A DNA stretch of 64,000 bases, from positions 248,001-312,000 of the forward strand of contig PNKZ01000001.1 in NCBI GenBank assembly GCA_013822735.1, given 5' to 3'. The stretch's first letter is position 1, and each line of letters opens with the position of its first letter. Made by a program: the position numbers and the translations under genes. The stretch comes from Pirellula sp. Its GTDB lineage: Bacteria; Planctomycetota; Planctomycetia; Pirellulales; PNKZ01. Below the pieces are notes generated by a model. The model made no database searches, was not told where the DNA came from, and was given only the letters and a program-made list of their open reading frames with translations. Shown piece by piece: positions 1 to 64,000 of this stretch.

Positions 1-454
1 TCGGCCCGCTTTCGCGCAGGCCCGAGTTCTCGACGTACACGAACGGCGTGGTCGACGTTCCTTCCGCGGTCAGCAGGACCTGTCCGGCGTCCAGCCCGCC
101 GTGGTTGTCGCCGGTAAGATAGCGCCAGCTGTAGGTGTCGCCCCCGTTGAGCACGATCTGCGCGTTAGGGTTGCCGTCGAAGAACAGGCCGAGTTCGTCG
201 CCGTCGTTATCCGTGTCGTTGGCAAGCGAAGGGGCGTAGTCGCCGGTTTGAATCGGGCTTGCGGCGCCGACGAGATACTCATCGTCCACGGCCACCGGAT
301 CGGCGTTGAGCACGACGCGCTGTTCGAGCGCGTCCATGCGATGGCGGCGTCGCAGGTCGCGACGTCGCGCGCCCACGGCGTGACGTTGCCGCCGATTGCG
401 TCGCAAGAAACCAAGCGCTCCCCAAAACGAATCCCAAGCGTGAAGCCTGCGCAT
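1..454 (-). CDS. N-terminal part of a giant planctomycete surface protein (LEPR-XLL-like), cut by window edge
   Basis: About 151 codons are open from an ATG at 454 to the left edge, so only the N-terminus is visible. The first ~40 residues are very Arg/His-rich (start MRRLHAWDSFWGALGF). They are followed by LEQRVVLNAD at about residues 43-52, which matches the 'LEPR-XLL' tag found near the N-terminus of very large planctomycete surface proteins. After the tag come VDDEYLVG and SLANDTDNDGDEL, the pattern of cadherin-like or Ig-like (VCBS-type) repeats that use Asp-rich loops to bind calcium. An AAAGGG stretch about 8 bases upstream of the ATG may be the ribosome site. By family knowledge such proteins are exported and sit at the cell surface; adhesion is an inference. 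Downstream domains are not visible, so the full length is unknown. Confidence 0.72.
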   Translation of the reverse strand, partial: MRRLHAWDSFWGALGFLRRNRRQRHAVGARRRDLRRRHRMDALEQRVVLNADPVAVDDEYLVGAASPIQTGDYAPSLANDTDNDGDELGLFFDGNPNAQIVLNGGDTYSWRYLTGDNHGGLDAGQVLLTAEGTSTTPFVYVENSGLRESGP

Positions 455-821
455 GATGACGACCCTTTCAAAATTCCGACGACGTTTTTTGGCCAGCGGC
501 GCGAACGAGAAGGGCGCGTATCCGGCGCGAAGGCGCGAATCGGAAGCGTTGCCCGAAGATGTGGTGCACGCTTTTAAAGCAACGGGCGTGCCGCCGGTCG
601 ATTGCCGCTCACCGCACACCCGATAAGATGCCTAGCATCGGCAGAAGCGAAATGCGCGAGCCGGTCGCCGCCGGAACAGCCGTCAGAACTGGTTGCCCGA
701 TTTCGAGCAGATGGTGGAGGACCGCAACGGGCGAACGTCGGCGATCGAGAATGCGGCTCGCGGCAGACGTTGCCTTTACGCAACACGTGCGCCGACCATG
801 GTGGCAACGCGGCGACAAACG
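455..821. other. Non-coding stretch between two minus-strand genes
   Basis: It lies between the stop of the phosphoesterase-helix gene at 822 and the start of the surface-protein gene at 454. All six frames give only Arg/Ser-rich low-complexity translations and no family match. It should hold the promoter of the surface-protein gene, but I see no convincing -35/-10 pair and no strong hairpin. Confidence 0.4.
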
Positions 822-2858
822 CTATTGGCGCGTGATCCGCGCTTGCTCGAAGTGCGAGTGCGGGCTGACGGAGAAATCGCGCGGCTGACGCCAGATTGTC
901 GTATCGGCAACGCGATGCGACTTGCCGGAGAAGTAGAAGGCCGCGCCGAGGTTGTCGTGCACCCGGCAATTGCGGTAGCTCGTGGTGCAGCGATCGACGT
1001 CGGCCACGCCTCCGGCGGCCGAGCCGTTCCAAGCGATCTCCGCGCCGTCGACTTCCATCTGAACGTCGTCGTGAGCGCTAATTCCTTCGTCGGCATTGGA
1101 TAAGGCGCGCACGTTCTCCAGGCGAATGCCGACGTAGGCGCCGTGAATGTTGAAGCCGTCGTTGGCGGCATACTTGCAAGTGATGTTGCGCACCGTGATG
1201 TGCGAACATTGGATCGAAACGCCGTTGGTGCCGGCGGCGGGAGGAGCGATGATCCGCGCTTCCGCCGGTTTCTTCCCTTCCGGCCAGCGGAAGTAGAACG
1301 CGCCGTCGTCGGCGTAGCCCATTTGGCCCGGCTGGAGCGCCTCGGGCGGGAAATAGCACTTGGTTTTCCGGTCGGGATGCTGGAGCTCCGTCGCCACGTC
1401 GCGCGGAATCGAGAGCGGAATGTCGTCGACGAACAGCCCGGCGATTTGTCCGGCGCCGATCGGTTCACGCCCCAACAGTTTGGCGTTGCTATACCAGACG
1501 TCGCCGTTGCGCCGCCAAGCATGGTCGGTTACGTCGATCCCCAGATCGATCACCATCCCGGCGCCGTCGAACACGGCCGGCTTTTCCGCAGTTCCTCCCT
1601 CGCGCAACACGAGCGGCTGCGTCACGACGCGTTTTCCTTCCTCCTCATCTTGCCGCGGAGCTCGCCTCCGCGCGCTCAGTACAACACGATCAATTACCTC
1701 TCCATCTAAGCTCCTCAATTCCGCACGAGCCGGCTCCTGCTTACGAAACGTCAGCAAGAGAAAACTGTCTTCGCTCTGGAGTACCGCTGATTTTGGATCG
1801 GGGTATTTATCTCCCTTGCCGGAGAGGGATGTGTTGAAGCACGGCACGCCCTCGTGCTCGCTCCGTTCGGCGAAGTAGCCGAAGCCGGTGACCACGGCGC
1901 TGCTCTGGAGCACGTGCGGCCACCAAGCTCCCTTGGCGAGGCTGCGCACCGTGGAATGCTTTTCGTTGTAGATCGTAATGACGTACGGCTGCGTGCTTTT
2001 CGTCATCGTGTCGCGATACCAGAGCAATTGCTCCGAATCCGGTCCGAAGTCGCCGCAGGTTTGCCAGGTGGTGCCGAAGTCTTGCGTGTGGTTGAGATCG
2101 ACGGCGACGAACCGCACGCCGAACTCCGGCACGTCGTGATGCCAATGCCGTTCGTTGCCGGGCAGTGCGAAGTATTTGCGGAATGCCGTAGCGGCCACGT
2201 CGTACACCGGTTCGGCCGGGGGCCTTGGTCCGCGGGGGCGAATCTCCCGATCGTGATTCCCGAGCACCGGCAGGAACGGCACCGCTTCGAACAACTCCGG
2301 CCCTTGATCGATGAGCCTTTGAAACGACGACACGTCGCCTGGCGCTGCGGGTTTGCCGCCGGCGTGCAACTGCGCGACGTTGTCGCCCGCCGTCAGTACG
2401 AGATGCGGATCGACGGACTTGACGGCGGCTGTCCAAGGACGCTTGGCGTAACCGATGTCGCCGACGACGACCGCGCGATACTCGTCTACGTCAACGCCGC
2501 GCGCCTTGATCCACGGCGAGAGCTTTTCGGAACCGCCGACTCGGTAATACCAAGGGCCATGCTCGACCGGCGGGGTGACTTCGACGGCGTGATGCTTTGT
2601 CTTCTCGTTCCGCGCGATGTGCGTCGTGCCGTTGCTCGGCTCGGATGTAGCGTTGAGCTCGACCACGGAATCTTCCGCCGTCGTCGACTCCCAGGAGATC
2701 GTCACGCGCCGCGCATCAAGCGACGCTTGCGATAGCCAAATGCGCGTCACATGCGAATCGCCGCGCGGCTGCGGAGCGAGGGGCTCTACGGCAAACGTCG
2801 CCGTCGTGAAGCTGGTCGCAAATGCGAGAATCGCAACGGTGCGCAGGGGCGAGAGCAT
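822..2858 (-). CDS. Exported metallophosphoesterase fused to a right-handed beta-helix domain
   Basis: 678 residues. Residues 1-23 form a signal peptide (ends TTATFA). Residues ~35-125 look like the fibronectin-type N-domain of purple-acid-phosphatase-like proteins. Residues ~127-395 are a calcineurin-like phosphoesterase with GDIG (133-136), AGDN (157-160) and GNHD (200-203), which bind two metals and hydrolyse phosphate esters. The distal motif, normally GHxH, reads GFGY at 325-328, so two expected metal ligands are missing and activity is doubtful. From ~414 the protein changes to a right-handed parallel beta-helix type (SIQCSHITVRNITCKYAAND at ~545-565), a fold common in polysaccharide-acting or binding proteins. 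The join passes through a charged linker at ~396-412, and the helix part lacks an N-terminal start of its own. This could be a true fusion or a deletion joining two genes. The C-terminus also ends abruptly. Confidence 0.8.
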   Translation of the reverse strand: MLSPLRTVAILAFATSFTTATFAVEPLAPQPRGDSHVTRIWLSQASLDARRVTISWESTTAEDSVVELNATSEPSNGTTHIARNEKTKHHAVEVTPPVEHGPWYYRVGGSEKLSPWIKARGVDVDEYRAVVVGDIGYAKRPWTAAVKSVDPHLVLTAGDNVAQLHAGGKPAAPGDVSSFQRLIDQGPELFEAVPFLPVLGNHDREIRPRGPRPPAEPVYDVAATAFRKYFALPGNERHWHHDVPEFGVRFVAVDLNHTQDFGTTWQTCGDFGPDSEQLLWYRDTMTKSTQPYVITIYNEKHSTVRSLAKGAWWPHVLQSSAVVTGFGYFAERSEHEGVPCFNTSLSGKGDKYPDPKSAVLQSEDSFLLLTFRKQEPARAELRSLDGEVIDRVVLSARRRAPRQDEEEGKRVVTQPLVLREGGTAEKPAVFDGAGMVIDLGIDVTDHAWRRNGDVWYSNAKLLGREPIGAGQIAGLFVDDIPLSIPRDVATELQHPDRKTKCYFPPEALQPGQMGYADDGAFYFRWPEGKKPAEARIIAPPAAGTNGVSIQCSHITVRNITCKYAANDGFNIHGAYVGIRLENVRALSNADEGISAHDDVQMEVDGAEIAWNGSAAGGVADVDRCTTSYRNCRVHDNLGAAFYFSGKSHRVADTTIWRQPRDFSVSPHSHFEQARITRQ

Positions 2859-2925
2859 GCGTGAAGCCGGCGTGAGACAAAGGCGGGATGCAAGCGGAGT
2901 TCCATATTATGATCGCCGGCCACAT

Positions 2926-2962
2926 GCATACTAGCCCCGCTCTCGCCGGCAAGGGGACTTCT
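2926..2962. repeat. Single arm of the CATACTAGCCCCG palindromic repeat family
   Basis: The stretch begins GCATACTAGCCCCG and ends GGGGACTTC. It matches one arm of the large inverted repeat at 3794-3878, differing mainly in the middle. It lies in the gap between the divergently transcribed phosphoesterase and TauE genes. It is one of at least three sites of this family in the window. Confidence 0.6.
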
Positions 2963-3044
2963 CGCATACATCGGCTATCGTCTTGCGCCGCGTACGATTA
3001 CACTCGCCAATTCTTTGTTTCTTAAACTTTCCGATGGCTGCGCT

Positions 3045-3791
3045 ATGCCCGACCTTACGACCGCCGAGTGGTGTTGGGCCGCCGTCGCCGCGGCAGGGAT
3101 CGGCTTTTCCAAAAGCGGGTTCGCCGGCATTGGGTTGTTTCACATCGTGATTTTCGCGTGGCTCTTCGGCCCGCGCGTGTCGACGGGAATCCTCCTGCCG
3201 CTCTTGATCGTCGGCGACGTCGCCGCCGTCGCCGCGTTTCGTCGTCATGCGCGGTGGGATTACGTCTGGCGGATTTTACCGCCGGCGATCGTCGGCGTAG
3301 TCGGCGGCTGGCTGCTCATGGGACGCATGACCGACGCGCAGCTGAAGCCGACGCTCGGCGTCATCGTGCTCGGGCTCGCGCTCTTGCAACTCGGCCGGAT
3401 GTACCGGCCGAATCTGTTCGCCGACGTTCCACATGCCCGCTGGTTCGCCGTCACGCTCGGGCTCGTCGCCGGCTTCACGACGATGCTCGCCAACGGCGCG
3501 GGCCCGATCGTCGCGCTCTATCTCTTGGCGGTGAGCCTGCCGAAATACGAGTTTGTCGGCACGTCGGCGTGGTTTTTCCTGATCATCAACGTGCTCAAGG
3601 TCCCGTTCAGCACGAGCCTGGGCCTGATCGATTCGCGCTCGCTAGCGATCAACACGCTGCTCGCCCCGGCCGTCGTCCTCGGGCTGTTGCTCGGCCGCCG
3701 GTTGGTACATCACGTGCCGCAAAAGCTGTTCGACAGCTTGCTGCTCATCTTCGCGGCCGCGGCGGCATTGCGCATGTTAGGTGCGTTCTAG
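3045..3791 (+). CDS. TauE/SafE family membrane exporter
   Basis: 248 residues from the ATG at 3045; an upstream in-frame TTG at 3015 is possible, but the ATG start gives a usual length. The protein is almost entirely hydrophobic, with about eight predicted membrane segments. It shows the family's two-half layout: an N-terminal Gly-rich first helix (GIGFSKSGFAGIG) and an equivalent second-half motif, LVAGFTTMLANGAGPIVALYL at about residues 139-159. TauE/SafE proteins (DUF81, PF01925) move organic anions such as sulfite or sulfonates across the inner membrane, but the substrate cannot be read from sequence. It is transcribed away from the phosphoesterase gene and ends three bases before a strong inverted repeat, with no partner gene nearby. 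Confidence 0.88.
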   Translation: MPDLTTAEWCWAAVAAAGIGFSKSGFAGIGLFHIVIFAWLFGPRVSTGILLPLLIVGDVAAVAAFRRHARWDYVWRILPPAIVGVVGGWLLMGRMTDAQLKPTLGVIVLGLALLQLGRMYRPNLFADVPHARWFAVTLGLVAGFTTMLANGAGPIVALYLLAVSLPKYEFVGTSAWFFLIINVLKVPFSTSLGLIDSRSLAINTLLAPAVVLGLLLGRRLVHHVPQKLFDSLLLIFAAAAALRMLGAF

Positions 3792-3793
3792 CG

Positions 3794-3878
3794 CATACTA
3801 GCCCCGACGCGCCAGCGAGGGGACGTTCGGCATGCTGCAATTTCGGAGTCCCCTCGCTGGTGCGTCGGGGCTAGTATG
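3794..3878. repeat. Near-perfect 30-bp inverted repeat, possible bidirectional terminator
   Basis: The left arm 3794-3823 (starts CATACTAGCCCCGACGCG) and the right arm 3849-3878 (ends GGGGCTAGTATG) are reverse complements with one mismatch, around a 25-base loop. The element fills the gap between the convergent TauE gene (stop 3791) and WD40 gene (stop 3890). As RNA it would form a very stable hairpin on either strand, but there is no T-tract. Single arms of the same family occur at 2926-2962 and 10148-10186, so it is a dispersed repeat and not just a local terminator. Confidence 0.8.
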
Positions 3879-3889
3879 GAGTGGCGAAC

Positions 3890-5026
3890 CTAAGCCTTCT
3901 TTTCCATTCGATACACGCGCAGGTTCCCGTCGAAGTGCGCCACGGCGATACTTCGTCCGTCGGGTGCGAGGCTGAGATCGCGGGCCGTGTCGGGAAGTTT
4001 GAACTTGAAAAACTCGGCCTCGGCGCCCGGCCTGAAGAAGTAGAGGATGCCTCCTTGTCCGCCGGCGGCGCCGATCCAGTAGCCGGCCGGATGCCAGACC
4101 GTGCCCCACGCCGTGCCGTTGACCTTCTCTTTGCCGGAATGCACGGTCGTCGGTTTGCCGTCGGCGAAATTCACCACGGCCCAGGCGGCGTTGCCGATTC
4201 CGGCGAAGGCGTTGGTGACGTTCATAATGCCCCCGGCCGCGAGCAGCTTGCCGCCGTCGCCGAAGGCCAAGCTCCGCGCGCCGCCGATATCGGCGCGGAA
4301 CTGCGTATCGTACTTGTAGATCGTCGCGGCGGAAAACTCGCGCGCGGCGGCGAGTTCGACAGGCTTCGCGCCTGGCGCACCGGCCGGCGGTACGTCCCAC
4401 ACCTTGCATATGCCTTTGATATCGCACGACACCAACTGCCGGCCTTCAGGATGAAACGCAATGTTGTACACATGTGAACCGTGCCCGCGCCCCACGGCGA
4501 CCGGCTTGCCGTCGGCCGTGTTCCATAGTTTCACGAGTCCGTCGTTGCCGCAGGTGGCGACGAGCTTCCCGTCGGGACTCACGGCCAGCGCGCGGATCCA
4601 ACCTTCGTGCGCCGCCACGGCGCGCAGCGGCGTCGGCTTCTCGGCGGCCGTGTCCCACCAGAGGAGCCGGCCGTCGTAGCCGGCGGTGAACGTCGTCCGG
4701 CCGTCGGGCGTGAAACCGATGGCCCGACACCAACTCTCATGACCCACCAGCGGCGTCATCACGCCGTCGCTCACGCGGATGCGCTCGACCGTGTAATCTT
4801 CCGTGCCGACGAAGACGTACTTGCCCGAGGGATCGTAGCGACAGGCGGTGAGCGGACGCGTGTATTTCCACGCGCTCGCCATGTAGGTTTGCGTCGGATC
4901 AACTCCGTCCGACTTCTTCTCGACTTCCTTCGGCGCAGCAGCCGCTGGCGGTTTCGCGGCCGGCTTCTTCGCAGCGTCGTCTTTCTTGCCGTCTGCTTTC
5001 TTGCCGTCCTGTTCCTTCGCACTCAT
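3890..5026 (-). CDS. WD40 repeat protein, last gene of the PSD1-DUF1501 operon
   Basis: 378 residues from an ATG at 5026 that overlaps the DUF1501 stop as ATGA, so translation is probably coupled. The first ~40 residues are Lys/Ala/Pro-rich and disordered, and no signal peptide is seen. From ~55 onward come WD40 blades: CRYDPSGKYVFVGTEDYTV, IGFTPDGRTTFTAGYDGRLL, LAVSPDGKLVATCGNDGLV and IAFHPEGRQLVSCDIKGICK, followed by weaker blades to the end (SLAPDGRSIAVAHFDGNLRV). About six or seven blades would form one beta-propeller, a protein-binding scaffold without enzymatic residues. The order PSD1, DUF1501, WD40 is common in planctomycetes by family knowledge. The absence of an export signal is odd beside two exported partners. 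Its partner is unknown. Confidence 0.88.
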   Translation of the reverse strand: MSAKEQDGKKADGKKDDAAKKPAAKPPAAAAPKEVEKKSDGVDPTQTYMASAWKYTRPLTACRYDPSGKYVFVGTEDYTVERIRVSDGVMTPLVGHESWCRAIGFTPDGRTTFTAGYDGRLLWWDTAAEKPTPLRAVAAHEGWIRALAVSPDGKLVATCGNDGLVKLWNTADGKPVAVGRGHGSHVYNIAFHPEGRQLVSCDIKGICKVWDVPPAGAPGAKPVELAAAREFSAATIYKYDTQFRADIGGARSLAFGDGGKLLAAGGIMNVTNAFAGIGNAAWAVVNFADGKPTTVHSGKEKVNGTAWGTVWHPAGYWIGAAGGQGGILYFFRPGAEAEFFKFKLPDTARDLSLAPDGRSIAVAHFDGNLRVYRMEKKA

Positions 5027-6321
5027 GCCAAGAGTTCCTTGATCGGGCCCTTGGCCGGATCGGCGATCGGAAACTTCCGACCGGCGACGGTGAACGCTTC
5101 GGTCGACGGGATGCCGACGGCCTGCAAGTACGTGTGGAACAAGTGCCCATGATCGATTTCGCGATCGGTCACGGCGGTGCCGTTCGCGTTGGTCTTGCCG
5201 ATGACCGCGCCCGGCTGAATGCCGGCCCCGCCGAGGCAAACGCTCCAGGCGGTGCCCCAATGATCGCGACCGTACCGGCTATTGATCTTCGGCGTTCGGC
5301 CGAACTCCGACATCACGACGATGAGCGTGTCTTTCAAGAGCCCGCGCTCGGCCAAGTCGGAAACGAGCGTAGCGAACGGTCGATCGAATTCGCCGAGTTG
5401 TTCGATGTGGTAATCGAAATTCTCGAAGTGCGTGTCGTAATTCGAGTGGTTCACTTGCACGAACGGCACCCCTTGCTCCAGGAGTCGGCGAGCGAGCAAA
5501 CAGTGCTTGCCGAACTCGTGCGAGCCGTAGCGCTCTTGGTCGCGGGCCGGCTCTTTGGCGACGTCAAACACGTCGCGTTGGGCCATGAGTTGCACGGCCT
5601 GATCGTAGCTGAAGGTGTAAGCGTCGGTGTCGGCCGTGCGGCGTTTGCCGGCGAAGCGATCGTTGGCGAGGCGACGGAACTCTTGGCGGCGCTCGTCGCT
5701 CGTCATGGTCAGCGCGCTCGGGCGTTCGGAATATTGCGGCGCTTTGCCGTCTTCCAAAGCCACGCTGCTATAGCGCGGGCCGAGGTAAGCGGCGCTCGAG
5801 CGGCTGCTCCCGCCGCCGCGGATGAGAATATGTCCCGGCAGCGCGAACTTATCGGGCGTGAGCGACTTGGCGACGATCGCGCCGAGGTGCGGATGGGGCG
5901 AGCCCATCTCGTTGTGCCCGGTTTGCATCTGCGTAGCGCCGGGGCCGTGGCTGTTGTTCTTCGTGTTGATGCTGCGGACCACGCTGAGGTGGTGCATCTG
6001 CTGGGCGGTGTACGGCAGCAGTTCGGAGATCTGCAGGCCGGGCACGCTGGTGGCGATCGGGCGAAACGGGCCGCCGGTGTCGGTGTTCGGCTTGGGGTCC
6101 CAGGTTTCCAGTTGACTCACGCCGCCATGCAAGAAGATGGTGAGGATGCGCTTTTGCGATTTGCTCAACTCCGACGCCACGGCCGGCGAAAGCCAACTCG
6201 CATTCTTGCCGAGGCTGCCGCCGATCGCCAGGGCGCCAAGCCCCGCACCGGTAGCTCCGCGCAAGAACGAGCGGCGCGAGAGCGCGTGGTCTTCGGTTCC
6301 GCAGGAATACTGGCAACGCAT
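5023..6321 (-). CDS. DUF1501 family Tat-exported protein (alkaline-phosphatase-like fold)
   Basis: 432 residues from the ATG at 6321, chosen because AGGAG lies about 8 bases upstream; ATGs at 6342 and 6339 are possible. A twin-arginine signal, SRRSFLRGATGAGLGALAIG, starts near residue 15, so the protein folds before export. The body has the DUF1501 hallmarks LTIFLHGGVSQLETWDPKP, MQTGHNEMGSPHPHLGAIVA and VVMSEFGRTPKINSRYGRDH, which resemble the sulfatase/alkaline-phosphatase core. The exact reaction of the family is not established. The gene follows the PSD1 gene by 85 bases and overlaps the WD40 gene by 4, so the three probably form one operon. Confidence 0.93.
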   Translation of the reverse strand: MRCQYSCGTEDHALSRRSFLRGATGAGLGALAIGGSLGKNASWLSPAVASELSKSQKRILTIFLHGGVSQLETWDPKPNTDTGGPFRPIATSVPGLQISELLPYTAQQMHHLSVVRSINTKNNSHGPGATQMQTGHNEMGSPHPHLGAIVAKSLTPDKFALPGHILIRGGGSSRSSAAYLGPRYSSVALEDGKAPQYSERPSALTMTSDERRQEFRRLANDRFAGKRRTADTDAYTFSYDQAVQLMAQRDVFDVAKEPARDQERYGSHEFGKHCLLARRLLEQGVPFVQVNHSNYDTHFENFDYHIEQLGEFDRPFATLVSDLAERGLLKDTLIVVMSEFGRTPKINSRYGRDHWGTAWSVCLGGAGIQPGAVIGKTNANGTAVTDREIDHGHLFHTYLQAVGIPSTEAFTVAGRKFPIADPAKGPIKELLA

Positions 6322-6406
6322 GTTGGAACTCCTCTTCATCATCGCTTAGCCGCCGCGGCCACGCGGCGTTTATGCCGGTCGTGGCCGACCGGGCTAAGCA
6401 TTCAGG

Positions 6407-8422
6407 CTAATGATTAAACCGAAACTCGTTGCTGGAAAGCAGCGCCCACAGCATTTCTTTCACCGCTTCCGGCTTGTCCTTCTCGCGACCTTGCAAGAAT
6501 CCGGCGACGTCGGCTCGTTCGACGTCGCTCGGCTTGCGCGTGAAGATCGCCAAGTACATTTCGTCGGCCGCGCGCTGCGGGTCTTTCTCGGCGATAAGCC
6601 GGGCCGCGAGGTTGTCGTATTTCGGCGTGAGCCAGCCGTCGACCACGCCCCCGTTGCCGAAGAACAACGCTTGGTTGAGAGTCGCCGAGAAATCGCCGCC
6701 GGTCGCTTCGCCGTACAGTTCGATGAAGCGCGCGTAGTTGGTCTTGAGCGGATCAAACGTTTGCCGATCGACCCACATCGATTCCATGCGCGGACGTTCG
6801 GCCGCGTCGACTTTGATCAGTTCCTTCGGCACGGTCTTTTTCAGCGAGGCCAAGGCTTTGCCTTCGGAGATGCTGACGAAGCCGGTCGCTTGGAGCATGC
6901 TTGCCGCGAACGCTTCGGGCCCGAGCGGCTTTAGTAAGGGCACTTCTCCTTGCTCGGTCCAGCGCACGATGAGCAAACCCCAAGCTCGGGCCGCCGCCGT
7001 CGGATCGGCGGCTGCCAGTTTCTCAAAGGCGACGACCTGCTTCGCTTCGTCGATCTGGCGCTCGCGGGCTCGGACGAGCGTACGGACGCGGCGCACCTCG
7101 GTCATCGCTTCCGGCTTTTTCGCCGCGTCCGCTGCGGTGACTTTGGCTTCGGCAGATTTGAGCGCCGTGGTGAGCGACTGGAGTTCAGCTTCCCAGGCCG
7201 CGAGACGCTTGGCGGCCTGGCCGCGGGGGAGCGCCTTCGCATCGGGGAGGAGATACGTGGTTTGATAGGTGCGCGTGAGCACGAGCGCGCGGAGGAGTTT
7301 GCGGATATCGTAGCCGCCGGCGTGGAACTCGCGCGTCAGCAGGTCGAGCACGGCCGGATGGGTCGGCGGATTGTCGGGATGGATGAAGTCGACAGGATGC
7401 ACGAGGCCGTGACCGAAGACGTGGGCCCAAAGCCGGTTGGCCGCGTTGCGCGCGAAGAGATCACTGGTGCCGTCGGTCGCCGCCTTCGCTAAGAGTGCGC
7501 GCCGGCTATGTTTCGGAACCGGCTTCTCTCCCTTGTCCGGCTTTACGATATATTCTTCGCCTTTGGCGACCGCGGGCTCCGTGAGGGCCGGGCCGCGCGG
7601 CAAGCGCGGCGGCACTTTGTCGGCGGCCTCGCCTGTGAAGACGGATTTAAAGCTCGCTTCGCCCTCAGCCTTTTCGGCGATCAGCTTGGCCTTCGTCTTC
7701 TTATCGGTATGCAGATGCGTTCGGCTGAGCAGCGCGTAGAGGCCGTAATAGTCGCCGATCGCGTAGTCGTCGACCACCGGATGGTCGTGGCATTGGTTGC
7801 ACTGCATATCCATGCCGAAGAACATCCGGCCGACGTCGCGCGTCAGCTGGTTCGGTTCGCAATCGCGATCGTGGAAGAACTTCGACGCCGGACGGAGCGT
7901 CGGGTTCACGTCGTCGGCCGCGAGGATCTCGCGCACGAGCTTGTCGTACGGCTTTCCTTCCGCCAGCGATTGATAGAGATAGTCGTACCACTCCGACGCT
8001 TTGATCACTTTGTCGGGCCGGCGTTCCGACCACATCACGTCGTACATCGTCGCCATATGGCGGGCGAAGCGCGGGCTCTGCAGAAGTTCGTCGACGAGCT
8101 TGGTCCGTTTGTCCGGCGCGGTATCGGAGAAGAAAGCTTCGGCTTGGTCCGAGGTCGGAATGATGCCGTGCAAGTCGAGCGTCACGCGGCGGAGGAATTC
8201 GGCATCGTCGGCCGGAGCGCCGAGCGGTGCTAAACGCTCGGCCGCGAGCAGGCGATCGATCTCCGCGGAGAGGGAAGGTGCGGCAGGCGCGACGGCCGGC
8301 TTGGTCGGAGTCGACGACTTGTTCGCCGCCGCGAGGTCGGCGGCGAGCATCAAACCGACGAGCGCCGACAACAGCGCGAGCGCAGCAGAGCGCACGTTAC
8401 GAAAGGGATATACGTGGGGCAC
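6407..8422 (-). CDS. DUF1549/DUF1553 (PSD1) domain protein, exported
   Basis: 671 residues if the GTG at 8422 is used, since GGAGGG lies about 7 bases before it; an in-frame GTG at 8443 is the alternative. Residues ~8-33 form a hydrophobic signal peptide (AALALLSALVGLMLA). The DUF1549 part begins with IDRLLAAERLAPLGAPADD and includes MQCNQCHDHP at about residue 205, a CxxCH motif that may bind heme or metal. The DUF1553 part includes FARNAANRLWAHVFGHGLVH and ends with MLWALLSSNEFRFNH, the family's typical ending. An Ala/Lys/Arg-rich, probably coiled insert lies at about residues 420-480. The reaction is unknown; these proteins are typical planctomycete periplasmic partners of DUF1501 proteins, and this is the first gene of such an operon. 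Confidence 0.93.
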   Translation of the reverse strand: MPHVYPFRNVRSAALALLSALVGLMLAADLAAANKSSTPTKPAVAPAAPSLSAEIDRLLAAERLAPLGAPADDAEFLRRVTLDLHGIIPTSDQAEAFFSDTAPDKRTKLVDELLQSPRFARHMATMYDVMWSERRPDKVIKASEWYDYLYQSLAEGKPYDKLVREILAADDVNPTLRPASKFFHDRDCEPNQLTRDVGRMFFGMDMQCNQCHDHPVVDDYAIGDYYGLYALLSRTHLHTDKKTKAKLIAEKAEGEASFKSVFTGEAADKVPPRLPRGPALTEPAVAKGEEYIVKPDKGEKPVPKHSRRALLAKAATDGTSDLFARNAANRLWAHVFGHGLVHPVDFIHPDNPPTHPAVLDLLTREFHAGGYDIRKLLRALVLTRTYQTTYLLPDAKALPRGQAAKRLAAWEAELQSLTTALKSAEAKVTAADAAKKPEAMTEVRRVRTLVRARERQIDEAKQVVAFEKLAAADPTAAARAWGLLIVRWTEQGEVPLLKPLGPEAFAASMLQATGFVSISEGKALASLKKTVPKELIKVDAAERPRMESMWVDRQTFDPLKTNYARFIELYGEATGGDFSATLNQALFFGNGGVVDGWLTPKYDNLAARLIAEKDPQRAADEMYLAIFTRKPSDVERADVAGFLQGREKDKPEAVKEMLWALLSSNEFRFNH

Positions 8423-8695
8423 GAGGGGTCCCTCCACGAACACAGGCAGGTAGGAAATCGGGCAGGGCAGGGGAGCGATCTAAGGCAGGCGGTGCTTCAG
8501 CAGGCAGGGCGTGCGGCAGGCGGGTCGATCAAGGTGGGGAAATCCGCGGGCCATCGGTATTCATCGACGGTCCATAAGAATCTCTTGATACGTTACCGCT
8601 ACGGCCCGACAGGGTCAACGGAAATCTTCCCGGAACTCGGGTACGGGGGCTGGCCGTTGAAGGATTCAGAAATGCTCGTGAGATATCTGAACCGA
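8423..8695. other. Leader of the PSD1 operon with GGCAGG-type repeats
   Basis: No gene seen. Between about 8447 and 8523 the word GGCAGG or a near variant recurs about seven times. This stretch lies directly before the PSD1 start, where the operon promoter should be. The repeats could be a binding site array or simple slippage; I see no clear -35/-10 pair. Confidence 0.35.
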
Positions 8696-9115
8696 TTAGT
8701 TGGGCTTCTGTCTTTTAGGGACCCACATGCCGGTCGCCGACAATACATCTTCGTGAGAACGCAGACCTAGGAAAATGCCGGCGGCGTCCAACACATAAAA
8801 GTCGGCGTTTGATACCCAGGATTGAGAGAGCAGTTCCCTTACTTCCTCAAGCGTACATCCATAGCCTAGAGGGACGTCGTCGCGTTTTGCAGACCTCGCG
8901 ACTGCCAAACGCGCAGGCATGTTCTGGGGATTCGGATCAAGAACCAAATGACAATCTCTCTTCCCGACAAGTTGGTCCGAGGCAGTCTCGTCCCAACAAA
9001 TTCCAAATCCGACCGCTTCCCAAAGATATTGCACCGCGCTCCAATCGTGGGTGCGGTACGGTTCGAGCGCAGCTTGCGTCATCGCAAGTAATTCGGCGTC
9101 GGGAAGCGATTTCAT
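8696..9115 (-). CDS. Hypothetical cytosolic protein
   Basis: 139 residues from the ATG at 9115 (MKSLPDAELLAMTQAALEPY); an in-frame TTG at 9154 would add 13 residues. I do not recognise the family. There is no signal peptide or membrane segment. The composition is that of a small globular alpha/beta protein with two Cys residues in the middle. Motifs that stand out are HDWSAVQYLWEAVGF and DFYVLDAAGIFLGLRSHEDV. The sequence upstream resembles that upstream of the small membrane protein gene at 9644-9886, suggesting a related promoter and leader. An immunity-like role would be a guess and is not claimed. Confidence 0.6.
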   Translation of the reverse strand: MKSLPDAELLAMTQAALEPYRTHDWSAVQYLWEAVGFGICWDETASDQLVGKRDCHLVLDPNPQNMPARLAVARSAKRDDVPLGYGCTLEEVRELLSQSWVSNADFYVLDAAGIFLGLRSHEDVLSATGMWVPKRQKPN

Positions 9116-9216
9116 TGGAAGAGATTGATGATCGAGGGCGAAACAACGGCACAAAATATCTCAGAGTGCCGAGAGTCTGCGAATTCCTACGTCGGGCTTG
9201 CGCTCGCCGGCGTCGT

Positions 9217-9567
9217 TCATTGCCGCAGGATCTTCTCCATCGCTTTTCCTTTGGCGAGTTCGTCAATCAGTTTGTCGAGATACCTGATCTTTTGCATCAG
9301 CGGATCTTCGACTTCCTCCACGCGGACGCCGCACACCACGCCCTTGATGAGCGCGGCGTTGGGATGGAAGGCGGGAGCCTGAGCGAAAAACGTGGCGAAG
9401 TCGCTCTGTTGCTGGAGCTGCTTCGCTAGGCCCGCCGCGGTATAGCCGGTCAACCAGCGGATGATTTGGTCGACTTCCGATTTCGTGCGATTCTTACGCT
9501 CCGCCTTCTGAACATACAGCGGATAGACCTTCGCGAACTCGGTAGTAAAAATTCGATGCGGAGGCAT
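9217..9567 (-). CDS. DUF2200 family protein
   Basis: 116 residues from the ATG at 9567, whose product begins [20 protein letters not shown], the usual DUF2200 start. The rest fits the family end to end: [40 protein letters not shown] and [20 protein letters not shown]. The reading frame is open further upstream, but the extension is unlike the family and is probably not translated. Family members are small cytosolic proteins of unknown function, about 115-120 residues long, as here. It stands alone between two unrelated small genes on the same strand. No strong ribosome site is seen. Confidence 0.92.
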
Positions 9568-9643
9568 CTGCAATCGTCTCAGGGGAGAAGGAAAAGTGGA
9601 ATGTTCCCGTTCTTCTCGCTTGATTTCCGAGGCCATAAAACGG

Positions 9644-9886
9644 TTAGGGGGCCTTACGCCGGTTGACCCAAACCATGGCGACAATGAGAGCGATGAGAAC
9701 CGGCAAACCCCACATGAGGTTAGCAACCAGATTCTCAACAAAGCGAGTTCCGTAGTTGAACTGTTTGGGCAAGGACCAATCGCCAAACACCCGCTTGCCT
9801 ACTTGAGAGCACACGACGGCAGCGACCATCCATACCCAAAGTGGTCCAGGAGACTTCAGTTGCTGTTTCTCATTTGCGTCGGGCAT
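9644..9886 (-). CDS. Small two-helix membrane protein
   Basis: 80 residues from an ATG at 9886 ([19 protein letters not shown]). Two hydrophobic segments are visible: residues ~15-32 ([16 protein letters not shown]) and ~56-73 ([17 protein letters not shown]). The tail is short and basic (VNRRKAP), suggesting that end faces the cytosol. I do not recognise a family. The coding frame is supported by the hydrophobic pattern and by a TATATC box with following leader (about 9920-9945) that resembles the region upstream of the gene at 8696-9115. The function is unknown. Confidence 0.6.
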
Positions 9887-10147
9887 TGGTCGCCGTCTAA
9901 CAGGTCGCGTGTCAAGTAGGGAACAACGGCACTAGATATATCAAGGCGCGCAGCAAGTTGCGAGATTTTGCTCGCGGCGATCGCCGTACTCGGTGGGGCC
10001 GCGCGATGTTGCATTCATCCGCCGAGCCAGGGCTCGGCGACGTTTCCCGGTGGGAGAGGTGGTTATTGCGGCGTCGTTGGCGATAGTCGAAGCCGACGAG
10101 CTGCGGCGCCCGACGGCACACGGAGTGTGCCTACAACATTTCCAGAG

Positions 10148-10186
10148 TCCCCTCGCTTGCGAGAGCGGGGCTAGTATGCGCTAGCA
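10148..10186. repeat. Single arm of the CATACTAGCCCCG palindromic repeat family
   Basis: It reads AGTCCCCTCGCTTGCGAGAG and continues CGGGGCTAGTATGCGCTAG. This matches the right arm of the inverted repeat at 3849-3878 and, reversed, the arm at 2926-2962. An inner CTCGC-TT-GCGAG can form a small hairpin of its own. Confidence 0.6.
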
Positions 10187-10464
10187 AAGCCCCACTCCGT
10201 TTCATCTCCCACATCCCCTCTCTTATCCCCCTCATCTCCCTTGCTGAGAAAATGTGGGCCGGCCAAAAGTCGCCTGGAAATAGGGCCGGCAGGTTTGGGA
10301 GAATGCGGCGTGATGCGTTGCGCCGTTTTTGCGCCAGGCACAGGTTTCGTGGTAACTCGGGCCAGGGGGAATGCGCGCGGAGTTTAGAGTCAGAAGTTGA
10401 ATCGTCGCAGGCCGGGAGAAACCAGCGTGTCGCTTAAATCCTTTCCATCGAAACATTGTCGGGC

Positions 10465-10512
10465 CGCCCCTCATCCGCCCCGCGGGCACCTTCTCCCGCA
10501 AAGGGAGAAGGA
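10465..10512. repeat. REP-like palindrome with CCTTCTCCC/GGGAGAAGG stem
   Basis: CCTTCTCCC (10489-10497) pairs perfectly with GGGAGAAGG (10503-10511) over a 5-base loop, preceded by CCCCTCATCCGCCCCGCGGG. The combined pattern is one I know as a widespread intergenic repeat in several bacterial phyla. Only one copy is seen in this window. It could act as a terminator-like or mRNA-stabilising hairpin. Confidence 0.6.
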
Positions 10513-10544
10513 AGGCTTGCTATGCGCGTCGCAAAATCGACGTA

Positions 10545-10650
10545 AGTGCTGCGCACTAATTCCTCAAAATGCGCACAACGGAGTCCTCGGAGTGCGCGTC
10601 GGAGCGCTTACCAACAAGGGGGCGCACTACGTGTTTACCTTAGTGCGCAC
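10545..10650. promoter_or_regulatory. Cluster of TGCGCAC words upstream of a DUF1501 gene
   Basis: Five matches or near matches to the palindromic word GTGCGCAC occur at about 10545-10557, 10570-10576, 10591-10598, 10622-10628 and 10642-10650, with irregular spacing near two helical turns. This may be an operator array for the gene starting at 11023. High GC makes chance clustering possible. Confidence 0.3.
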
Positions 10651-11022
10651 GGGGCAGGGAGCGGTTCGGGGACTTACGTCGATCGGCAGCGCGACGGGCA
10701 GTAGCAATTGCCGCGAACGGCGTGGTATTTCACGGAGCGTGGTCGGCGACGTGCGCGGTGCCGCGCACCTTGCGGAACGCCGCGGTGGGCGATTCATGTG
10801 GAAAAATGCGCGTTCCGGGCACGAAATGGTCGGTTCGGCGCAGCAAACGGCGTGATCCGCGCAGCTCACCGTAACACCCGAATAATATATTTTGATTTCC
10901 TCGTAACCGACCGGTACCGTGAGGTCATATAAAAGATGATGGATGATTTTGCCTGCCTCGTGGTCGGTCGTTTGAACTCCCGCCTGCCCGATTTTTCCCG
11001 CCTGAACTGAAGGACTCTCGCC

Positions 11023-12444
11023 ATGTTGCGCGTGCAATGTGATCCCGCCCAAGCCGCTTCCGGTACGAAGTATTGCGACGGCGTTTCCCGCCGCAGCTTT
11101 TTGCAAATCGGCATGGCCGGCATGGGCTCGCTCGGCTTGGCCGACATTCTGCGGGCCTCGCAAGGATCGTCGGCAGGCGCAAGTTCTTCGGCCGTCAAAG
11201 GTCCGGCAGCGACGAAGCGCGGCACCAGCGTCATTTTGCTGTGGCTCGATGGCGGCCCGAGCCATATCGACACGTACGACATGAAGCCCGACGCGCCGGC
11301 CGAAGTGCGCGGGATTTGGAGCCCGATTAAGTCGAACGTGCCGGGCATGGAAATGACGGAGCTGTTTCCGTTGCAGGCGCAGATCGCCGACAAGTTTTCG
11401 GTGATCCGTTCGATGCACCACGACAACGGCGACCACTTCACCGGCGGCCACTACATGCTGACGGGGAAGGGGGGCGTGAGCGGCGCGGCCAATGCGGGGA
11501 AGCATCCCTTCATCGGCGCGGCGGCCGTGAAGATGACCGGCGCGCGACAGCCGGGCATGCCGGCGCATGTGGCGGTGCCGCAAGCGATGAGCATCGGCTT
11601 GCGCCCCGGCTACTTCGGCGGCAACTACCTCGGCAAGCAATACGACCCGTTCGACACCGGCGGTGATCCGAACGGCAAGACGTTCAACGTGCAGAACCTG
11701 ACGCAAGTGGCCGGGCTCGATTTGCCGCGGTTGCAAAACCGGCGCTCGCTCTTAAGCTCGATGGATAATTTGCGCCGCGAAATCGACGGCGGCGGCGCGC
11801 TGGAGGCGGCCGACAAGTTTGATACGCAGGCCTATGAGCTGGTGACCGGCAAGCGCGCGACGGAAGCGTTCGACATCTCGAAGGAAAGCGACAAGGTCCG
11901 CGATCGCTACGGCCGGCACTCGTGGGGGCAGAGTGCTTTGCTCGCGCGGCGCCTCGTTGAAGCCGGCACGACGTTCGTCACCGTGCACTCCGGCGGCTGG
12001 GATCATCACTGGAATTTGCAGTCGGGCTATCACCGCAACTTGCCGATCGTCGATCAGATGACGTCGGCCTTGATTGAAGACTTGAGTGAGCGCGGCTTAC
12101 TCGACACGACGATGGTACTGCTTTGCGGCGAGTTTGGCCGGACGCCGAAGATGAACGACGGCGGGAACGGCGGTCCTCCGGGGAGCCAAGGGACGCCGGG
12201 GCGCGACCATTGGGGCAACGCGCTGAGCGTGTTGATTGCCGGCGGCGGCGTGAAGGGAGGACGAATGATCGGCACGACCGACGCGCGCGGTGAACGTCCG
12301 AAAGATCGTCCGCTGACGCCGGGGGATTTGCACTCGACGATCTTCCAAGTGCTCGGCGTCGATCGACATTTGGCCTTCAACGACTTCAGCGGTCGGCCGA
12401 CGCGCGTGATCGAAGAAGGGGACGTGATTCACGAGCTGTTCTAA
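11023..12444 (+). CDS. DUF1501 family Tat-exported protein (second copy)
   Basis: 473 residues from the ATG at 11023, with GAAGGA about 9 bases upstream. The twin-arginine signal SRRSFLQIGMAGMGSLGLAD starts near residue 22. Family motifs are VILLWLDGGPSHIDTYDMKP, HDNGDHFTGGHYMLTGKGGV, YGRHSWGQSALLARRLVEAG and LLCGEFGRTPKMNDGGNGGP, the last being the SEFGRTP-type motif of the fold. It differs clearly from the DUF1501 protein at 5023-6321, so it belongs to another subfamily and is not a recent duplicate. No PSD1 gene lies upstream; it is probably transcribed alone from the repeat-rich region before it. The reaction is not established for the family. Confidence 0.92.
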   Translation: MLRVQCDPAQAASGTKYCDGVSRRSFLQIGMAGMGSLGLADILRASQGSSAGASSSAVKGPAATKRGTSVILLWLDGGPSHIDTYDMKPDAPAEVRGIWSPIKSNVPGMEMTELFPLQAQIADKFSVIRSMHHDNGDHFTGGHYMLTGKGGVSGAANAGKHPFIGAAAVKMTGARQPGMPAHVAVPQAMSIGLRPGYFGGNYLGKQYDPFDTGGDPNGKTFNVQNLTQVAGLDLPRLQNRRSLLSSMDNLRREIDGGGALEAADKFDTQAYELVTGKRATEAFDISKESDKVRDRYGRHSWGQSALLARRLVEAGTTFVTVHSGGWDHHWNLQSGYHRNLPIVDQMTSALIEDLSERGLLDTTMVLLCGEFGRTPKMNDGGNGGPPGSQGTPGRDHWGNALSVLIAGGGVKGGRMIGTTDARGERPKDRPLTPGDLHSTIFQVLGVDRHLAFNDFSGRPTRVIEEGDVIHELF

Positions 12445-12567
12445 AGTCGGCGCATGCGGGTTTCTCGCGCAGCGGACACAAACCCCTAACATGCGGATCG
12501 ACAATACGTACGGCTCAGAATAGTTGTCTCCGAGCCGCGTCGGGTTGGTTTTGCCGCGACGCCGAGA

Positions 12568-14658
12568 TTGCCCGTCGCGTGTGCATCCGTGCCTTCCGCC
12601 ACTCCTCGACGATTGCCCCGGGCCCCGACGAAAGCGACGGCGCTTGGTTCGGGCAAGCGCTCTGTTGCCGAAGCTTGTCCGACTTTTCGAAGGCGGCTTG
12701 AACGGCGCAGCGTCTGGCTGGTCGTGTTGTTGCTCGGTTTACATGTCGGATTGGGAAATTGGGCCGTAGCGCGGAAGAGCGTGACGTTCGACGAGGTGCT
12801 GCACTTGGCGTCGGGCTACGCCTATTGGGAGTTTGGCGACTTTCGTTTACAGCCGACCAATGGGAATTTTCCCCAGCGCTGGGCCACGCTGCCGCTCTGG
12901 ATCGCCGACGTGAAGTACCCTACGCGCGACCAAGAGGAATGGTATCAGTCGGGCTACCTCGGCTTGGAAATCGGCCGACAGATGCTCTACAAGATCGGCA
13001 ACGACCCTGACCTGTTGCTGGCGGCGTCGCGGTTTATGATCTCGCTGTTGAGCGCGGCGCTCGGGTTGCTGATCTACGATTGGTCGCGCCGGCTCTTCGG
13101 GAAGATCGGCGGGCTTTATTCGCTGGCGCTGTACGCCGTGAGCCCCATCTTCTTGGCACACGGTTTCTTGGCGACGTCGGACGTCGCTGCGGCCGCGTGT
13201 TATCTGGCGGCGACCGGTTCGCTGTGGTCGGTGTTGCATCAGGTGTCGGTCGGGCGATTGGCCGCGATGTTCTCGAGCGTGGGGCTGTTGGCGGTTGCGA
13301 AGATGTCGGCTCCGCTCTTGGCGCCGATGGCCGTGTTGATGGTCGCCGCGCGGGTCGGGTACGGTCGCCCCTGGCTAATTGACCTGGGGGGTCGACGGCG
13401 CCTGGTCCGAGGCCGAATTGCGCAAACGATGCTCGCCGCGGGCCTCGGCGCGTATGTGTTCGTCGCGGCGTTCTTTACGATCTGGGCCTTCCATCACTTC
13501 CGCTACGAGGCGATGGTCGACGCCGTCGCGGGGCGCGACGACTTCTCCGTATCGTGGCCGGACGTACTCGACGGCATCGGCCGCTCGCAACGCGTATTTG
13601 AGTGGTGCCGAGAAATGCGCGTGCTTCCCGAGGCATATCTATACGGCCTCGCGCATACGATCAAATTTTCCCAGGAGCGCGATGCGTTCCTATTGGGAAT
13701 GTATTCAATGACCGGCTGGTGGTACTTTTTTCCGTACTGCTTCCTGGCGAAAACGGCGACGTTCGAATGGTTGGCAGGCCTGGTCTCCGGCGCGACGTTG
13801 ATCTATGCCGCGACCAAGGCTTCGCCGCGGATGAGCAAGCGCGGACTGTACTATGCCGTGCCGCTCGCGGCTTTGTGGTGCGTTTATTGGGGCGCCGCCG
13901 TCACGAGCAATTTGAATATCGGCAATCGCCACTTGTTGCCCATCTACGGACCTTGGTACATCGGCTGCGGCGCGCTGGCTTGGCTGCTATACGCGCGGCA
14001 TGCGATGGTGCGCCGGTTGGGCGCGGTGTTAGTTTGCGCCTGCTTTGCCGATGCCGCCCATGCCTATCCACACTACTTGGCGTACTTCAACGCCTGGGTC
14101 GGCGGGCCGGATCGCGGCTATCGGCAAATGATCGACAGTTCCCTCGATTGGGGACAAGACCTTAAAGAGTTGGGGCAGTGGTCCGTTGAAGAGCGGAAAG
14201 CCGGCCGGCTGCGTGGACGATTGTTCTACGACTATTTCGGGCTCGCCGACGCCGGGTATCACAAGGTGCAAGGCGAGGAGTTCCCGCTCTTCTATGCCGC
14301 GGAACTCGATCCGAAACGCCCGGTTTCGATCGCGCCCGGAACTTACGCAGTGAGCGCTACCTATCTCGTGAACAAAGGACATTGGATCGTCCAGCTCGAG
14401 CCTTATTATCAAAAGCTCTTGAAGTCGATTGAAATACTGTCGCGCACGCATCCTTGGACTTCGCAACTTCCTCCCGACGCCTATCCGCCGGAAATTGCGG
14501 AGCAGTGGCGCATCTATCTGTACCAGCTTCTGGACTATCAAACGTTTCGGCTGTACTACCACCTGCTGAACGATCGGACGCCGAGGACGACCGTCGGGCA
14601 TTCGATTCTCGTGTATGACGTCTCCCAAGAGGAGCTCGATCGTTGGTTGCTAGACTGA
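12568..14658 (+). CDS. Multi-spanning GT-C fold glycosyltransferase-like membrane protein
   Basis: Up to 696 residues from a TTG at 12568; a GTG at 12589 is an alternative, and the first ~45 residues are basic and poorly hydrophobic, so the start is uncertain. About ten hydrophobic segments follow. After the first one comes KSVTFDEVLHLASGYAYW (about residues 70-88), with the Asp-Glu pair in the first outer loop that is typical of GT-C enzymes such as the GT39/PMT-like and ArnT-like families. These use lipid-linked sugars and transfer them on the outer face of the inner membrane. The C-terminal ~170 residues are soluble and include DSSLDWGQDLKELGQW, a motif I associate with the same planctomycete family. 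Acceptor and sugar are unknown. It follows the DUF1501 gene by 123 bases on the same strand. Confidence 0.78.
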   Translation: MPVACASVPSATPRRLPRAPTKATALGSGKRSVAEACPTFRRRLERRSVWLVVLLLGLHVGLGNWAVARKSVTFDEVLHLASGYAYWEFGDFRLQPTNGNFPQRWATLPLWIADVKYPTRDQEEWYQSGYLGLEIGRQMLYKIGNDPDLLLAASRFMISLLSAALGLLIYDWSRRLFGKIGGLYSLALYAVSPIFLAHGFLATSDVAAAACYLAATGSLWSVLHQVSVGRLAAMFSSVGLLAVAKMSAPLLAPMAVLMVAARVGYGRPWLIDLGGRRRLVRGRIAQTMLAAGLGAYVFVAAFFTIWAFHHFRYEAMVDAVAGRDDFSVSWPDVLDGIGRSQRVFEWCREMRVLPEAYLYGLAHTIKFSQERDAFLLGMYSMTGWWYFFPYCFLAKTATFEWLAGLVSGATLIYAATKASPRMSKRGLYYAVPLAALWCVYWGAAVTSNLNIGNRHLLPIYGPWYIGCGALAWLLYARHAMVRRLGAVLVCACFADAAHAYPHYLAYFNAWVGGPDRGYRQMIDSSLDWGQDLKELGQWSVEERKAGRLRGRLFYDYFGLADAGYHKVQGEEFPLFYAAELDPKRPVSIAPGTYAVSATYLVNKGHWIVQLEPYYQKLLKSIEILSRTHPWTSQLPPDAYPPEIAEQWRIYLYQLLDYQTFRLYYHLLNDRTPRTTVGHSILVYDVSQEELDRWLLD

Positions 14659-14678
14659 GCTACGCAACTGCGCCGAGA

Positions 14679-14696
14679 CCGCGAGCTACATCGCGG
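14679..14696. terminator. Short GC hairpin between convergent genes
   Basis: CCGCGA (14679-14684) pairs with TCGCGG (14691-14696) over a 6-base loop, in the 57-base gap between the convergent stops at 14658 and 14716. There is no T-tract, so a terminator role is only suggested by position. Confidence 0.3.
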
Positions 14697-14715
14697 CGCA
14701 ACGATCATTGCCGTT

Positions 14716-16002
14716 TCAATCGTGAAGTCGGTGGTCGCTATCGATGAAGGCCCAACAAGCGGCGGCCAGAAAATAGGCGCCCGCGAAGAGAAACATATTG
14801 ATCATCCAGTTATTGTTCGTCGCGGCGAGTATGAGCGGCACGACCATCGGCGCGATGGCCCCTCCGGCGTTGCCGACCATGTTCATGCTGCCCGCTAAGG
14901 CCCCGGTGTAGCGGCCGCCGACTTCCATGCACGCGCCCCAGGAGCACGGCAACGTGAGATCGTTGCCGAAGCTCGCCAATCCCACGGCGAGCACCGACAG
15001 CAGCGGCATGTTCAATTGCGTCGAGATCAGCATCAGCAGGCCCGCCGCGGAAAGCCCGACGATGCCGATGACCCGTCGGGAGCGAGAGCGGCCGCCGAGT
15101 CGCTTCTCCAGGGGTGTCGACACGAAGCCGGAAATGAAACAGCCGAGCCCGCCGAAGAAGAGCGGCACGCAGGCCAGCAGCGCTCGCTCGATTTCGGAGA
15201 GCGTCGTGAATTGCTCTTTCAGGTACGTCGGGAACCAGGTGATGTAGAAGTACCAAGCGTACGACATGAAGAAGTACTGAGCCCACAACATCCAAACCGT
15301 GCGTGAGGTGACGAGTTTGCCCCACGGCATGGCGTGACCGGTTCCGACGCGATCGGTTTCGCCGATCAGGGCCAACTCGGCGGCATTCACCGACGGATGG
15401 TCGTGCGGATGATCGCGGAACCAACCATAGAACAACACGGCCCAGACGACACCGAGCACGCCGAAGATCAGGAAGACCCACTTGTAATGCAGCCCGAGTC
15501 CTGGCCGGCCGTCGCCGCCGGCGAGCATCCAGCCGACCAATAGCGGCGTGAATGCGCCGCCCCACCGTGCACTGAGCCACATAATGCCCTGCGCTTTCAC
15601 GCGCTCGCTCGCATGAAACCACAGCGTGAATGCTTTCGTGAGATTCGGGAAGCAGCCGGCTTCGCCGACGCCGAAGAGAAATCGGCAGATGACGAGCGAC
15701 ACGAGGTTCCAGGCCCAACCGGTGGCGATCGTGAAGATCGACCACATACTGACGACGCGCATCAATACTTTGCGGGGTCCGATCCGGTCGCCGAGCCAGC
15801 CGCCGGGAATCTCAAACAGCGCGTAGGCCCAACCGAAGGCCGTGAACGCGTAGCCCATCTCGACTTTCGAGAGCCCCATCTCCTCTTGCATTGCAGGCGC
15901 GGCTTGCGAAATACAAACGCGGTCGACGTAAGTAATGATCGCCAGCGTGACGGCGAAACAAAGCACTACGAAGCGGGCACGCGTCGGAGCAGGGGAGTTC
16001 AT
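14716..16002 (-). CDS. MFS transporter, ACS (organic anion) type
   Basis: 428 residues from the ATG at 16002. Twelve hydrophobic segments can be followed. Family marks are ITYVDRVCISQAAPAMQEEM at the first helix, GWAYALFEIPGGWLGDRIGP with the motif-A-like loop GDRIGPRKV between helices 2 and 3, and FGVGEAGCFPNLTKAFTLWF around helix 4. These fit the anion:cation symporter family (hexuronate, galactonate and phthalate carriers), which imports organic acids with protons. The specific substrate cannot be told from sequence. The gene converges with the glycosyltransferase gene. Upstream, toward 16541, is a non-coding stretch with a tRNA scar and no obvious operon partner. Confidence 0.9.
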   Translation of the reverse strand: MNSPAPTRARFVVLCFAVTLAIITYVDRVCISQAAPAMQEEMGLSKVEMGYAFTAFGWAYALFEIPGGWLGDRIGPRKVLMRVVSMWSIFTIATGWAWNLVSLVICRFLFGVGEAGCFPNLTKAFTLWFHASERVKAQGIMWLSARWGGAFTPLLVGWMLAGGDGRPGLGLHYKWVFLIFGVLGVVWAVLFYGWFRDHPHDHPSVNAAELALIGETDRVGTGHAMPWGKLVTSRTVWMLWAQYFFMSYAWYFYITWFPTYLKEQFTTLSEIERALLACVPLFFGGLGCFISGFVSTPLEKRLGGRSRSRRVIGIVGLSAAGLLMLISTQLNMPLLSVLAVGLASFGNDLTLPCSWGACMEVGGRYTGALAGSMNMVGNAGGAIAPMVVPLILAATNNNWMINMFLFAGAYFLAAACWAFIDSDHRLHD

Positions 16003-16541
16003 GGTGGGCGGTGTGCTTCAAGTTGTAGGGAGATCGAGCCGACCGGCGCGGTGACAATGGAGTCGAGCGACGCCGCTCGGATGCGGCGCACGGAGTTTCC
16101 GATCGAACCGGACCGTCCGAATCGGCCGACGCCGGAGGTCAGGCCGTGGCCGCCTGTACTTCCCGACGGAACTCGTGCCGATGTGGGGCCGGCGACACGC
16201 GAGCTTCTCGGCCCTCGTGAAAGGGCACAACAAAAGTGACCCGGCTGGGACTCGAACCCAGGACCTACGGATTAAAAGTGCGCCACGATCGTGTGTCTGA
16301 AATTTGAATAGCCTTTGAATCCCGGAGAATACTGGATTTACGAATGGGCGGCATTTGCCCGAAATCACGAAAATCGGCGCGAACTGGTAACCGTTTTGGT
16401 AACAGTCCGAAACTCGGCGTCGGGTTTGGGCAGGGTGCCGACTATATTACCACAAGTATCCTAGCAAGACACTTGGGTGACTCCCCTCAAAAAAGTCGAG
16501 GCCCAAGAAATTCGCGAAAGGTTCTGGGATAGTTTTCGGGG
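16003..16541. other. Non-coding stretch holding a tRNA-Lys remnant
   Basis: Apart from the tRNA fragment at 16237-16278 I see no gene. TGGTAAC occurs twice within 20 bases (16386-16403). Translations of this stretch are typical of tRNA 3' ends and not of proteins. The region separates the MFS gene from the CHAT gene and would be one border of any element integrated at the tRNA site. Confidence 0.45.
16237..16278 (-). pseudogene. 3' fragment of a tRNA-Lys(TTT) gene, likely att scar
   Basis: On the minus strand the sequence runs CTTTTAATCCG (anticodon loop with TTT plus the 3' half of its stem), TAGGT, then CTGGGTTCGAGTCCCAG (intact T-arm) and CCGGGTCA (3' acceptor strand). The 5' half is absent: the expected stem partner CGGA is replaced by an unrelated sequence, so it cannot fold as a tRNA. 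Site-specific integrases commonly leave such 3' duplicates where an element entered a tRNA gene. From its orientation, the intact tRNA and the element would lie at higher coordinates; no intact copy is in this window. Confidence 0.75.
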
Positions 16542-19500
16542 TCATCTCCAGTCGCCCGACAACGAAAATGCCGCCCAGTAGCGAGGACTGGTGCGAACTT
16601 TAACGTCCTCCGGAGCGTCGGCGCCGCGGATCACTTCGGGATGATTGAGGAGATAGAGCTGCGCTTCACGCAGTGCGTCGAGCCGCGACAGCTCCTTTTC
16701 CCATAGGTTGCAATAAAACCGTTCCATCAAAAGTCGCGTCATAAGGTCGTCGACTTTCCAGTAGGTCGCGACGGTCGTTCGGGCTCCGGCTACTTGAAAT
16801 GCTCGCTGAACACCCAAGAGCCCTTCACCACCGGCAGTTTCCCCTAAGCCCGTATCGCACGCACTAAGGACGACGGTATCGACGGCGCTCAAATCGAGTA
16901 CGCCGATCTCCTGCGCGGTGAGGATTCCGTCATCTGAGTTCCGACTCGGGTTGCGATTGGCGCCGGCGAGCGCCAGCCCTGAAAGTAGTCCCGGGTTCTC
17001 TCCGACGATCGGCTCCTCACGAAGGGCAAGGAAATCCCTTCCACGTTGGCCGCCGCTACGAATCCCGACTGCCGAGGAGTGTTCGGCCCCGGCAAAGAAA
17101 CCATGAGTCGCTATATGAAGGTGCCGGTACCCGGGAGCCCATTCTCGAAAGCTACTCTCATTCGCTTCTCCGCGTACGATCGAACGCGGATCGTCCGGCG
17201 TCGTCTCGAAGAGTCGGGCGTATATGTCTTTAATTGCCGCGATTTCACCAGCCGTATTTGCCAGCGGATCGAATCGGCGATCATCGGTCGGCGCGCGGTT
17301 CTCTCCGGGAAGCCGTGGACGCTTTTTCTTCGGATTCGTCGAATCCGTCGCGTCTCCGGCATCGTAGTCGACGTCGCCAATCAGTAAGAGCTCCCGAGTA
17401 ATCTGCCGTTTACCTGCGTCGTTCACCAAGGTCGGTAATAGTTGCGGGACTGGAATCGTGGCGAGGCGATGCTCTTCCAACAGGAACGTTCCCGGCTCTC
17501 TTCCCGGTAAGGCGCCCAGGGGCAAACGGCCGAGAGCGCCGTCGGTCGAGACGAGGATGGCCTTAGCCCCGGCTAGTGCCGGCAGAAGCGGATCCCAAAG
17601 AGTTGCCCGTAACCGTCGTCCCGCTTCTATTCCTGAAGGATCCATCCCAAAAGCAGTTCGCCAAACCCTGATCGCCGTGTTCACCGGCGCGGCTGGACCG
17701 AGCGCGAACATCCTCACTCGGTCGGTTGGCCGTTCCGTGTGTCGGACCACGAATGCGATCCACTGTCGCTCGTAGGTCGGTGACAGGCCCGGCTTTTGCG
17801 GAGGAGTCGTACGCATGAACTCCAGGAAGTCGACTAATGCGGCATCCTTAGGGAGTGCGGACACGAGGTCTTCGAGCGTCACGTCGCTTGTCGCTTTGCG
17901 AAAGTCGGCGCTCCGGGCGCTTAGTTCCGCTTCCAAGCGTTCTTTCTCCGCCGCGAGGTCTCCCAGTTTCTCGCGCCAGCCGATCGGTTGCGCTTCCGTC
18001 TCCGGGCGGACTCGACTCAGCGACGCCAGCTGACCGGCGGTGCGTTGCAGCTTGCCGAACAATTCAGCAACTGCCGGGTCCTCTGCCGCGAGACGCATTC
18101 CGCGTTGTCGGACCAGCGTCGCCCCTTTCCAGGCCAGCACTTCGCTAAACACATTCGAAACGTCGGCCGCAGAACTCACGGCGAGCGAAACGTAGTTGTC
18201 CAACTGATATCGAAGGCTTTGTCCCATTGCGAGTTGTTGTCGCTCGGATTGAACGACCGATGCCGATTCGAGCGAACGTCGCGAGATTCGCAAGGCTTGG
18301 CGGTAAAGCGATTCCGCCTGTGCTCGATTGCCGGTCGCTGTATAGACGGCGGCAAGACTATGCAGGCTTGAGGCGTAGTCGGGATGATGCTCGCCGAGCA
18401 CCTTCTTCAAGATATCGCATGTCTGGGTGAGCAATCTCTCAGCTTTTGCAAAGTCTCCCGTGCTGTAGCTCAGAGCTCCCAGGCCATGCAAACTCGACGC
18501 GTAATCGGGATCGGCCTCACCGAGCGCTTGCTTGCGAATATCGCACGCCCCCGCCAGAAGCGGCTCCGCTTGCGCGTAATCGCCTTTGCGGAGATAGAGC
18601 AGACCGAGGAAATGCAAGCTGGTCGCGTAGTCGAGCGACCAGTCGTCTAATGCTGTTTTGCGAATCTCAAGGATTTGAACGTAAAGTGGCTCAGCCCGCG
18701 CAAAATCGCCGATGGAAACGTACAACGTCGCCAGACACAGCAGACTTCTTGCGTATTGGAGATGTGTTTCCCCTAAGACTTGCTTCCTGATCTCACAGGC
18801 GCTCCGATAAAGACCCTCTGCCCGAGCGTAGTCGCCCATTCTTTCGTAAAGAAGTCCCAGATTGTATTGGCTCTGAGCAAAGTTCGGGTGACGGTCGCCG
18901 AGCGCCGCGTGATAGACGTCTCGGCTCTGAGTGTAGAGCGGTTCGGCGCGCGCGTAGTCGCCGAAGTAATACCACTGCAACGCCAGATCGTTCACGCTCG
19001 TCGCGTAATAAGGATGCTGGTCGCCGAGAATTCGCTTTCGTATATCGCAAACCTGCTGCGCCTTAGCGATTGCCTCGGTCAGCGTTTCCCGCGTTAAGAA
19101 CGTAAGTAGTCGTGCCCGCTGGAGATCGACGCGCTCCGCCGGAGTAAACGACTGAAGTTTGTGCGTGTATTCCAGCGCCACCCGGGCGTCGGCCGTTCGC
19201 CAATGTTCTGCGCCGTGACGCTGCTTGGTCCACTGCCAGATTTCGTCGCGCAAAGCCTCGGCTTTGGGCCACTGCTCCGCATGCTCTTGAATCTCTGCGA
19301 GCCAAGCGATCAGGATAATCGAGTTGTCATTCGTCGTCGGAACGGCTTCGCGAAAGGCCGCTAAGGCTCGACCTCCGGCTTCCGCCGCTTCGCTGAGCTT
19401 TCCGGTCCCGCGAAGGAGATTGGCTTCGTAAATCAATCGTCCGACTTGTTGTGCCTGGTCGGCCGGTGCCGTGGTTTGAGCGGCGACAAGCGGCTGGGAT

Positions 19501-19580
19501 GCGACCAGGATCGCGCACGATACCACGAGCCAAACTATGCGCTGCGCGGTAAGTCGACGAGAAGCTACGGTAGGGAACAT
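16542..19580 (-). CDS. Secreted TPR-CHAT protein (caspase-like protease fold)
   Basis: 1012 residues from the ATG at 19580. Residues ~1-34 are a signal peptide (LVVSCAILVASQPLVAA). Residues ~170-435 hold six 42-residue TPR units of kinesin-light-chain type, each with a pattern like GDYARAEPLY and IRKQVLGETHPDYA. A helical linker follows (~440-560). The C-terminal ~400 residues are a CHAT domain, related to caspases and separase, with the catalytic pair His826 in HLHIATHGFF and Cys908 in VLSACDTGLGE; both are intact. TPR-CHAT proteins are proteases controlled by partners bound to the TPRs, and some act with type III-E CRISPR effectors, but no CRISPR genes are present here. An exported copy implies a periplasmic target. 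It stands alone next to the tRNA scar. Confidence 0.92.
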   Translation of the reverse strand: MFPTVASRRLTAQRIVWLVVSCAILVASQPLVAAQTTAPADQAQQVGRLIYEANLLRGTGKLSEAAEAGGRALAAFREAVPTTNDNSIILIAWLAEIQEHAEQWPKAEALRDEIWQWTKQRHGAEHWRTADARVALEYTHKLQSFTPAERVDLQRARLLTFLTRETLTEAIAKAQQVCDIRKRILGDQHPYYATSVNDLALQWYYFGDYARAEPLYTQSRDVYHAALGDRHPNFAQSQYNLGLLYERMGDYARAEGLYRSACEIRKQVLGETHLQYARSLLCLATLYVSIGDFARAEPLYVQILEIRKTALDDWSLDYATSLHFLGLLYLRKGDYAQAEPLLAGACDIRKQALGEADPDYASSLHGLGALSYSTGDFAKAERLLTQTCDILKKVLGEHHPDYASSLHSLAAVYTATGNRAQAESLYRQALRISRRSLESASVVQSERQQLAMGQSLRYQLDNYVSLAVSSAADVSNVFSEVLAWKGATLVRQRGMRLAAEDPAVAELFGKLQRTAGQLASLSRVRPETEAQPIGWREKLGDLAAEKERLEAELSARSADFRKATSDVTLEDLVSALPKDAALVDFLEFMRTTPPQKPGLSPTYERQWIAFVVRHTERPTDRVRMFALGPAAPVNTAIRVWRTAFGMDPSGIEAGRRLRATLWDPLLPALAGAKAILVSTDGALGRLPLGALPGREPGTFLLEEHRLATIPVPQLLPTLVNDAGKRQITRELLLIGDVDYDAGDATDSTNPKKKRPRLPGENRAPTDDRRFDPLANTAGEIAAIKDIYARLFETTPDDPRSIVRGEANESSFREWAPGYRHLHIATHGFFAGAEHSSAVGIRSGGQRGRDFLALREEPIVGENPGLLSGLALAGANRNPSRNSDDGILTAQEIGVLDLSAVDTVVLSACDTGLGETAGGEGLLGVQRAFQVAGARTTVATYWKVDDLMTRLLMERFYCNLWEKELSRLDALREAQLYLLNHPEVIRGADAPEDVKVRTSPRYWAAFSLSGDWR

Positions 19581-20065
19581 GGCGTTGGCTTCAAACGGAG
19601 CAGGTTGTTCCGAGTTCTACAACGTCGTTCAATGGATCGAAGTATGAACCGAGCGTCAAAAAGGCAATATATCACGGGGGATGTGGCAAGCAGACTCGTT
19701 TTCTCACGCTGCCTGCCACGGATCCTTGCCCCTCTGAAAGACTTGTTTTTCCAGCGTCTCGACTGAACCAAAGTCGGGGCTAGGTCAGTATGCGGGCAGT
19801 CACGGACTTCAGCTTGCGCTTGTCGGCGGGCGTTCGTCATTGCGCGTTCGAGTTTACGTACGCCGGCGCGGTACATAGGGACAGCTTTGGTGCTCCTCCG
19901 AATCGAATAAAATCGGACGGTCCTAACGCATCTCACCGCCTCTGAGATGACGATCATGTTGCGACGTGATAGTCTAGCCGTAGGTCTCGCCAATTGCCGC
20001 TCGTCCCTTGAAGAGCGGCTCGCAGGGTAACGCCATGTCTGCACGCTTCCATCGTGATATCTAGC
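19581..20065. other. Non-coding gap between divergent genes
   Basis: It separates the divergently transcribed CHAT and FAD-oxidoreductase genes and must hold both promoters. At 19773-19794 a stretch reading CGGGGCTAGGTCAGTATGCG resembles a diverged CATACTAGCCCCG-family arm with a small insertion. No open frame looks coding and no clear promoter pair is seen. Confidence 0.4.
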
Positions 20066-21697
20066 ATGAAATCCTCATCGCGTTCGACCCGTCGCCGGTT
20101 TCTACAAAGATCGACAGCCTTGGCGACGTCGTTGCCGGCGACTGTCGCTTGGCTCGGTTCACCCGCAGCATTCGCCGCCGATCCGAAGGCGGGCGCTTCG
20201 GCGACGTGTGAGGTCCTGGTCTACGGCAGCACGCCGGGCGGCATCTGCGCCGCGATCGAAGCTGCGCGGCGCGGTTGCAAAGTCGTACTCGCCTGTCCTT
20301 ATAATCGCCCCGGCGGTATGGCCGCGTCCGGGCTTTCGACGACCGACGCCGTGCGGCCCGAACTCTTCGGCGGACTCGTCGCCGAGTTCATTGCCCGCGT
20401 TCGCACATATTATGAGCGAAAGCTCGGTCGCAATTCGCCGCAGTGGCCGCTAGTGAAAGACGGCTGGTTCTACGAGCCTTCGGTAGCCGAACGAGCATTC
20501 GACGAAATGCTCGCCGGCGAGGAGAGCCGAATTGATTACCGGCGAGGCGCACATTTGCTCACGGCCGCAACATCAGAAGGAAGAATCACGCAGGTCGTGC
20601 TGGAGCTAGCCGACGGTAAGAAGCTGACCGTCACAGCCAAGACTTTCATCGACGGCACGTATGAAGGTGACCTGGCCGCAGCGGCGAAAGTGCCGTACCG
20701 TGTCGGCCGTGAAGGACGCGACGAATACGGCGAGTCGCTCGCCGGAATTCACTACATGAATTCGAAGACCGGTGAACAGATCATGACGCCCGACACCGGC
20801 GAGCCGTCGCCGGCGATTCAGGCTTTCTGTGCGCGATGTATTTTCACCGACGACGAAGCAAAGAGAATTCCGATTGAAAAGCCCGCTACGTACGACCTAC
20901 ATGAAGTCGACTATCTGCCGCTCCTAGGCGATTTCAATTCCGGTCGATATAAGAGCTGGGGGAAGGGAACGCCGCTGCCAAATCGCAAATTCCAGCAGAA
21001 CGGCGGCATTGATCGCCCTACGAGCTTGAATCTACCCGGCGTCAGTTGGGCTTGGCCCGAGGCCGATCGTCGTCATCGGGCGCAGCTCGCGCAGTTCCAC
21101 GTCGACCATGCCGCAGGCTTGCTGTGGTTCTTGGGAAATGATCCTCGCGTGCCGTCACACGTTCGCAGGCTGATCGGACCACTTGGTCTGCATCAGGACG
21201 AGTTCGCTGACACCGGCGGTTGGCCATGGCAAATTTACGTGCGACAAGGGCGGCGGATCGAAGGGAGGGCGCTGGTGACACAGCACAATTTCATCAAAGA
21301 TTCCCGAACCGGCCGAACGCCGCGAGTCGAACAGGCCGTAGCGCTCGGCGAACATTCGTTCGACATTCATCCGTGCCACGATCGTCGCTTCGCCGTCGAA
21401 GGTTTTCTCGAAGGGGTACTATGGTATCCGAAGAAGGCATTCGGTCCCGCTCAACCGGGTCAAGTTCCTTGGGGCGCACTGCTGCCGAAAACGATCGACA
21501 ACCTCATCGTCCCCGTCGCGCTCTCAGCGACGCACGTCGCGTTTAGCGTACTGCGCATGGAACCGGTTTGGATGACGACCGGTCAGTTGGCCGGTCTCGC
21601 GGCGGCCGTCGCGAAAGAAAATGACTGCGACGTTGCATCGATTGATCCCCACCCGCTACCGAAGACGCTCGGCATTACGACGGAACCGCCGGTATAA
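20066..21697 (+). CDS. Tat-exported FAD-dependent oxidoreductase (FAD_oxidored type)
   Basis: 543 residues from the ATG at 20066; a GTG at 20054 is possible. A twin-arginine signal, STRRRFLQRSTALATSLPAT, lies at about residues 7-26. Next comes the dinucleotide-binding fold CEVLVYGSTPGGICAAIEAA, a variant of GxGxxG in which one Gly is Ser-Thr-Pro-Gly-Gly, as in the FAD_oxidored family (PF12831). GGMAASGLSTTDAV and KTFIDGTYEGDLAAAAKVPY are further family marks, and PVALSATHVAFSVLRMEPVW is the C-terminal FAD contact region. The family is linked to xanthan-lyase-like and sugar-oxidising systems in planctomycetes, but the substrate is unknown. It is a single gene, converging with the DUF1080 gene. 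Confidence 0.88.
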   Translation: MKSSSRSTRRRFLQRSTALATSLPATVAWLGSPAAFAADPKAGASATCEVLVYGSTPGGICAAIEAARRGCKVVLACPYNRPGGMAASGLSTTDAVRPELFGGLVAEFIARVRTYYERKLGRNSPQWPLVKDGWFYEPSVAERAFDEMLAGEESRIDYRRGAHLLTAATSEGRITQVVLELADGKKLTVTAKTFIDGTYEGDLAAAAKVPYRVGREGRDEYGESLAGIHYMNSKTGEQIMTPDTGEPSPAIQAFCARCIFTDDEAKRIPIEKPATYDLHEVDYLPLLGDFNSGRYKSWGKGTPLPNRKFQQNGGIDRPTSLNLPGVSWAWPEADRRHRAQLAQFHVDHAAGLLWFLGNDPRVPSHVRRLIGPLGLHQDEFADTGGWPWQIYVRQGRRIEGRALVTQHNFIKDSRTGRTPRVEQAVALGEHSFDIHPCHDRRFAVEGFLEGVLWYPKKAFGPAQPGQVPWGALLPKTIDNLIVPVALSATHVAFSVLRMEPVWMTTGQLAGLAAAVAKENDCDVASIDPHPLPKTLGITTEPPV

Positions 21698-21948
21698 GTC
21701 CGAACCCTTAGCCAAAAGAGTTACCGCCTACGGATCTGCGTTGCGGCGCGACGGCGACTCGATGAGTAGGTATTCACATGGGGGGTCAGGAATTCGAACG
21801 ATTGTACGAACTTGGTTCGTGCTTCATTGTCGATCCTCCGGGGCTCATTGGGCCGATTCCCGATAGAGATATATAAGAGCTCCTTAGTCTACACGCGGTT
21901 TTCATGCCGACCTTCGACCCCATTGAAGCCATGCCCGGGCGACGGTCG

Positions 21949-22728
21949 CTACTTCGGTGTTTTTACCGACTCGCTTGGCTTCTTTGCCTTTTCCAGCATG
22001 CCGCGGACCCGCGCCTGCTCTTTTTCCAACGCGGCGCCCGTCACGGGCAGGGGCCGGAAGTTGGAGTCGGGCGTGAGCTTCTCGTCTGCGGGAATTGTGC
22101 GCAGTCGCAGATTTCGGAAAGAGACATCCTGGCCGTGATCTTGAAGAAGCAGCTTGCCGCCGCGCCCCGTCAGGTCGCCACCGCGGATGCGCAGTAATTC
22201 GACCTCCGCCGCCCAGTTCGGATCGTTGTAATCAAAAGAGAGCACGCGCTGCTCATTGAGCCAATGCTCGATCACGCTTCCCTTGCACAAGATTCGAGCC
22301 GTATTCCATTCGCCGTGTGGACGGGCGACGCGCTTGCTCGGAGCCATGCAAAAGAAGATGGACGCGGCTGACTGACGCGGATTCTCGCCGTAGGGACTGT
22401 TCTCGTCGTCCAGCACTTGGTACTCGACTTGTCCCGGCCGATAGTAGACGCCGCTGTTGCAGCCCTTGGAGACTTTCCAATCGAAGCGCAATTCGAAGTC
22501 ATCCGGAATCAGTTGGGCTTCGTAGGTCAATTGCCCCGAAGGGCGAACGCGCGCGAACGCTCCGTCTTGAATCACCCAATTGCCGCTCTGTTTCCAGCCC
22601 GTAAATGTCTTGCCGTCACTGAGCGAAACGAATCCGAGCTTTTCCTCAGCGGGATCGAGCGCCCACGCAGGCATGGCTGAGATTGAATACAGACAAACCA
22701 GTGTGGCGAGCAAGTATGTTCGATGCAT
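21949..22728 (-). CDS. DUF1080 (3-keto-disaccharide hydrolase-like) exported protein
   Basis: 259 residues from the ATG at 22728; a TTG at 22743 is possible. Signal peptide at residues 1-24 (LLATLVCLYSISAMPAWA). The DUF1080 core is a concanavalin-like beta-sandwich: FVSLSDGKTFTGWKQSGNWV, DDFELRFDWKVSKGCNSGVY, YRPGQVEYQVLDDENSPYGE and a C-terminal LLLQDHGQDVSFRNLRLRTI. Members bind carbohydrate, and some cleave 3-keto-glycosides formed by dehydrogenases. The last ~45 residues (from SNFRPLPV) are a charged, probably helical tail outside the domain. The gene follows the dehydrogenase gene by 66 bases, so a role downstream of sugar oxidation is likely but inferred. Confidence 0.9.
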   Translation of the reverse strand: MHRTYLLATLVCLYSISAMPAWALDPAEEKLGFVSLSDGKTFTGWKQSGNWVIQDGAFARVRPSGQLTYEAQLIPDDFELRFDWKVSKGCNSGVYYRPGQVEYQVLDDENSPYGENPRQSAASIFFCMAPSKRVARPHGEWNTARILCKGSVIEHWLNEQRVLSFDYNDPNWAAEVELLRIRGGDLTGRGGKLLLQDHGQDVSFRNLRLRTIPADEKLTPDSNFRPLPVTGAALEKEQARVRGMLEKAKKPSESVKTPK

Positions 22729-22794
22729 AGGGGGGGTGCGCAATTGTGTTGTGATAGGGAGCTGGCGGGAAAATTCGACGTGGGGCGGGGGCGA

Positions 22795-25602
22795 TCACTT
22801 AGGTTTCTTCGGCGTGACAGGCTGAGCGATAGGCGCGGGCCCGGCCTCGAGAAACGTGAGAAGGTCGAGAACTTCCGACTTATTGAGCACGTTGACAAGA
22901 CCGGTCGGCATCGCCGAGAGTTTGGAGACTTCTTGTTCCTCGATCGACGACTTGTCAATCTTCGTCACGTCGTGCGGCCTGAGGAGATTGTGGACAACGA
23001 AAACCGAGTCGGCGTCTTCCTTGACGATTACGCCGGTCACGGTTTCTCCGCTATCGAGAACAAACTGCATCGTTTGAAACTTCGGATGGATCGCGCTCGA
23101 CGGTTCCAGAATCTGCTGCAACAGGCTCTTACCCTGAAGCTTCTTCACGGTCTCGGCCAAATCGGGACCAAGCGTTGCACCAAATCCCGCAACGGCGTGG
23201 CACTGCAGACACTGTGCCTTCATGAACGCGTGGGTTCCCCTCGCGAGGGCGAGCGGTTCGGCCGGTTCGCGAGTAAAACGCTCGCCGACCTCCGGAAAGT
23301 CTCTCAAGGCCCAAGCCAAATTACTGGTCGAGCGGTGCGACATCTCCTTCTTCGCAAACTCCGGATCAGAGGCCTTCGTTACGTATTGAACGACGTCTTT
23401 GACTTGCTTCTCGGTCAACGATGCGCCGACCGGAGGCATAAGATTCGCCGCATAGCCATCCACGAGTTGGGCGTTGGGTTCCAGAATCGATTGTTTGAGA
23501 TACTTCGCGTCGGCAAGGATTTCTTGCATGTTGCCCGTTTCGGCATCGCGTATTTTTCGCGTCGAACCGACAAGTCCGACGAACGTCGGGCCGATGGATT
23601 TGAGTCCGTCGAGAGTGTGACACGAGGCGCAGTAGTTTCGATACAGCACCCGCCCGGCGTTCCCCTCGGAAAAACGGAAGTGTGGAGTTGAGGTTGTCGG
23701 CACGACCGAAGGCGCGGGACTGACGGCGCCCGGATGGTTGCGTGGGATACGATTTATGGTGTACCAAAACTCGCCGGTCCAAAGCGAAAGACCTGCCGCC
23801 GAGGGCAGCGTCTCGGGGATGCGGACGTGCAGCACATCTCCTTCACTGAGGTCGGCAATTTCAAGAAATACTCGACGACGGTCCGCCGAGACCGTCGCCG
23901 AGCGAACCGGAGTGCGACGATGCCGGACCTTAGCGCCGCCGTAAGTCTGCGTTCCCTGATAGGTCCAGCGCGTTACGTAATACCCCTCGGGATCCCAGCC
24001 GCTTCTTTCGGCGAGCGGCAGCGTGAGCTCGATTTCTAAACCGTTCGATCGTAGGCGAGCGGCCAACGGTTCAAATACCTCTTTGCCCGTGTAGCGGATG
24101 TGCGAAAGGCCGCTCACGCGATGAATAAACTCCTTATCCGATCCCCGGGCGATTCCCCCGGCGAAAACATCACCGGAATCAGTCAGGGCGAAGCGATGGA
24201 AGAGATGCCGAAAGCCCTGTGAAAACGGGAAGACCGCCCCCTGAGTGACGCCTTCAACCTCTTCCAAAAACGAGCGTTGCAGACCGCCGAACGTCGCGTC
24301 GCCGAAGAGAACTTGGCCTGCATACGGTCCCCAACTTGCGGGCAGCAGGAACGGTTCGGTCGGTGAATTGGCGATCTCCCCTTGCGGCAGCCAAACCGCC
24401 GGCGGCGTCGCTTCCATGCGATCGAACGGATGCCAAGGCTCACGACTGCGGAATTGATAAAACGCCCCGGATTTCACAGCAATGAGTTTGTTGGCGGGAA
24501 GCCACTCACCTTGATTATCGGTGACTAACAATGCGCCGCGCGGTCCGAGCCCGATGCCGTCGGGCGTTCGCAAACCGCCGGCGACGATCTCCGTCTTGCC
24601 CGTGTCGACGTGCACCTTGATCACGCTGCCGCGGAGCGGTGCCTGACGATTGTCCTTATCGCGGGCAGTCATCCCGACGCTGGAGGAAAACAGCAGATGC
24701 GAGTCCTGCACGACGGCACCGAAGAGATACTCGTGATAATCCATCGTGCAAGGCCAATCATGCGACAAGCAACGATAGGTTTCGAACGTACCGTCACCGT
24801 CTTCATCGAGCAGTTCCGTGACTTCGTTCTTTTCCGTGACGAAGATGCGACCGTCCGCGACGGCTAATCCCATCGGTTCCGAAAGGCCCTGCGCGAGGCG
24901 GCGGAACTTCGGTGGGGCGTGTTGAGGAATCGCACCGATGTCTAATGCGTAGAGGTCGCCGTCCCAAGTTGTGAAAATCAACTCACGCGGCCCACGCATC
25001 GCCATGCCGCTGATACGAAGCGTGAGCGATTCGTCACGCAGGTCGCTCACGGCGAGTGCCGGATGCAATGAAGCCAGTTTCTGACCAAACCCGGGTATCG
25101 CATCGGGCGAGGCCGGTTCCTTCGGCTCGTCTGCGAGCGATAGATTTCCCGCCGTTTCACTGGTGAGTTCGAGTTTGCGAAAGCGCAACGGGTGGTCGTA
25201 CTTCCGATTCGACGGCGGTACGAGCAACACTAAGACCGGCAGTCCTGGTCGCACGCGAAACTTGCCCAACTCGACACGCGCCCACTCGTCGGGCTTCGTG
25301 ACCGGCACTTCCCAGAAGACATCCTTGCCGTCAAAGGAAAGCTGATACGACTGATCGAGCGGTGCCGAGCAACTATAATCGATCGACACGGTTACTTGCT
25401 CTTCGCGACTTGCCTGCACGTACCAACCGATGATCGAACCGCGCCCCTTTTTGATCTCCAGCACGTCGCCGGCGTAGACATTGGGTCCTTTGGAAAAGAT
25501 CTTCGTCGCGGGAAGGTCTAAAGTGCGCGACGGCTCCGCGGCCTGGAGAATTGTTCCGACAAGGCAAAGCAGCGACAAAATGAACGTCAAGGTGTGCTTC
25601 AT
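22795..25602 (-). CDS. Large periplasmic beta-propeller dehydrogenase with two c-type heme motifs
   Basis: 935 residues. Signal peptide 1-21 (ends TILQA). Residues ~25-150 form a beta-sandwich resembling a carbohydrate-binding module. Residues ~185-500 look like an NHL or soluble-glucose-dehydrogenase propeller (MAMRGPRELIFTTWDGDLYA, EPMGLAVADGRIFVTEKNEV, LRTPDGIGLGPRGALLVTDN). Two CxxCH motifs follow: CASCH at about residue 655, with MPPVGASLTEKQVKDVVQYV as the distal Met region, and CLQCH at about 797, in the planctomycete heme-binding module that ends with LNKSEVLDLLTFLEAG. Electrons from a sugar or alcohol would pass to the respiratory chain; the substrate is unknown. Its ATG overlaps the stop of the gene at 25599-26219 as ATGA. 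Confidence 0.9.
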   Translation of the reverse strand: MKHTLTFILSLLCLVGTILQAAEPSRTLDLPATKIFSKGPNVYAGDVLEIKKGRGSIIGWYVQASREEQVTVSIDYSCSAPLDQSYQLSFDGKDVFWEVPVTKPDEWARVELGKFRVRPGLPVLVLLVPPSNRKYDHPLRFRKLELTSETAGNLSLADEPKEPASPDAIPGFGQKLASLHPALAVSDLRDESLTLRISGMAMRGPRELIFTTWDGDLYALDIGAIPQHAPPKFRRLAQGLSEPMGLAVADGRIFVTEKNEVTELLDEDGDGTFETYRCLSHDWPCTMDYHEYLFGAVVQDSHLLFSSSVGMTARDKDNRQAPLRGSVIKVHVDTGKTEIVAGGLRTPDGIGLGPRGALLVTDNQGEWLPANKLIAVKSGAFYQFRSREPWHPFDRMEATPPAVWLPQGEIANSPTEPFLLPASWGPYAGQVLFGDATFGGLQRSFLEEVEGVTQGAVFPFSQGFRHLFHRFALTDSGDVFAGGIARGSDKEFIHRVSGLSHIRYTGKEVFEPLAARLRSNGLEIELTLPLAERSGWDPEGYYVTRWTYQGTQTYGGAKVRHRRTPVRSATVSADRRRVFLEIADLSEGDVLHVRIPETLPSAAGLSLWTGEFWYTINRIPRNHPGAVSPAPSVVPTTSTPHFRFSEGNAGRVLYRNYCASCHTLDGLKSIGPTFVGLVGSTRKIRDAETGNMQEILADAKYLKQSILEPNAQLVDGYAANLMPPVGASLTEKQVKDVVQYVTKASDPEFAKKEMSHRSTSNLAWALRDFPEVGERFTREPAEPLALARGTHAFMKAQCLQCHAVAGFGATLGPDLAETVKKLQGKSLLQQILEPSSAIHPKFQTMQFVLDSGETVTGVIVKEDADSVFVVHNLLRPHDVTKIDKSSIEEQEVSKLSAMPTGLVNVLNKSEVLDLLTFLEAGPAPIAQPVTPKKPK

Positions 25603-26219
25603 GGGAGCGTAAGTCGATGCCAGAGCGTGCCCGTGATGGAAGGAGCGACCTCTCCGTCCGTCGTGGTTTTCCAGGCCTGACGTGCACCGGCCGGAGGAAG
25701 CAAAGTCTCACCCGGCGGCAGAGATACGACACGCAATTCGCGCACGACGCGGTCGACCGTCGGCGCTGCTGTCAGTGGGACACGTTCAAACAGTTTTAAG
25801 ACCCCGTTATCGTGCCGGAGTTCCCACCTGAGTTCGATATGATCCTTCTGTTGCGAACAGCCGACATAACGGACCGATAGTGGTATGGTCGACTTGCCGC
25901 GGCGCAACTCCCATCCGGAATCTGACTCATCTTCAAACCAAGTCGCTCCGGTTGATCGAGTTACGAAACCAGACTTGATCAACCCCGACTTGCCTGCCGG
26001 CGCTTGCCAAGTCTTAAGGATCGTGGCCCGTTCTAGGTCGTAACCCATCCAGACATCGGTACCTTGCCGGATTGCCAGTGACCTCGGCTTTCCATCCAGA
26101 CTTAGTCGACTGACGATTTCCGGAGCAAACGGCGAGGCTTGGCCCGACGTCTCCGCCGCAATGAGGGCTGCTGATCGTGTCAGCAGTAGAGCGGTGCAAA
26201 GTAGTAGCGGATAATTCAT
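25599..26219 (-). CDS. Exported partner protein of the propeller dehydrogenase
   Basis: 206 residues from the ATG at 26219; a TTG at 26234 is possible. Residues 1-22 are a signal peptide (LLLCTALLLTRSAALIAAE). The rest is a beta-rich domain with TDVWMGYDLERATILKTWQA and LRRGKSTIPLSVRYVGCSQQ. I know this domain mainly as the N-terminal part of, or neighbour to, planctomycete and verrucomicrobial c-type cytochrome dehydrogenases, so it may be a subunit. No cofactor motif is present. Its stop overlaps the start of the dehydrogenase by 4 bases, so translation is probably coupled. It is the first gene of a three-gene cluster that ends with DUF1080. Confidence 0.78.
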   Translation of the reverse strand: MNYPLLLCTALLLTRSAALIAAETSGQASPFAPEIVSRLSLDGKPRSLAIRQGTDVWMGYDLERATILKTWQAPAGKSGLIKSGFVTRSTGATWFEDESDSGWELRRGKSTIPLSVRYVGCSQQKDHIELRWELRHDNGVLKLFERVPLTAAPTVDRVVRELRVVSLPPGETLLPPAGARQAWKTTTDGEVAPSITGTLWHRLTLP

Positions 26220-26569
26220 GCGGGTGACGATCAAGTCAATGGTCCGATCTGCCGCAAATCGAAAACGTCCGGGTCCGATCCCGGCTGGGAACGGTCGCCA
26301 TTTTAATCACTCGTGCTCCGGTTCGCGTCGAATGTGGGTCGAAATTCAGCGCATTTGCGTCCTCGAAGAGGCAATTATCACCGGTTCATAGACTGCCGCT
26401 CTCGATAGAAATGCACGAAACAGATCCTACGGCGAGAAGTCGTATGGGCTGAAACTACCGGCCCAATCGGCCCATCATTGAAGCACTCGCCACGCAGCCG
26501 CACTTCTTGCTCGGTGACAGCTCAGATAGCCGTGAGCGATTAGCGAGCAACACCCTTGATTGGTACGAT
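26220..26569. other. Promoter region of the dehydrogenase cluster and 3' flank of the M3 gene
   Basis: No gene is seen. The stretch must hold the promoter for the minus-strand cluster starting at 26219 and the terminator of the minus-strand M3 gene that stops at 26570. A GTCCGGGTCCGATCCCGGC hairpin at about 26268-26286 is the only clear structure. It resembles a tRNA T-arm but lacks the other parts. Confidence 0.35.
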
Positions 26570-28804
26570 TCACGGCTTTGCAAAGCCGCGCTTTCGCATG
26601 AGGGCTTCGATGCCGGCGTCCCGACCTCGAAACGCCCGGTAGCTGTCGGTGGAGTCGATCGTATTGCCGAGGGTGAAGACATGGTCCCGTAGTCGCTTCG
26701 CGACGGCTTTGTCCCAAGGGCTTCCCGCCTCGGTGAACGCCTCCCAGGCGTCGGCCGTAAGCGTGTCGGCCCACAAGTAGCTGTAGTAAGCCGCGGAGTA
26801 TCCGTCACTCCCGAAGAGGTGAAGGAATTGAGGCGTGCGGTGCCGCATGACGATCTCACGCGGCATCCCCAACTCGGCTAGCGTTTCTCGTTCGAATCGC
26901 CCCGGCTCGATCTGACGGTCGCCGGCGAGATGCAGTTTCATATCGACCAGGGCACTCGCCAAAAACTCGACCGTGCGGAAGCCTTCGTTGAACGTCGCCG
27001 CACGCTTAAGGCGAGCCACGAGTTCCTTCGGAATCGGCCGGCCGGTCTCATAGTGGAGTGCGAATTGTTCGAGGACCTCGGGCGTGGAAAGCCAGTGTTC
27101 CAGTAGTTGCGAAGGAAACTCTACGAAGTCGCGCGCCACGTTGGTGCCGGCCAGCGACGGGTAGTTCACCGAGGACAAGAGTCCGTGGAGAGCGTGACCG
27201 AATTCATGAAACAACGTCGTGGCGTCGTCCCAGCTGATGAGCACGGGCTCACCCGGCCGTCCGGGCATGTAGTTGCAGTTGTTCGACACGATCGGAGACA
27301 CTTCCCCGTCAAACCGTTCCTGCGCGCGATAGTCGCTCATCCAAGCGCCGGACCGCTTGCCTGAGCGGGCGAATGGGTCGAAGTACCAAAGGCCGACGTG
27401 CATGCCTGTCCCGTCGACCACTTCCCAGACGCGCACGTCGGGGTGATACACCGGTACGCGGCCCGGCTCCAGCGGCCGAAACTCTAATCCAAACAGTTCG
27501 CGCGCCGTGAAAAACATTCCCTCGCGAAGCTTTTCCAATTGCAGATACGGCATGAGCTCGGTCTTGTCGAGATCGTACTTCGCAGTCCGCACCTTCTCGG
27601 CATAGTAGCGGTAGTCCCAGGGCTCGATCGTGATGCCCGTTCCCTCGCGGTCGGCGACCGCTTGCATGTCGGCCACCTCCTCGTGAACCCGAGCTACGGC
27701 CGGCTTCCAGACTGCCTCCATCAGAGCAAGTGCCCGCTCCGGCGTCTTTGCCATCGCATGCTCGACGCGCCAGTGAGCGTGCGTAGGGTAGCCCAGCAGC
27801 TTGGCTCGTCGGGCACGCAGCGCCAGTGTCTCCGTGATGATCGCGTTGTTGTCGTGGGCGCCGCCGTCGCCTCGGCCGACGAACATGCGCCATACCTTTT
27901 CCCGTATGTCGCGCCGCGACGCGAAGGCCAAGAACGGATCGACGCTCGAACGAGTGTTCTGGATCGCCCACTGTCCCTGCTTGCCGCGAGCTGCCGCCGC
28001 TTCAGCGGCGGCAGACTTCACGTCGTCGGGTAGGCCGGCCGTGTCAGATACATCGACCAAGAACACCACTTCGTCCGTCTCGCAAGCGAGCAGATTCTGG
28101 CTAAACGCCGTCGTAAGCTCGGCCAGTCTCTGGTTGATCGTCGAAAGTTCCTGCTTAGCGTTGGCGTCGAGATTTGCACCGGCACGGACGAAGTTGGTGT
28201 AGACGAGCCAAGTCAACCGCTGCTGCTCGGGCGTGAGGCCCGACGACTCACGCGCGGCGTACACAGCCGAAATCCTGGCAAAGAGCTTGTCGTCTTGGTA
28301 GATGCGGTCGTCGAAGGCCGCCAGCTTTGGCGACATTTCTTTCTCCACTGCCCGGAGCGGTTCGTCGCTCATGCACGCGGTGAGGGTGTCATAAACCGAC
28401 TTCACGCGACCGAGCGTACGGCCCGACCTTTCTAAGGCGGCGATCGTGTTCTCGAACGACGGCGGGGCAGGATCGGCCGTGATTTTCGAGATGGCTTTGA
28501 CTTGCTCCCGCATGCCGACTTCGAGTGCCGTCGCTATGTCGGCCGTCTTCGCCAGATCGTACGGAGGCACGCCGCCCCAGGAACCGCTCCAGGGTGCGAC
28601 AAGGGGATTGGTGGCGGAGACTTCGGCGGCGCTCATCATATTTGAATAACCCCAAGTGACTGCAACAACGAGGTTCGGCAGGATCCGTCGGCAGCGTTCC
28701 ACGGATCGCCTCGCTTGGTAGCAACATATCGCCGGAAGATTCTCGGCGACAGCGGTGCCGAGCTTGGCAACGACCGTTTGAATTATCGAACGCCAAGGTT
28801 TCAT
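26570..28804 (-). CDS. M3 family zinc metallopeptidase (Dcp/OpdA-like)
   Basis: 744 residues from the ATG at 28804; an earlier ATG at 28822 is possible. The first ~60 residues are atypical (basic, with a weak hydrophobic stretch RILPNLVVAVTWGY) and may be an export or anchoring signal, which would place it in the periplasm. The rest matches M3 peptidases from NPLVAPWSGSWGGVPPYDL on. The zinc site is intact: TTLFHEFGHALHG with HEFGH at 533-537 and the third ligand Glu563 in FVEFPSQLLEHW. A further mark is FGSDGYSAAYYSYLWADTL. The family cleaves dipeptides or short oligopeptides; size and layout fit dipeptidyl carboxypeptidase or oligopeptidase A. It has no operon partner. Confidence 0.93.
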   Translation of the reverse strand: MKPWRSIIQTVVAKLGTAVAENLPAICCYQARRSVERCRRILPNLVVAVTWGYSNMMSAAEVSATNPLVAPWSGSWGGVPPYDLAKTADIATALEVGMREQVKAISKITADPAPPSFENTIAALERSGRTLGRVKSVYDTLTACMSDEPLRAVEKEMSPKLAAFDDRIYQDDKLFARISAVYAARESSGLTPEQQRLTWLVYTNFVRAGANLDANAKQELSTINQRLAELTTAFSQNLLACETDEVVFLVDVSDTAGLPDDVKSAAAEAAAARGKQGQWAIQNTRSSVDPFLAFASRRDIREKVWRMFVGRGDGGAHDNNAIITETLALRARRAKLLGYPTHAHWRVEHAMAKTPERALALMEAVWKPAVARVHEEVADMQAVADREGTGITIEPWDYRYYAEKVRTAKYDLDKTELMPYLQLEKLREGMFFTARELFGLEFRPLEPGRVPVYHPDVRVWEVVDGTGMHVGLWYFDPFARSGKRSGAWMSDYRAQERFDGEVSPIVSNNCNYMPGRPGEPVLISWDDATTLFHEFGHALHGLLSSVNYPSLAGTNVARDFVEFPSQLLEHWLSTPEVLEQFALHYETGRPIPKELVARLKRAATFNEGFRTVEFLASALVDMKLHLAGDRQIEPGRFERETLAELGMPREIVMRHRTPQFLHLFGSDGYSAAYYSYLWADTLTADAWEAFTEAGSPWDKAVAKRLRDHVFTLGNTIDSTDSYRAFRGRDAGIEALMRKRGFAKP

Positions 28805-28888
28805 GGTCCGCTCTCTCGCCATTACGACGCCGGGGGAGGCAGCGTCACAATTTATACGTCTTCTTGAAATTACAAGAAAGGAGTTCCT

Positions 28889-29176
28889 ATCCTCAAACTC
28901 AACATCGGATTCACCATGAAGGTCGGCGAAGCCAATTACGGCTCTCGCGACGCCAGCGTGAATCTAGAACTCGAACTCGATTCGTCGCTTGTCGGCGCTC
29001 CCGATCGGCTCAAAGAAAGGATCGCCCTCAATGCCATCGCGGATCGCAAACAAATCTCGCTTCCGGAGCTACTCACGGCGCGATTCCAGATCCAAGAGCC
29101 GTCGGGGCTCACGATCACGGAGGCTAGTTCGCTGATCGACGAGCTGAAGGGACCCGGCGGTGCGGTGGCGCGATGA
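28889..29176 (+). pseudogene. Remnant of a small gene with lost start codon and internal deletion, coupled to a nuclease gene
   Basis: A strong ribosome site AAAGGAG (28877-28883) lies 5 bases before ATC at 28889. From there the frame reads ILKLNIGFTMKVGEANYGSR and DASVNLELELDSSLVGAPDR. I know planctomycete homologues that begin with this sequence from a Met, so the ATG has probably changed to ATC. Translation could restart at the ATG at 28916, giving 86 residues. After KERIALNAIADRKQ the text jumps to a C-terminal motif (LTITEASSLIDELKG) usually found much later, so a central part seems deleted. The stop overlaps the next gene's ATG as ATGA. The role in intact homologues is not established; it pairs with a RecB-like nuclease, often in mobile DNA. 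Confidence 0.6.
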
Positions 29177-29844
29177 TCGGCGCTCTTCCGGGAAAGGAAT
29201 CTCATAAGCGCGTACGAGATTAACTCAGCTACTCGGCGATCACGACCTATCAAGGCTGTCCGCTTCGGTACTACTTTCGCTATATTGCCGGCCTGCAGGA
29301 GCGGACCGTCTCGGCGAGCCTTATTTTCGGCAGTGCCATCCACTGTGCTGTCGAACATCACTTCAATGAGTTGATGTAAGGAAACGAACGACCGAAGATA
29401 GAAGAACTGCTCAGGCAATACGACCGGCACTGTACGGAAACGGACATTCGAGTAGTGCGTTACCGGAATGGAGAAGACGTTGAGTCGCTCCATCGACTGG
29501 CGCACCGAATGCTGGCGGCTTTCCAAGCCGGCGGATTGTCACGTCCGACCGGTCACATATTGGGTATCGAAGAAGGACTTCGCGGCAACATCGTACCCGG
29601 CTGCCCGGATGTACTCGGGCGGATCGACCTCTAGATCGAGACGTCCAACGAACTCATCGTCACCGACCTCAAGACATCACGTTCGAAGTGGTCAAGCGAC
29701 CAAGCCGACGATGCCGCAGGGCAACTCTTGCTCTATCACGAACTCGCACCACTTAAATTGCTCGGGTTGAACCCACGCCGCGCGCTAAGAAAATATCCCA
29801 ATGCTACGCCGTCATTCGCTTTCCATTGCGCTACCGCTCGCTGA
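29173..29844 (+). pseudogene. Decayed PD-(D/E)XK (RecB-like) nuclease gene with three in-frame stops
   Basis: The frame from the ATG at 29173 reads through TAA at 29221, TAA at 29377 and TAG at 29632 to a TGA at 29842, with no frameshift needed in between. Ignoring the stops, the product matches RecB-like nucleases: SAITTYQGCPLRYYFRYIAG, SLIFGSAIHCAVEHHFNELM, then PGCPDVLGRIDL and ELIVTDLKTSRSKWS with the Asp and Asp-x-Lys of the catalytic core, and ADDAAGQLLLYHELAPL. The third stop sits between the catalytic Asp and the Asp-Leu-Lys motif. The C-terminal part beyond ~29760 no longer resembles the family. It overlaps the preceding remnant by ATGA, so the pair was an operon that is now inactive, unless the stops are read through. 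Confidence 0.82.
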
Positions 29845-30875
29845 TCGTCGTAATCAGTTGGGCGCTGAAGGTCTACAGCACGAGCTTAGCGAAGGTCGAG
29901 CTTAGCGAAGGTAAGTAGAACAGACACGACAAAAACTGTTTCGAACGTGCGAAATCGCAAGGGATTCGCGGCAAGTTGGCTGCTAATGAGCCCCTATTCA
30001 TCTTGCGGTCGATTGCGATGAATTCCGTGCGATTAACTACACTTTCCGACAATCCGAAAATCTGGGCGATCGACGATGTCGAGAGTCGATTCAAATATCA
30101 TCGTTCCGATTGAGACGCCGACAGCCCCTTGATGTCAAATGATTTGGCCCAAGTTTTTACGGCAGCGTTGTCATTTCCAGGCTCAACTTCAGTATCAGGC
30201 GACGACTTCATAAAACTCTTTGTGTCGCTCGAAATTCAGCGCCCGGTTTGCGAGACCATTTCACGCCCGCGATCTTGGTCGGCAATAGCATCGCTTTAAG
30301 TTCCGGCGATGGCTCATGCCTGAACTTTTAGATCGGCATGTCGTGCTCGGTACTTGGCGTCGAAACGGATGCGCTTTTGCGTCGCAGCGCCGTGTTAGGT
30401 GTGACATCAGGCGGCATCCAATTGAGCGATGACTGTTTTCGCCTAGTGGGCCAGCCGCAGGCCTTGAGAGTTCAATCATGAAAATGCTATTGAGCGGGTT
30501 CGAATGAACGTGAGTTGGTATTCGACGCTTCTCAGTGCTTTTCTTTGCAGAGCCGATTTCGACTGAACGCGAATAGCAAACAGTAGCGACAGTGTGGCTA
30601 CTGCATCACGACAGTAACGACATTTAGTCGCCGATTAGTCGCGATTTACTGCGACATCGTGACGCACATAACTCGCTTTCTGATTCGGTACGGCCGCGTC
30701 TTGGGCAAATTGCGCTGTTGCTCGGCCATTCGGACATGCCGGCATTTCGTTTGCATTCTAGGCAAATCTTGAGTTTTTCTTCGCGGCGATTTTGTCTTCG
30801 TTGTTGCCTCAATAACGAAACGTCGAAGCCGTCGCATCGCTTCTTTTGGCGATTTGCCTGCCTAGGGCTCACAGC
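29845..30875. other. 1-kb non-coding leader upstream of a giant gene
   Basis: No frame gives a recognisable protein. A 15-16-base unit (GAGCTTAGCGAAGGT) occurs twice in tandem at 29881-29911. Two TTAGTCGC words 11 bases apart (30624-30631 and 30635-30642), with further CGAC words around them, may be an operator. The GC content seems lower than in the neighbouring genes. The promoter of the 15-kb gene starting near 30876 should lie here, but no unique -35/-10 pair can be chosen. Confidence 0.4.
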
Positions 30876-33800
30876 ATGTCTGATAGCAAAGCGCGAGTAT
30901 TCGTTTCCTTCTCAAGCGGCACCGCTTCAAAAACAGAATCAATTCTACGAACGCCGCTGTTCGTCACCGACGCGATGCGAAGCTATCGCAATTGTCGCGC
31001 AGTTTTTCGTCGCCGCATTCTGATGATCGCGGCCCATCGAATAACAGTAGTTGCGTCCATCGCGGCGTTAGCCTTCTCCGGGATTCCCTCGCGTGCGCTC
31101 GCCGCTACAGTGGATTGGGGCGTGTCCCAAAGCGGAGAACCAGGCATTTATTCATGGCAACTGCTCGACAACTGGACCGACGCCGGACAGCCTGTGACGG
31201 CGGTTCCCAACGCAATCGCGGATGTCGCCAACTTGAATCTGCGCGATCTTATCGGCAATCAGATTATTAATCTCGACGGCCTCGTCTCGATCGGCACTTT
31301 GAATATCGGTGACGCGAATGGGCGGCAAAGTTACACCATCGCGGCCGGAACTGGCGGATCGCTGACATTTAACGGCGGGACTTCGTCGACGATAAATAAG
31401 TTCGGCATCGGGTCCGACGTCATCACGGCGAACGTCACGCTGACCGGCGCGGCGCCGCTCTCATTGAACGTCGATGATGGAATCCTGGCACTGACAGGCG
31501 TCGTCAGCGGAGCAGGGGGCCTAGTGAAGAACGGCGACGGGACGTTGATTCTCAGCGGCGCCAACACATACACAGGCGTAACTACGCTAAATAGCGGCAT
31601 GACACTACTCACGGCCGTCGGTAATAACACTAGCGTTCTCGGCGCCACTTCGGCCGGCAACCAAACGATCGTCAACTCGGGCGCTACGTTGGCTTACGGA
31701 CCGGATGTGTTCGGCTCCGGACAGTACGTTCCGACGGAGCCTGTCACGATCAACGGCGACGGCTTCCGCCGTAATGGCGCCATCCGCAGTTTCATGGGTA
31801 CTAACGGTACCAACATTAACGGAGTGGTGACGATGGGGAGCGCCGCGCGCATCCAAAACGACCAAGCAGGCACGCTTACCATCAGCCAAGCCTTCCAGAT
31901 AAACAATACGCTCACCGCGGGCGGCGTCGGTTTTGTGGACATAGCGGGAGATGCATCGGGGGCCGCCGACATTAATCATTACGGTCTTTCCGGCTTCCGA
32001 ATGCGTAGCACGTCCGCGAATCAGAGTTACTCCGGCACGATCAATTCCTCTCTCGGCGAAATTCGCGCCGACTACGGAACAGATGGAGACGCAGGAAAGC
32101 AAGCGCCGTATGCGGCCGTGACCGCGCTGAACTTGAAGGACTCCTGGCTTCGCATGGGGTTCGGCAACGCCGCCGGAAATGCGACCAGTGACACCAACAC
32201 CAATAGCACTCCGGACTCCCGCTTTTCCACCACCGCTCCCATCAGCATGTCCTCAAGCCAAATCTACATCGACAATGCCTCGTTCAGCAGCACCTCGACC
32301 AATTATTACGACTATGCGGTCATTCAGCATTTGGGCCTCACGACGATCAATAGCGGTCACAACCGCATCGGCTTTCGCTCGGCGGATGCCGGCTCGGTGG
32401 CGTTGACTTTCGTCGACATCCAAAACCCGAATCCGGGGACGACCTTGGAGCTGTTTGTGGACAACCTTATCGGGACCGCGCTCGGTGCCGGGACGAAGCA
32501 TCGAATCTTTAACACCGCGCTCGACACACTTGGAGCGGACGTACCCTTTATCGGCGGCTGGGCATATACCTACACGGGAACTTCGGGCACCGGCGGCGCG
32601 TTCGTGAAGTACGACTTTACAGGGGGGAACGGCTACACGGCGATCACGCCATCCGCTACGGCATTGGCAGGAGCGGTTTCCACGGATGACATACGTGTGA
32701 CGACCAATCAAACGGGCTTTGGCAACGTCACAGTTAACTCCCTGAACATTGCCGGCGGAGCAACGGCATTAACGATTGGCAATGCCACCGACAATCTCGT
32801 AATCACATCGGGCGGATTAATGAGCAGCAGCGGCACCAATACGATTGCCGCAGCCACCCTGACCAGCGGTTCAGGAACCTTGTACGACATTGCGATCGTC
32901 TCCCACAACATCTCCTCGGACATTACCGGAAATATCAATCTTGTGAAGGTGGGCACGGGTACTACTTCGTACCTTACGGCCAATAGTTACACCGGTACCA
33001 CCTACATCAACGAAGGCCAGTTCCGCGGCGTCATCGGCTCAAAGGCCGCGGCACTTGGTTCCGGCAACCTCACTTTCGGCGGCTCGCCGAATAGCCAGGC
33101 CACTTATGAGAACGACAGTGACTTTACACGCGCGCTCGGCTCAGGTGTGGGAGAAGTGCAATTCCTCGGCGGCGGCGGCGTCGGCGGCGGCAGCGCGGGC
33201 TTCTCGGCCTACGGGGCGCCTATAAACGTCGATTTCGGCGGCGCGGGCGCACCGATAACCTGGGGAAGCGCCTCCTTTAGCCCGGGCATTTTCACGCTTA
33301 ACGGCGGTAATGCTACACACGTCGTCACGTTGATCAATCCAATCGATCTCGGCGGCGAGCAACGCTATTTCCGCTTGGACGGCAACGCGTCCGGCGGAAA
33401 CCGCGCGGTCATGGGAGTTGTTGCCGGAGACCTTAGCAACGGCGGCGTCGTGAAGCGCGGCGGCGGAGAACTGATCTTCAACACCCCTAAGAGCTACGAA
33501 GGGGGGACGATCGTTAGTGAAGGCGAACTCTGGCTTACGGCAACAGGTACCGCCGGCGCAAATGTAATCGGTAACGACATCCAAATTGCTTCGAACGCCA
33601 AGCTTTACATCAACGCTCCGAGCAACATTGGTTCGAAGCAGATGGTCATATTGCAGAACAACGACGTCAACACGCCTGCGGCGCTCAATCTCGGCCCGGG
33701 CTATGGTACGGGGCTCGGCATCACGTTCAGTAGTTGGACGGCGACCGGAGGGATTCCAGGCACGGGCGGCAACAACTTCTTGATTGCCAACGACCAGAGC

Positions 33801-36800
33801 GGGCAGGCCCGCCGCATTGCGATAACTATTACCGGCACGGATTTTCAGGCAGACGTTCCCGGGCTGATCCGCGCCGTGGCACCCAACGTCGAGACCTGGT
33901 TCGGTGCCGACAATTCGAACGGCATATTCACTGGCGCAAAACTGACTCCGTCCGGCGGCGCCATTTCTGCCTACCGACTGGGCGGTAACAGCAATAACTC
34001 AGGAGTCCTCACGATCGCGAATGAAAACGTTCTCACGGACGCTGCAGGTTTTGCAACACCGCTGATCGTCGGCGCACCGGATTCGACGGCGCGCACTTAC
34101 ACGCAAGGCACCGTGTACATTCCGTATTACCAAAGCTTCAGCGGTCAGGTGACGATCGGAGCGGGTGGAATCCTTCAGGTCGGCAATAACGACGCCCTCG
34201 GCGGCAGTCTATCCGATATTAATCTCCGCGCCGGCGAACTCCGCCTGGACGTGGCAGGGGGCAGCTTCGGCGGAGCAGTAGACTCTCAGTACATCATGCG
34301 CAATCTTAATGTCGCATTGGCGACGAGCACGATCCGCACCACGACGTTGCATGGCGGAGGATTCAATACCGTCCAAATTGGAGACCTTACGTTTGATTCG
34401 GTTAACAATGGCGTGACCACCGGCGTTGCGGGGCGTTCGCTGCAGGTGCTCAGCATCGGCACCAATTTCACCGACCTCGCCGTTAATAACATCAACTTTG
34501 CCGATTCCGCCGGCACGATCAATTTGATCGTCGGTAACGACAACAGCTTCCAAGCGGGAGTCGGTATTCTCACCGTGAATGGAACCATACTCGATCAAGC
34601 GACGGGCGCACAATCCATTCGAAAGAGCAACGGCGGCGTACTCGTACTGACGAATGCCGGCAACACATACGATGGCGATACGGTCGTCAACCAAGGCCGT
34701 GTAGTTCTCACCACACCGGGTGCGGCGAGCACGTCAACCATCAGCATGGCTACCGCGGGTTCACGTCGCGGCGATATCGAATTCCGGGGCGACGGTGCGG
34801 GACCAACGCTTGTTTACAACAATCCCGTGACGACGTCCGGAGGCGACGCGAATAGCTCTCGCGTGATCGTAGTCGGGCCGACCGGGCCCGGCTCGCAGGA
34901 TCTGACGGTGCAAATCCCCTCACTTACAATCAATAACGCCGGCGGCTACTCCGTTGGCGGAACGGGAAGCAGTGCGCTCTTTTTTGACGGCTCCGCCGGT
35001 TACAGGCTAGAAGTCACAGGACCCGTTACCCTCACCTCCGACATCAACCTGCGCACTCGCGGCGCGCTGGTGACGTTTAGCGGGGTCGTCAGCGGCGCGG
35101 GCAATCTGGAGAAACACGAGCAGGGCACGCTCGTTCTTAACAACGCCAACACCTATACCGGCACGACCACGATCAGCAATGGTTACCTGATTGCGGGTGA
35201 CGATCAAGCGTTCGGCAACGCTGCTAGCGATATCGTCTTCCGGAATAACGTGTTCTCGCAAATCTTAGCGAGCGGCACTCGCACTATAAACCGCAACTTT
35301 ATCAATACGGCAACGGCAAACATTCAATCTCTCGGCGGTCTGGACGCCGGCGCAAAGCTCTTCAGCGGCAACGTCAATCTCTCGAACCGCGGCATGTCGT
35401 TCACTTCGTTCTCGGGCGGCGATACTACCTTCAGCGGATTAATAAGCGGCGACTTCGGAATTCAGAAAGAAGGCAACGGCACGGTTATTCTCGACCCCGC
35501 GACCGGCACGGGAAACACCTACACGGGTACGACGACCGTTGTTCAAGGGATTCTAATCGGCCAAGCGCAGGCGACGAGCGGCAGCCCGTTCGGCATCGGA
35601 GGAATGACCATTCTGGACGCGGAAGTCCAGCTACGCGGATTAGCGGGCGCTAGTTCGACCACCTCCAGCGCGGGTGCGTTGACCGTATCCGGCGGTGCGC
35701 GGATTGCCGTCAACGACCTCGCCGCCGATGCGTTCACGACGACGTTCACGTTTGACTCGCTGATTCGCAGCGGAGCGGCAGGCACGGTTACGTTTGTGCC
35801 CTTCCGCGGCGCATTGGGCACCGAGGAAAACTTTACTTTCACGAGCGCGCTCAGCAATGTGAACGGCATCGTGGGGTCTTGGGCCGTTCATACCATGTCT
35901 GGATCGAACAACGCCGCAAACTATATCGTCGGCGGAGCCACCAGCGTAGCCACTTACATTTACGGTCCCGCTTCCGGCAGCATTGATGCCGTGACCGGAT
36001 CCACGCAGGTCTTCGACGCCTCCGGCATCGGCGGCACCCTCACCGCGGACCGCGCCGTTTTTGCATTTCGCACGGATACAAATATTGATCTTGGCGGATT
36101 CCGACTTCAGGTAGGAGATACGGCGACGCCGGCAAACGGCGGCGGCATCATTCTGAACAATGGGGCAAGCATCAACGGCGGCGCAGGCTCGCGCATCAAC
36201 ATCGAAGACACGGCGCTTTCTCTTTACGTGGACGACGCAGCCGTCTCTTCGTTAAGCGTGCCGATCAGAAACTTCCGTAGCAATGCCACGAACACGCTGA
36301 CGACCGTCTTAACCAAGTTTGGCACCGGCGCGCTGCAGATCAACGCGGTACAAGAATTTGAAGGGAATATCGAACTTAGTCGCGGCACACTGCGTTTTGG
36401 CGCCGCGAACGTCCTGCCCTTCTTCTCCAACCTCGGCGGAACAAGCGGCTCGATTATTATCATGTCGCCGGGAACGACGATCGACCTGAACGGATTCGAT
36501 CAGGAATTCGGCAACCTTTCCGCAGTCAACCCCAGTAACTCGTTTCAGTTCTCGGCCGGCTCGCTCATCCTCGACGGCAACACGCTCACCGTAGGACGCG
36601 AAGACAGCAATCAGGAGTTTAACGGGCAGCTTCTCGGCACGGCGGGTTCGAGACTCATCAAGGCCGGGACAGGCACGCTGACATTGAGCAACATTAACGG
36701 CAACCGACCGAATGCGCTGGATACGCTCGAAATTACTCAAGGCGGCGTGAGCGCTTGGGTCAACGACAACTCCTGGGCTACGCCCACTACCAACACCTCG

Positions 36801-39800
36801 GCCATTCCGAGCACGACGACCATCCTGCTTCGTGGCGGGACTTTCACGGCCCTCGCCATCGGCGACAGCACCAGCAATCAGCAACGTATCAACATCGGTA
36901 ACGACATCGTCCACCAAGGTGCGGACTCTATTTTCACAACGGCCCGTGCCACCGGCAGCGGCAGCAACAAACTGCTGACATTCAACGACCTGACGCTTGA
37001 CGTGCAGCTCTTTCGAGTCACCAACGGCAGCGCTTTCATTCCCCGTTTCGACGGCACGACGACGCTCACGAATCATTCCCGGCTGCAGGTAGACAATTCC
37101 CTGGTGCTAGCCGGCGTCATCACCGACGGCGGTAACGGCTATACGCTAAACAAAATTGGCGGCGGCGACCTCGAAATCGGCGGCGACAGTGGCGCAACCT
37201 GGACGGGCGGCACCGTCGTTACGGGAGGAACGCTCATCTTCGGTACTCGTGGGCTCGACGACATTCGGACCCCGGGCACCACGTTGGTGTATACGGCAAC
37301 GTCCAACGCCGGTGCCGGCGACATTATCGTCAACCAAGGTTCCGCGATTCGTATTACCGCGCCTACAAACATTCTCTCCAAAGAGAATCCTTATATCTCC
37401 GGGTACAACCAGGAGGTCCGCATCTACGGATCGGAACGCGGCTCCACCACGCGCGTGGACCTACTCACGGATGCTCCGATCACCAACTACGGGCTGCGTT
37501 CACTCTCGGATGGTTCGATCGCACTAGGTCTAAGTGAAGGACTCTGGACCACTCCGATTAGTCTCGCGAAGCTTGGGTCCGGCCAATGGGGTATTTCTGC
37601 GCTTTCCAACACGTTTTATACGGCAAGTACGCTCGGTGCGAGCGTGGACAACCGCTACATATTCAATGGCACCGCCTCGGGCATTCTCACCATTGTCAAT
37701 TCAAACGTACTCACAGGCACCGCCTCCGTGGAACTCGGCAAGGCGCCCATTTTTCCCGGAGCCACGCCTGCCGGGTCGGGAGCGAGCATCCGCTTGTACG
37801 GCGATCAGAGCTACACGGGAAATACGACCATCTTCCGAACGGCGGATGCTACCAGCATCGGATCGATTCTTGAGTTGACCGGTGACAGCAAGTCGCCCGT
37901 GTTCGACGTCTACGGACGCCTCACCCTCCGCGGTGCCGGTCGACTCACGGATGACACCGGTGCGCAGGTTAACGCACTGAATCTCCGGCCCGGCGGTAAC
38001 CTACGTCTCGATTACAGCATGGACGTGAATGACAGCTTCGTGACGTCGCGTTACGACGAAAGCAATCTTGGTACCGAGCAGACGGAGAACAAGTTGGGGG
38101 ACACGACGCCGCTTGTGCTCGACGGTGCGGGGATCAACCTGATCAACAGCAGCGGTCGTGCAAACCAGGAAACCGTGGGTACCGTGACCATCAAGAACGG
38201 TGCGGGAATTACCCTGGAACGTAACGGCACCAACGGCCAAATCAGCCTAAACATTCTAAACATCGTTCGCGACGGCCAAGCGACGCTCGCAGTGCGCGAA
38301 AATGCGAATGAACTTGGTTCCGTGAACTTACAGAGCATGAAGCTCTTCAATGCAACCACGCCTGTGCTCACGAATGGAATCGTGGCCCCGTGGATGATCA
38401 ATGCGACACGTCGAACGTTCCTCTCTTACGACATTAACCTCGGCTACCAAAATGCTCCGTTTGTCACCGGCACGCCGACGTTAGGCGGCGGCAACGCGTT
38501 TCTCAGCGGCGTCGGCGGCACGGACGTCGTGCAGTTTTCCGGCGGCTGGGGCGACACCACACTTACCGGCACCAAGAACGTCTATGCCCTGCGCGTTGAT
38601 GAAGAATCCGGCACGAACGATATGGTTTTTGACGGCGGCCAAATCAATATCTGGAGCGGTGGTCTGATTCTAGGAAGCGACGATTCGAATCGTGTGAATT
38701 TTAATACGACCAACGTTTATTTCGGAGACGGTATTACGCCTGTCGAAGGCATCGTTTACGGCGGACATAATACGCCGAACTCCCGCTTCGGCGGCATTGT
38801 CACTGCGGCCAACCTAACCTTCGACGGCCCGGGCGGCTTCCAGATGACCAACAGCGCGAATGCCATCACCGGCACGATCCAATTGAACGGCGGTCGTCTT
38901 TATCTCGATGGCGCCGGCACACAAGGCTCGGCCACCGCGATCATCCTAGGCGCCGACTACGCCAATAACTTCAACGGCAATCAGATGGCCGACCTACATC
39001 TGCGACACGCCAGCGCCACCACGACCTACGATATGGACATTATCGTCGCGGCGAACGTGCCTTATGCACAGATTCAGACGGAGCGCTTTTCCGGATCCGG
39101 CACGACCACAGCGGTGCAATTCAATAACTTAAGCATTCTCGGCACCGACGGTCCTGCGGGCACGCTCTTGCGGCTGAATAACAATAACTCGAACACTAAC
39201 GTGCTCGGCGCGACGACCATCGGCGGCTCAAGCCCCGTGGGAATGAATGTCAACGCCAACACGTGGGACTTCCAGGGCGGGATCACAGGTGCCGCGCCCA
39301 TCGTGAAGACGGGCGCCGGCATTCTGCGCTGGGACGGCGACAACTCCGGTTTCACGGGCGGCTTTACTCTGAACGCCGGCGAATGGCGACTTACCGCGGC
39401 GAATACCGCCGACTACGACGTGGGCGGCACGGGCGACGTCGAATTGAATTTCGGCGTCGTACGCATGGCGCAGAACGGCGCCTCGAGCGTCTTCACGGCC
39501 GTCGGTCAAGACATTTCCGTCAATGGTCAGGTTACATTCATCACCGATCGCAACGGCGGCGCGAGCGCCGCCAATCGCACGATCGGCGTGAACGGCTCCC
39601 CCAGCGGTAACTTCTTTCGAATGACGAACAGTCCCTATGTCATCTTCCAGGCTGCAAGCACGGGAGACGACATCATTATCGAGAGTCAGATCGTTATCAG
39701 CGGCAGTCCGACGTTCCGCGTCGACAATACGGAGCTCTTCCTCAATGGACTGGTCAGCGGAACCGGCACGTTTAATAAGGCCGGATCCTATTACATGTAC

Positions 39801-42800
39801 TTCAATAACAATACGGCCAACACGTTCAGCGGTGGTTTCAACAATTTTGCCGGTCACACGCGTGTCGGCCAAGCGAATGCCACGCTCGGCACCGGTCCGG
39901 TGAATATCTTCGCCGGCTCCGCGCTGTCGATTGTCGGCGCGAGCAATCTGGGCCCTGGCCCCCTCACGATCTATACCAGCGGCACGGCCCTTCCGGTCAT
40001 CGGCACGCGAACGATCGCCAATTTTAACGCCGTCACTGCGGCCGTCGCTGCGAGCACCATCAATGGTACCGGCGAAGGTATCCTGGCGATCGACGGTAAT
40101 CAGAGTCTGTCGGTCGACCCGAATATGGGTGGACGCGATGCCGGCGCCTTCCACAGATGGTTCATCGGATCGGGCGACGGTAACGGTAATTTGACGGCCA
40201 ACAGCATCTCGCCCTGGGGCGCCTTCAATAATGAATTCCGGCTCGGCGGCGGCACGGCCACCTTGACCCTACAACCGTCGACCGCCGGTTCCGATCAGCT
40301 TGCGGGAACGGGAAATCGAGTGATCATCGGTGCCCCCGACGCCGTGATGGGATTCGGCACGGTCGCTTTTGGCGCCAACGGCAACAACTCCTACGACGGC
40401 GGCACGCTGGTTTCACGCGCGCGTAATCGCGACGGCGGCTACCGCGCTGTGGCACTCTCCCTCCAAGGCGGTGCGGTCGGCACAGGCACCACCTTCCGCA
40501 CGACGCTGGGCAGCGGGCAGGTGGACGTGTTTGGCGAGATCCGGATCGAAGGTGCTTCAGGCACTGCCGTAGGAACAGGTCTGATCAACAAGAATGTTTG
40601 GGTTTTCCATGGCGGCTCGCGACTCCGGTTCGACAACGGAACGCCGTTCACAGGCAGCGGCACCACGGGCAATCTCGCCTCCGGTACTATCGGCGGCGGC
40701 GGCCGCTGGGCGGACACCCAGAGCATCACGCTTTTCAGCACGGTGATCGACATGGTCGGTGACGGCACTGATCATGCTGCAAACCGGGAACTGATCGGTG
40801 ACATCAATGTAGGCGGCGGCTCCGAAGTAGTCGTCCGCCGCACTACGGGCTTCGCCGCAGTGTTGGAGACGAGCAACATTATCCGTAACGTCACGCCCGG
40901 TATCGGCCAGTACGGCACGCTTATGCTCCGTCACGATGCCGGATTGCTCGGCGTCGCAGGGTCGGTGAATGCCGACCGATTCCTCGTCACTTCCGGCGCC
41001 GGCGCCGCTCTTGGTCAAGTGCCGGTTACCAACAATATGGTCGACCCTTGGATCACAAGTCGCTCGGAAAATCAGTTTCTCAAATACGACGCGGTGCTCG
41101 GATTCCAAACCATTACCCAGGGAGGAGCGCCGGCAAATTACGTCAGCTCCCCCGCCGCCACTCTAGATAGCTCCGTGCTGCCGTTGAACAATGGTACGGA
41201 GATTCTTGACACCACGGCGAATCCGTCGACGCTGGGCATGAACCTAGACATTCACGCCTTGCGAACCAGTCGAAACATAAATAACAGCCCGGACAACGTC
41301 TTCCGCAAAATTACCATTCGTAGCGGCGGCATCATTGCGGCGGCGAACACGGATGTTCTTAATCCCGACCTTTACTTCGGTTCCTCAGTCAACTCGGTCG
41401 ACGGCTCGAATGCAGGCGAGGCGCTCATCTGGGCCAATTCCGGTGCACTCTCCATCAACGGCAAGATCTATGCTAGTCAGGTAACGAAGTCGGGAACGAA
41501 CTCGCTGAATATCATCGCCGATCAGCCGCAGTTCACCGGCAATTGGGTGATCAATGGCGGCATCGTTCAGTTTCAGACTCCCAATGCGCAGAGCACCGGC
41601 GAGGTCATACTCAACGCCGCGCACATGGCGGACAGTGACAGCTTATTCAACCTTACGGAAGTGCGCTACAACTTCAACAGCGGCACGCCCGACCTCTTCA
41701 CGTGGGGCGGCGGAAAAATCACAGTGAACGATATGGGGCAAATTCGTTCCGTCGCCGCGGCCGACCGTCTCGATCAGATCCCGGCAATCGATCTAAAAAC
41801 TACCGGCGGCGGGATGGAAGGAATCGTTTTCTTTCAGTCGGATTCTTTGCGACATACGATCCGAACCGGTGCGGTCACACTGTACGACAATTACCTGATC
41901 AGCGTCGATGCCACAAGCTTTGGCCCCGGCTCGACCAGCGGCGTACAAATCGGCTCTGGAAACGGAACCGGCGGCCTGAACAACCAAGGGCTCTACGACT
42001 TGCGTACCAGCGGCGACGGCATTCTCACCCTCGGCGACAATAGCGCCAGCTTCACCGGCTTTCATACCTTTAGTATCGGCGACGGAACAGTGCGCGTTCT
42101 TGACAACGGAGCCTTTGGCGCCGGAACGGTTACCGCCTATGCCCGATCGACCTCGGCGATCGAGATTGCGGTGTCCAACTTCGTTTCCACGGCAAACCTC
42201 ATCCAAGAACCTGGTTCTATCGAGCGTTGGACGCGGAGCGACGCGCGCGACACGAGCAACTATGCATTTCCCTTCGGCGTGCATTGGCAGGTGTTCACGG
42301 ACGTGTTCGGCCCAAGGTCGATTAGCATCAGCGGCGGCTCAATCATGGGCTACCTCCCGCTTGACTACGATGAAGTGGCCGTGATCCAAACGATTCACAG
42401 CGATGTGATTATTAACCTCTTTGCTGATTCGTATCTCGGCCAAATTTATCCGGCCGGCACGTCGAACGGCGCCAACAGCATCTTCTACGACATGGGGAAG
42501 CTGAACACCACGACGAATCTCGACCCGAGCAACGTCGGCTTGCGCGGCTCGTATCTCGTCATCGACGGCGACATCACCGGAAATTACAACCTGACGAAAG
42601 TCGGCCAAGACGTCATCAAGCTGGCGGGCGTGAACTCCTTCCTGAATCTCAACATTGAAGGCGGCATCATTCAGGTAGGGAGCCCTGATGCCGTTTCTCC
42701 CACCTCTGTAGTGAGCACGCGGGGTGAAGGGACTTCCGGCATTTTCGATTTGAACGGTTACAACCTGACGATCGGCGGTCTCTCAGGCCCCAGCGGCGCC

Positions 42801-45800
42801 GTCAACAACAGTGCCTTCGACGATAACACCCTGTACGTGAATACCACGGCCGACTACGTCTATGGCGGATCGATCGGCGGGGCCGTAACCCTTCGCAAGC
42901 AAGGACCCGGCAAACAAACTCTCACAGGTTTTAATGATTATCTCGGAGGCACTGTTCTTGAAGAGGGCGTCCTATCCGTCGCCGCGGACACGAGCCTCGG
43001 CCGGGTCCATTTGACTACCCGGTCTGATTCGCTCCGCTTCGTCGGAGGCACGCTCGAAACCACGGCGGACATGACGATTGCGCTTACACGCGGCCTCGAT
43101 CTCGAAGGTGCCGGAGGTTCCATCTCCACCGCGCCCTCCACCACGTTGCAGATCGACTCGATCATTACCGGTGTGGGCGCGCTGACTAAAGAAGATCTGG
43201 GGATTCTTCAAGTAAACAATGCGGCAAACGACTATTCCGGAGCCACGAACATTTTGGGCGGCACTCTGCAAGCAGGCGCGGTAAACGCTTTTGCTTCGCA
43301 ATCGCGACACGTTGTGGCGGGAGACGTAGTCTCCGGAAGTTTGAACCTCAACGGCTTCGATCAATTGATCGGTTCACTCGGTAGTATCGGTGCGTCACAG
43401 AACAATGCCGTCGTGGTGCTCGGCGCGAATATGCTCACGGTCGGTAACGACGCGACGCAGAACGCCGTCTATGCGGGCAGCATCACCGGTTCCGGGATCT
43501 TCCGGCTCAACGGCAACGGTTCGTTCCAGACGCTCGCTTTAGTAGACAACAGCGCACAAACATGGAGCACGGAGATTGCCAACGGTTTGCTGAATGTGGC
43601 GAGCAACGCCCAACTAGGTTCCGGCTCCGTGATGCTCGGCGTCGCCGGAGTGAGCGGCGCCGACGACTTTACCGGTTTGAATTTGCAGAGCGTCTCCACC
43701 TTTGCCAACGATATCGTCGTGGCCAACGTCAACGGCGTAGGTAGCGCCTCCATTACCTCGTCAATCGCACCTTCAACAATCAACGGTTCGGTAACTCTGG
43801 AAAGGAATATCTACGCCGGGGCCTCCGCGGGAACGCAGTTGAGCTTGGAAGGAGCCGTCGGCGGGAACGGAACCATCACGGTGATCGACGGCGGAGCACT
43901 CCGTCTTACCGCAGCGAACTCGTACGGCGCCGGCGTGGCAGACACTTCCGGCTCGCCGTTTCAAGGAGGTACGGTCGTCCGCGCCGGATCGTTGCTGTTG
44001 GAAAACAGCGTTGCTGCGGGCCTCTACAGAATCGTACTTGGAGACGCCGCCTCGACCGTCGGTGCCGCAGTGGACCGAGCTACGTTGACCAGTATCCTCG
44101 GCTCGGGTACGTGGAATCCAAATGGTGACGGACAATCGGCGACCTCCGGCGGCCAGGACGCCACAGGAACGACCGGCTTCGGTGCCTTCATCGGCGTAAA
44201 CACGGTAATCGACGGATTCGATTATTCTTCTAGTCCCATCGGAACGCGCATCCTTGTCGCCGGAGAGGAAGCCAATCCCGAACGCAACGGCATCTATACC
44301 ATTACCGCCTTCAATTTCGGTGCGAACACGACGATGAATCTGGTTCGTGCCGACGACTTCGAAAACTCCAGCCAGATGAAATACGGAGCGCAAGTCGCGG
44401 TTACTAACGGTACGTATGCCGGACAAACAATGTGGATGTTTGAGGAGCAGGTCGTCGTACGCAATGAGGCGACGCAAGAGCCGATTCGCTTCCGCCAAGA
44501 CGTTTTGAATCCGAACCTGGCCGTGCTTCAGAACATCAGCGGGCTTGCCGTCGCCAACGATATTGATGTCTACGCGACCAACGGATCTGGAACCGTGACC
44601 ATCGGCGGCAGCAGCACGGTCACTTCCGGAACCGGCATGTTCAGCGGAAATGTGACGCTGCAGAACTTCCTCGTCGGCACGTCAGAGTCGAAAACCGTAC
44701 AGTTGACGTCGAGCACTCTCGAAGGCGCCGGGATCACCCTCTCAGGAGCGATCTTCGAGATCGACCCGACTTCCGTTACCGGTGACCTACTGTCGATTGA
44801 GAAGGTCGGGACCGGAATTCTTACTCTGACCGGCGTCAACACGTACCGGGGCACGACGACGATCAATGCCGGCACATTGCAATTCGGCCGACAGGTCTCG
44901 CTCTACAATAACGTTGTCGGTAGTTGGACTGACACGAACTTTATTGTGAATAGCGGCGCGACGGCGGCGTTCAACGTCGGCGGTGTCGGTGAATTCACCA
45001 CTTCGGATATCGACACCCTCAAAGTGTTAGGGACGGCAACCGGCGGCTTCCGCAACGGCTCCGCGCTAGGCATCGATACGACCAACGCACCGACCGTCTT
45101 CAGCTACAACTCCGTCATTTCCGACACCAATGCCGGCGCCAATAGTATCGGTCTTACGAAGTTTGGTACGGGTCGACTTGAATTGACGAATTCCAATACG
45201 TATAGCGGCCCCACGATCGTCAATGCCGGAGTTCTCACCATCAACGGCTCATCGAGCGGCGGTGGCGCCGTACAGGTTAACGGCGGCACGCTCAACGGCG
45301 GCGTATCCGGTGCGCCGGTTTCGATTCTGACTTCGCAAATGACTGTGGGAAGCGATGGTACTTTCAGTGCCGGTTCCAGCACTGCGGGCGATAACGGTAA
45401 CGGCGTCGGCCGCATGAATGTCATAGGCGCGGCAACATGGACGGGCGGCTCGACGATGGTCTTCGATTTCGCGAGCACGCAGTCGGACGGTATCACGGGA
45501 GCCGGCACGGCCTGGGACTTATTAACTCTGACCAGCGGCTTGTCTTATACGGGCGTGGGCGAAATTACGGTGCAAATTGATTCCTGGGACAGTTTGCTTG
45601 CCGGATACGGGCAGAATGGCGGCGCAAACGACTTCGATCCTACGACTGCCGGTGATCAAGCATCGCCGTCCTATAGTTGGCTATGGGTCGACAACGCCGG
45701 AAGCCTAAGCGGTTTTACGCGCACGGCAATCCCCGGCTCGATTAACTTCGCGGACTATGTTTCAGAATTCGTGATTGACACGAACGCCGCGAATAGCAAC

Positions 45801-45992
45801 GTGTACGGCGCGTACCCTATTAGCGGCGGTTCCTTCTGGGTTTCCGCGGTCGGCGGCGACCTTTACATCAATTACAGTTACTCCGCAGTGCCGGAGCCCG
45901 GCAGCTTGCTCTTGGTGGCGTTGGCGGGATTGGGGTTTGCGGGCTACCGTCGTCGCAAAGTTCTCAAAGAAAATGTCGGCACATTCGCATAA
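30876..45992 (+). CDS. Giant PEP-CTERM surface protein with PATR-type beta-strand repeats
   Basis: 5038 residues from the ATG at 30876 (weak AGGG upstream). ATGs at 30975 and 31023 would give shorter leaders; all include the signal peptide ITVVASIAALAFSGIPSRAL. The body is made of Gly/Asn/Thr-rich beta-strand repeats of the autotransporter-associated (PATR) type, e.g. LVKNGDGTLILSGANTYTG and TKFGTGRLELTNSNTYSGPT, which form a long right-handed helix. Three copies of a different ~110-residue module lie at about 33860-34155, 37477-37830 and 40146-40410. A domain with NGIYTITAFN and LVRADDFENS, resembling those of phage tail fibres, is embedded at about 44090-44510. The C-terminus is VPEPGSLLLVALAGLGFAGY then RRRK: a PEP-CTERM signal cut by an exosortase. 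No beta-barrel is present. Adhesion or matrix function is inferred. Confidence 0.9.
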   Translation: MSDSKARVFVSFSSGTASKTESILRTPLFVTDAMRSYRNCRAVFRRRILMIAAHRITVVASIAALAFSGIPSRALAATVDWGVSQSGEPGIYSWQLLDNWTDAGQPVTAVPNAIADVANLNLRDLIGNQIINLDGLVSIGTLNIGDANGRQSYTIAAGTGGSLTFNGGTSSTINKFGIGSDVITANVTLTGAAPLSLNVDDGILALTGVVSGAGGLVKNGDGTLILSGANTYTGVTTLNSGMTLLTAVGNNTSVLGATSAGNQTIVNSGATLAYGPDVFGSGQYVPTEPVTINGDGFRRNGAIRSFMGTNGTNINGVVTMGSAARIQNDQAGTLTISQAFQINNTLTAGGVGFVDIAGDASGAADINHYGLSGFRMRSTSANQSYSGTINSSLGEIRADYGTDGDAGKQAPYAAVTALNLKDSWLRMGFGNAAGNATSDTNTNSTPDSRFSTTAPISMSSSQIYIDNASFSSTSTNYYDYAVIQHLGLTTINSGHNRIGFRSADAGSVALTFVDIQNPNPGTTLELFVDNLIGTALGAGTKHRIFNTALDTLGADVPFIGGWAYTYTGTSGTGGAFVKYDFTGGNGYTAITPSATALAGAVSTDDIRVTTNQTGFGNVTVNSLNIAGGATALTIGNATDNLVITSGGLMSSSGTNTIAAATLTSGSGTLYDIAIVSHNISSDITGNINLVKVGTGTTSYLTANSYTGTTYINEGQFRGVIGSKAAALGSGNLTFGGSPNSQATYENDSDFTRALGSGVGEVQFLGGGGVGGGSAGFSAYGAPINVDFGGAGAPITWGSASFSPGIFTLNGGNATHVVTLINPIDLGGEQRYFRLDGNASGGNRAVMGVVAGDLSNGGVVKRGGGELIFNTPKSYEGGTIVSEGELWLTATGTAGANVIGNDIQIASNAKLYINAPSNIGSKQMVILQNNDVNTPAALNLGPGYGTGLGITFSSWTATGGIPGTGGNNFLIANDQSGQARRIAITITGTDFQADVPGLIRAVAPNVETWFGADNSNGIFTGAKLTPSGGAISAYRLGGNSNNSGVLTIANENVLTDAAGFATPLIVGAPDSTARTYTQGTVYIPYYQSFSGQVTIGAGGILQVGNNDALGGSLSDINLRAGELRLDVAGGSFGGAVDSQYIMRNLNVALATSTIRTTTLHGGGFNTVQIGDLTFDSVNNGVTTGVAGRSLQVLSIGTNFTDLAVNNINFADSAGTINLIVGNDNSFQAGVGILTVNGTILDQATGAQSIRKSNGGVLVLTNAGNTYDGDTVVNQGRVVLTTPGAASTSTISMATAGSRRGDIEFRGDGAGPTLVYNNPVTTSGGDANSSRVIVVGPTGPGSQDLTVQIPSLTINNAGGYSVGGTGSSALFFDGSAGYRLEVTGPVTLTSDINLRTRGALVTFSGVVSGAGNLEKHEQGTLVLNNANTYTGTTTISNGYLIAGDDQAFGNAASDIVFRNNVFSQILASGTRTINRNFINTATANIQSLGGLDAGAKLFSGNVNLSNRGMSFTSFSGGDTTFSGLISGDFGIQKEGNGTVILDPATGTGNTYTGTTTVVQGILIGQAQATSGSPFGIGGMTILDAEVQLRGLAGASSTTSSAGALTVSGGARIAVNDLAADAFTTTFTFDSLIRSGAAGTVTFVPFRGALGTEENFTFTSALSNVNGIVGSWAVHTMSGSNNAANYIVGGATSVATYIYGPASGSIDAVTGSTQVFDASGIGGTLTADRAVFAFRTDTNIDLGGFRLQVGDTATPANGGGIILNNGASINGGAGSRINIEDTALSLYVDDAAVSSLSVPIRNFRSNATNTLTTVLTKFGTGALQINAVQEFEGNIELSRGTLRFGAANVLPFFSNLGGTSGSIIIMSPGTTIDLNGFDQEFGNLSAVNPSNSFQFSAGSLILDGNTLTVGREDSNQEFNGQLLGTAGSRLIKAGTGTLTLSNINGNRPNALDTLEITQGGVSAWVNDNSWATPTTNTSAIPSTTTILLRGGTFTALAIGDSTSNQQRINIGNDIVHQGADSIFTTARATGSGSNKLLTFNDLTLDVQLFRVTNGSAFIPRFDGTTTLTNHSRLQVDNSLVLAGVITDGGNGYTLNKIGGGDLEIGGDSGATWTGGTVVTGGTLIFGTRGLDDIRTPGTTLVYTATSNAGAGDIIVNQGSAIRITAPTNILSKENPYISGYNQEVRIYGSERGSTTRVDLLTDAPITNYGLRSLSDGSIALGLSEGLWTTPISLAKLGSGQWGISALSNTFYTASTLGASVDNRYIFNGTASGILTIVNSNVLTGTASVELGKAPIFPGATPAGSGASIRLYGDQSYTGNTTIFRTADATSIGSILELTGDSKSPVFDVYGRLTLRGAGRLTDDTGAQVNALNLRPGGNLRLDYSMDVNDSFVTSRYDESNLGTEQTENKLGDTTPLVLDGAGINLINSSGRANQETVGTVTIKNGAGITLERNGTNGQISLNILNIVRDGQATLAVRENANELGSVNLQSMKLFNATTPVLTNGIVAPWMINATRRTFLSYDINLGYQNAPFVTGTPTLGGGNAFLSGVGGTDVVQFSGGWGDTTLTGTKNVYALRVDEESGTNDMVFDGGQINIWSGGLILGSDDSNRVNFNTTNVYFGDGITPVEGIVYGGHNTPNSRFGGIVTAANLTFDGPGGFQMTNSANAITGTIQLNGGRLYLDGAGTQGSATAIILGADYANNFNGNQMADLHLRHASATTTYDMDIIVAANVPYAQIQTERFSGSGTTTAVQFNNLSILGTDGPAGTLLRLNNNNSNTNVLGATTIGGSSPVGMNVNANTWDFQGGITGAAPIVKTGAGILRWDGDNSGFTGGFTLNAGEWRLTAANTADYDVGGTGDVELNFGVVRMAQNGASSVFTAVGQDISVNGQVTFITDRNGGASAANRTIGVNGSPSGNFFRMTNSPYVIFQAASTGDDIIIESQIVISGSPTFRVDNTELFLNGLVSGTGTFNKAGSYYMYFNNNTANTFSGGFNNFAGHTRVGQANATLGTGPVNIFAGSALSIVGASNLGPGPLTIYTSGTALPVIGTRTIANFNAVTAAVAASTINGTGEGILAIDGNQSLSVDPNMGGRDAGAFHRWFIGSGDGNGNLTANSISPWGAFNNEFRLGGGTATLTLQPSTAGSDQLAGTGNRVIIGAPDAVMGFGTVAFGANGNNSYDGGTLVSRARNRDGGYRAVALSLQGGAVGTGTTFRTTLGSGQVDVFGEIRIEGASGTAVGTGLINKNVWVFHGGSRLRFDNGTPFTGSGTTGNLASGTIGGGGRWADTQSITLFSTVIDMVGDGTDHAANRELIGDINVGGGSEVVVRRTTGFAAVLETSNIIRNVTPGIGQYGTLMLRHDAGLLGVAGSVNADRFLVTSGAGAALGQVPVTNNMVDPWITSRSENQFLKYDAVLGFQTITQGGAPANYVSSPAATLDSSVLPLNNGTEILDTTANPSTLGMNLDIHALRTSRNINNSPDNVFRKITIRSGGIIAAANTDVLNPDLYFGSSVNSVDGSNAGEALIWANSGALSINGKIYASQVTKSGTNSLNIIADQPQFTGNWVINGGIVQFQTPNAQSTGEVILNAAHMADSDSLFNLTEVRYNFNSGTPDLFTWGGGKITVNDMGQIRSVAAADRLDQIPAIDLKTTGGGMEGIVFFQSDSLRHTIRTGAVTLYDNYLISVDATSFGPGSTSGVQIGSGNGTGGLNNQGLYDLRTSGDGILTLGDNSASFTGFHTFSIGDGTVRVLDNGAFGAGTVTAYARSTSAIEIAVSNFVSTANLIQEPGSIERWTRSDARDTSNYAFPFGVHWQVFTDVFGPRSISISGGSIMGYLPLDYDEVAVIQTIHSDVIINLFADSYLGQIYPAGTSNGANSIFYDMGKLNTTTNLDPSNVGLRGSYLVIDGDITGNYNLTKVGQDVIKLAGVNSFLNLNIEGGIIQVGSPDAVSPTSVVSTRGEGTSGIFDLNGYNLTIGGLSGPSGAVNNSAFDDNTLYVNTTADYVYGGSIGGAVTLRKQGPGKQTLTGFNDYLGGTVLEEGVLSVAADTSLGRVHLTTRSDSLRFVGGTLETTADMTIALTRGLDLEGAGGSISTAPSTTLQIDSIITGVGALTKEDLGILQVNNAANDYSGATNILGGTLQAGAVNAFASQSRHVVAGDVVSGSLNLNGFDQLIGSLGSIGASQNNAVVVLGANMLTVGNDATQNAVYAGSITGSGIFRLNGNGSFQTLALVDNSAQTWSTEIANGLLNVASNAQLGSGSVMLGVAGVSGADDFTGLNLQSVSTFANDIVVANVNGVGSASITSSIAPSTINGSVTLERNIYAGASAGTQLSLEGAVGGNGTITVIDGGALRLTAANSYGAGVADTSGSPFQGGTVVRAGSLLLENSVAAGLYRIVLGDAASTVGAAVDRATLTSILGSGTWNPNGDGQSATSGGQDATGTTGFGAFIGVNTVIDGFDYSSSPIGTRILVAGEEANPERNGIYTITAFNFGANTTMNLVRADDFENSSQMKYGAQVAVTNGTYAGQTMWMFEEQVVVRNEATQEPIRFRQDVLNPNLAVLQNISGLAVANDIDVYATNGSGTVTIGGSSTVTSGTGMFSGNVTLQNFLVGTSESKTVQLTSSTLEGAGITLSGAIFEIDPTSVTGDLLSIEKVGTGILTLTGVNTYRGTTTINAGTLQFGRQVSLYNNVVGSWTDTNFIVNSGATAAFNVGGVGEFTTSDIDTLKVLGTATGGFRNGSALGIDTTNAPTVFSYNSVISDTNAGANSIGLTKFGTGRLELTNSNTYSGPTIVNAGVLTINGSSSGGGAVQVNGGTLNGGVSGAPVSILTSQMTVGSDGTFSAGSSTAGDNGNGVGRMNVIGAATWTGGSTMVFDFASTQSDGITGAGTAWDLLTLTSGLSYTGVGEITVQIDSWDSLLAGYGQNGGANDFDPTTAGDQASPSYSWLWVDNAGSLSGFTRTAIPGSINFADYVSEFVIDTNAANSNVYGAYPISGGSFWVSAVGGDLYINYSYSAVPEPGSLLLVALAGLGFAGYRRRKVLKENVGTFA

Positions 45993-46039
45993 TTTGTCGC
46001 TCAAATGCGCCGCTACGTCAAAATCGCGTCTACGATCGT

Positions 46040-46373
46040 ATGATCGGCTTACTCGATCGCGTTACGCCGTTCACCGACTTCTTGTTGCTTGGTCGCAAGG
46101 AACGCGACTGCGGCTCAGGCGCTTGGGAACTCGCCGAGCGCTAGAGCTACGTCGACCTTTCCAACCCGGGCGCCGTCGTTGGCGCATCGGCGGGCGGCCC
46201 ACCACCGTCCCCACCCCGGGCCGCATGAACGATACAACGATCGGCCTCAAAATTGGTATCTAAATACCCGTACTGAGATCCAGTTCAGCTGGATCCGCAT
46301 GTACCTCGACAACGCGACCCGCGGCAACAGCAACACCGACATTTTCGCAACCCGGTTCCAGGTCGAGTTCTAA
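46040..46373 (+). pseudogene. Decayed C-terminal fragment of an OprP-like porin
   Basis: Three frames together give a porin end. Frame 1 from 46040 reads RVTPFTDFLLLGRKERDCGS, then GAWELAER, a TAG, and SYVDLSNPG. A second frame gives PTTVPTPGRMNDTTIGL. A third gives NWYLNTRTEIQFSWIRMYLD and ends NTDIFATRFQVEF at 46371-46373. The terminal Phe and the alternating pattern are those of the last strands of phosphate-selective porin O/P proteins, the outer-membrane type common in planctomycetes. One stop and two frameshifts make it inactive, and the N-terminal part is missing. It sits between the 3' ends of the two giant genes, so it may mark a rearrangement that brought them together. Confidence 0.75.
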
Positions 46374-46496
46374 ACAGGCGGTATTCTAAGCGAGGGCAGT
46401 TGGTGCGATTCTTTGTGAGTCGGCTTCGACGGTGTTGCGAACAAGGCCCCTAAATCAGAAGAAGTGATAAACCGGCTGTCGACCGGGAAATTCGAA

Positions 46497-49400
46497 CTAC
46501 TCTGCGTCGATTGCAATCGCCGCTGTTGTTGACGTTTCTTTCGCCGCGACGACGTCAGCTCGTCGCTTCTTGCGACGGCGGTAGCCCGCAAAACCCAGGC
46601 CTGCAAGGCCGACCAGCATCAAGCTGCCCGGTTCGGGCACTGCGGAGTAATTGATGTACAGCTCGTTATTGTAGGAACTGACCCAGAATTGACCGCCGAC
46701 GGCAGGCGTCGGATAGGAGCCGGCGCCGAAGACTCCTGTTCCAAAGGTCGCGTCGCCGGTTTGCGTAGCAAAGACGTTGAAGTATTGCGAAAGGTCCGTG
46801 TCGACGAGCGGATTAAGCGCCCCCGACGGTCCGTCGATCTGGATGCCTGAATTGGCGGTGAGCCACTTCCAAGTGTAGGCGTAGGCGCGTCCGCTCGCGT
46901 CGTGTTGATTTATGTTCGACGCCGTGGTGACGGTTGACGGATCAAACGGATTGGTTCCGGAGTTCTGTCCGTAACCCGTACTCCCGTTCCAGGAGTCGAT
47001 GTAGAGATTGATTTTTCCGCCGGAGAGACTGAGGTTGACGACCCCGGCCACGGAAATGTAGTCCCAATTGGTGCCGGGCGCGGTGTCGGTCCCCCCCGTC
47101 AAATCGGTGCTCGCTCCTTGGAAGTCGAATATCAAGTTCGAGTCGGCGTTCCACACGCCGCTCGCCGCCGACATCGTTCCGACGCCGTTGTTCGCAGCTC
47201 CGTTGGAATTCGTTCCGGCGCTATAGGTCGCTCCGGCTTCCACGACAAGTTGCGAGCTGAGGGCGCCGGTGCCGTTCAAGCTTCCGGCGGAAACCGTGGT
47301 TGTTGCGGTATGGGCGTAGGCTCCGTTCAGAGTTAACGCACCCGCTCCCTGCTTTTGCAAAGAACCCGACGGTCCGGATTCGACGCTCGAACCGGAAAAT
47401 GTGAGCCGCGTCGTCGCCGTCGCAACGTCGACGATAGCCGTCTTTCCGGCGTTAATCGTGAAGCTTCGATCGGTAGTCACCGACGCTCCGGTGTATTGCA
47501 GCGCGCCTCCGTCGAACACGAGATTGCCCGCCCCGCTTCCCGATTGGCCGATGCCGCTCGCGAGGCCGCCGTTCGCAAGAGTTGCCACACTCAACATGCC
47601 GGCGCTAATCGTCGTTGAGCCTGCATAGGTATTTGACGCCGACAACGTGAGCGTGCCGTCGCCCAGTTTGGTGAGCGTCGCGGTGGTCCCGGTGATGAGG
47701 CCGCTCACGGTCGTATCTCCCGAGCCAGTGACGGTCAGGGCCTCGGCGGCGGCAATGATAGACGTTGCGGCACTGAGCGTGAGCAATCCGGCATCCGATT
47801 GGATCGTGGCTCCGCCGGAGCCCAATGTAACCGTACCGCCGTAGATGTTCGAACCGCTGAGATTACGAAGCGCGCCGGTGGTGTTGAAGCCGGTACCGGA
47901 AATGTTCAGCGCTTCGGCGCCTACGCTGATGTTCGCTTGTAGTTCTAACGAACCTCCGAACATGACCGTGGTGCCCGCGCCGGTTGTGCCGAGAGCCGTG
48001 CCGTTACCGATGCTCAGAATGCCCGCGGTCACCACGGTGGCACCGGTGTACGTGTTGGCGCCGGTGAGCACCTGAGTGCCGAGTCCCGACTTGGTGAGAT
48101 TCAAGGCGTTGGCCTGATTGGTAATGTTGCCTGCGAAAGTCGCACTGCCGAAGGCGCCGCCGATGGTCAAAGTTGCCGCCGCGCCGGTGTTCGTAACGAC
48201 GCCGCCCGTGGTGAGCGTATCTCCTGCGAGCGAGCCGATGGTTTCCGTCAGGCCGTTGATGTTGAAATAGCCTCCGCTCGCGATGATGAACGACGAGTCG
48301 TCCGGAATGGCGCCCGCGGCACCGAGCTGCAGCGTTCCGGCGCTAATCGTGGTGCTGCCGCCGTAATCGTTGGCGGCATTCGAGAGGACCAGGATACCGG
48401 AGCCGGACTTCGTCAGATTCGTACCCCCGGTGAGCTTGCCGGAGATCGTGCCGGTCATAAGGAGACCGTTGACTTCGATGTTGTGCGCGCCGTCCGCCAG
48501 AGTAACGACCCCGCTCAACGTCAGACTATTTCCCGCGATGGCGCGAGCGCCGGAGGCCGCGGGCGTACCGAACGTAAAGTCCTGAATGACGCTGACGGCG
48601 TTACCGATCGTGCGCGCCGTGCCTTCGCTCATGATGGCAACATTGTTGCCGAGCGTGAGCGTGCCCGTACCGACCGGACCGGCGGTGACCGCGGGAGGAG
48701 TACCGACGCTGTTCACGGCAAAGATGAGCGCACCCTGGTCGAGGTTGAAGCCGTTGGCAAAAGTACTTGCGGCACTACTCAACACTAGAGACCCTAAGCC
48801 GGTCTTCACCAGCGGAGTGGTGGCCGCAACCGTCGAGATCGGCGCCGAGATGATCAGGTTGATGGGCGAGAGCCCCGAAGAGGAGATCGATGCGCCGTCC
48901 TGCAGGGTAAGCAACGTGCCCGCGACGGTAGGTGTTAAGCTGTAGTTGTCGTTGATCGAGGTGATCGGCGTGAGCGAACTTAAGATCAACGATGTCGTTC
49001 CGATGGTGAGTGTCGGCGTCACACCGCCGCCGGTGTTGTTGAAGGTAACGCTATTGAGCGTATTGGCTCCGGTAAGCGTAAGCACACCACTTCCGTTGAT
49101 GGTGACGTTGCTCGTCGCCGCGATCTGACCGCCGTTGGTGCTCATGGTCAGATTCGCATTATTCAGGGTGAGATCGCCCGGAATGACCACCGTATTCGCG
49201 CCTGCCGTGGCGTTGATTGTCAGGGTGCCTTGGTTCACGATCGTGCCGCCGGTGTACGTATTAGCCGCCGTCAGCGTGACGGCGCCGGCACCGGACTTCA
49301 CGAAGCGGGCTTTGTTGCCGGCTCCGTTGTCGCTGATGACGGCGTTGATGGTGATCGTGTTCTGCGCGTTGTAGACGATCAAATCCGTCGTGCCGGTGGT

Positions 49401-52400
49401 CGCGGCGCCGCCCGTCGTCAGAATGCCGCGGGCCGTGGTGGTTCCCACGTTCAATGCGCCGTTTTCATTGCTGTGCAACAGGCCGCCGAGCGCCAGATTG
49501 AGAACATCCGGGCCGCCGGTTGCGGTGCCGTTCGTAAAGGTGATTGCCCGCGTCGTCGTGCCGCTAAAGCGCAGCGCGCCTCCCGTGGTGTCGGCCGCCA
49601 CGGCCAAATCCGTAGCAGCTTGATTGGAAACGTTCGTCGGGAGGTTGTTGCCGCTGGCGAGCGCGGCGGCATAGGCGGGAGCGCCGGTTCCACCGTAGTT
49701 CACGACGCCCTGGGCGTTGAGATAAACGGCATAGTCGCTGGAGTTGTGAATTACATGGGCGCCAAGGAACGCGTTGTTTACCGGCGTGACGCCGTTCAGT
49801 TGCGTGAGAAACACTTGCGCACCGCTGGAAGCAGCCGAGCCCAATCCGGACGCGAAGTTGAGGGTCGTTCCGGAATTTGCCGGAAGAACGAGATTGCCGA
49901 TCGTCACGGTGTTGGTGCCGCCGGTAACTCCGGCCGCGGTAATGGTGTTGGCTCCGCCCGCAAGAATCGTCACCAGATTGACCGTCGTCGTATTGTCGAC
50001 GGATCCGCCCGGCGTGATCGTCCACGAGGCGCCTTGCATCGTGAGCGGAGTACTCGCGGCAATTCGCACGGGATTCAGAGCCGATAGCGGATTCAAATTC
50101 GCGTTGTTCAACGTCAGGGTTGCGAAGTTGAGCGTAATCGAGCTGGTTGCAAGCGAGGCCCTATCCTGGAGCGTCAGACCGCCGCCGCGGATTATGGTCG
50201 AGCCGGTATATGTGGCGATGTCAGGTAACGTCAGCGTGTTGTTTCCGGAGCGGACGAGAGAGAGATTGCCGCTGATCAAGGCACCGAAAGTTGAACTCGC
50301 ATTCATCGCGGTGATGAGCGTTACAGGAGTCGTACTGGAGTTCGTGATCTCGCCTGCGATAAAGGCCAGCGTGTTGCTGTTGAGCAACGTTCGCACGGCC
50401 TGATTGTTGCCGTTGAGATCGAAGACGCCGCCATTGACCTGGAGATCGCCCACGGTCGGAACGGTTCCGGTTGGAGCCACGAGAATGGTGTTGTTCCCGC
50501 CCGCGAGCGTGAGGTTGCCGAGATTGAGCGCCGTTTGGCCGGTATACGACTGGAGTGCGGAGAGCGTCGTGCTCCCCGCGCCGGTCTTCGTGATGCCGGC
50601 GGTACCGGTAATGCTGCTGAGAATGTTGAGCGAGGAACCGTTCACTCGAAAGATGCCCTCCGCGGCGCCAAGCGCGATGACGGGCGTATTCAAGACGGCG
50701 CTATTGCCGTTCACTAAGAAGCCGCCGCTGGTGACGGTGAGGCCCTGTGTCGGGAGGAGCAGGCCTGTGGAGTCGATGGTCACGCCGCTGTCGGTGATCT
50801 TCATCGCATTGATGGTGCGCGCCAGAGTGATTGCTTTGAGAGTCGTCGCCGAAGTGATTTCGGCGGTGTTGGTCGCGGCCAAGGCGTTGATATCGGTCGG
50901 AATGGTGTAACCCGTGAATGCCGTGATGCCGGTGCCCGCGGCATACGTGGCAAAATCAGTTCCCACTGCGATGCGTGCGAGGATGCCGGTTGTCCCGGGA
51001 ACGAGTGTAGGGGCAGTTGTGAAAAGCAGCTTCGTCGTTGTGCCGAGTCCGGTGCCGCTGACGATCGCCGTACTGCCGGCCTGCTGCGAGAGGCTGGCGA
51101 ATGTCACGAAGGCCGTGCCGCCGACTCCGCTGGTCGTGAGATTGATCGTTGCGGCGCTTGGTCCGAGGGTCAGTACGCCCGCGAGTTCCGTCGAAGCTGC
51201 GGCATCGGCGCCGATGTAATTCAACGTGCCGCCGTTGAGCGTCAGAGCACCGCCTGCAAGTCGCGCGGTCAGGTTCGCCGTGCCGGAATTGTCGAGATTC
51301 AGCGTCCCCCCTTCGTTCACGATCAGAGCGGTCGCTTTGAAACTGTTTGTGCCGTTGTCTTTAAAGGTCACGGCGCCACGGTTGACGGTCAGCGAGCCCG
51401 TGGTGTTACTGTTTGCGCCGGTCGTGTCGAAGGTGAGAGTTCCGGCGCCGATTTTGGCTAGATTGAGAGTGGCCGGAGTCGCATCGTTGAAGCGGAGAAA
51501 GCTACCGGAAAACGTTGTACTGTTGCCGTTGAATCCGACGGTCAACGTCTGGGCTGTGGTAGACGACGACGAATTCATTACATAGCCGGATCCTTCGAGC
51601 GAACCGAGAATCGTACTGACGCCGTTCAGGTTGATCGCGGTCGTCGAGGACGTGAGGCTGTAGGCGGAGAATCGCGAACCGCCGTTTGTGGTTCCGATTT
51701 GAAGTCGTCCGTCATTGACGATCGTCGGCCCGGTGTAGACCGCCTGACCGTTGAATTGGAGCACGCCGTCGCTCTGTTTGATGAAACCGCCGGAAGACCC
51801 GGTAATGCCTTGGAGGTTAAAATCCGAAAGAAGTGCGGCCAGTTCTTGGGAGTTAAAACGCGTGGCGCTGATATCGAGGATACGCAGTGCGGAGCCGAAG
51901 TCGACGCGGCCGTTTAGGATGGACGTGGAACCCGGGTTTGCCGTGGTCGAGACGATGTCGCCGTTGATCGTCAGCGTTCCGGAGTTCGAGTTGACCCCGG
52001 TACCGCCCGTACCGCCGCCGTCGTCACGGAAGACGAGGCCGCCGAGCGTGTTGGCGCCGAAGAGATTCAAGACCGCATTGCCGTTCAAGGTAACGATCGC
52101 CGTTGGATCGATCTGGCCCGCCGTATTGAGCATCGTAACGGTACCGCCGTTGATGACGAGGCTGTCCGCGGGATTTGTCGCGACCGGAATGACCACGGAT
52201 CCGATGGTCGCATTGAGGTTCACGGTGCCGCCGTTTACCACGGTGCCGCCGGTATAGCTGTTCGTGCCGTTGCTGAGCGTGATCGCGCCGCCGGAGGCAG
52301 TGAGCACGAGTTTCGTAACGCCGACGCCGTTGTCGATGACTTGCGAATTGACGGTTAGGGTATTTGCGCGGTTGTATACGTAGAGAGGGTTGGTGCCCGC

Positions 52401-55400
52401 GTTCGTTCCACCGGCGGTTAGCATGCCGCGAATCGCCGTAGTGCCAATGGTTTGATTGTTGTTCGGTCCGATGAGTCCGCCGCTGACGATATTAAGGACG
52501 TCGGTTCCGGCGGTGAAGTTCAATGCAATATTTGAACCGGACATGCTGACCGCATTGACCGTGGTTCCTCCGTTCGGAATCGTAGTCGTTGAAGTAAGAC
52601 GGATGTTGAACGTCGGGAGACTTCCGGCAAAGGTGTTCGTTCGGTCGTACGGGAGAGCGCCGTTGGCGCCGAGCGCCGCCACACCGAGACCCGGGATATA
52701 GGTGGCGAAGTCGTTTTGCACCTCCGCCCAACCGCCGATGATGTTGTTGGTAAGGCCGAGCCCGACGGTGGTTGCATCGATCGCGACGCCGTTAAGTGTT
52801 CCGATCAGGATACGACCGAAGCTGCCGTACTGGCCGAGATTTGCGGTGTTGAAATTCACCGTAGCGTAGGAGCCGGCCGCCTGCGTCAGGCTCGTCAGGG
52901 TTAGTTCCGCGGAGTTTACGCCGGTACCGCCCGCGGCACTGGTGATGATCGAGAAACCTCGGTTAAGCGTCACGTCGCCCAACGTTTCCGCTGAAGCGGT
53001 TTGAGCGCGGCCGAGGAAGTTGATCGTACCGCCGCGTAGCGCGATCGGCGCCGCGTCGTTGATACGGTCGGAGAGCTCGCGGACGCCATTCAAGTTGTCG
53101 ATATTGAGCGTGGCATACACGATTTCGATATCCGACGTGCCGGAGAGCCTGGCACTGTCGCGCAGCGCGGTGGTGGCGCCGGCGAGCAGAGTCTTGCCGG
53201 TATAGGTGTTGTCGGAATACATCGTCAACGTGTTGTCGCCGGTACGTAAGAAGCTCATCGCACCTTGCATCGATCCCGCCCAATTGCGGGCGGTGTTGTC
53301 CTGGAGCGTCACGAAAGTGCTGGTTGCCGAAGCACCCATTATGATGCCGCCGCCGTTTTCAACCGCAGCGTCCGTCATCAATCGACCAAGCTGAGAATTA
53401 CCGTTGAGGTCAAGCGTTCCCGTCGGACCTAAAATGATGAAACTCGTGGCCGCGTAAGTGTTGTTGCCTCCGTTGAGGACGACGGTGCCGTCGTTGATTG
53501 TGAGGTTTCCCGAGAGCGTGTTGGCGCCGCGCCCGGCAATCGGGCTGGAGGGAGCCGAAATGGTGAGGGTGCCGGAGCCGTTCTTGATCAAACCGCCCGA
53601 GCCAACGATGGCGCCGGTGACATTGAGCGAACTGCCGGAATTCACGGAGACAAAGTACTCGACTGTGCTGTTGTTGAGTACCGGCACGCTGATAGTGTGC
53701 GCAGCACCGCCGGTAGCGATGATGCCGCCCGCCGTCAGAATCAACTGGGCCGGAGTGTTCCCTCCCGCGATGAAGGCCGCGCCCGTGGCGCCGACGTTGA
53801 CGCCCGCCGGATCACTGAGTCGCAGCGCGTTGATGGTTCGATTTGCGGTGAGGTTCCGCGTCGTCATTACGGAATTGACGTCAGCCGTGCCCGTGGTGGC
53901 GGTAACACTATTGATGTTGGTCGTGCTTCCCGCGTTGTAGGCCGTGAAGGCGGCAATGCCGTTCGCTCCGTACGTGGCGAAATCGGTTCCGTTTACCGCG
54001 GCCCGCTGAATGATGCCGTTCGTGAGCGTCGGCGTGGTAGTGAAAAGTATGCGGTTGTTGGCAGTGCCGAGCGCCGCACCCGCGCTGATGAAGTTCAGCG
54101 ACGCGTTCGAATTGACGATGTTGGCGCCGGAACCTGAGGTCGCTCCTAGGTTCGCAAACGTAATTGTGCTGGCGCCGCCGTTGCTGTCAGCAGAGACGAT
54201 CCCGCCGGGACGAGCGACCGACAGAGCGCCGAGCGTCTCGGTCGACGTGCCGGTGTTCGCTAAGTAGCTGAATGTGCCGCCGGCCAGCGATATTGCCCGT
54301 CCGCCGAGGCGATTGGCGGTCGCCGCGCCGGTGTCGTCGATCGACACGGTACCAGTGCCGTTGATGGTGACCGCGCCGGTAAGGCCGAACTTCACGCCGG
54401 CGCCGGAGATGTTGAGCGTTCCCGCGTTCACGGTGATCGCACCCGCAAAAGCGGTATGATTAACGGTCACGTTGAGCGTACCCGGGCCAAATTTGGTCAG
54501 GGCTCCTCCGGCGCCGCCGTTGCCGAGCAGGCTCGAGAGATTGATGGTTCCGCCCGTGCCGGCGTAGAAGGCCGAAGTATTCCCCGTAGCAATGTTGCCG
54601 GCGATGTTGAGAGTCGCTCCCGCGTCAGCGCCATAAGTGGCGGCGTTGCCTGAAGTCTGGGTGATCAAACCGGAATAGGTATTCACACCAGAGACGCTCT
54701 GGATATGGCCCCCGGAGTTTATTCCGCCGGCCTGGCTATTGGCGGTCAGGGTGATCGGATTGGCGACATTCACTCCGCCGGAAAGTTGCAAAGCGGACCC
54801 AATCGCATTGTTGACGAGAATCGCGCCGAAACCGAGCGCATTACTATTCTGCGCTTGGATAGCTCCGGCGTTAATCGTTACCGCGCCAGTCCAGGCCGGC
54901 ACCGTAACGTTGTCGGCGTTGATGGCAAAAATACCATTGTCATTTTTCGTCAACGTGTTGGTCGTCGCCGATAGCGTGAACGGCGTGTTGAGTTTGAATG
55001 TGGTCCCCGCCACCACCTCGAACGCGTTATTCGGTGCATTCAAATTGAACGTGCGGCTTGTGTTCCACGATGCGCCCGTGGCACGGAAGCCAACGCCGCT
55101 GCTGCCGTCGACTTCAAGGGTGATGCTGTTGTTCGGGTTACCAAGCGCGCCGTCGGAGCTAGCCGAGAGCACGCCGTTCAGGACGTCGATCGTATTGCCC
55201 ACGCCTCCGAAGGTATTACCGCTGTTGGTCAACGCGAGCGTGCCGAGACCGGACTTCACGAGGTCGAAGCCGCCGGTATCGGAAACGACCCCGCTAAGAG
55301 TGAGGCCGGGTACGAGGTTCGAAGCAGTGGCCACGCCGATGGAGAAGTGCGAGGCGCCGGTGAGAGTCGTCGTGCCGGTGAACTCCAGGCCGTAGCCGCT

Positions 55401-58400
55401 CTGATTGTTCACGGCCAGAATGCTGCCGTTATTAGTGAGGTTGACCTTTTGCAGCGTCTTATTCCGCGCACTCGGTGCGGCGCCGGAGCGGTTCACGGTG
55501 ATCGCGGTGTCGGCGGTGAGTACGACGTCGCCTCCAAGTGCGACGTTTTCAACCGTTCCGAGCGTGTTGCCGTCGGCCAAGAAGATGAGGCCGCCGGCGA
55601 TATTGATCGTACCGTTGTAGTTGCCGAGGCTAAGGGTGCCGAGGCCTGATTTATTCACCTCGTCGGTCCCTAGGGATCCGATGACGTTGCCGATCGTCAC
55701 TACCACGTTGGGCGCGACGACATTGGCGTTCCATGTAGTCGGAAGGGTCGTGTCGCCGTTGAAGGTGATGTTGTTGGTGCCGGCAAAAATGGTATCGCCT
55801 GTAATAACGACGTTATTCGTGATCGTACGCGCTCCGCCCGAAGCTACGACGGTAGTGACCGCACCGCTCAAGGTCAGCGTACCGGTACCCACCGGTCCGG
55901 AAACCACCGGATCATTGAGAACGATCGAGTTCGTGTCCGACGCCAGGATAAGACCGCCGGACGTAATGGTGACGCCGCCCGCGAAGGTGCTCTGGCCGCC
56001 GAGTTGCAGATTGCCTGCGCCGCTCTTGGTGATCCCGCCGTTTTGAATCGTCGAGTTAATGATGAGATCGCCCTGCCAGGGCGCCACGGCCTGACCGTTA
56101 ACGGTCACGGCGCCGACATTGATCGAAAACGCGCCGGCGCCGTTTAGGTCGAGCGTACCGGTGCCGATGGTGGCGATTGCACCTGCATTTACACTCGTCG
56201 ACGTGATGCCGCCGGTGAGAGTAAGAATGCCCGTCGGCGTGATGGTCGGCGTACCGCCGCCTGAGTTGATGACCGAGATGCCCGTGAGGGAATTATTCCC
56301 TGCAAACGTCACCGTCCCGGGTCCGCTCAGCGTTAGCGTTTGTGCGGGGATGACCGCTCCGGCCGTTTGGTTGAGGGTGGCTTGGTATACGGTAATGCCG
56401 CCGGTTCCGAGCGTGCTTGTGGCGCCGAGCGTGAGCGTGCCCATGTTGAGCACGGTGCCGCCGGTGTAGGTGTTCGTGCCGTTCCAAGTCATCACGCTGG
56501 CGCCGGTATCGCCCGAATTCTTGATCACGCGGACGGGTCCGCCGTTGTCCGTGATGGCGGCATCAATCGATACGGTGCGGTTGGTGCCGGAGTAGTTGAG
56601 GTGGTGTATGTAGAGATCGCCGCCGCCCGCGGGCCCGGTCAGATTACCATTGGTAATTGCGAAGTTGACATTGTCGGTTCCTTGGCCGAAGACCAGCGCG
56701 CCGCCCTGAATCGTCAGCGTATTGCCTCCCAAGTCCAGCGTCGTGGCAGTCGTCTGCTGGCCGAAAGTAAGTGTTCCGACGGTGGTATTCGTTGCGAGCA
56801 CTGTGGTACCGGCAACTGCAATTCGCACGTTATCTACAGCCGTCGGACCGCCGATGATGCTGACGCCGGAATAGCCGGCAAAGCCGACTTGGTTCAGCGT
56901 GCCGACGCCGTAGGTCGCGTCGTAGCTCGCCAGTTCGCGGTCGACCACGGCCCATGGACCGATGAGATTGTTCGTCAGCGTCGGGGCGGAGGTAATCATG
57001 ACGCGGCCGCGCGTGCCGATGAGGCCGAAGTCTCCGGCGTTGTTGAATCGCAGCGTGGCAACGGAACCAACGCTGCGCGCGAGCGAAGCGATGGTAAGCA
57101 CGCCGGAGCCGATGCCGATGTCGGCGTCATTCGAGAAGATCGAGTTGTTGCCTTCCAAGAGGGTGACGGCGCCTAGCGTTTCGGAAGAGTTCGCTTGAGC
57201 GCGTCCAGCGAAATTCAGCGTGCCGCCGCGCATCGTAATCGGTGCGGCGTCGTTGACGCGATCAGCATTATCTCGCAAGTTGCCGTTCGACATCGTCAGC
57301 GTGCCGAAATAGACGTCGATGGCCGTGGTGTTGAGGATTGTGCCGTCATCCGCGAGATTCAGAGTGCCGCCAGTGATTAACGTCGGGCCGGAGTAGGAGT
57401 TGGCTTTCTGCAAGTTGAGCGAGTTCGTCCCCGTCTTATTCAGATAGATCGTGCCGTTAATCTGCCCGTTGAAGCTGGAATTGCTGTTGGTGACGAGCGT
57501 CGCCTGAGCTCCGCTGTTGGTGACGATTCCTCCACCGAGATCGGTATTACCGCCCGCGTTTGCGCTAAACAGGCTGCCGATGAACTGCACGCCGTTCTTC
57601 AGGTCGACCGTGGCGCCGCCATTCACTCCGAGTCCATTGTTAAACAGGAGCGTGTTCGTCGCTCCCGCCACCAAGTTTAGAGTGCCGCCGTTGACGTAGG
57701 TGTTGCCGCTGACGAACTGTTGCACGTTGAGATTCAACGTACCGTCAAGGTCTTTGGTTAGTCCGCCGGTGCCGCTCATGCCGCTGTTCACGGTGAGGGA
57801 TTGCCCGCTCACGACGTGGATGATTCCTTCGACGGCGGCGAAATTTACGATCGGCACGTTAAGGAAGGCGCCGCCGGAACCGTTGGCCAAAATTCCGCCG
57901 CTGGTCAACGTCAACGTCGATGGAGGATTGCCGCCGAGGCCGCCCACGGCGGCCGTGTTGTTGATCGTCAGGGCGTTGAGCGTTTGATTGCCCGTAAGCG
58001 AGTTAAGCGTGGAGGTCGTTGCTTTGAAGGTTTGCGTAGCCGTGGCGCTGAGGATGTTGGTCGCCGCCGCGTAGCCCGTGAACGGTACGATCCCGTTGGT
58101 CGCGTTGTACGTCGCAAATTCGCTTCCATTCGTCGTGACGCGCGCCAGTAAGCCGGTCGTGGCGGGCACGAGGGTCGGCGCCGTGGTGAAGGTCAGTTTG
58201 TTCGTAGAGGTGCCGAACGTGCCGGTCAGGTTCAGCGTTGCGCCCGCATTCTGCGTCAACGATGCAAAGGTTACGGTGAGATTCCCGCCGGATGCCAAAT
58301 TGATCGTGTTCGCGCCTTGACTGATTTGAAGCGCACCGGTCGACACATGACTGGATCCGCCGGAGTTCGGAATAAAGTTCAGCGTACCGCCGCCGATTTG

Positions 58401-61400
58401 CACGACCCGGTTGCTGAACCGGTTCGGCGTATTAGTGACCGAGTTGTCGAGCGTCAGCGTTCCGTTTTGCCAGACTTGGACCTGCGTTGCTCCGGAACCA
58501 AACGTGGCGGCGTCGTTCAGCACCATTGCGCCGCGGTAGATGCGAACTTCGGTATCCGGAATAGCATTGGCGCCCGTGAGGGTCATCGTGCCGTCGCCGA
58601 TCTTAAAGAGAAAGGTGTTCGATCCGGGAGAACCGTTTGTGTTGTCGATGGCTCCCGAGACGTTGATGGCGCCGGTTCCCTGAGTGTTGTAGTAGCCGAT
58701 GATGTTGCGGTTTGTGCCCGTACTCGCATGGCTGTAGTTCACCGTGCCGATGTTCAACGTCGCGCCGTTGTCGGCGCCAAAGCCGTAACTGCGCGTTTGG
58801 TTGTCGGCCGACGGCGTCGCATTGACCGTGACGGTCCCGATGGTGTTGGAACCCGTGACGCTTTGTACGGCACCGCCGGTATTGAGGCCCGTTAGCACGC
58901 GTCCGTTGGCGAGCACGTCGATCGTTAGGGCATTGGTGATCGTGAGACCACCCGAGAGTTGCAGCGCGGCACTGGCTTCATTGACGATCACCGTGCCGGT
59001 ACCGAGCGTGTTGGCCGCGGTCGGGGAGACGACGCCCGCGTTGATGGTGAGGTTGCCGCTCCACCCCGCGTTGCTCGCACCAAGCACCAAAGTGCCGAGG
59101 TCCGCCTTAATAAGCGCCGCCGTCGAGGCCGTCAGCCCGAAACCGCTGTTAAGCGTTAGCGTGTTACCGACGGTTACTTCGATGACTCGAGTGTTAGCCG
59201 TCGTGCCGAGGTCGATCGTGCGCGACGTCGCGAAGGTGCCTGTGGCGCGGAATGCGGCGGTGCCGGTCGTGGGGCTCAGCAGAATCTGATTGGCGGTGTT
59301 ACCAAGTTGTTCGTCGGAGTTCACGGAAACGACGCCTTGGTTGACGGTGATGTTCCCCGTAAAAGTGTTGTTGGTCGGGGTCGCGTTGTTGATCGCCACG
59401 GTGCCGGCGCCGATCTTGTTGAAGCCGGTGCCGGTGAGGTCACCGGTGAGGTAGAGACCTTGCGTGACGTTTGACGCCGTGGCGTTGGCAACGCTGATTG
59501 TCGGCGTGCCGGTAAAGTCGGTGGCGTCGGAAACTTGCAGGCCGTAGCCGTTGCTATTCGTCACCGTAAGCCCGAGGCCGGTGTTGGTGATGCTCGAAGG
59601 AGCGAGAATCTTGTTCGCTGCGAGCGGGAATGGCAACGAGCCACCGCGGTTGACGGTGATGTTCGGCACGATGCCCGCATCAAAGATCACGTTGCCCATG
59701 GCAATCGTTTGCACCGACCCGGTGCCGTCGCCGTCGTGGATTAGCGATACGGCGTTAGGGTTGCCGAGCGCCGTCGCGTTGAAATCGCCCGTATAGGTCG
59801 TGGCGTTGAAGATGAGCGTACCGAGGCCGGTCTTCGTGATGCTGCTGAAGGAGCCTGGGAAACTGCCGAGCAGCGCAACAGTTTGGAAGGGATTGTTCAC
59901 GTTGACCGTGATCGCCGATCCCATAACGCCGGCGCCGCTGAACGCGCCGGTAAAGGTGTTTGTCCAAACGGTATTCGCCGTACTGTCGAAGCTCGGGGTG
60001 CCGGCGAAGGAAAAGGGGTTGGCCACGGCCGAAGAACTGTTTGAGAAAATCGTCGTACCGGCCGCCATGGCGACTTGGCCGGTACCGAGCGGTCCCGAAA
60101 TCACGGTACCCGCACTGTTGGTGCTACTTGCGCCGATCACGATGCCGCCGGCGGCGACGGTGAGACCGCTGAACGTGCTCGCACCGCTGAGCTGCAGCAG
60201 TCCCGCTCCGGTTTTCGTAATGGAACCGGTTCCGGTGATGGCGGAGGTAATGCTCAGGGCGGGGCTGATGTTCGTGTAAACCTGCCCATTGATATTCGGC
60301 GCTCCGATGTCGATGGTCTTGGCGCCGGCTCCAAGCGCGAGAGTGCCGCCGCTGATGACGGGGAGAGTAAGGGCGTTGTTCGTGACGATGCTGACCGGCG
60401 TCGAGTTTGTCAGCGTGAGCACGCCGCCGACGGTTACCGTCGGAGCGGTCGTGCCGCCGTTGTTTTCAAAGACGAGGCTGTCGAGCGTGTTGTTGCCCAC
60501 GAGCGTAAGGGTGGAGCTGCGGCGAATGGTAACGACGTTGCTCGGATCAATTTGACCGGCGTTCGTGACCATAGTTACGGTGGCCCCGCCGATAACGAGT
60601 CCGCCTGCGGGAATCACGACGCTTCCAGCGCCGCCGTTGAGGGTCAGCGTACCTTGCACTACCGAGGTGCCGCCGCCGTAAGTGTTGTTCGCCGTCAGGC
60701 TCAAGATGCCGCCGCCCGACTTGATGAGTTTGGTCGAGGCGCCGTCGATAAATGAGTTGATCGTCGTCGTGCCTTGATTATTGAACACGACCAGCTCGTT
60801 GGTTGCGCTCGTGATATGACCGCGGATCGCGCTCGTGCCGATGGTCGTGGCATTGTTGTTGTTGCTACGTAGAATGCCTCCTTGCTCCAAGTTCAGCGCG
60901 TCGGTTCCGGCCGTGAAGGCAATGTCGTTGGTGAACGCACCGGCGATTCGGAGCAATCCTGTCGTTGTAAGGCCTGATAGTGTCGTGGTCGTCGCGGCGG
61001 AAGCCGGGATTTCCGTGATTTTCCCGGGTGCGAAAGTGCCGTCGTAACCGACGAATCCCCCCTGGCCGACGATCCCGATGCCGAGGCCTGTGTTGAAGGC
61101 CGCATAGTCCGTCGTGTTGGCGATGGCCCAAGCGCCGAGTGCACCGTTTAGAACTGTGGTGAGGGGCGTCGTAACGGCGATCCTCGCGCTGTTACCCTGT
61201 TGGCCGAGGGTCGTGCCGGTAAAGTTGACCGTTGTTCCACCGATGCGAGTTATGCTTGCGAAGGTCACATCTGCCGACGCCAGTGCGCCGGCCGTACCAG
61301 TTCCTCCTGTGGTCACCGTAATTGTATTGGCTCCCTGGGCGGAGGTCAGAGCTCCGAAAACCTCGTAGGAAGGATCCGACACCTTGCCCGTGAAACTTAT

Positions 61401-64000
61401 AGTGCCGTCGCGCAAAGTGATCGGCGTCGTATCGCCGACCCGGTTATAAACGGCCCGTTGTAAACTGCTGTTGTTGTTCAGCGTCAACGTCGCGGCATTA
61501 AGGTCGATGCTCGAAGTATTGAGAATGGTTGCGTCGTCCTGGAGTTGTAGAATGCCTCCCAGCATCGTCGTTGCGCCGGAGTAAGTATTGACGCTCTCCA
61601 GAGTGAGCGTATTACCGCCGAGCCGTGCCATGCTCACGGTGCCTGCGCCGTCATTGATGTTTGTGGCGAAAGTGGTGCTTCCGCCGTTCATATTGGTTAC
61701 GAGTAAAGCCGCACCAGCACTGGACGTTATCAATCCACCCGTCTCGGGCAGTACGCCGGGGTCGGAAAGCTGTGCGAAGTATTGAATGCCTCCGTTGAGG
61801 TCAAGAGTCGCACCTTCATTCATGTTCAAGAGTTGGTTTGGAAAGAAGGTGTTCAGCCCGCCTGAGATCAGTCGTGTAGTTCCGTTGAGCAAATTGTGAG
61901 TTCCCGTGACGAAGCTCGGGGTGTTGATTGCGAGCGTTCCTGGCAAGGCCTTAATGAAGTTTGTGGAACCGATTAAGGAACTATTCAACGTCAGCGTGGT
62001 GCCGCCGGCGACTTGTATCACCGGCGTATTTGTGAAGGCGATCGACGGCACGTCGAGGCTGTTATTGCCGGCGGTGTTAATAAGTCCGCCGGAAGTGAGC
62101 GTCAGTCGAGTCCCGACCCCGCCGCCGACGCTTAAGCCGGTGCCGTTGATCTTGACGGCGTTAACCGTACGAGATTCCGTTAGGCTGCTGCTCGCGGTCA
62201 GGTTCAGCGTGTCGGAAGCGGCGGCCGTGTTTAGGTCGTTGCCGATGTTGTAGTCGCCGGGAATTAGTGCGACGACGCCGTTGGTCGGGTCGTACTTGGC
62301 GAAGTCGGTGCCGCCAAGATAGATTCGCGGAATGATGCCGTTGATGACGATTGAGGCGCTGCTAGGAGCGGTCGTGAATCGCACGAAGTTGTCGGTTCCG
62401 AGGTTGGAGATCCCTCCAAGGTTTAGCGAGGAACCGGAGTTGGCAAAGTTCACCGACGCGAAGGTTAGGTCGACGTCGCCACCAGACATGGTGATGTAAG
62501 TCTGTACGCTGTTCAGCGTGAGACCGCCAGTGACTTCCGTCGTGCCGCCGCCGGCACCGATGATGTTTAGGGTGCCCCCTTGACCGGTTAATGCGCCTGC
62601 ATCTGCGAGGCGATTTACGCTCCCGCCGCCGTTGTCGAGGGTGAGTGTGCCGATTGGATTGAGAGTCACCGTGCCTGCCCACGCACCGCTACCGCTTAGT
62701 TCGATGGTGTTGCGGTTCACGGTCAAGGCACCTGTTGCGGAGTTCGCATTGGTGAGGCTCAGAGTGCTTAAGCCCGAATACGCGAGGCCGCCGGCTCCGC
62801 TCCCGCCGTTGGCGACGACTCCGCTAATAGTTACCGGAGCCGATCCTCGCACCGTGAGCGTCCGTCCGGTGTTGCTTTCGCTGAGGTTAACCGTTCCGGA
62901 AATGGTCAGTAATGCGCCACCGGTGAGTTCATTGCGGAGAAACCGGTTGCCGCCGCTGTTTACCAGCGCCGTGGTTGCGCCGAATTCAATGCTGTTGGTG
63001 CCGATGATTGTCGCCTGGTCGCCGGCAAGCGTAACTTGCGTGGTGATCTTATCCGCACCGGTAAGCGCGAGCCCGGCTTGGAGCGATCCGCCGTCGAAGA
63101 TAAATTGCGAGCTTGCGCCGAACTGAGCTTGACCGGAATTCTTATTAAGAATCAGCGTGCCCTGGCCGAGCAATGTGGACCCGGTGTACGTGTTGGCCAA
63201 GCCGGACATGGTGAACGTGGCGCCGTCGGCAATTCGAATGTCCCACGCGATCTTGCCGCCGGCCGCGGCGTTTTCCCCGATGGAGCCGTTCCACACCGTG
63301 GAACCGAAGCCGCGGATGCTGATGGTTTGCGTCGCCGCAGTCGTGCCATTCTCCAGATTGACGAAGTCCCCATTGATCGTCAGCAGGGCTCCGCTTTCCA
63401 TGCTGTTGCTCAGGGTCCATTGGTTATTTCCGGCGGTCTTCGAGACATTCGCATTGATGGTGATCGCGTTGGAACCGGCAAAGACGCCGGTCGAATTATT
63501 TCCGATGACCTGCGTGCTGGTAACGAGAGGGCCGCCAAAGGCGAAGATACCGCCGTTGTTTAGGGCGATGGCATTGGCCGACCCGATGCCGTTGGCGGTC
63601 AAGCCGAGGAGGCCGCCGTTGGCGTTAATATTGCCGGTGAACGTATTGGCCGAGGCGGGGTTCAAAACCCAGACGCCGCCGTCATTCTTCGCGATATGGA
63701 GCACGTTGGCGAACGTCGCGTTGGTGCTGTTGGTGAGCACCAGGTTCATCTGATTGAAGTCGGTATTGGCGCCGCGCAAATCCAGGGTTAACGCGCGGAT
63801 CACGGAATCGCCGCGAGTGGTGTGGACGAATGTGCCGGTGTTCCATACCAAGGCGCCCGATCCGGAAGCATCGATACGAAATACTCGATTCGCTGAGAAA
63901 TTGGCGCTCGCCTGGAACGTGAGGTCGCGATTCGAAATCTCGCCGCCGCCGACGTATAGCAAGCCGTTGAGGTCGGAGTTTCCGGGATTGTAGATAACCG
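46497..64000 (-). CDS. Giant PEP-CTERM surface protein with nested PATR-type repeats, N-terminus beyond window
   Basis: The frame is open from the stop at 46497 to the right edge (last codons read VIYNPGNSDLNGLLYVGGGE), so more than 5830 residues are visible and the start lies outside. PATR-type repeats fill it (ANTYTGATVVTAGILSIGNG, LTKSGLGTQVLTGANTYTG). A second-level repeat of about 1400 residues is present at least four times. The C-terminus has a module shared with the plus-strand giant (YIDSWNGSTGYGQNSGTNPFD, GQFWVSSYNNELYINYS), then VPEPGSLMLVGLAGLGFAGY and RRRKKRR, a PEP-CTERM signal with an unusually long tail of about 20 further residues. Exosortase-dependent export is known for such signals; the exosortase is not in the window. 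A fibrous surface or matrix role is inferred. It converges with the other giant gene over the porin remnant. Confidence 0.9.
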   Translation of the reverse strand, partial: VIYNPGNSDLNGLLYVGGGEISNRDLTFQASANFSANRVFRIDASGSGALVWNTGTFVHTTRGDSVIRALTLDLRGANTDFNQMNLVLTNSTNATFANVLHIAKNDGGVWVLNPASANTFTGNINANGGLLGLTANGIGSANAIALNNGGIFAFGGPLVTSTQVIGNNSTGVFAGSNAITINANVSKTAGNNQWTLSNSMESGALLTINGDFVNLENGTTAATQTISIRGFGSTVWNGSIGENAAAGGKIAWDIRIADGATFTMSGLANTYTGSTLLGQGTLILNKNSGQAQFGASSQFIFDGGSLQAGLALTGADKITTQVTLAGDQATIIGTNSIEFGATTALVNSGGNRFLRNELTGGALLTISGTVNLSESNTGRTLTVRGSAPVTISGVVANGGSGAGGLAYSGLSTLSLTNANSATGALTVNRNTIELSGSGAWAGTVTLNPIGTLTLDNGGGSVNRLADAGALTGQGGTLNIIGAGGGTTEVTGGLTLNSVQTYITMSGGDVDLTFASVNFANSGSSLNLGGISNLGTDNFVRFTTAPSSASIVINGIIPRIYLGGTDFAKYDPTNGVVALIPGDYNIGNDLNTAAASDTLNLTASSSLTESRTVNAVKINGTGLSVGGGVGTRLTLTSGGLINTAGNNSLDVPSIAFTNTPVIQVAGGTTLTLNSSLIGSTNFIKALPGTLAINTPSFVTGTHNLLNGTTRLISGGLNTFFPNQLLNMNEGATLDLNGGIQYFAQLSDPGVLPETGGLITSSAGAALLVTNMNGGSTTFATNINDGAGTVSMARLGGNTLTLESVNTYSGATTMLGGILQLQDDATILNTSSIDLNAATLTLNNNSSLQRAVYNRVGDTTPITLRDGTISFTGKVSDPSYEVFGALTSAQGANTITVTTGGTGTAGALASADVTFASITRIGGTTVNFTGTTLGQQGNSARIAVTTPLTTVLNGALGAWAIANTTDYAAFNTGLGIGIVGQGGFVGYDGTFAPGKITEIPASAATTTTLSGLTTTGLLRIAGAFTNDIAFTAGTDALNLEQGGILRSNNNNATTIGTSAIRGHITSATNELVVFNNQGTTTINSFIDGASTKLIKSGGGILSLTANNTYGGGTSVVQGTLTLNGGAGSVVIPAGGLVIGGATVTMVTNAGQIDPSNVVTIRRSSTLTLVGNNTLDSLVFENNGGTTAPTVTVGGVLTLTNSTPVSIVTNNALTLPVISGGTLALGAGAKTIDIGAPNINGQVYTNISPALSITSAITGTGSITKTGAGLLQLSGASTFSGLTVAAGGIVIGASSTNSAGTVISGPLGTGQVAMAAGTTIFSNSSSAVANPFSFAGTPSFDSTANTVWTNTFTGAFSGAGVMGSAITVNVNNPFQTVALLGSFPGSFSSITKTGLGTLIFNATTYTGDFNATALGNPNAVSLIHDGDGTGSVQTIAMGNVIFDAGIVPNITVNRGGSLPFPLAANKILAPSSITNTGLGLTVTNSNGYGLQVSDATDFTGTPTISVANATASNVTQGLYLTGDLTGTGFNKIGAGTVAINNATPTNNTFTGNITVNQGVVSVNSDEQLGNTANQILLSPTTGTAAFRATGTFATSRTIDLGTTANTRVIEVTVGNTLTLNSGFGLTASTAALIKADLGTLVLGASNAGWSGNLTINAGVVSPTAANTLGTGTVIVNEASAALQLSGGLTITNALTIDVLANGRVLTGLNTGGAVQSVTGSNTIGTVTVNATPSADNQTRSYGFGADNGATLNIGTVNYSHASTGTNRNIIGYYNTQGTGAINVSGAIDNTNGSPGSNTFLFKIGDGTMTLTGANAIPDTEVRIYRGAMVLNDAATFGSGATQVQVWQNGTLTLDNSVTNTPNRFSNRVVQIGGGTLNFIPNSGGSSHVSTGALQISQGANTINLASGGNLTVTFASLTQNAGATLNLTGTFGTSTNKLTFTTAPTLVPATTGLLARVTTNGSEFATYNATNGIVPFTGYAAATNILSATATQTFKATTSTLNSLTGNQTLNALTINNTAAVGGLGGNPPSTLTLTSGGILANGSGGAFLNVPIVNFAAVEGIIHVVSGQSLTVNSGMSGTGGLTKDLDGTLNLNVQQFVSGNTYVNGGTLNLVAGATNTLLFNNGLGVNGGATVDLKNGVQFIGSLFSANAGGNTDLGGGIVTNSGAQATLVTNSNSSFNGQINGTIYLNKTGTNSLNLQKANSYSGPTLITGGTLNLADDGTILNTTAIDVYFGTLTMSNGNLRDNADRVNDAAPITMRGGTLNFAGRAQANSSETLGAVTLLEGNNSIFSNDADIGIGSGVLTIASLARSVGSVATLRFNNAGDFGLIGTRGRVMITSAPTLTNNLIGPWAVVDRELASYDATYGVGTLNQVGFAGYSGVSIIGGPTAVDNVRIAVAGTTVLATNTTVGTLTFGQQTTATTLDLGGNTLTIQGGALVFGQGTDNVNFAITNGNLTGPAGGGDLYIHHLNYSGTNRTVSIDAAITDNGGPVRVIKNSGDTGASVMTWNGTNTYTGGTVLNMGTLTLGATSTLGTGGITVYQATLNQTAGAVIPAQTLTLSGPGTVTFAGNNSLTGISVINSGGGTPTITPTGILTLTGGITSTSVNAGAIATIGTGTLDLNGAGAFSINVGAVTVNGQAVAPWQGDLIINSTIQNGGITKSGAGNLQLGGQSTFAGGVTITSGGLILASDTNSIVLNDPVVSGPVGTGTLTLSGAVTTVVASGGARTITNNVVITGDTIFAGTNNITFNGDTTLPTTWNANVVAPNVVVTIGNVIGSLGTDEVNKSGLGTLSLGNYNGTINIAGGLIFLADGNTLGTVENVALGGDVVLTADTAITVNRSGAAPSARNKTLQKVNLTNNGSILAVNNQSGYGLEFTGTTTLTGASHFSIGVATASNLVPGLTLSGVVSDTGGFDLVKSGLGTLALTNSGNTFGGVGNTIDVLNGVLSASSDGALGNPNNSITLEVDGSSGVGFRATGASWNTSRTFNLNAPNNAFEVVAGTTFKLNTPFTLSATTNTLTKNDNGIFAINADNVTVPAWTGAVTINAGAIQAQNSNALGFGAILVNNAIGSALQLSGGVNVANPITLTANSQAGGINSGGHIQSVSGVNTYSGLITQTSGNAATYGADAGATLNIAGNIATGNTSAFYAGTGGTINLSSLLGNGGAGGALTKFGPGTLNVTVNHTAFAGAITVNAGTLNISGAGVKFGLTGAVTINGTGTVSIDDTGAATANRLGGRAISLAGGTFSYLANTGTSTETLGALSVARPGGIVSADSNGGASTITFANLGATSGSGANIVNSNASLNFISAGAALGTANNRILFTTTPTLTNGIIQRAAVNGTDFATYGANGIAAFTAYNAGSTTNINSVTATTGTADVNSVMTTRNLTANRTINALRLSDPAGVNVGATGAAFIAGGNTPAQLILTAGGIIATGGAAHTISVPVLNNSTVEYFVSVNSGSSLNVTGAIVGSGGLIKNGSGTLTISAPSSPIAGRGANTLSGNLTINDGTVVLNGGNNTYAATSFIILGPTGTLDLNGNSQLGRLMTDAAVENGGGIIMGASATSTFVTLQDNTARNWAGSMQGAMSFLRTGDNTLTMYSDNTYTGKTLLAGATTALRDSARLSGTSDIEIVYATLNIDNLNGVRELSDRINDAAPIALRGGTINFLGRAQTASAETLGDVTLNRGFSIITSAAGGTGVNSAELTLTSLTQAAGSYATVNFNTANLGQYGSFGRILIGTLNGVAIDATTVGLGLTNNIIGGWAEVQNDFATYIPGLGVAALGANGALPYDRTNTFAGSLPTFNIRLTSTTTIPNGGTTVNAVSMSGSNIALNFTAGTDVLNIVSGGLIGPNNNQTIGTTAIRGMLTAGGTNAGTNPLYVYNRANTLTVNSQVIDNGVGVTKLVLTASGGAITLSNGTNSYTGGTVVNGGTVNLNATIGSVVIPVATNPADSLVINGGTVTMLNTAGQIDPTAIVTLNGNAVLNLFGANTLGGLVFRDDGGGTGGTGVNSNSGTLTINGDIVSTTANPGSTSILNGRVDFGSALRILDISATRFNSQELAALLSDFNLQGITGSSGGFIKQSDGVLQFNGQAVYTGPTIVNDGRLQIGTTNGGSRFSAYSLTSSTTAINLNGVSTILGSLEGSGYVMNSSSSTTAQTLTVGFNGNSTTFSGSFLRFNDATPATLNLAKIGAGTLTFDTTGANSNTTGSLTVNRGAVTFKDNGTNSFKATALIVNEGGTLNLDNSGTANLTARLAGGALTLNGGTLNYIGADAAASTELAGVLTLGPSAATINLTTSGVGGTAFVTFASLSQQAGSTAIVSGTGLGTTTKLLFTTAPTLVPGTTGILARIAVGTDFATYAAGTGITAFTGYTIPTDINALAATNTAEITSATTLKAITLARTINAMKITDSGVTIDSTGLLLPTQGLTVTSGGFLVNGNSAVLNTPVIALGAAEGIFRVNGSSLNILSSITGTAGITKTGAGSTTLSALQSYTGQTALNLGNLTLAGGNNTILVAPTGTVPTVGDLQVNGGVFDLNGNNQAVRTLLNSNTLAFIAGEITNSSTTPVTLITAMNASSTFGALISGNLSLVRSGNNTLTLPDIATYTGSTIIRGGGLTLQDRASLATSSITLNFATLTLNNANLNPLSALNPVRIAASTPLTMQGASWTITPGGSVDNTTTVNLVTILAGGANTITAAGVTGGTNTVTIGNLVLPANSGTTLNFASGLGSAASSGAQVFLTQLNGVTPVNNAFLGAHVIHNSSDYAVYLNAQGVVNYGGTGAPAYAAALASGNNLPTNVSNQAATDLAVAADTTGGALRFSGTTTRAITFTNGTATGGPDVLNLALGGLLHSNENGALNVGTTTARGILTTGGAATTGTTDLIVYNAQNTITINAVISDNGAGNKARFVKSGAGAVTLTAANTYTGGTIVNQGTLTINATAGANTVVIPGDLTLNNANLTMSTNGGQIAATSNVTINGSGVLTLTGANTLNSVTFNNTGGGVTPTLTIGTTSLILSSLTPITSINDNYSLTPTVAGTLLTLQDGASISSSGLSPINLIISAPISTVAATTPLVKTGLGSLVLSSAASTFANGFNLDQGALIFAVNSVGTPPAVTAGPVGTGTLTLGNNVAIMSEGTARTIGNAVSVIQDFTFGTPAASGARAIAGNSLTLSGVVTLADGAHNIEVNGLLMTGTISGKLTGGTNLTKSGSGILVLSNAANDYGGSTTISAGTLQLGAAGAIPDDSSFIIASGGYFNINGLTETIGSLAGDTLTTGGVVTNTGAAATLTIGGAFGSATFAGNITNQANALNLTKSGLGTQVLTGANTYTGATVVTAGILSIGNGTALGTTGAGTTVMFGGSLELQANISVGAEALNISGTGFNTTGALRNLSGSNIYGGTVTLGSGGATIQSDAGLLTLSAATSIIAAAEALTVTGSGDTTVSGLITGTTATLTKLGDGTLTLSASNTYAGSTTISAGMLSVATLANGGLASGIGQSGSGAGNLVFDGGALQYTGASVTTDRSFTINAGKTAIVDVATATTRLTFSGSSVESGPSGSLQKQGAGALTLNGAYAHTATTTVSAGSLNGTGALSSQLVVEAGATYSAGTNSNGAANNGVGTMSAASGVWNADSNLIFDFQGASTDLTGGTDTAPGTNWDYISVAGVVNLSLSGGKINLYIDSWNGSTGYGQNSGTNPFDPSTVTTASNINQHDASGRAYAYTWKWLTANSGIQIDGPSGALNPLVDTDLSQYFNVFATQTGDATFGTGVFGAGSYPTPAVGGQFWVSSYNNELYINYSAVPEPGSLMLVGLAGLGFAGYRRRKKRRADVVAAKETSTTAAIAIDAE
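48000..62470 (-). repeat. Four ~1400-residue super-repeats inside the giant minus-strand gene
   Basis: Two anchor motifs recur in fixed order. Anchor 1 is an FTTAP...DFAxY...GI pattern at about 62290, 58110, 53965 and 50935. Anchor 2 is GxWA...DxAxY...G at about 61105, 56930, 52705 and 49725. Anchor 1 to anchor 2 is always about 1.2 kb; anchor 2 to the next anchor 1 is about 3.0, 3.0 and 1.8 kb. Unit borders are approximate. Between anchors, comparable motifs such as DRVNDAAPITMRGGTLNF and DRINDAAPIALRGGTINF recur at the same relative place. Confidence 0.75.

Follow-up and report, generated by a model that had tools for sequence, protein, structure and literature searches.

A decayed copy of a two-gene nuclease cassette in a Pirellula genome

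A reading frame that holds its register across a conserved domain and is punctuated by stop codons raises the question of whether it is a gene in decay or one whose stops are still read as sense. Such a frame lies in the window, i.e., the whole 64,000-nucleotide stretch of a Pirellula genome analyzed here, in which a RecB-like nuclease gene and a short gene upstream of it had been described as a unit with a lost start, a deletion and three in-frame stops, the lack of frameshifts being taken as a sign of either very recent decay or readthrough. The unit is a genuine, ordinary pseudogene, and very probably represents a dead and solitary copy of a cassette that pairs a small unnamed partner with a PDDEXK_1 nuclease. 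Its parts are as follows:

28867..28888, + strand: upstream leftover with the ribosome-binding site (from the sequence and from blastn homology to the C2 paralog, which begins at 28867)
28877-28883, + strand: ribosome-binding site AAAGGAG, 5 nt before the ATC at 28889
28889..29176, + strand: upstream partner gene, decayed, with an ATC start and a 183-base in-frame loss at the 29023/29024 junction
29173..29745, + strand: PDDEXK_1 (RecB/Cas4-like) nuclease gene, decayed, its homologous part from about 29206
29746..29844, + strand: open tail without detectable homology, ending at the next stop, TGA 29842-29844

The partner frame ends in the TGA at 29174-29176, which overlaps the nuclease ATG at 29173.

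Lesions relative to the intact copies

A DNA-level search of the own genome (6.88 Mb in 38 contigs) recovered three more units, C2, C38 and C3, with both partner and nuclease frames open, so that the proposed check for an intact copy elsewhere in the genome returned three free of such lesions; the nuclease start of C2 is uncertain, with extra sequence at its gene junction. All three paralogous nucleases match PDDEXK_1 (PF12705) over nearly the whole profile at 107–124 bits against a cut-off of 22 (E 1e-30 to 1e-35). The nuclease part of the window copy aligns with them by blastn at E values of 1e-62, 8e-39 and 3e-26, far above chance, and its homology to the C2 copy runs from 28867 to near 29745. 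Thus, a RecB-like nuclease unit in decay is indeed what the window holds, with six inactivating lesions: the start, the partner deletion, three stops and the missing 3' end.

In the partner, position 28889 reads ATC, where the homologs in the alignment have ATG (8/9) or GTG (1/9), and the start is therefore lost as proposed; the ribosome site AAAGGAG is present 5 nt upstream of it. The deletion is also real and falls in this upstream gene, from which residues 46–106 of C38, i.e., 183 bases, are gone in frame. A new in-frame ATG at 28916 (Lys to Met) opens an 86-aa ORF that is without both the partner's first nine residues and residues 46–106.

In the nuclease, the three stops are present as TAA at 29221, TAA at 29377 and TAG at 29632. 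The first replaces a Tyr and the second an Ala, each of them found in all seven intact homologs, the second being at least two base changes away from every Ala codon seen; the third sits at a hydrophobic position. The frame had been described as preserved over 670 bases: it is kept, with neither frameshift nor gap in 532 bases aligned to C2, but the homologous stretch is shorter, at about 29206–29745 or ~540 bases, with detectable homology ending near 29745 and 29844 being merely the next stop. Past 29745, the nuclease is 3'-truncated or unrecognizable, and of 300 shuffles, between 23 and 174 reach the local scores obtained against seven intact 3' ends; the idea that a frameshift conceals the 3' end, for which there are short matches in the global alignment, was rejected on the same scores. 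About 80 C-terminal residues are thereby gone, including three of the four cysteines that are invariant in 7/7 homologs, and the first alone persists. When scanned in pieces against PDDEXK_1 (cut-off 22), the window copy gives 42.4 bits, no match and 14.7 bits (below the cut-off), and with three stops and an undetected 3' end it has no uninterrupted ORF containing all the core parts of the family. Inactivating lesions set against apparently functional homologs are what characterizes a pseudogene, and the window copy presents both.

Selection, age of decay and rival readings

Pairwise dN/dS, for which synonymous sites are near saturation, ranges from 0.10 to 0.22 between the window copy and seven intact homologs and from 0.09 to 0.21 among the intact ones themselves. 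In a codon model, the omega of the window branch (0.080) is not different from the background (0.070; lnL gain 0.04), and a wholly neutral window branch is 13.1 lnL units worse, which supports the accrual of most of the divergence of this copy under purifying selection. It differs at 16 of the 96 sites where the seven intact proteins agree, two of the 16 being stops; leave-one-out differences for the intact copies range from 1/97 to 18/114, the latter for C3, the most divergent of them, with which the window copy is comparable.

The age of the decay was estimated with a two-phase branch model, in which a constrained phase is followed by a final neutral phase where stops can arise. The likelihood is highest for a neutral phase of 0.3 substitutions per codon, or ~0.1 substitutions per site (about 0.16–0.50 per codon within 2 lnL units), 10.5 lnL units better than a phase of 0.02 per codon. 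This estimate dates the decay and is no proof of it, as the stops on their own push the phase above zero, and it carries the caveats of a single omega, saturation and an uncertain tree (support of 35/67 for the position of the window copy), with nuclease codons modeled and partner codons aligned only. Because this phase is shorter than the terminal branch of every intact copy (0.92–5.8 per codon), the decay probably set in after these copies had split from one another, and yet it is not very recent. The suggestion of very recent decay is disfavored by the 0.3 per codon, by the stop that needs at least two base changes and by the missing 3' end.

The lack of frameshifts, which the original prediction had stressed, holds over the 532 bases aligned. 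With the decayed copy C4 of the sibling genome G003 as a yardstick (four small indels per 83 substitutions in 435 aligned bases), rough arithmetic gives ~2.6 indels expected over the 53 implied neutral substitutions and a chance of ~0.08 of finding none. The absence is thus mildly unusual, and it offers little proof, the finding having been picked for its look. The argument is weak because in Salmonella, premature-stop point mutations are behind 131 of 346 pseudogenes; start-codon changes are behind two (PMC2916853).

Counting against decay are the omega equal to the background, the 16/96 differences similar to the 18/114 of C3, the absence of frameshifts and a deletion whose 183 bases are a multiple of three. 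The first and the third also favor the notion that readthrough or reassignment of the stops still allows a product to be made and kept under selection. Readthrough as the cause of the intact frame is nevertheless very unlikely, since none of 81 distinct tRNAs in the own genome (44 anticodons; ARAGORN on stretches covering the 78 hits of an Rfam search) is complementary to UAA, UAG or UGA, and the three own-genome paralogs themselves terminate with TAA. ARAGORN found no tRNA in the window. Moreover, the stops replace no consistent residue (a Tyr, an Ala and a hydrophobic position), the conserved C-terminus of the nuclease is undetectable, and the partner has lost both its start and a conserved segment. 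That errors of sequencing or assembly have disfigured a live gene might be entertained for an assembly in 38 contigs, but the probability is close to negligible: the lesions are of four kinds (a start substitution, the 183-base deletion, three stops and the missing 3' end) and include no frameshift, which is what long-read errors would mostly yield, and one stop again needs at least two base changes.

It is also very improbable that a functional gene is formed by the partner remnant ORF (ATG 28916, 86 aa) or by an antisense ORF at 28936-29526 (196 aa). Both frames are open, but the former has neither the first nine residues nor residues 46–106 of the partner, and an open antisense frame is to be expected here because antisense ORFs oppose intact units too, with clusters of such ORFs spanning 17 and 18 of 22 loci. 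If the unit is, as preferred here, a dead copy of the cassette, it would have diverged for long while still coding, would then have acquired three stops and been stripped of its start, its 3' end and a portion of the partner, and would since have drifted by about 0.1 neutral substitutions per site. Presumably, nothing need have retained it, because other copies persist in the genome.

Copies in the genus and the surroundings of the remnant

The nuclease was found by protein search in 4/4 genomes of the genus, the own genome included, and the cassette occurs there as several divergent copies, some of them decayed. A search with the partner profile revealed a second remnant in the own genome, on C20, which matches partner residues 59–125 and ~210 bases of the region that precedes the C2 unit, the sequence in between being missing. 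Sibling G003 has two decayed copies: C4, which compared with C1 of the same genome has lost five bases in one place and has indels of one base at three others, and C54, in which the nuclease behind the partner is without its N-terminus and begins at about residue 109. G003 also gives matches on C44 and C116, each at the end of its contig, which may be the two halves of a single gene. The C4 copy of G003 (L045) also has TAA at the same conserved nuclease Tyr codon as the window at 29221, each by one C-to-A change, probably by coincidence.

The neighbor gene of the window unit is found in siblings G001, G002 and G003 at 77–80% identity, with no unit beside it in any of the three by blastn and tblastn (~13.6, 4.9 and 2.6 kb past the match) and no blastn similarity to the window past that gene. 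By eye, the unit is flanked by an M3-type peptidase-like gene and a giant autotransporter-like ORF. The window has two giant ORFs, 30846-45992 (+; 5048 aa), which by eye is autotransporter-like with a PEP-CTERM-like end, and 46497-63962 (-; 5821 aa); the C20 remnant likewise adjoins a 2861-aa ORF of autotransporter-like appearance. A perfect 16-base tandem duplication is seen just 3' of the remnant, at 29881-29912. A search for flanking repeats that would mark an insertion gave this duplication and one 88% pair of 16 bases, of unassessed significance, and such repeats were not accepted. No RNA family reaches the gathering threshold in 28500-31000, and neither blastn of the three paralog loci nor tblastn of three clamp-like proteins found element genes in the window beyond the unit itself.

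Relatives of the nuclease, the partner and the role of the cassette

The nuclease is related in different ways to several known systems. To the RecB/AddB type of PDDEXK_1 it is linked by the paralog profile matches and the 42 bits of the first window piece; it differs in being a stand-alone protein of about 270–310 aa paired with the unnamed partner, and the window copy is broken. Cas4 (TIGR00372) shows a weak match over the C-terminal half, at 46.0 and 47.8 bits in the two paralogs scanned, below the NCBIfam equivalog cut-off of 65. The cysteines are Cas4-like, with one near the N-terminus and three near the C-terminus, invariant in 7/7, and this is the pattern of Cas4 and AddB. The phage exonuclease families phrog_69 and phrog_1218 are matched at E 7e-18 to 5e-25, and 18 phage records have proteins 22–29% identical to the C38 nuclease, but no relative of the partner turns up in the phage collection (tblastn, one query, E 0.01). 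Finally, the plasmid pDESTI.01 of Desulfomonile tiedjei encodes a nuclease 31.5% identical to that of the unit, and the gene just before it has the C-terminal domain of the partner (hmmsearch E 8e-6; hhalign E 2e-4, probability 47%); this pair is distant, however, with the partner's N-terminal domain left unaligned. The C38 partner had no tblastn match in plasmids at E 0.001, the nuclease profile none among PDB sequences at E 0.01, and the nuclease query none among viral contigs.

Neither Pfam (above cut-off) nor PHROGs (at E 0.01) contains a match to the partner, and the one copy scanned (C38) has none in NCBIfam or PADLOC. Its fold model (mean pLDDT 71, pTM 0.35) likewise matches nothing in the PDB or viral structure libraries at E 0.001 or better; an identity as an ERF/essential recombination protein, suggested by two such names among weak viral matches, was not adopted as evidence. 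At E 1e-6, and counting fragments, 50 of the 297 genomes of the class contain a match to the partner profile; a collection of 84,980 genomes yields 17 loci, all under planctomycete names, Phycisphaerales included. The single-contig genome G137 has nine matches, which makes it well suited to following the unit's spread. Across 47 partner loci, some of them one place seen twice, the nuclease adjoins on the same strand at 27, and of the 20 without it, at least four are explained by a record that stops within about 210 bases. A clamp-like ORF occurs at 12 of the 22 loci compared (10/20 without two duplicates), and three clamp-like members were compared with phrog_947, a phage processivity factor (E 1e-9; 0.002; no match). 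A protein that shares the N-terminal domain of the partner is encoded on two viral contigs; on the one scanned, L148, from which the nuclease of the unit is absent by search, the partner-like protein comes after a YqaJ/RecE-like exonuclease and before a Prim-Pol.

Neighbors of the paralogs include a Prim-Pol protein, an ATP-dependent ligase, a reverse transcriptase and, below cut-off, a DUF932-like protein. The statement that the family is often found in mobile or defense-related DNA fits loosely: a Prim-Pol, an ATP-dependent ligase, a clamp-like protein or a type I methyltransferase lies within about 5 kb of the paralogs. Judging from the fold family, these neighbors and the cysteine motif, a working cassette would most likely process DNA ends for the recombination or replication of a mobile element, with the partner acting together with the nuclease. 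We give roughly even weight to a broader reading, in which the remnant would be the fossil of a recombination/replication cassette of mobile elements that occurs across the Planctomycetota, is undescribed, and repeatedly multiplies and dies in these genomes; it would consist of a clamp-like protein, a Cas4-like PD-(D/E)XK nuclease and the small partner, the last sitting beside DNA-end exonucleases of more than one subfamily. Among the matches listed in a literature search, judged by title and the start of the abstract, no paper on the partner–nuclease cassette was found.

Routine as a pseudogene, the locus is of value as a pointer to a little-described conserved gene pair in planctomycete genomes. 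The partner profile, with 50 of 297 genomes and nine places in one of them, may mark mobile DNA in these bacteria, and the working and decayed copies across four related genomes allow decay to be timed. Near the C3 unit (L011) are a reverse transcriptase (RVT_1) at 12093-13418 (-) and, at 158-4386 (-), a type I methyltransferase together with a neighbor that matches the PADLOC HEC-06/Orf5 models. Next to the C38 unit, a 1421-aa protein (L010, 4292-8554, -), without a Pfam match at 0.001, has a P-loop-like stretch by eye.
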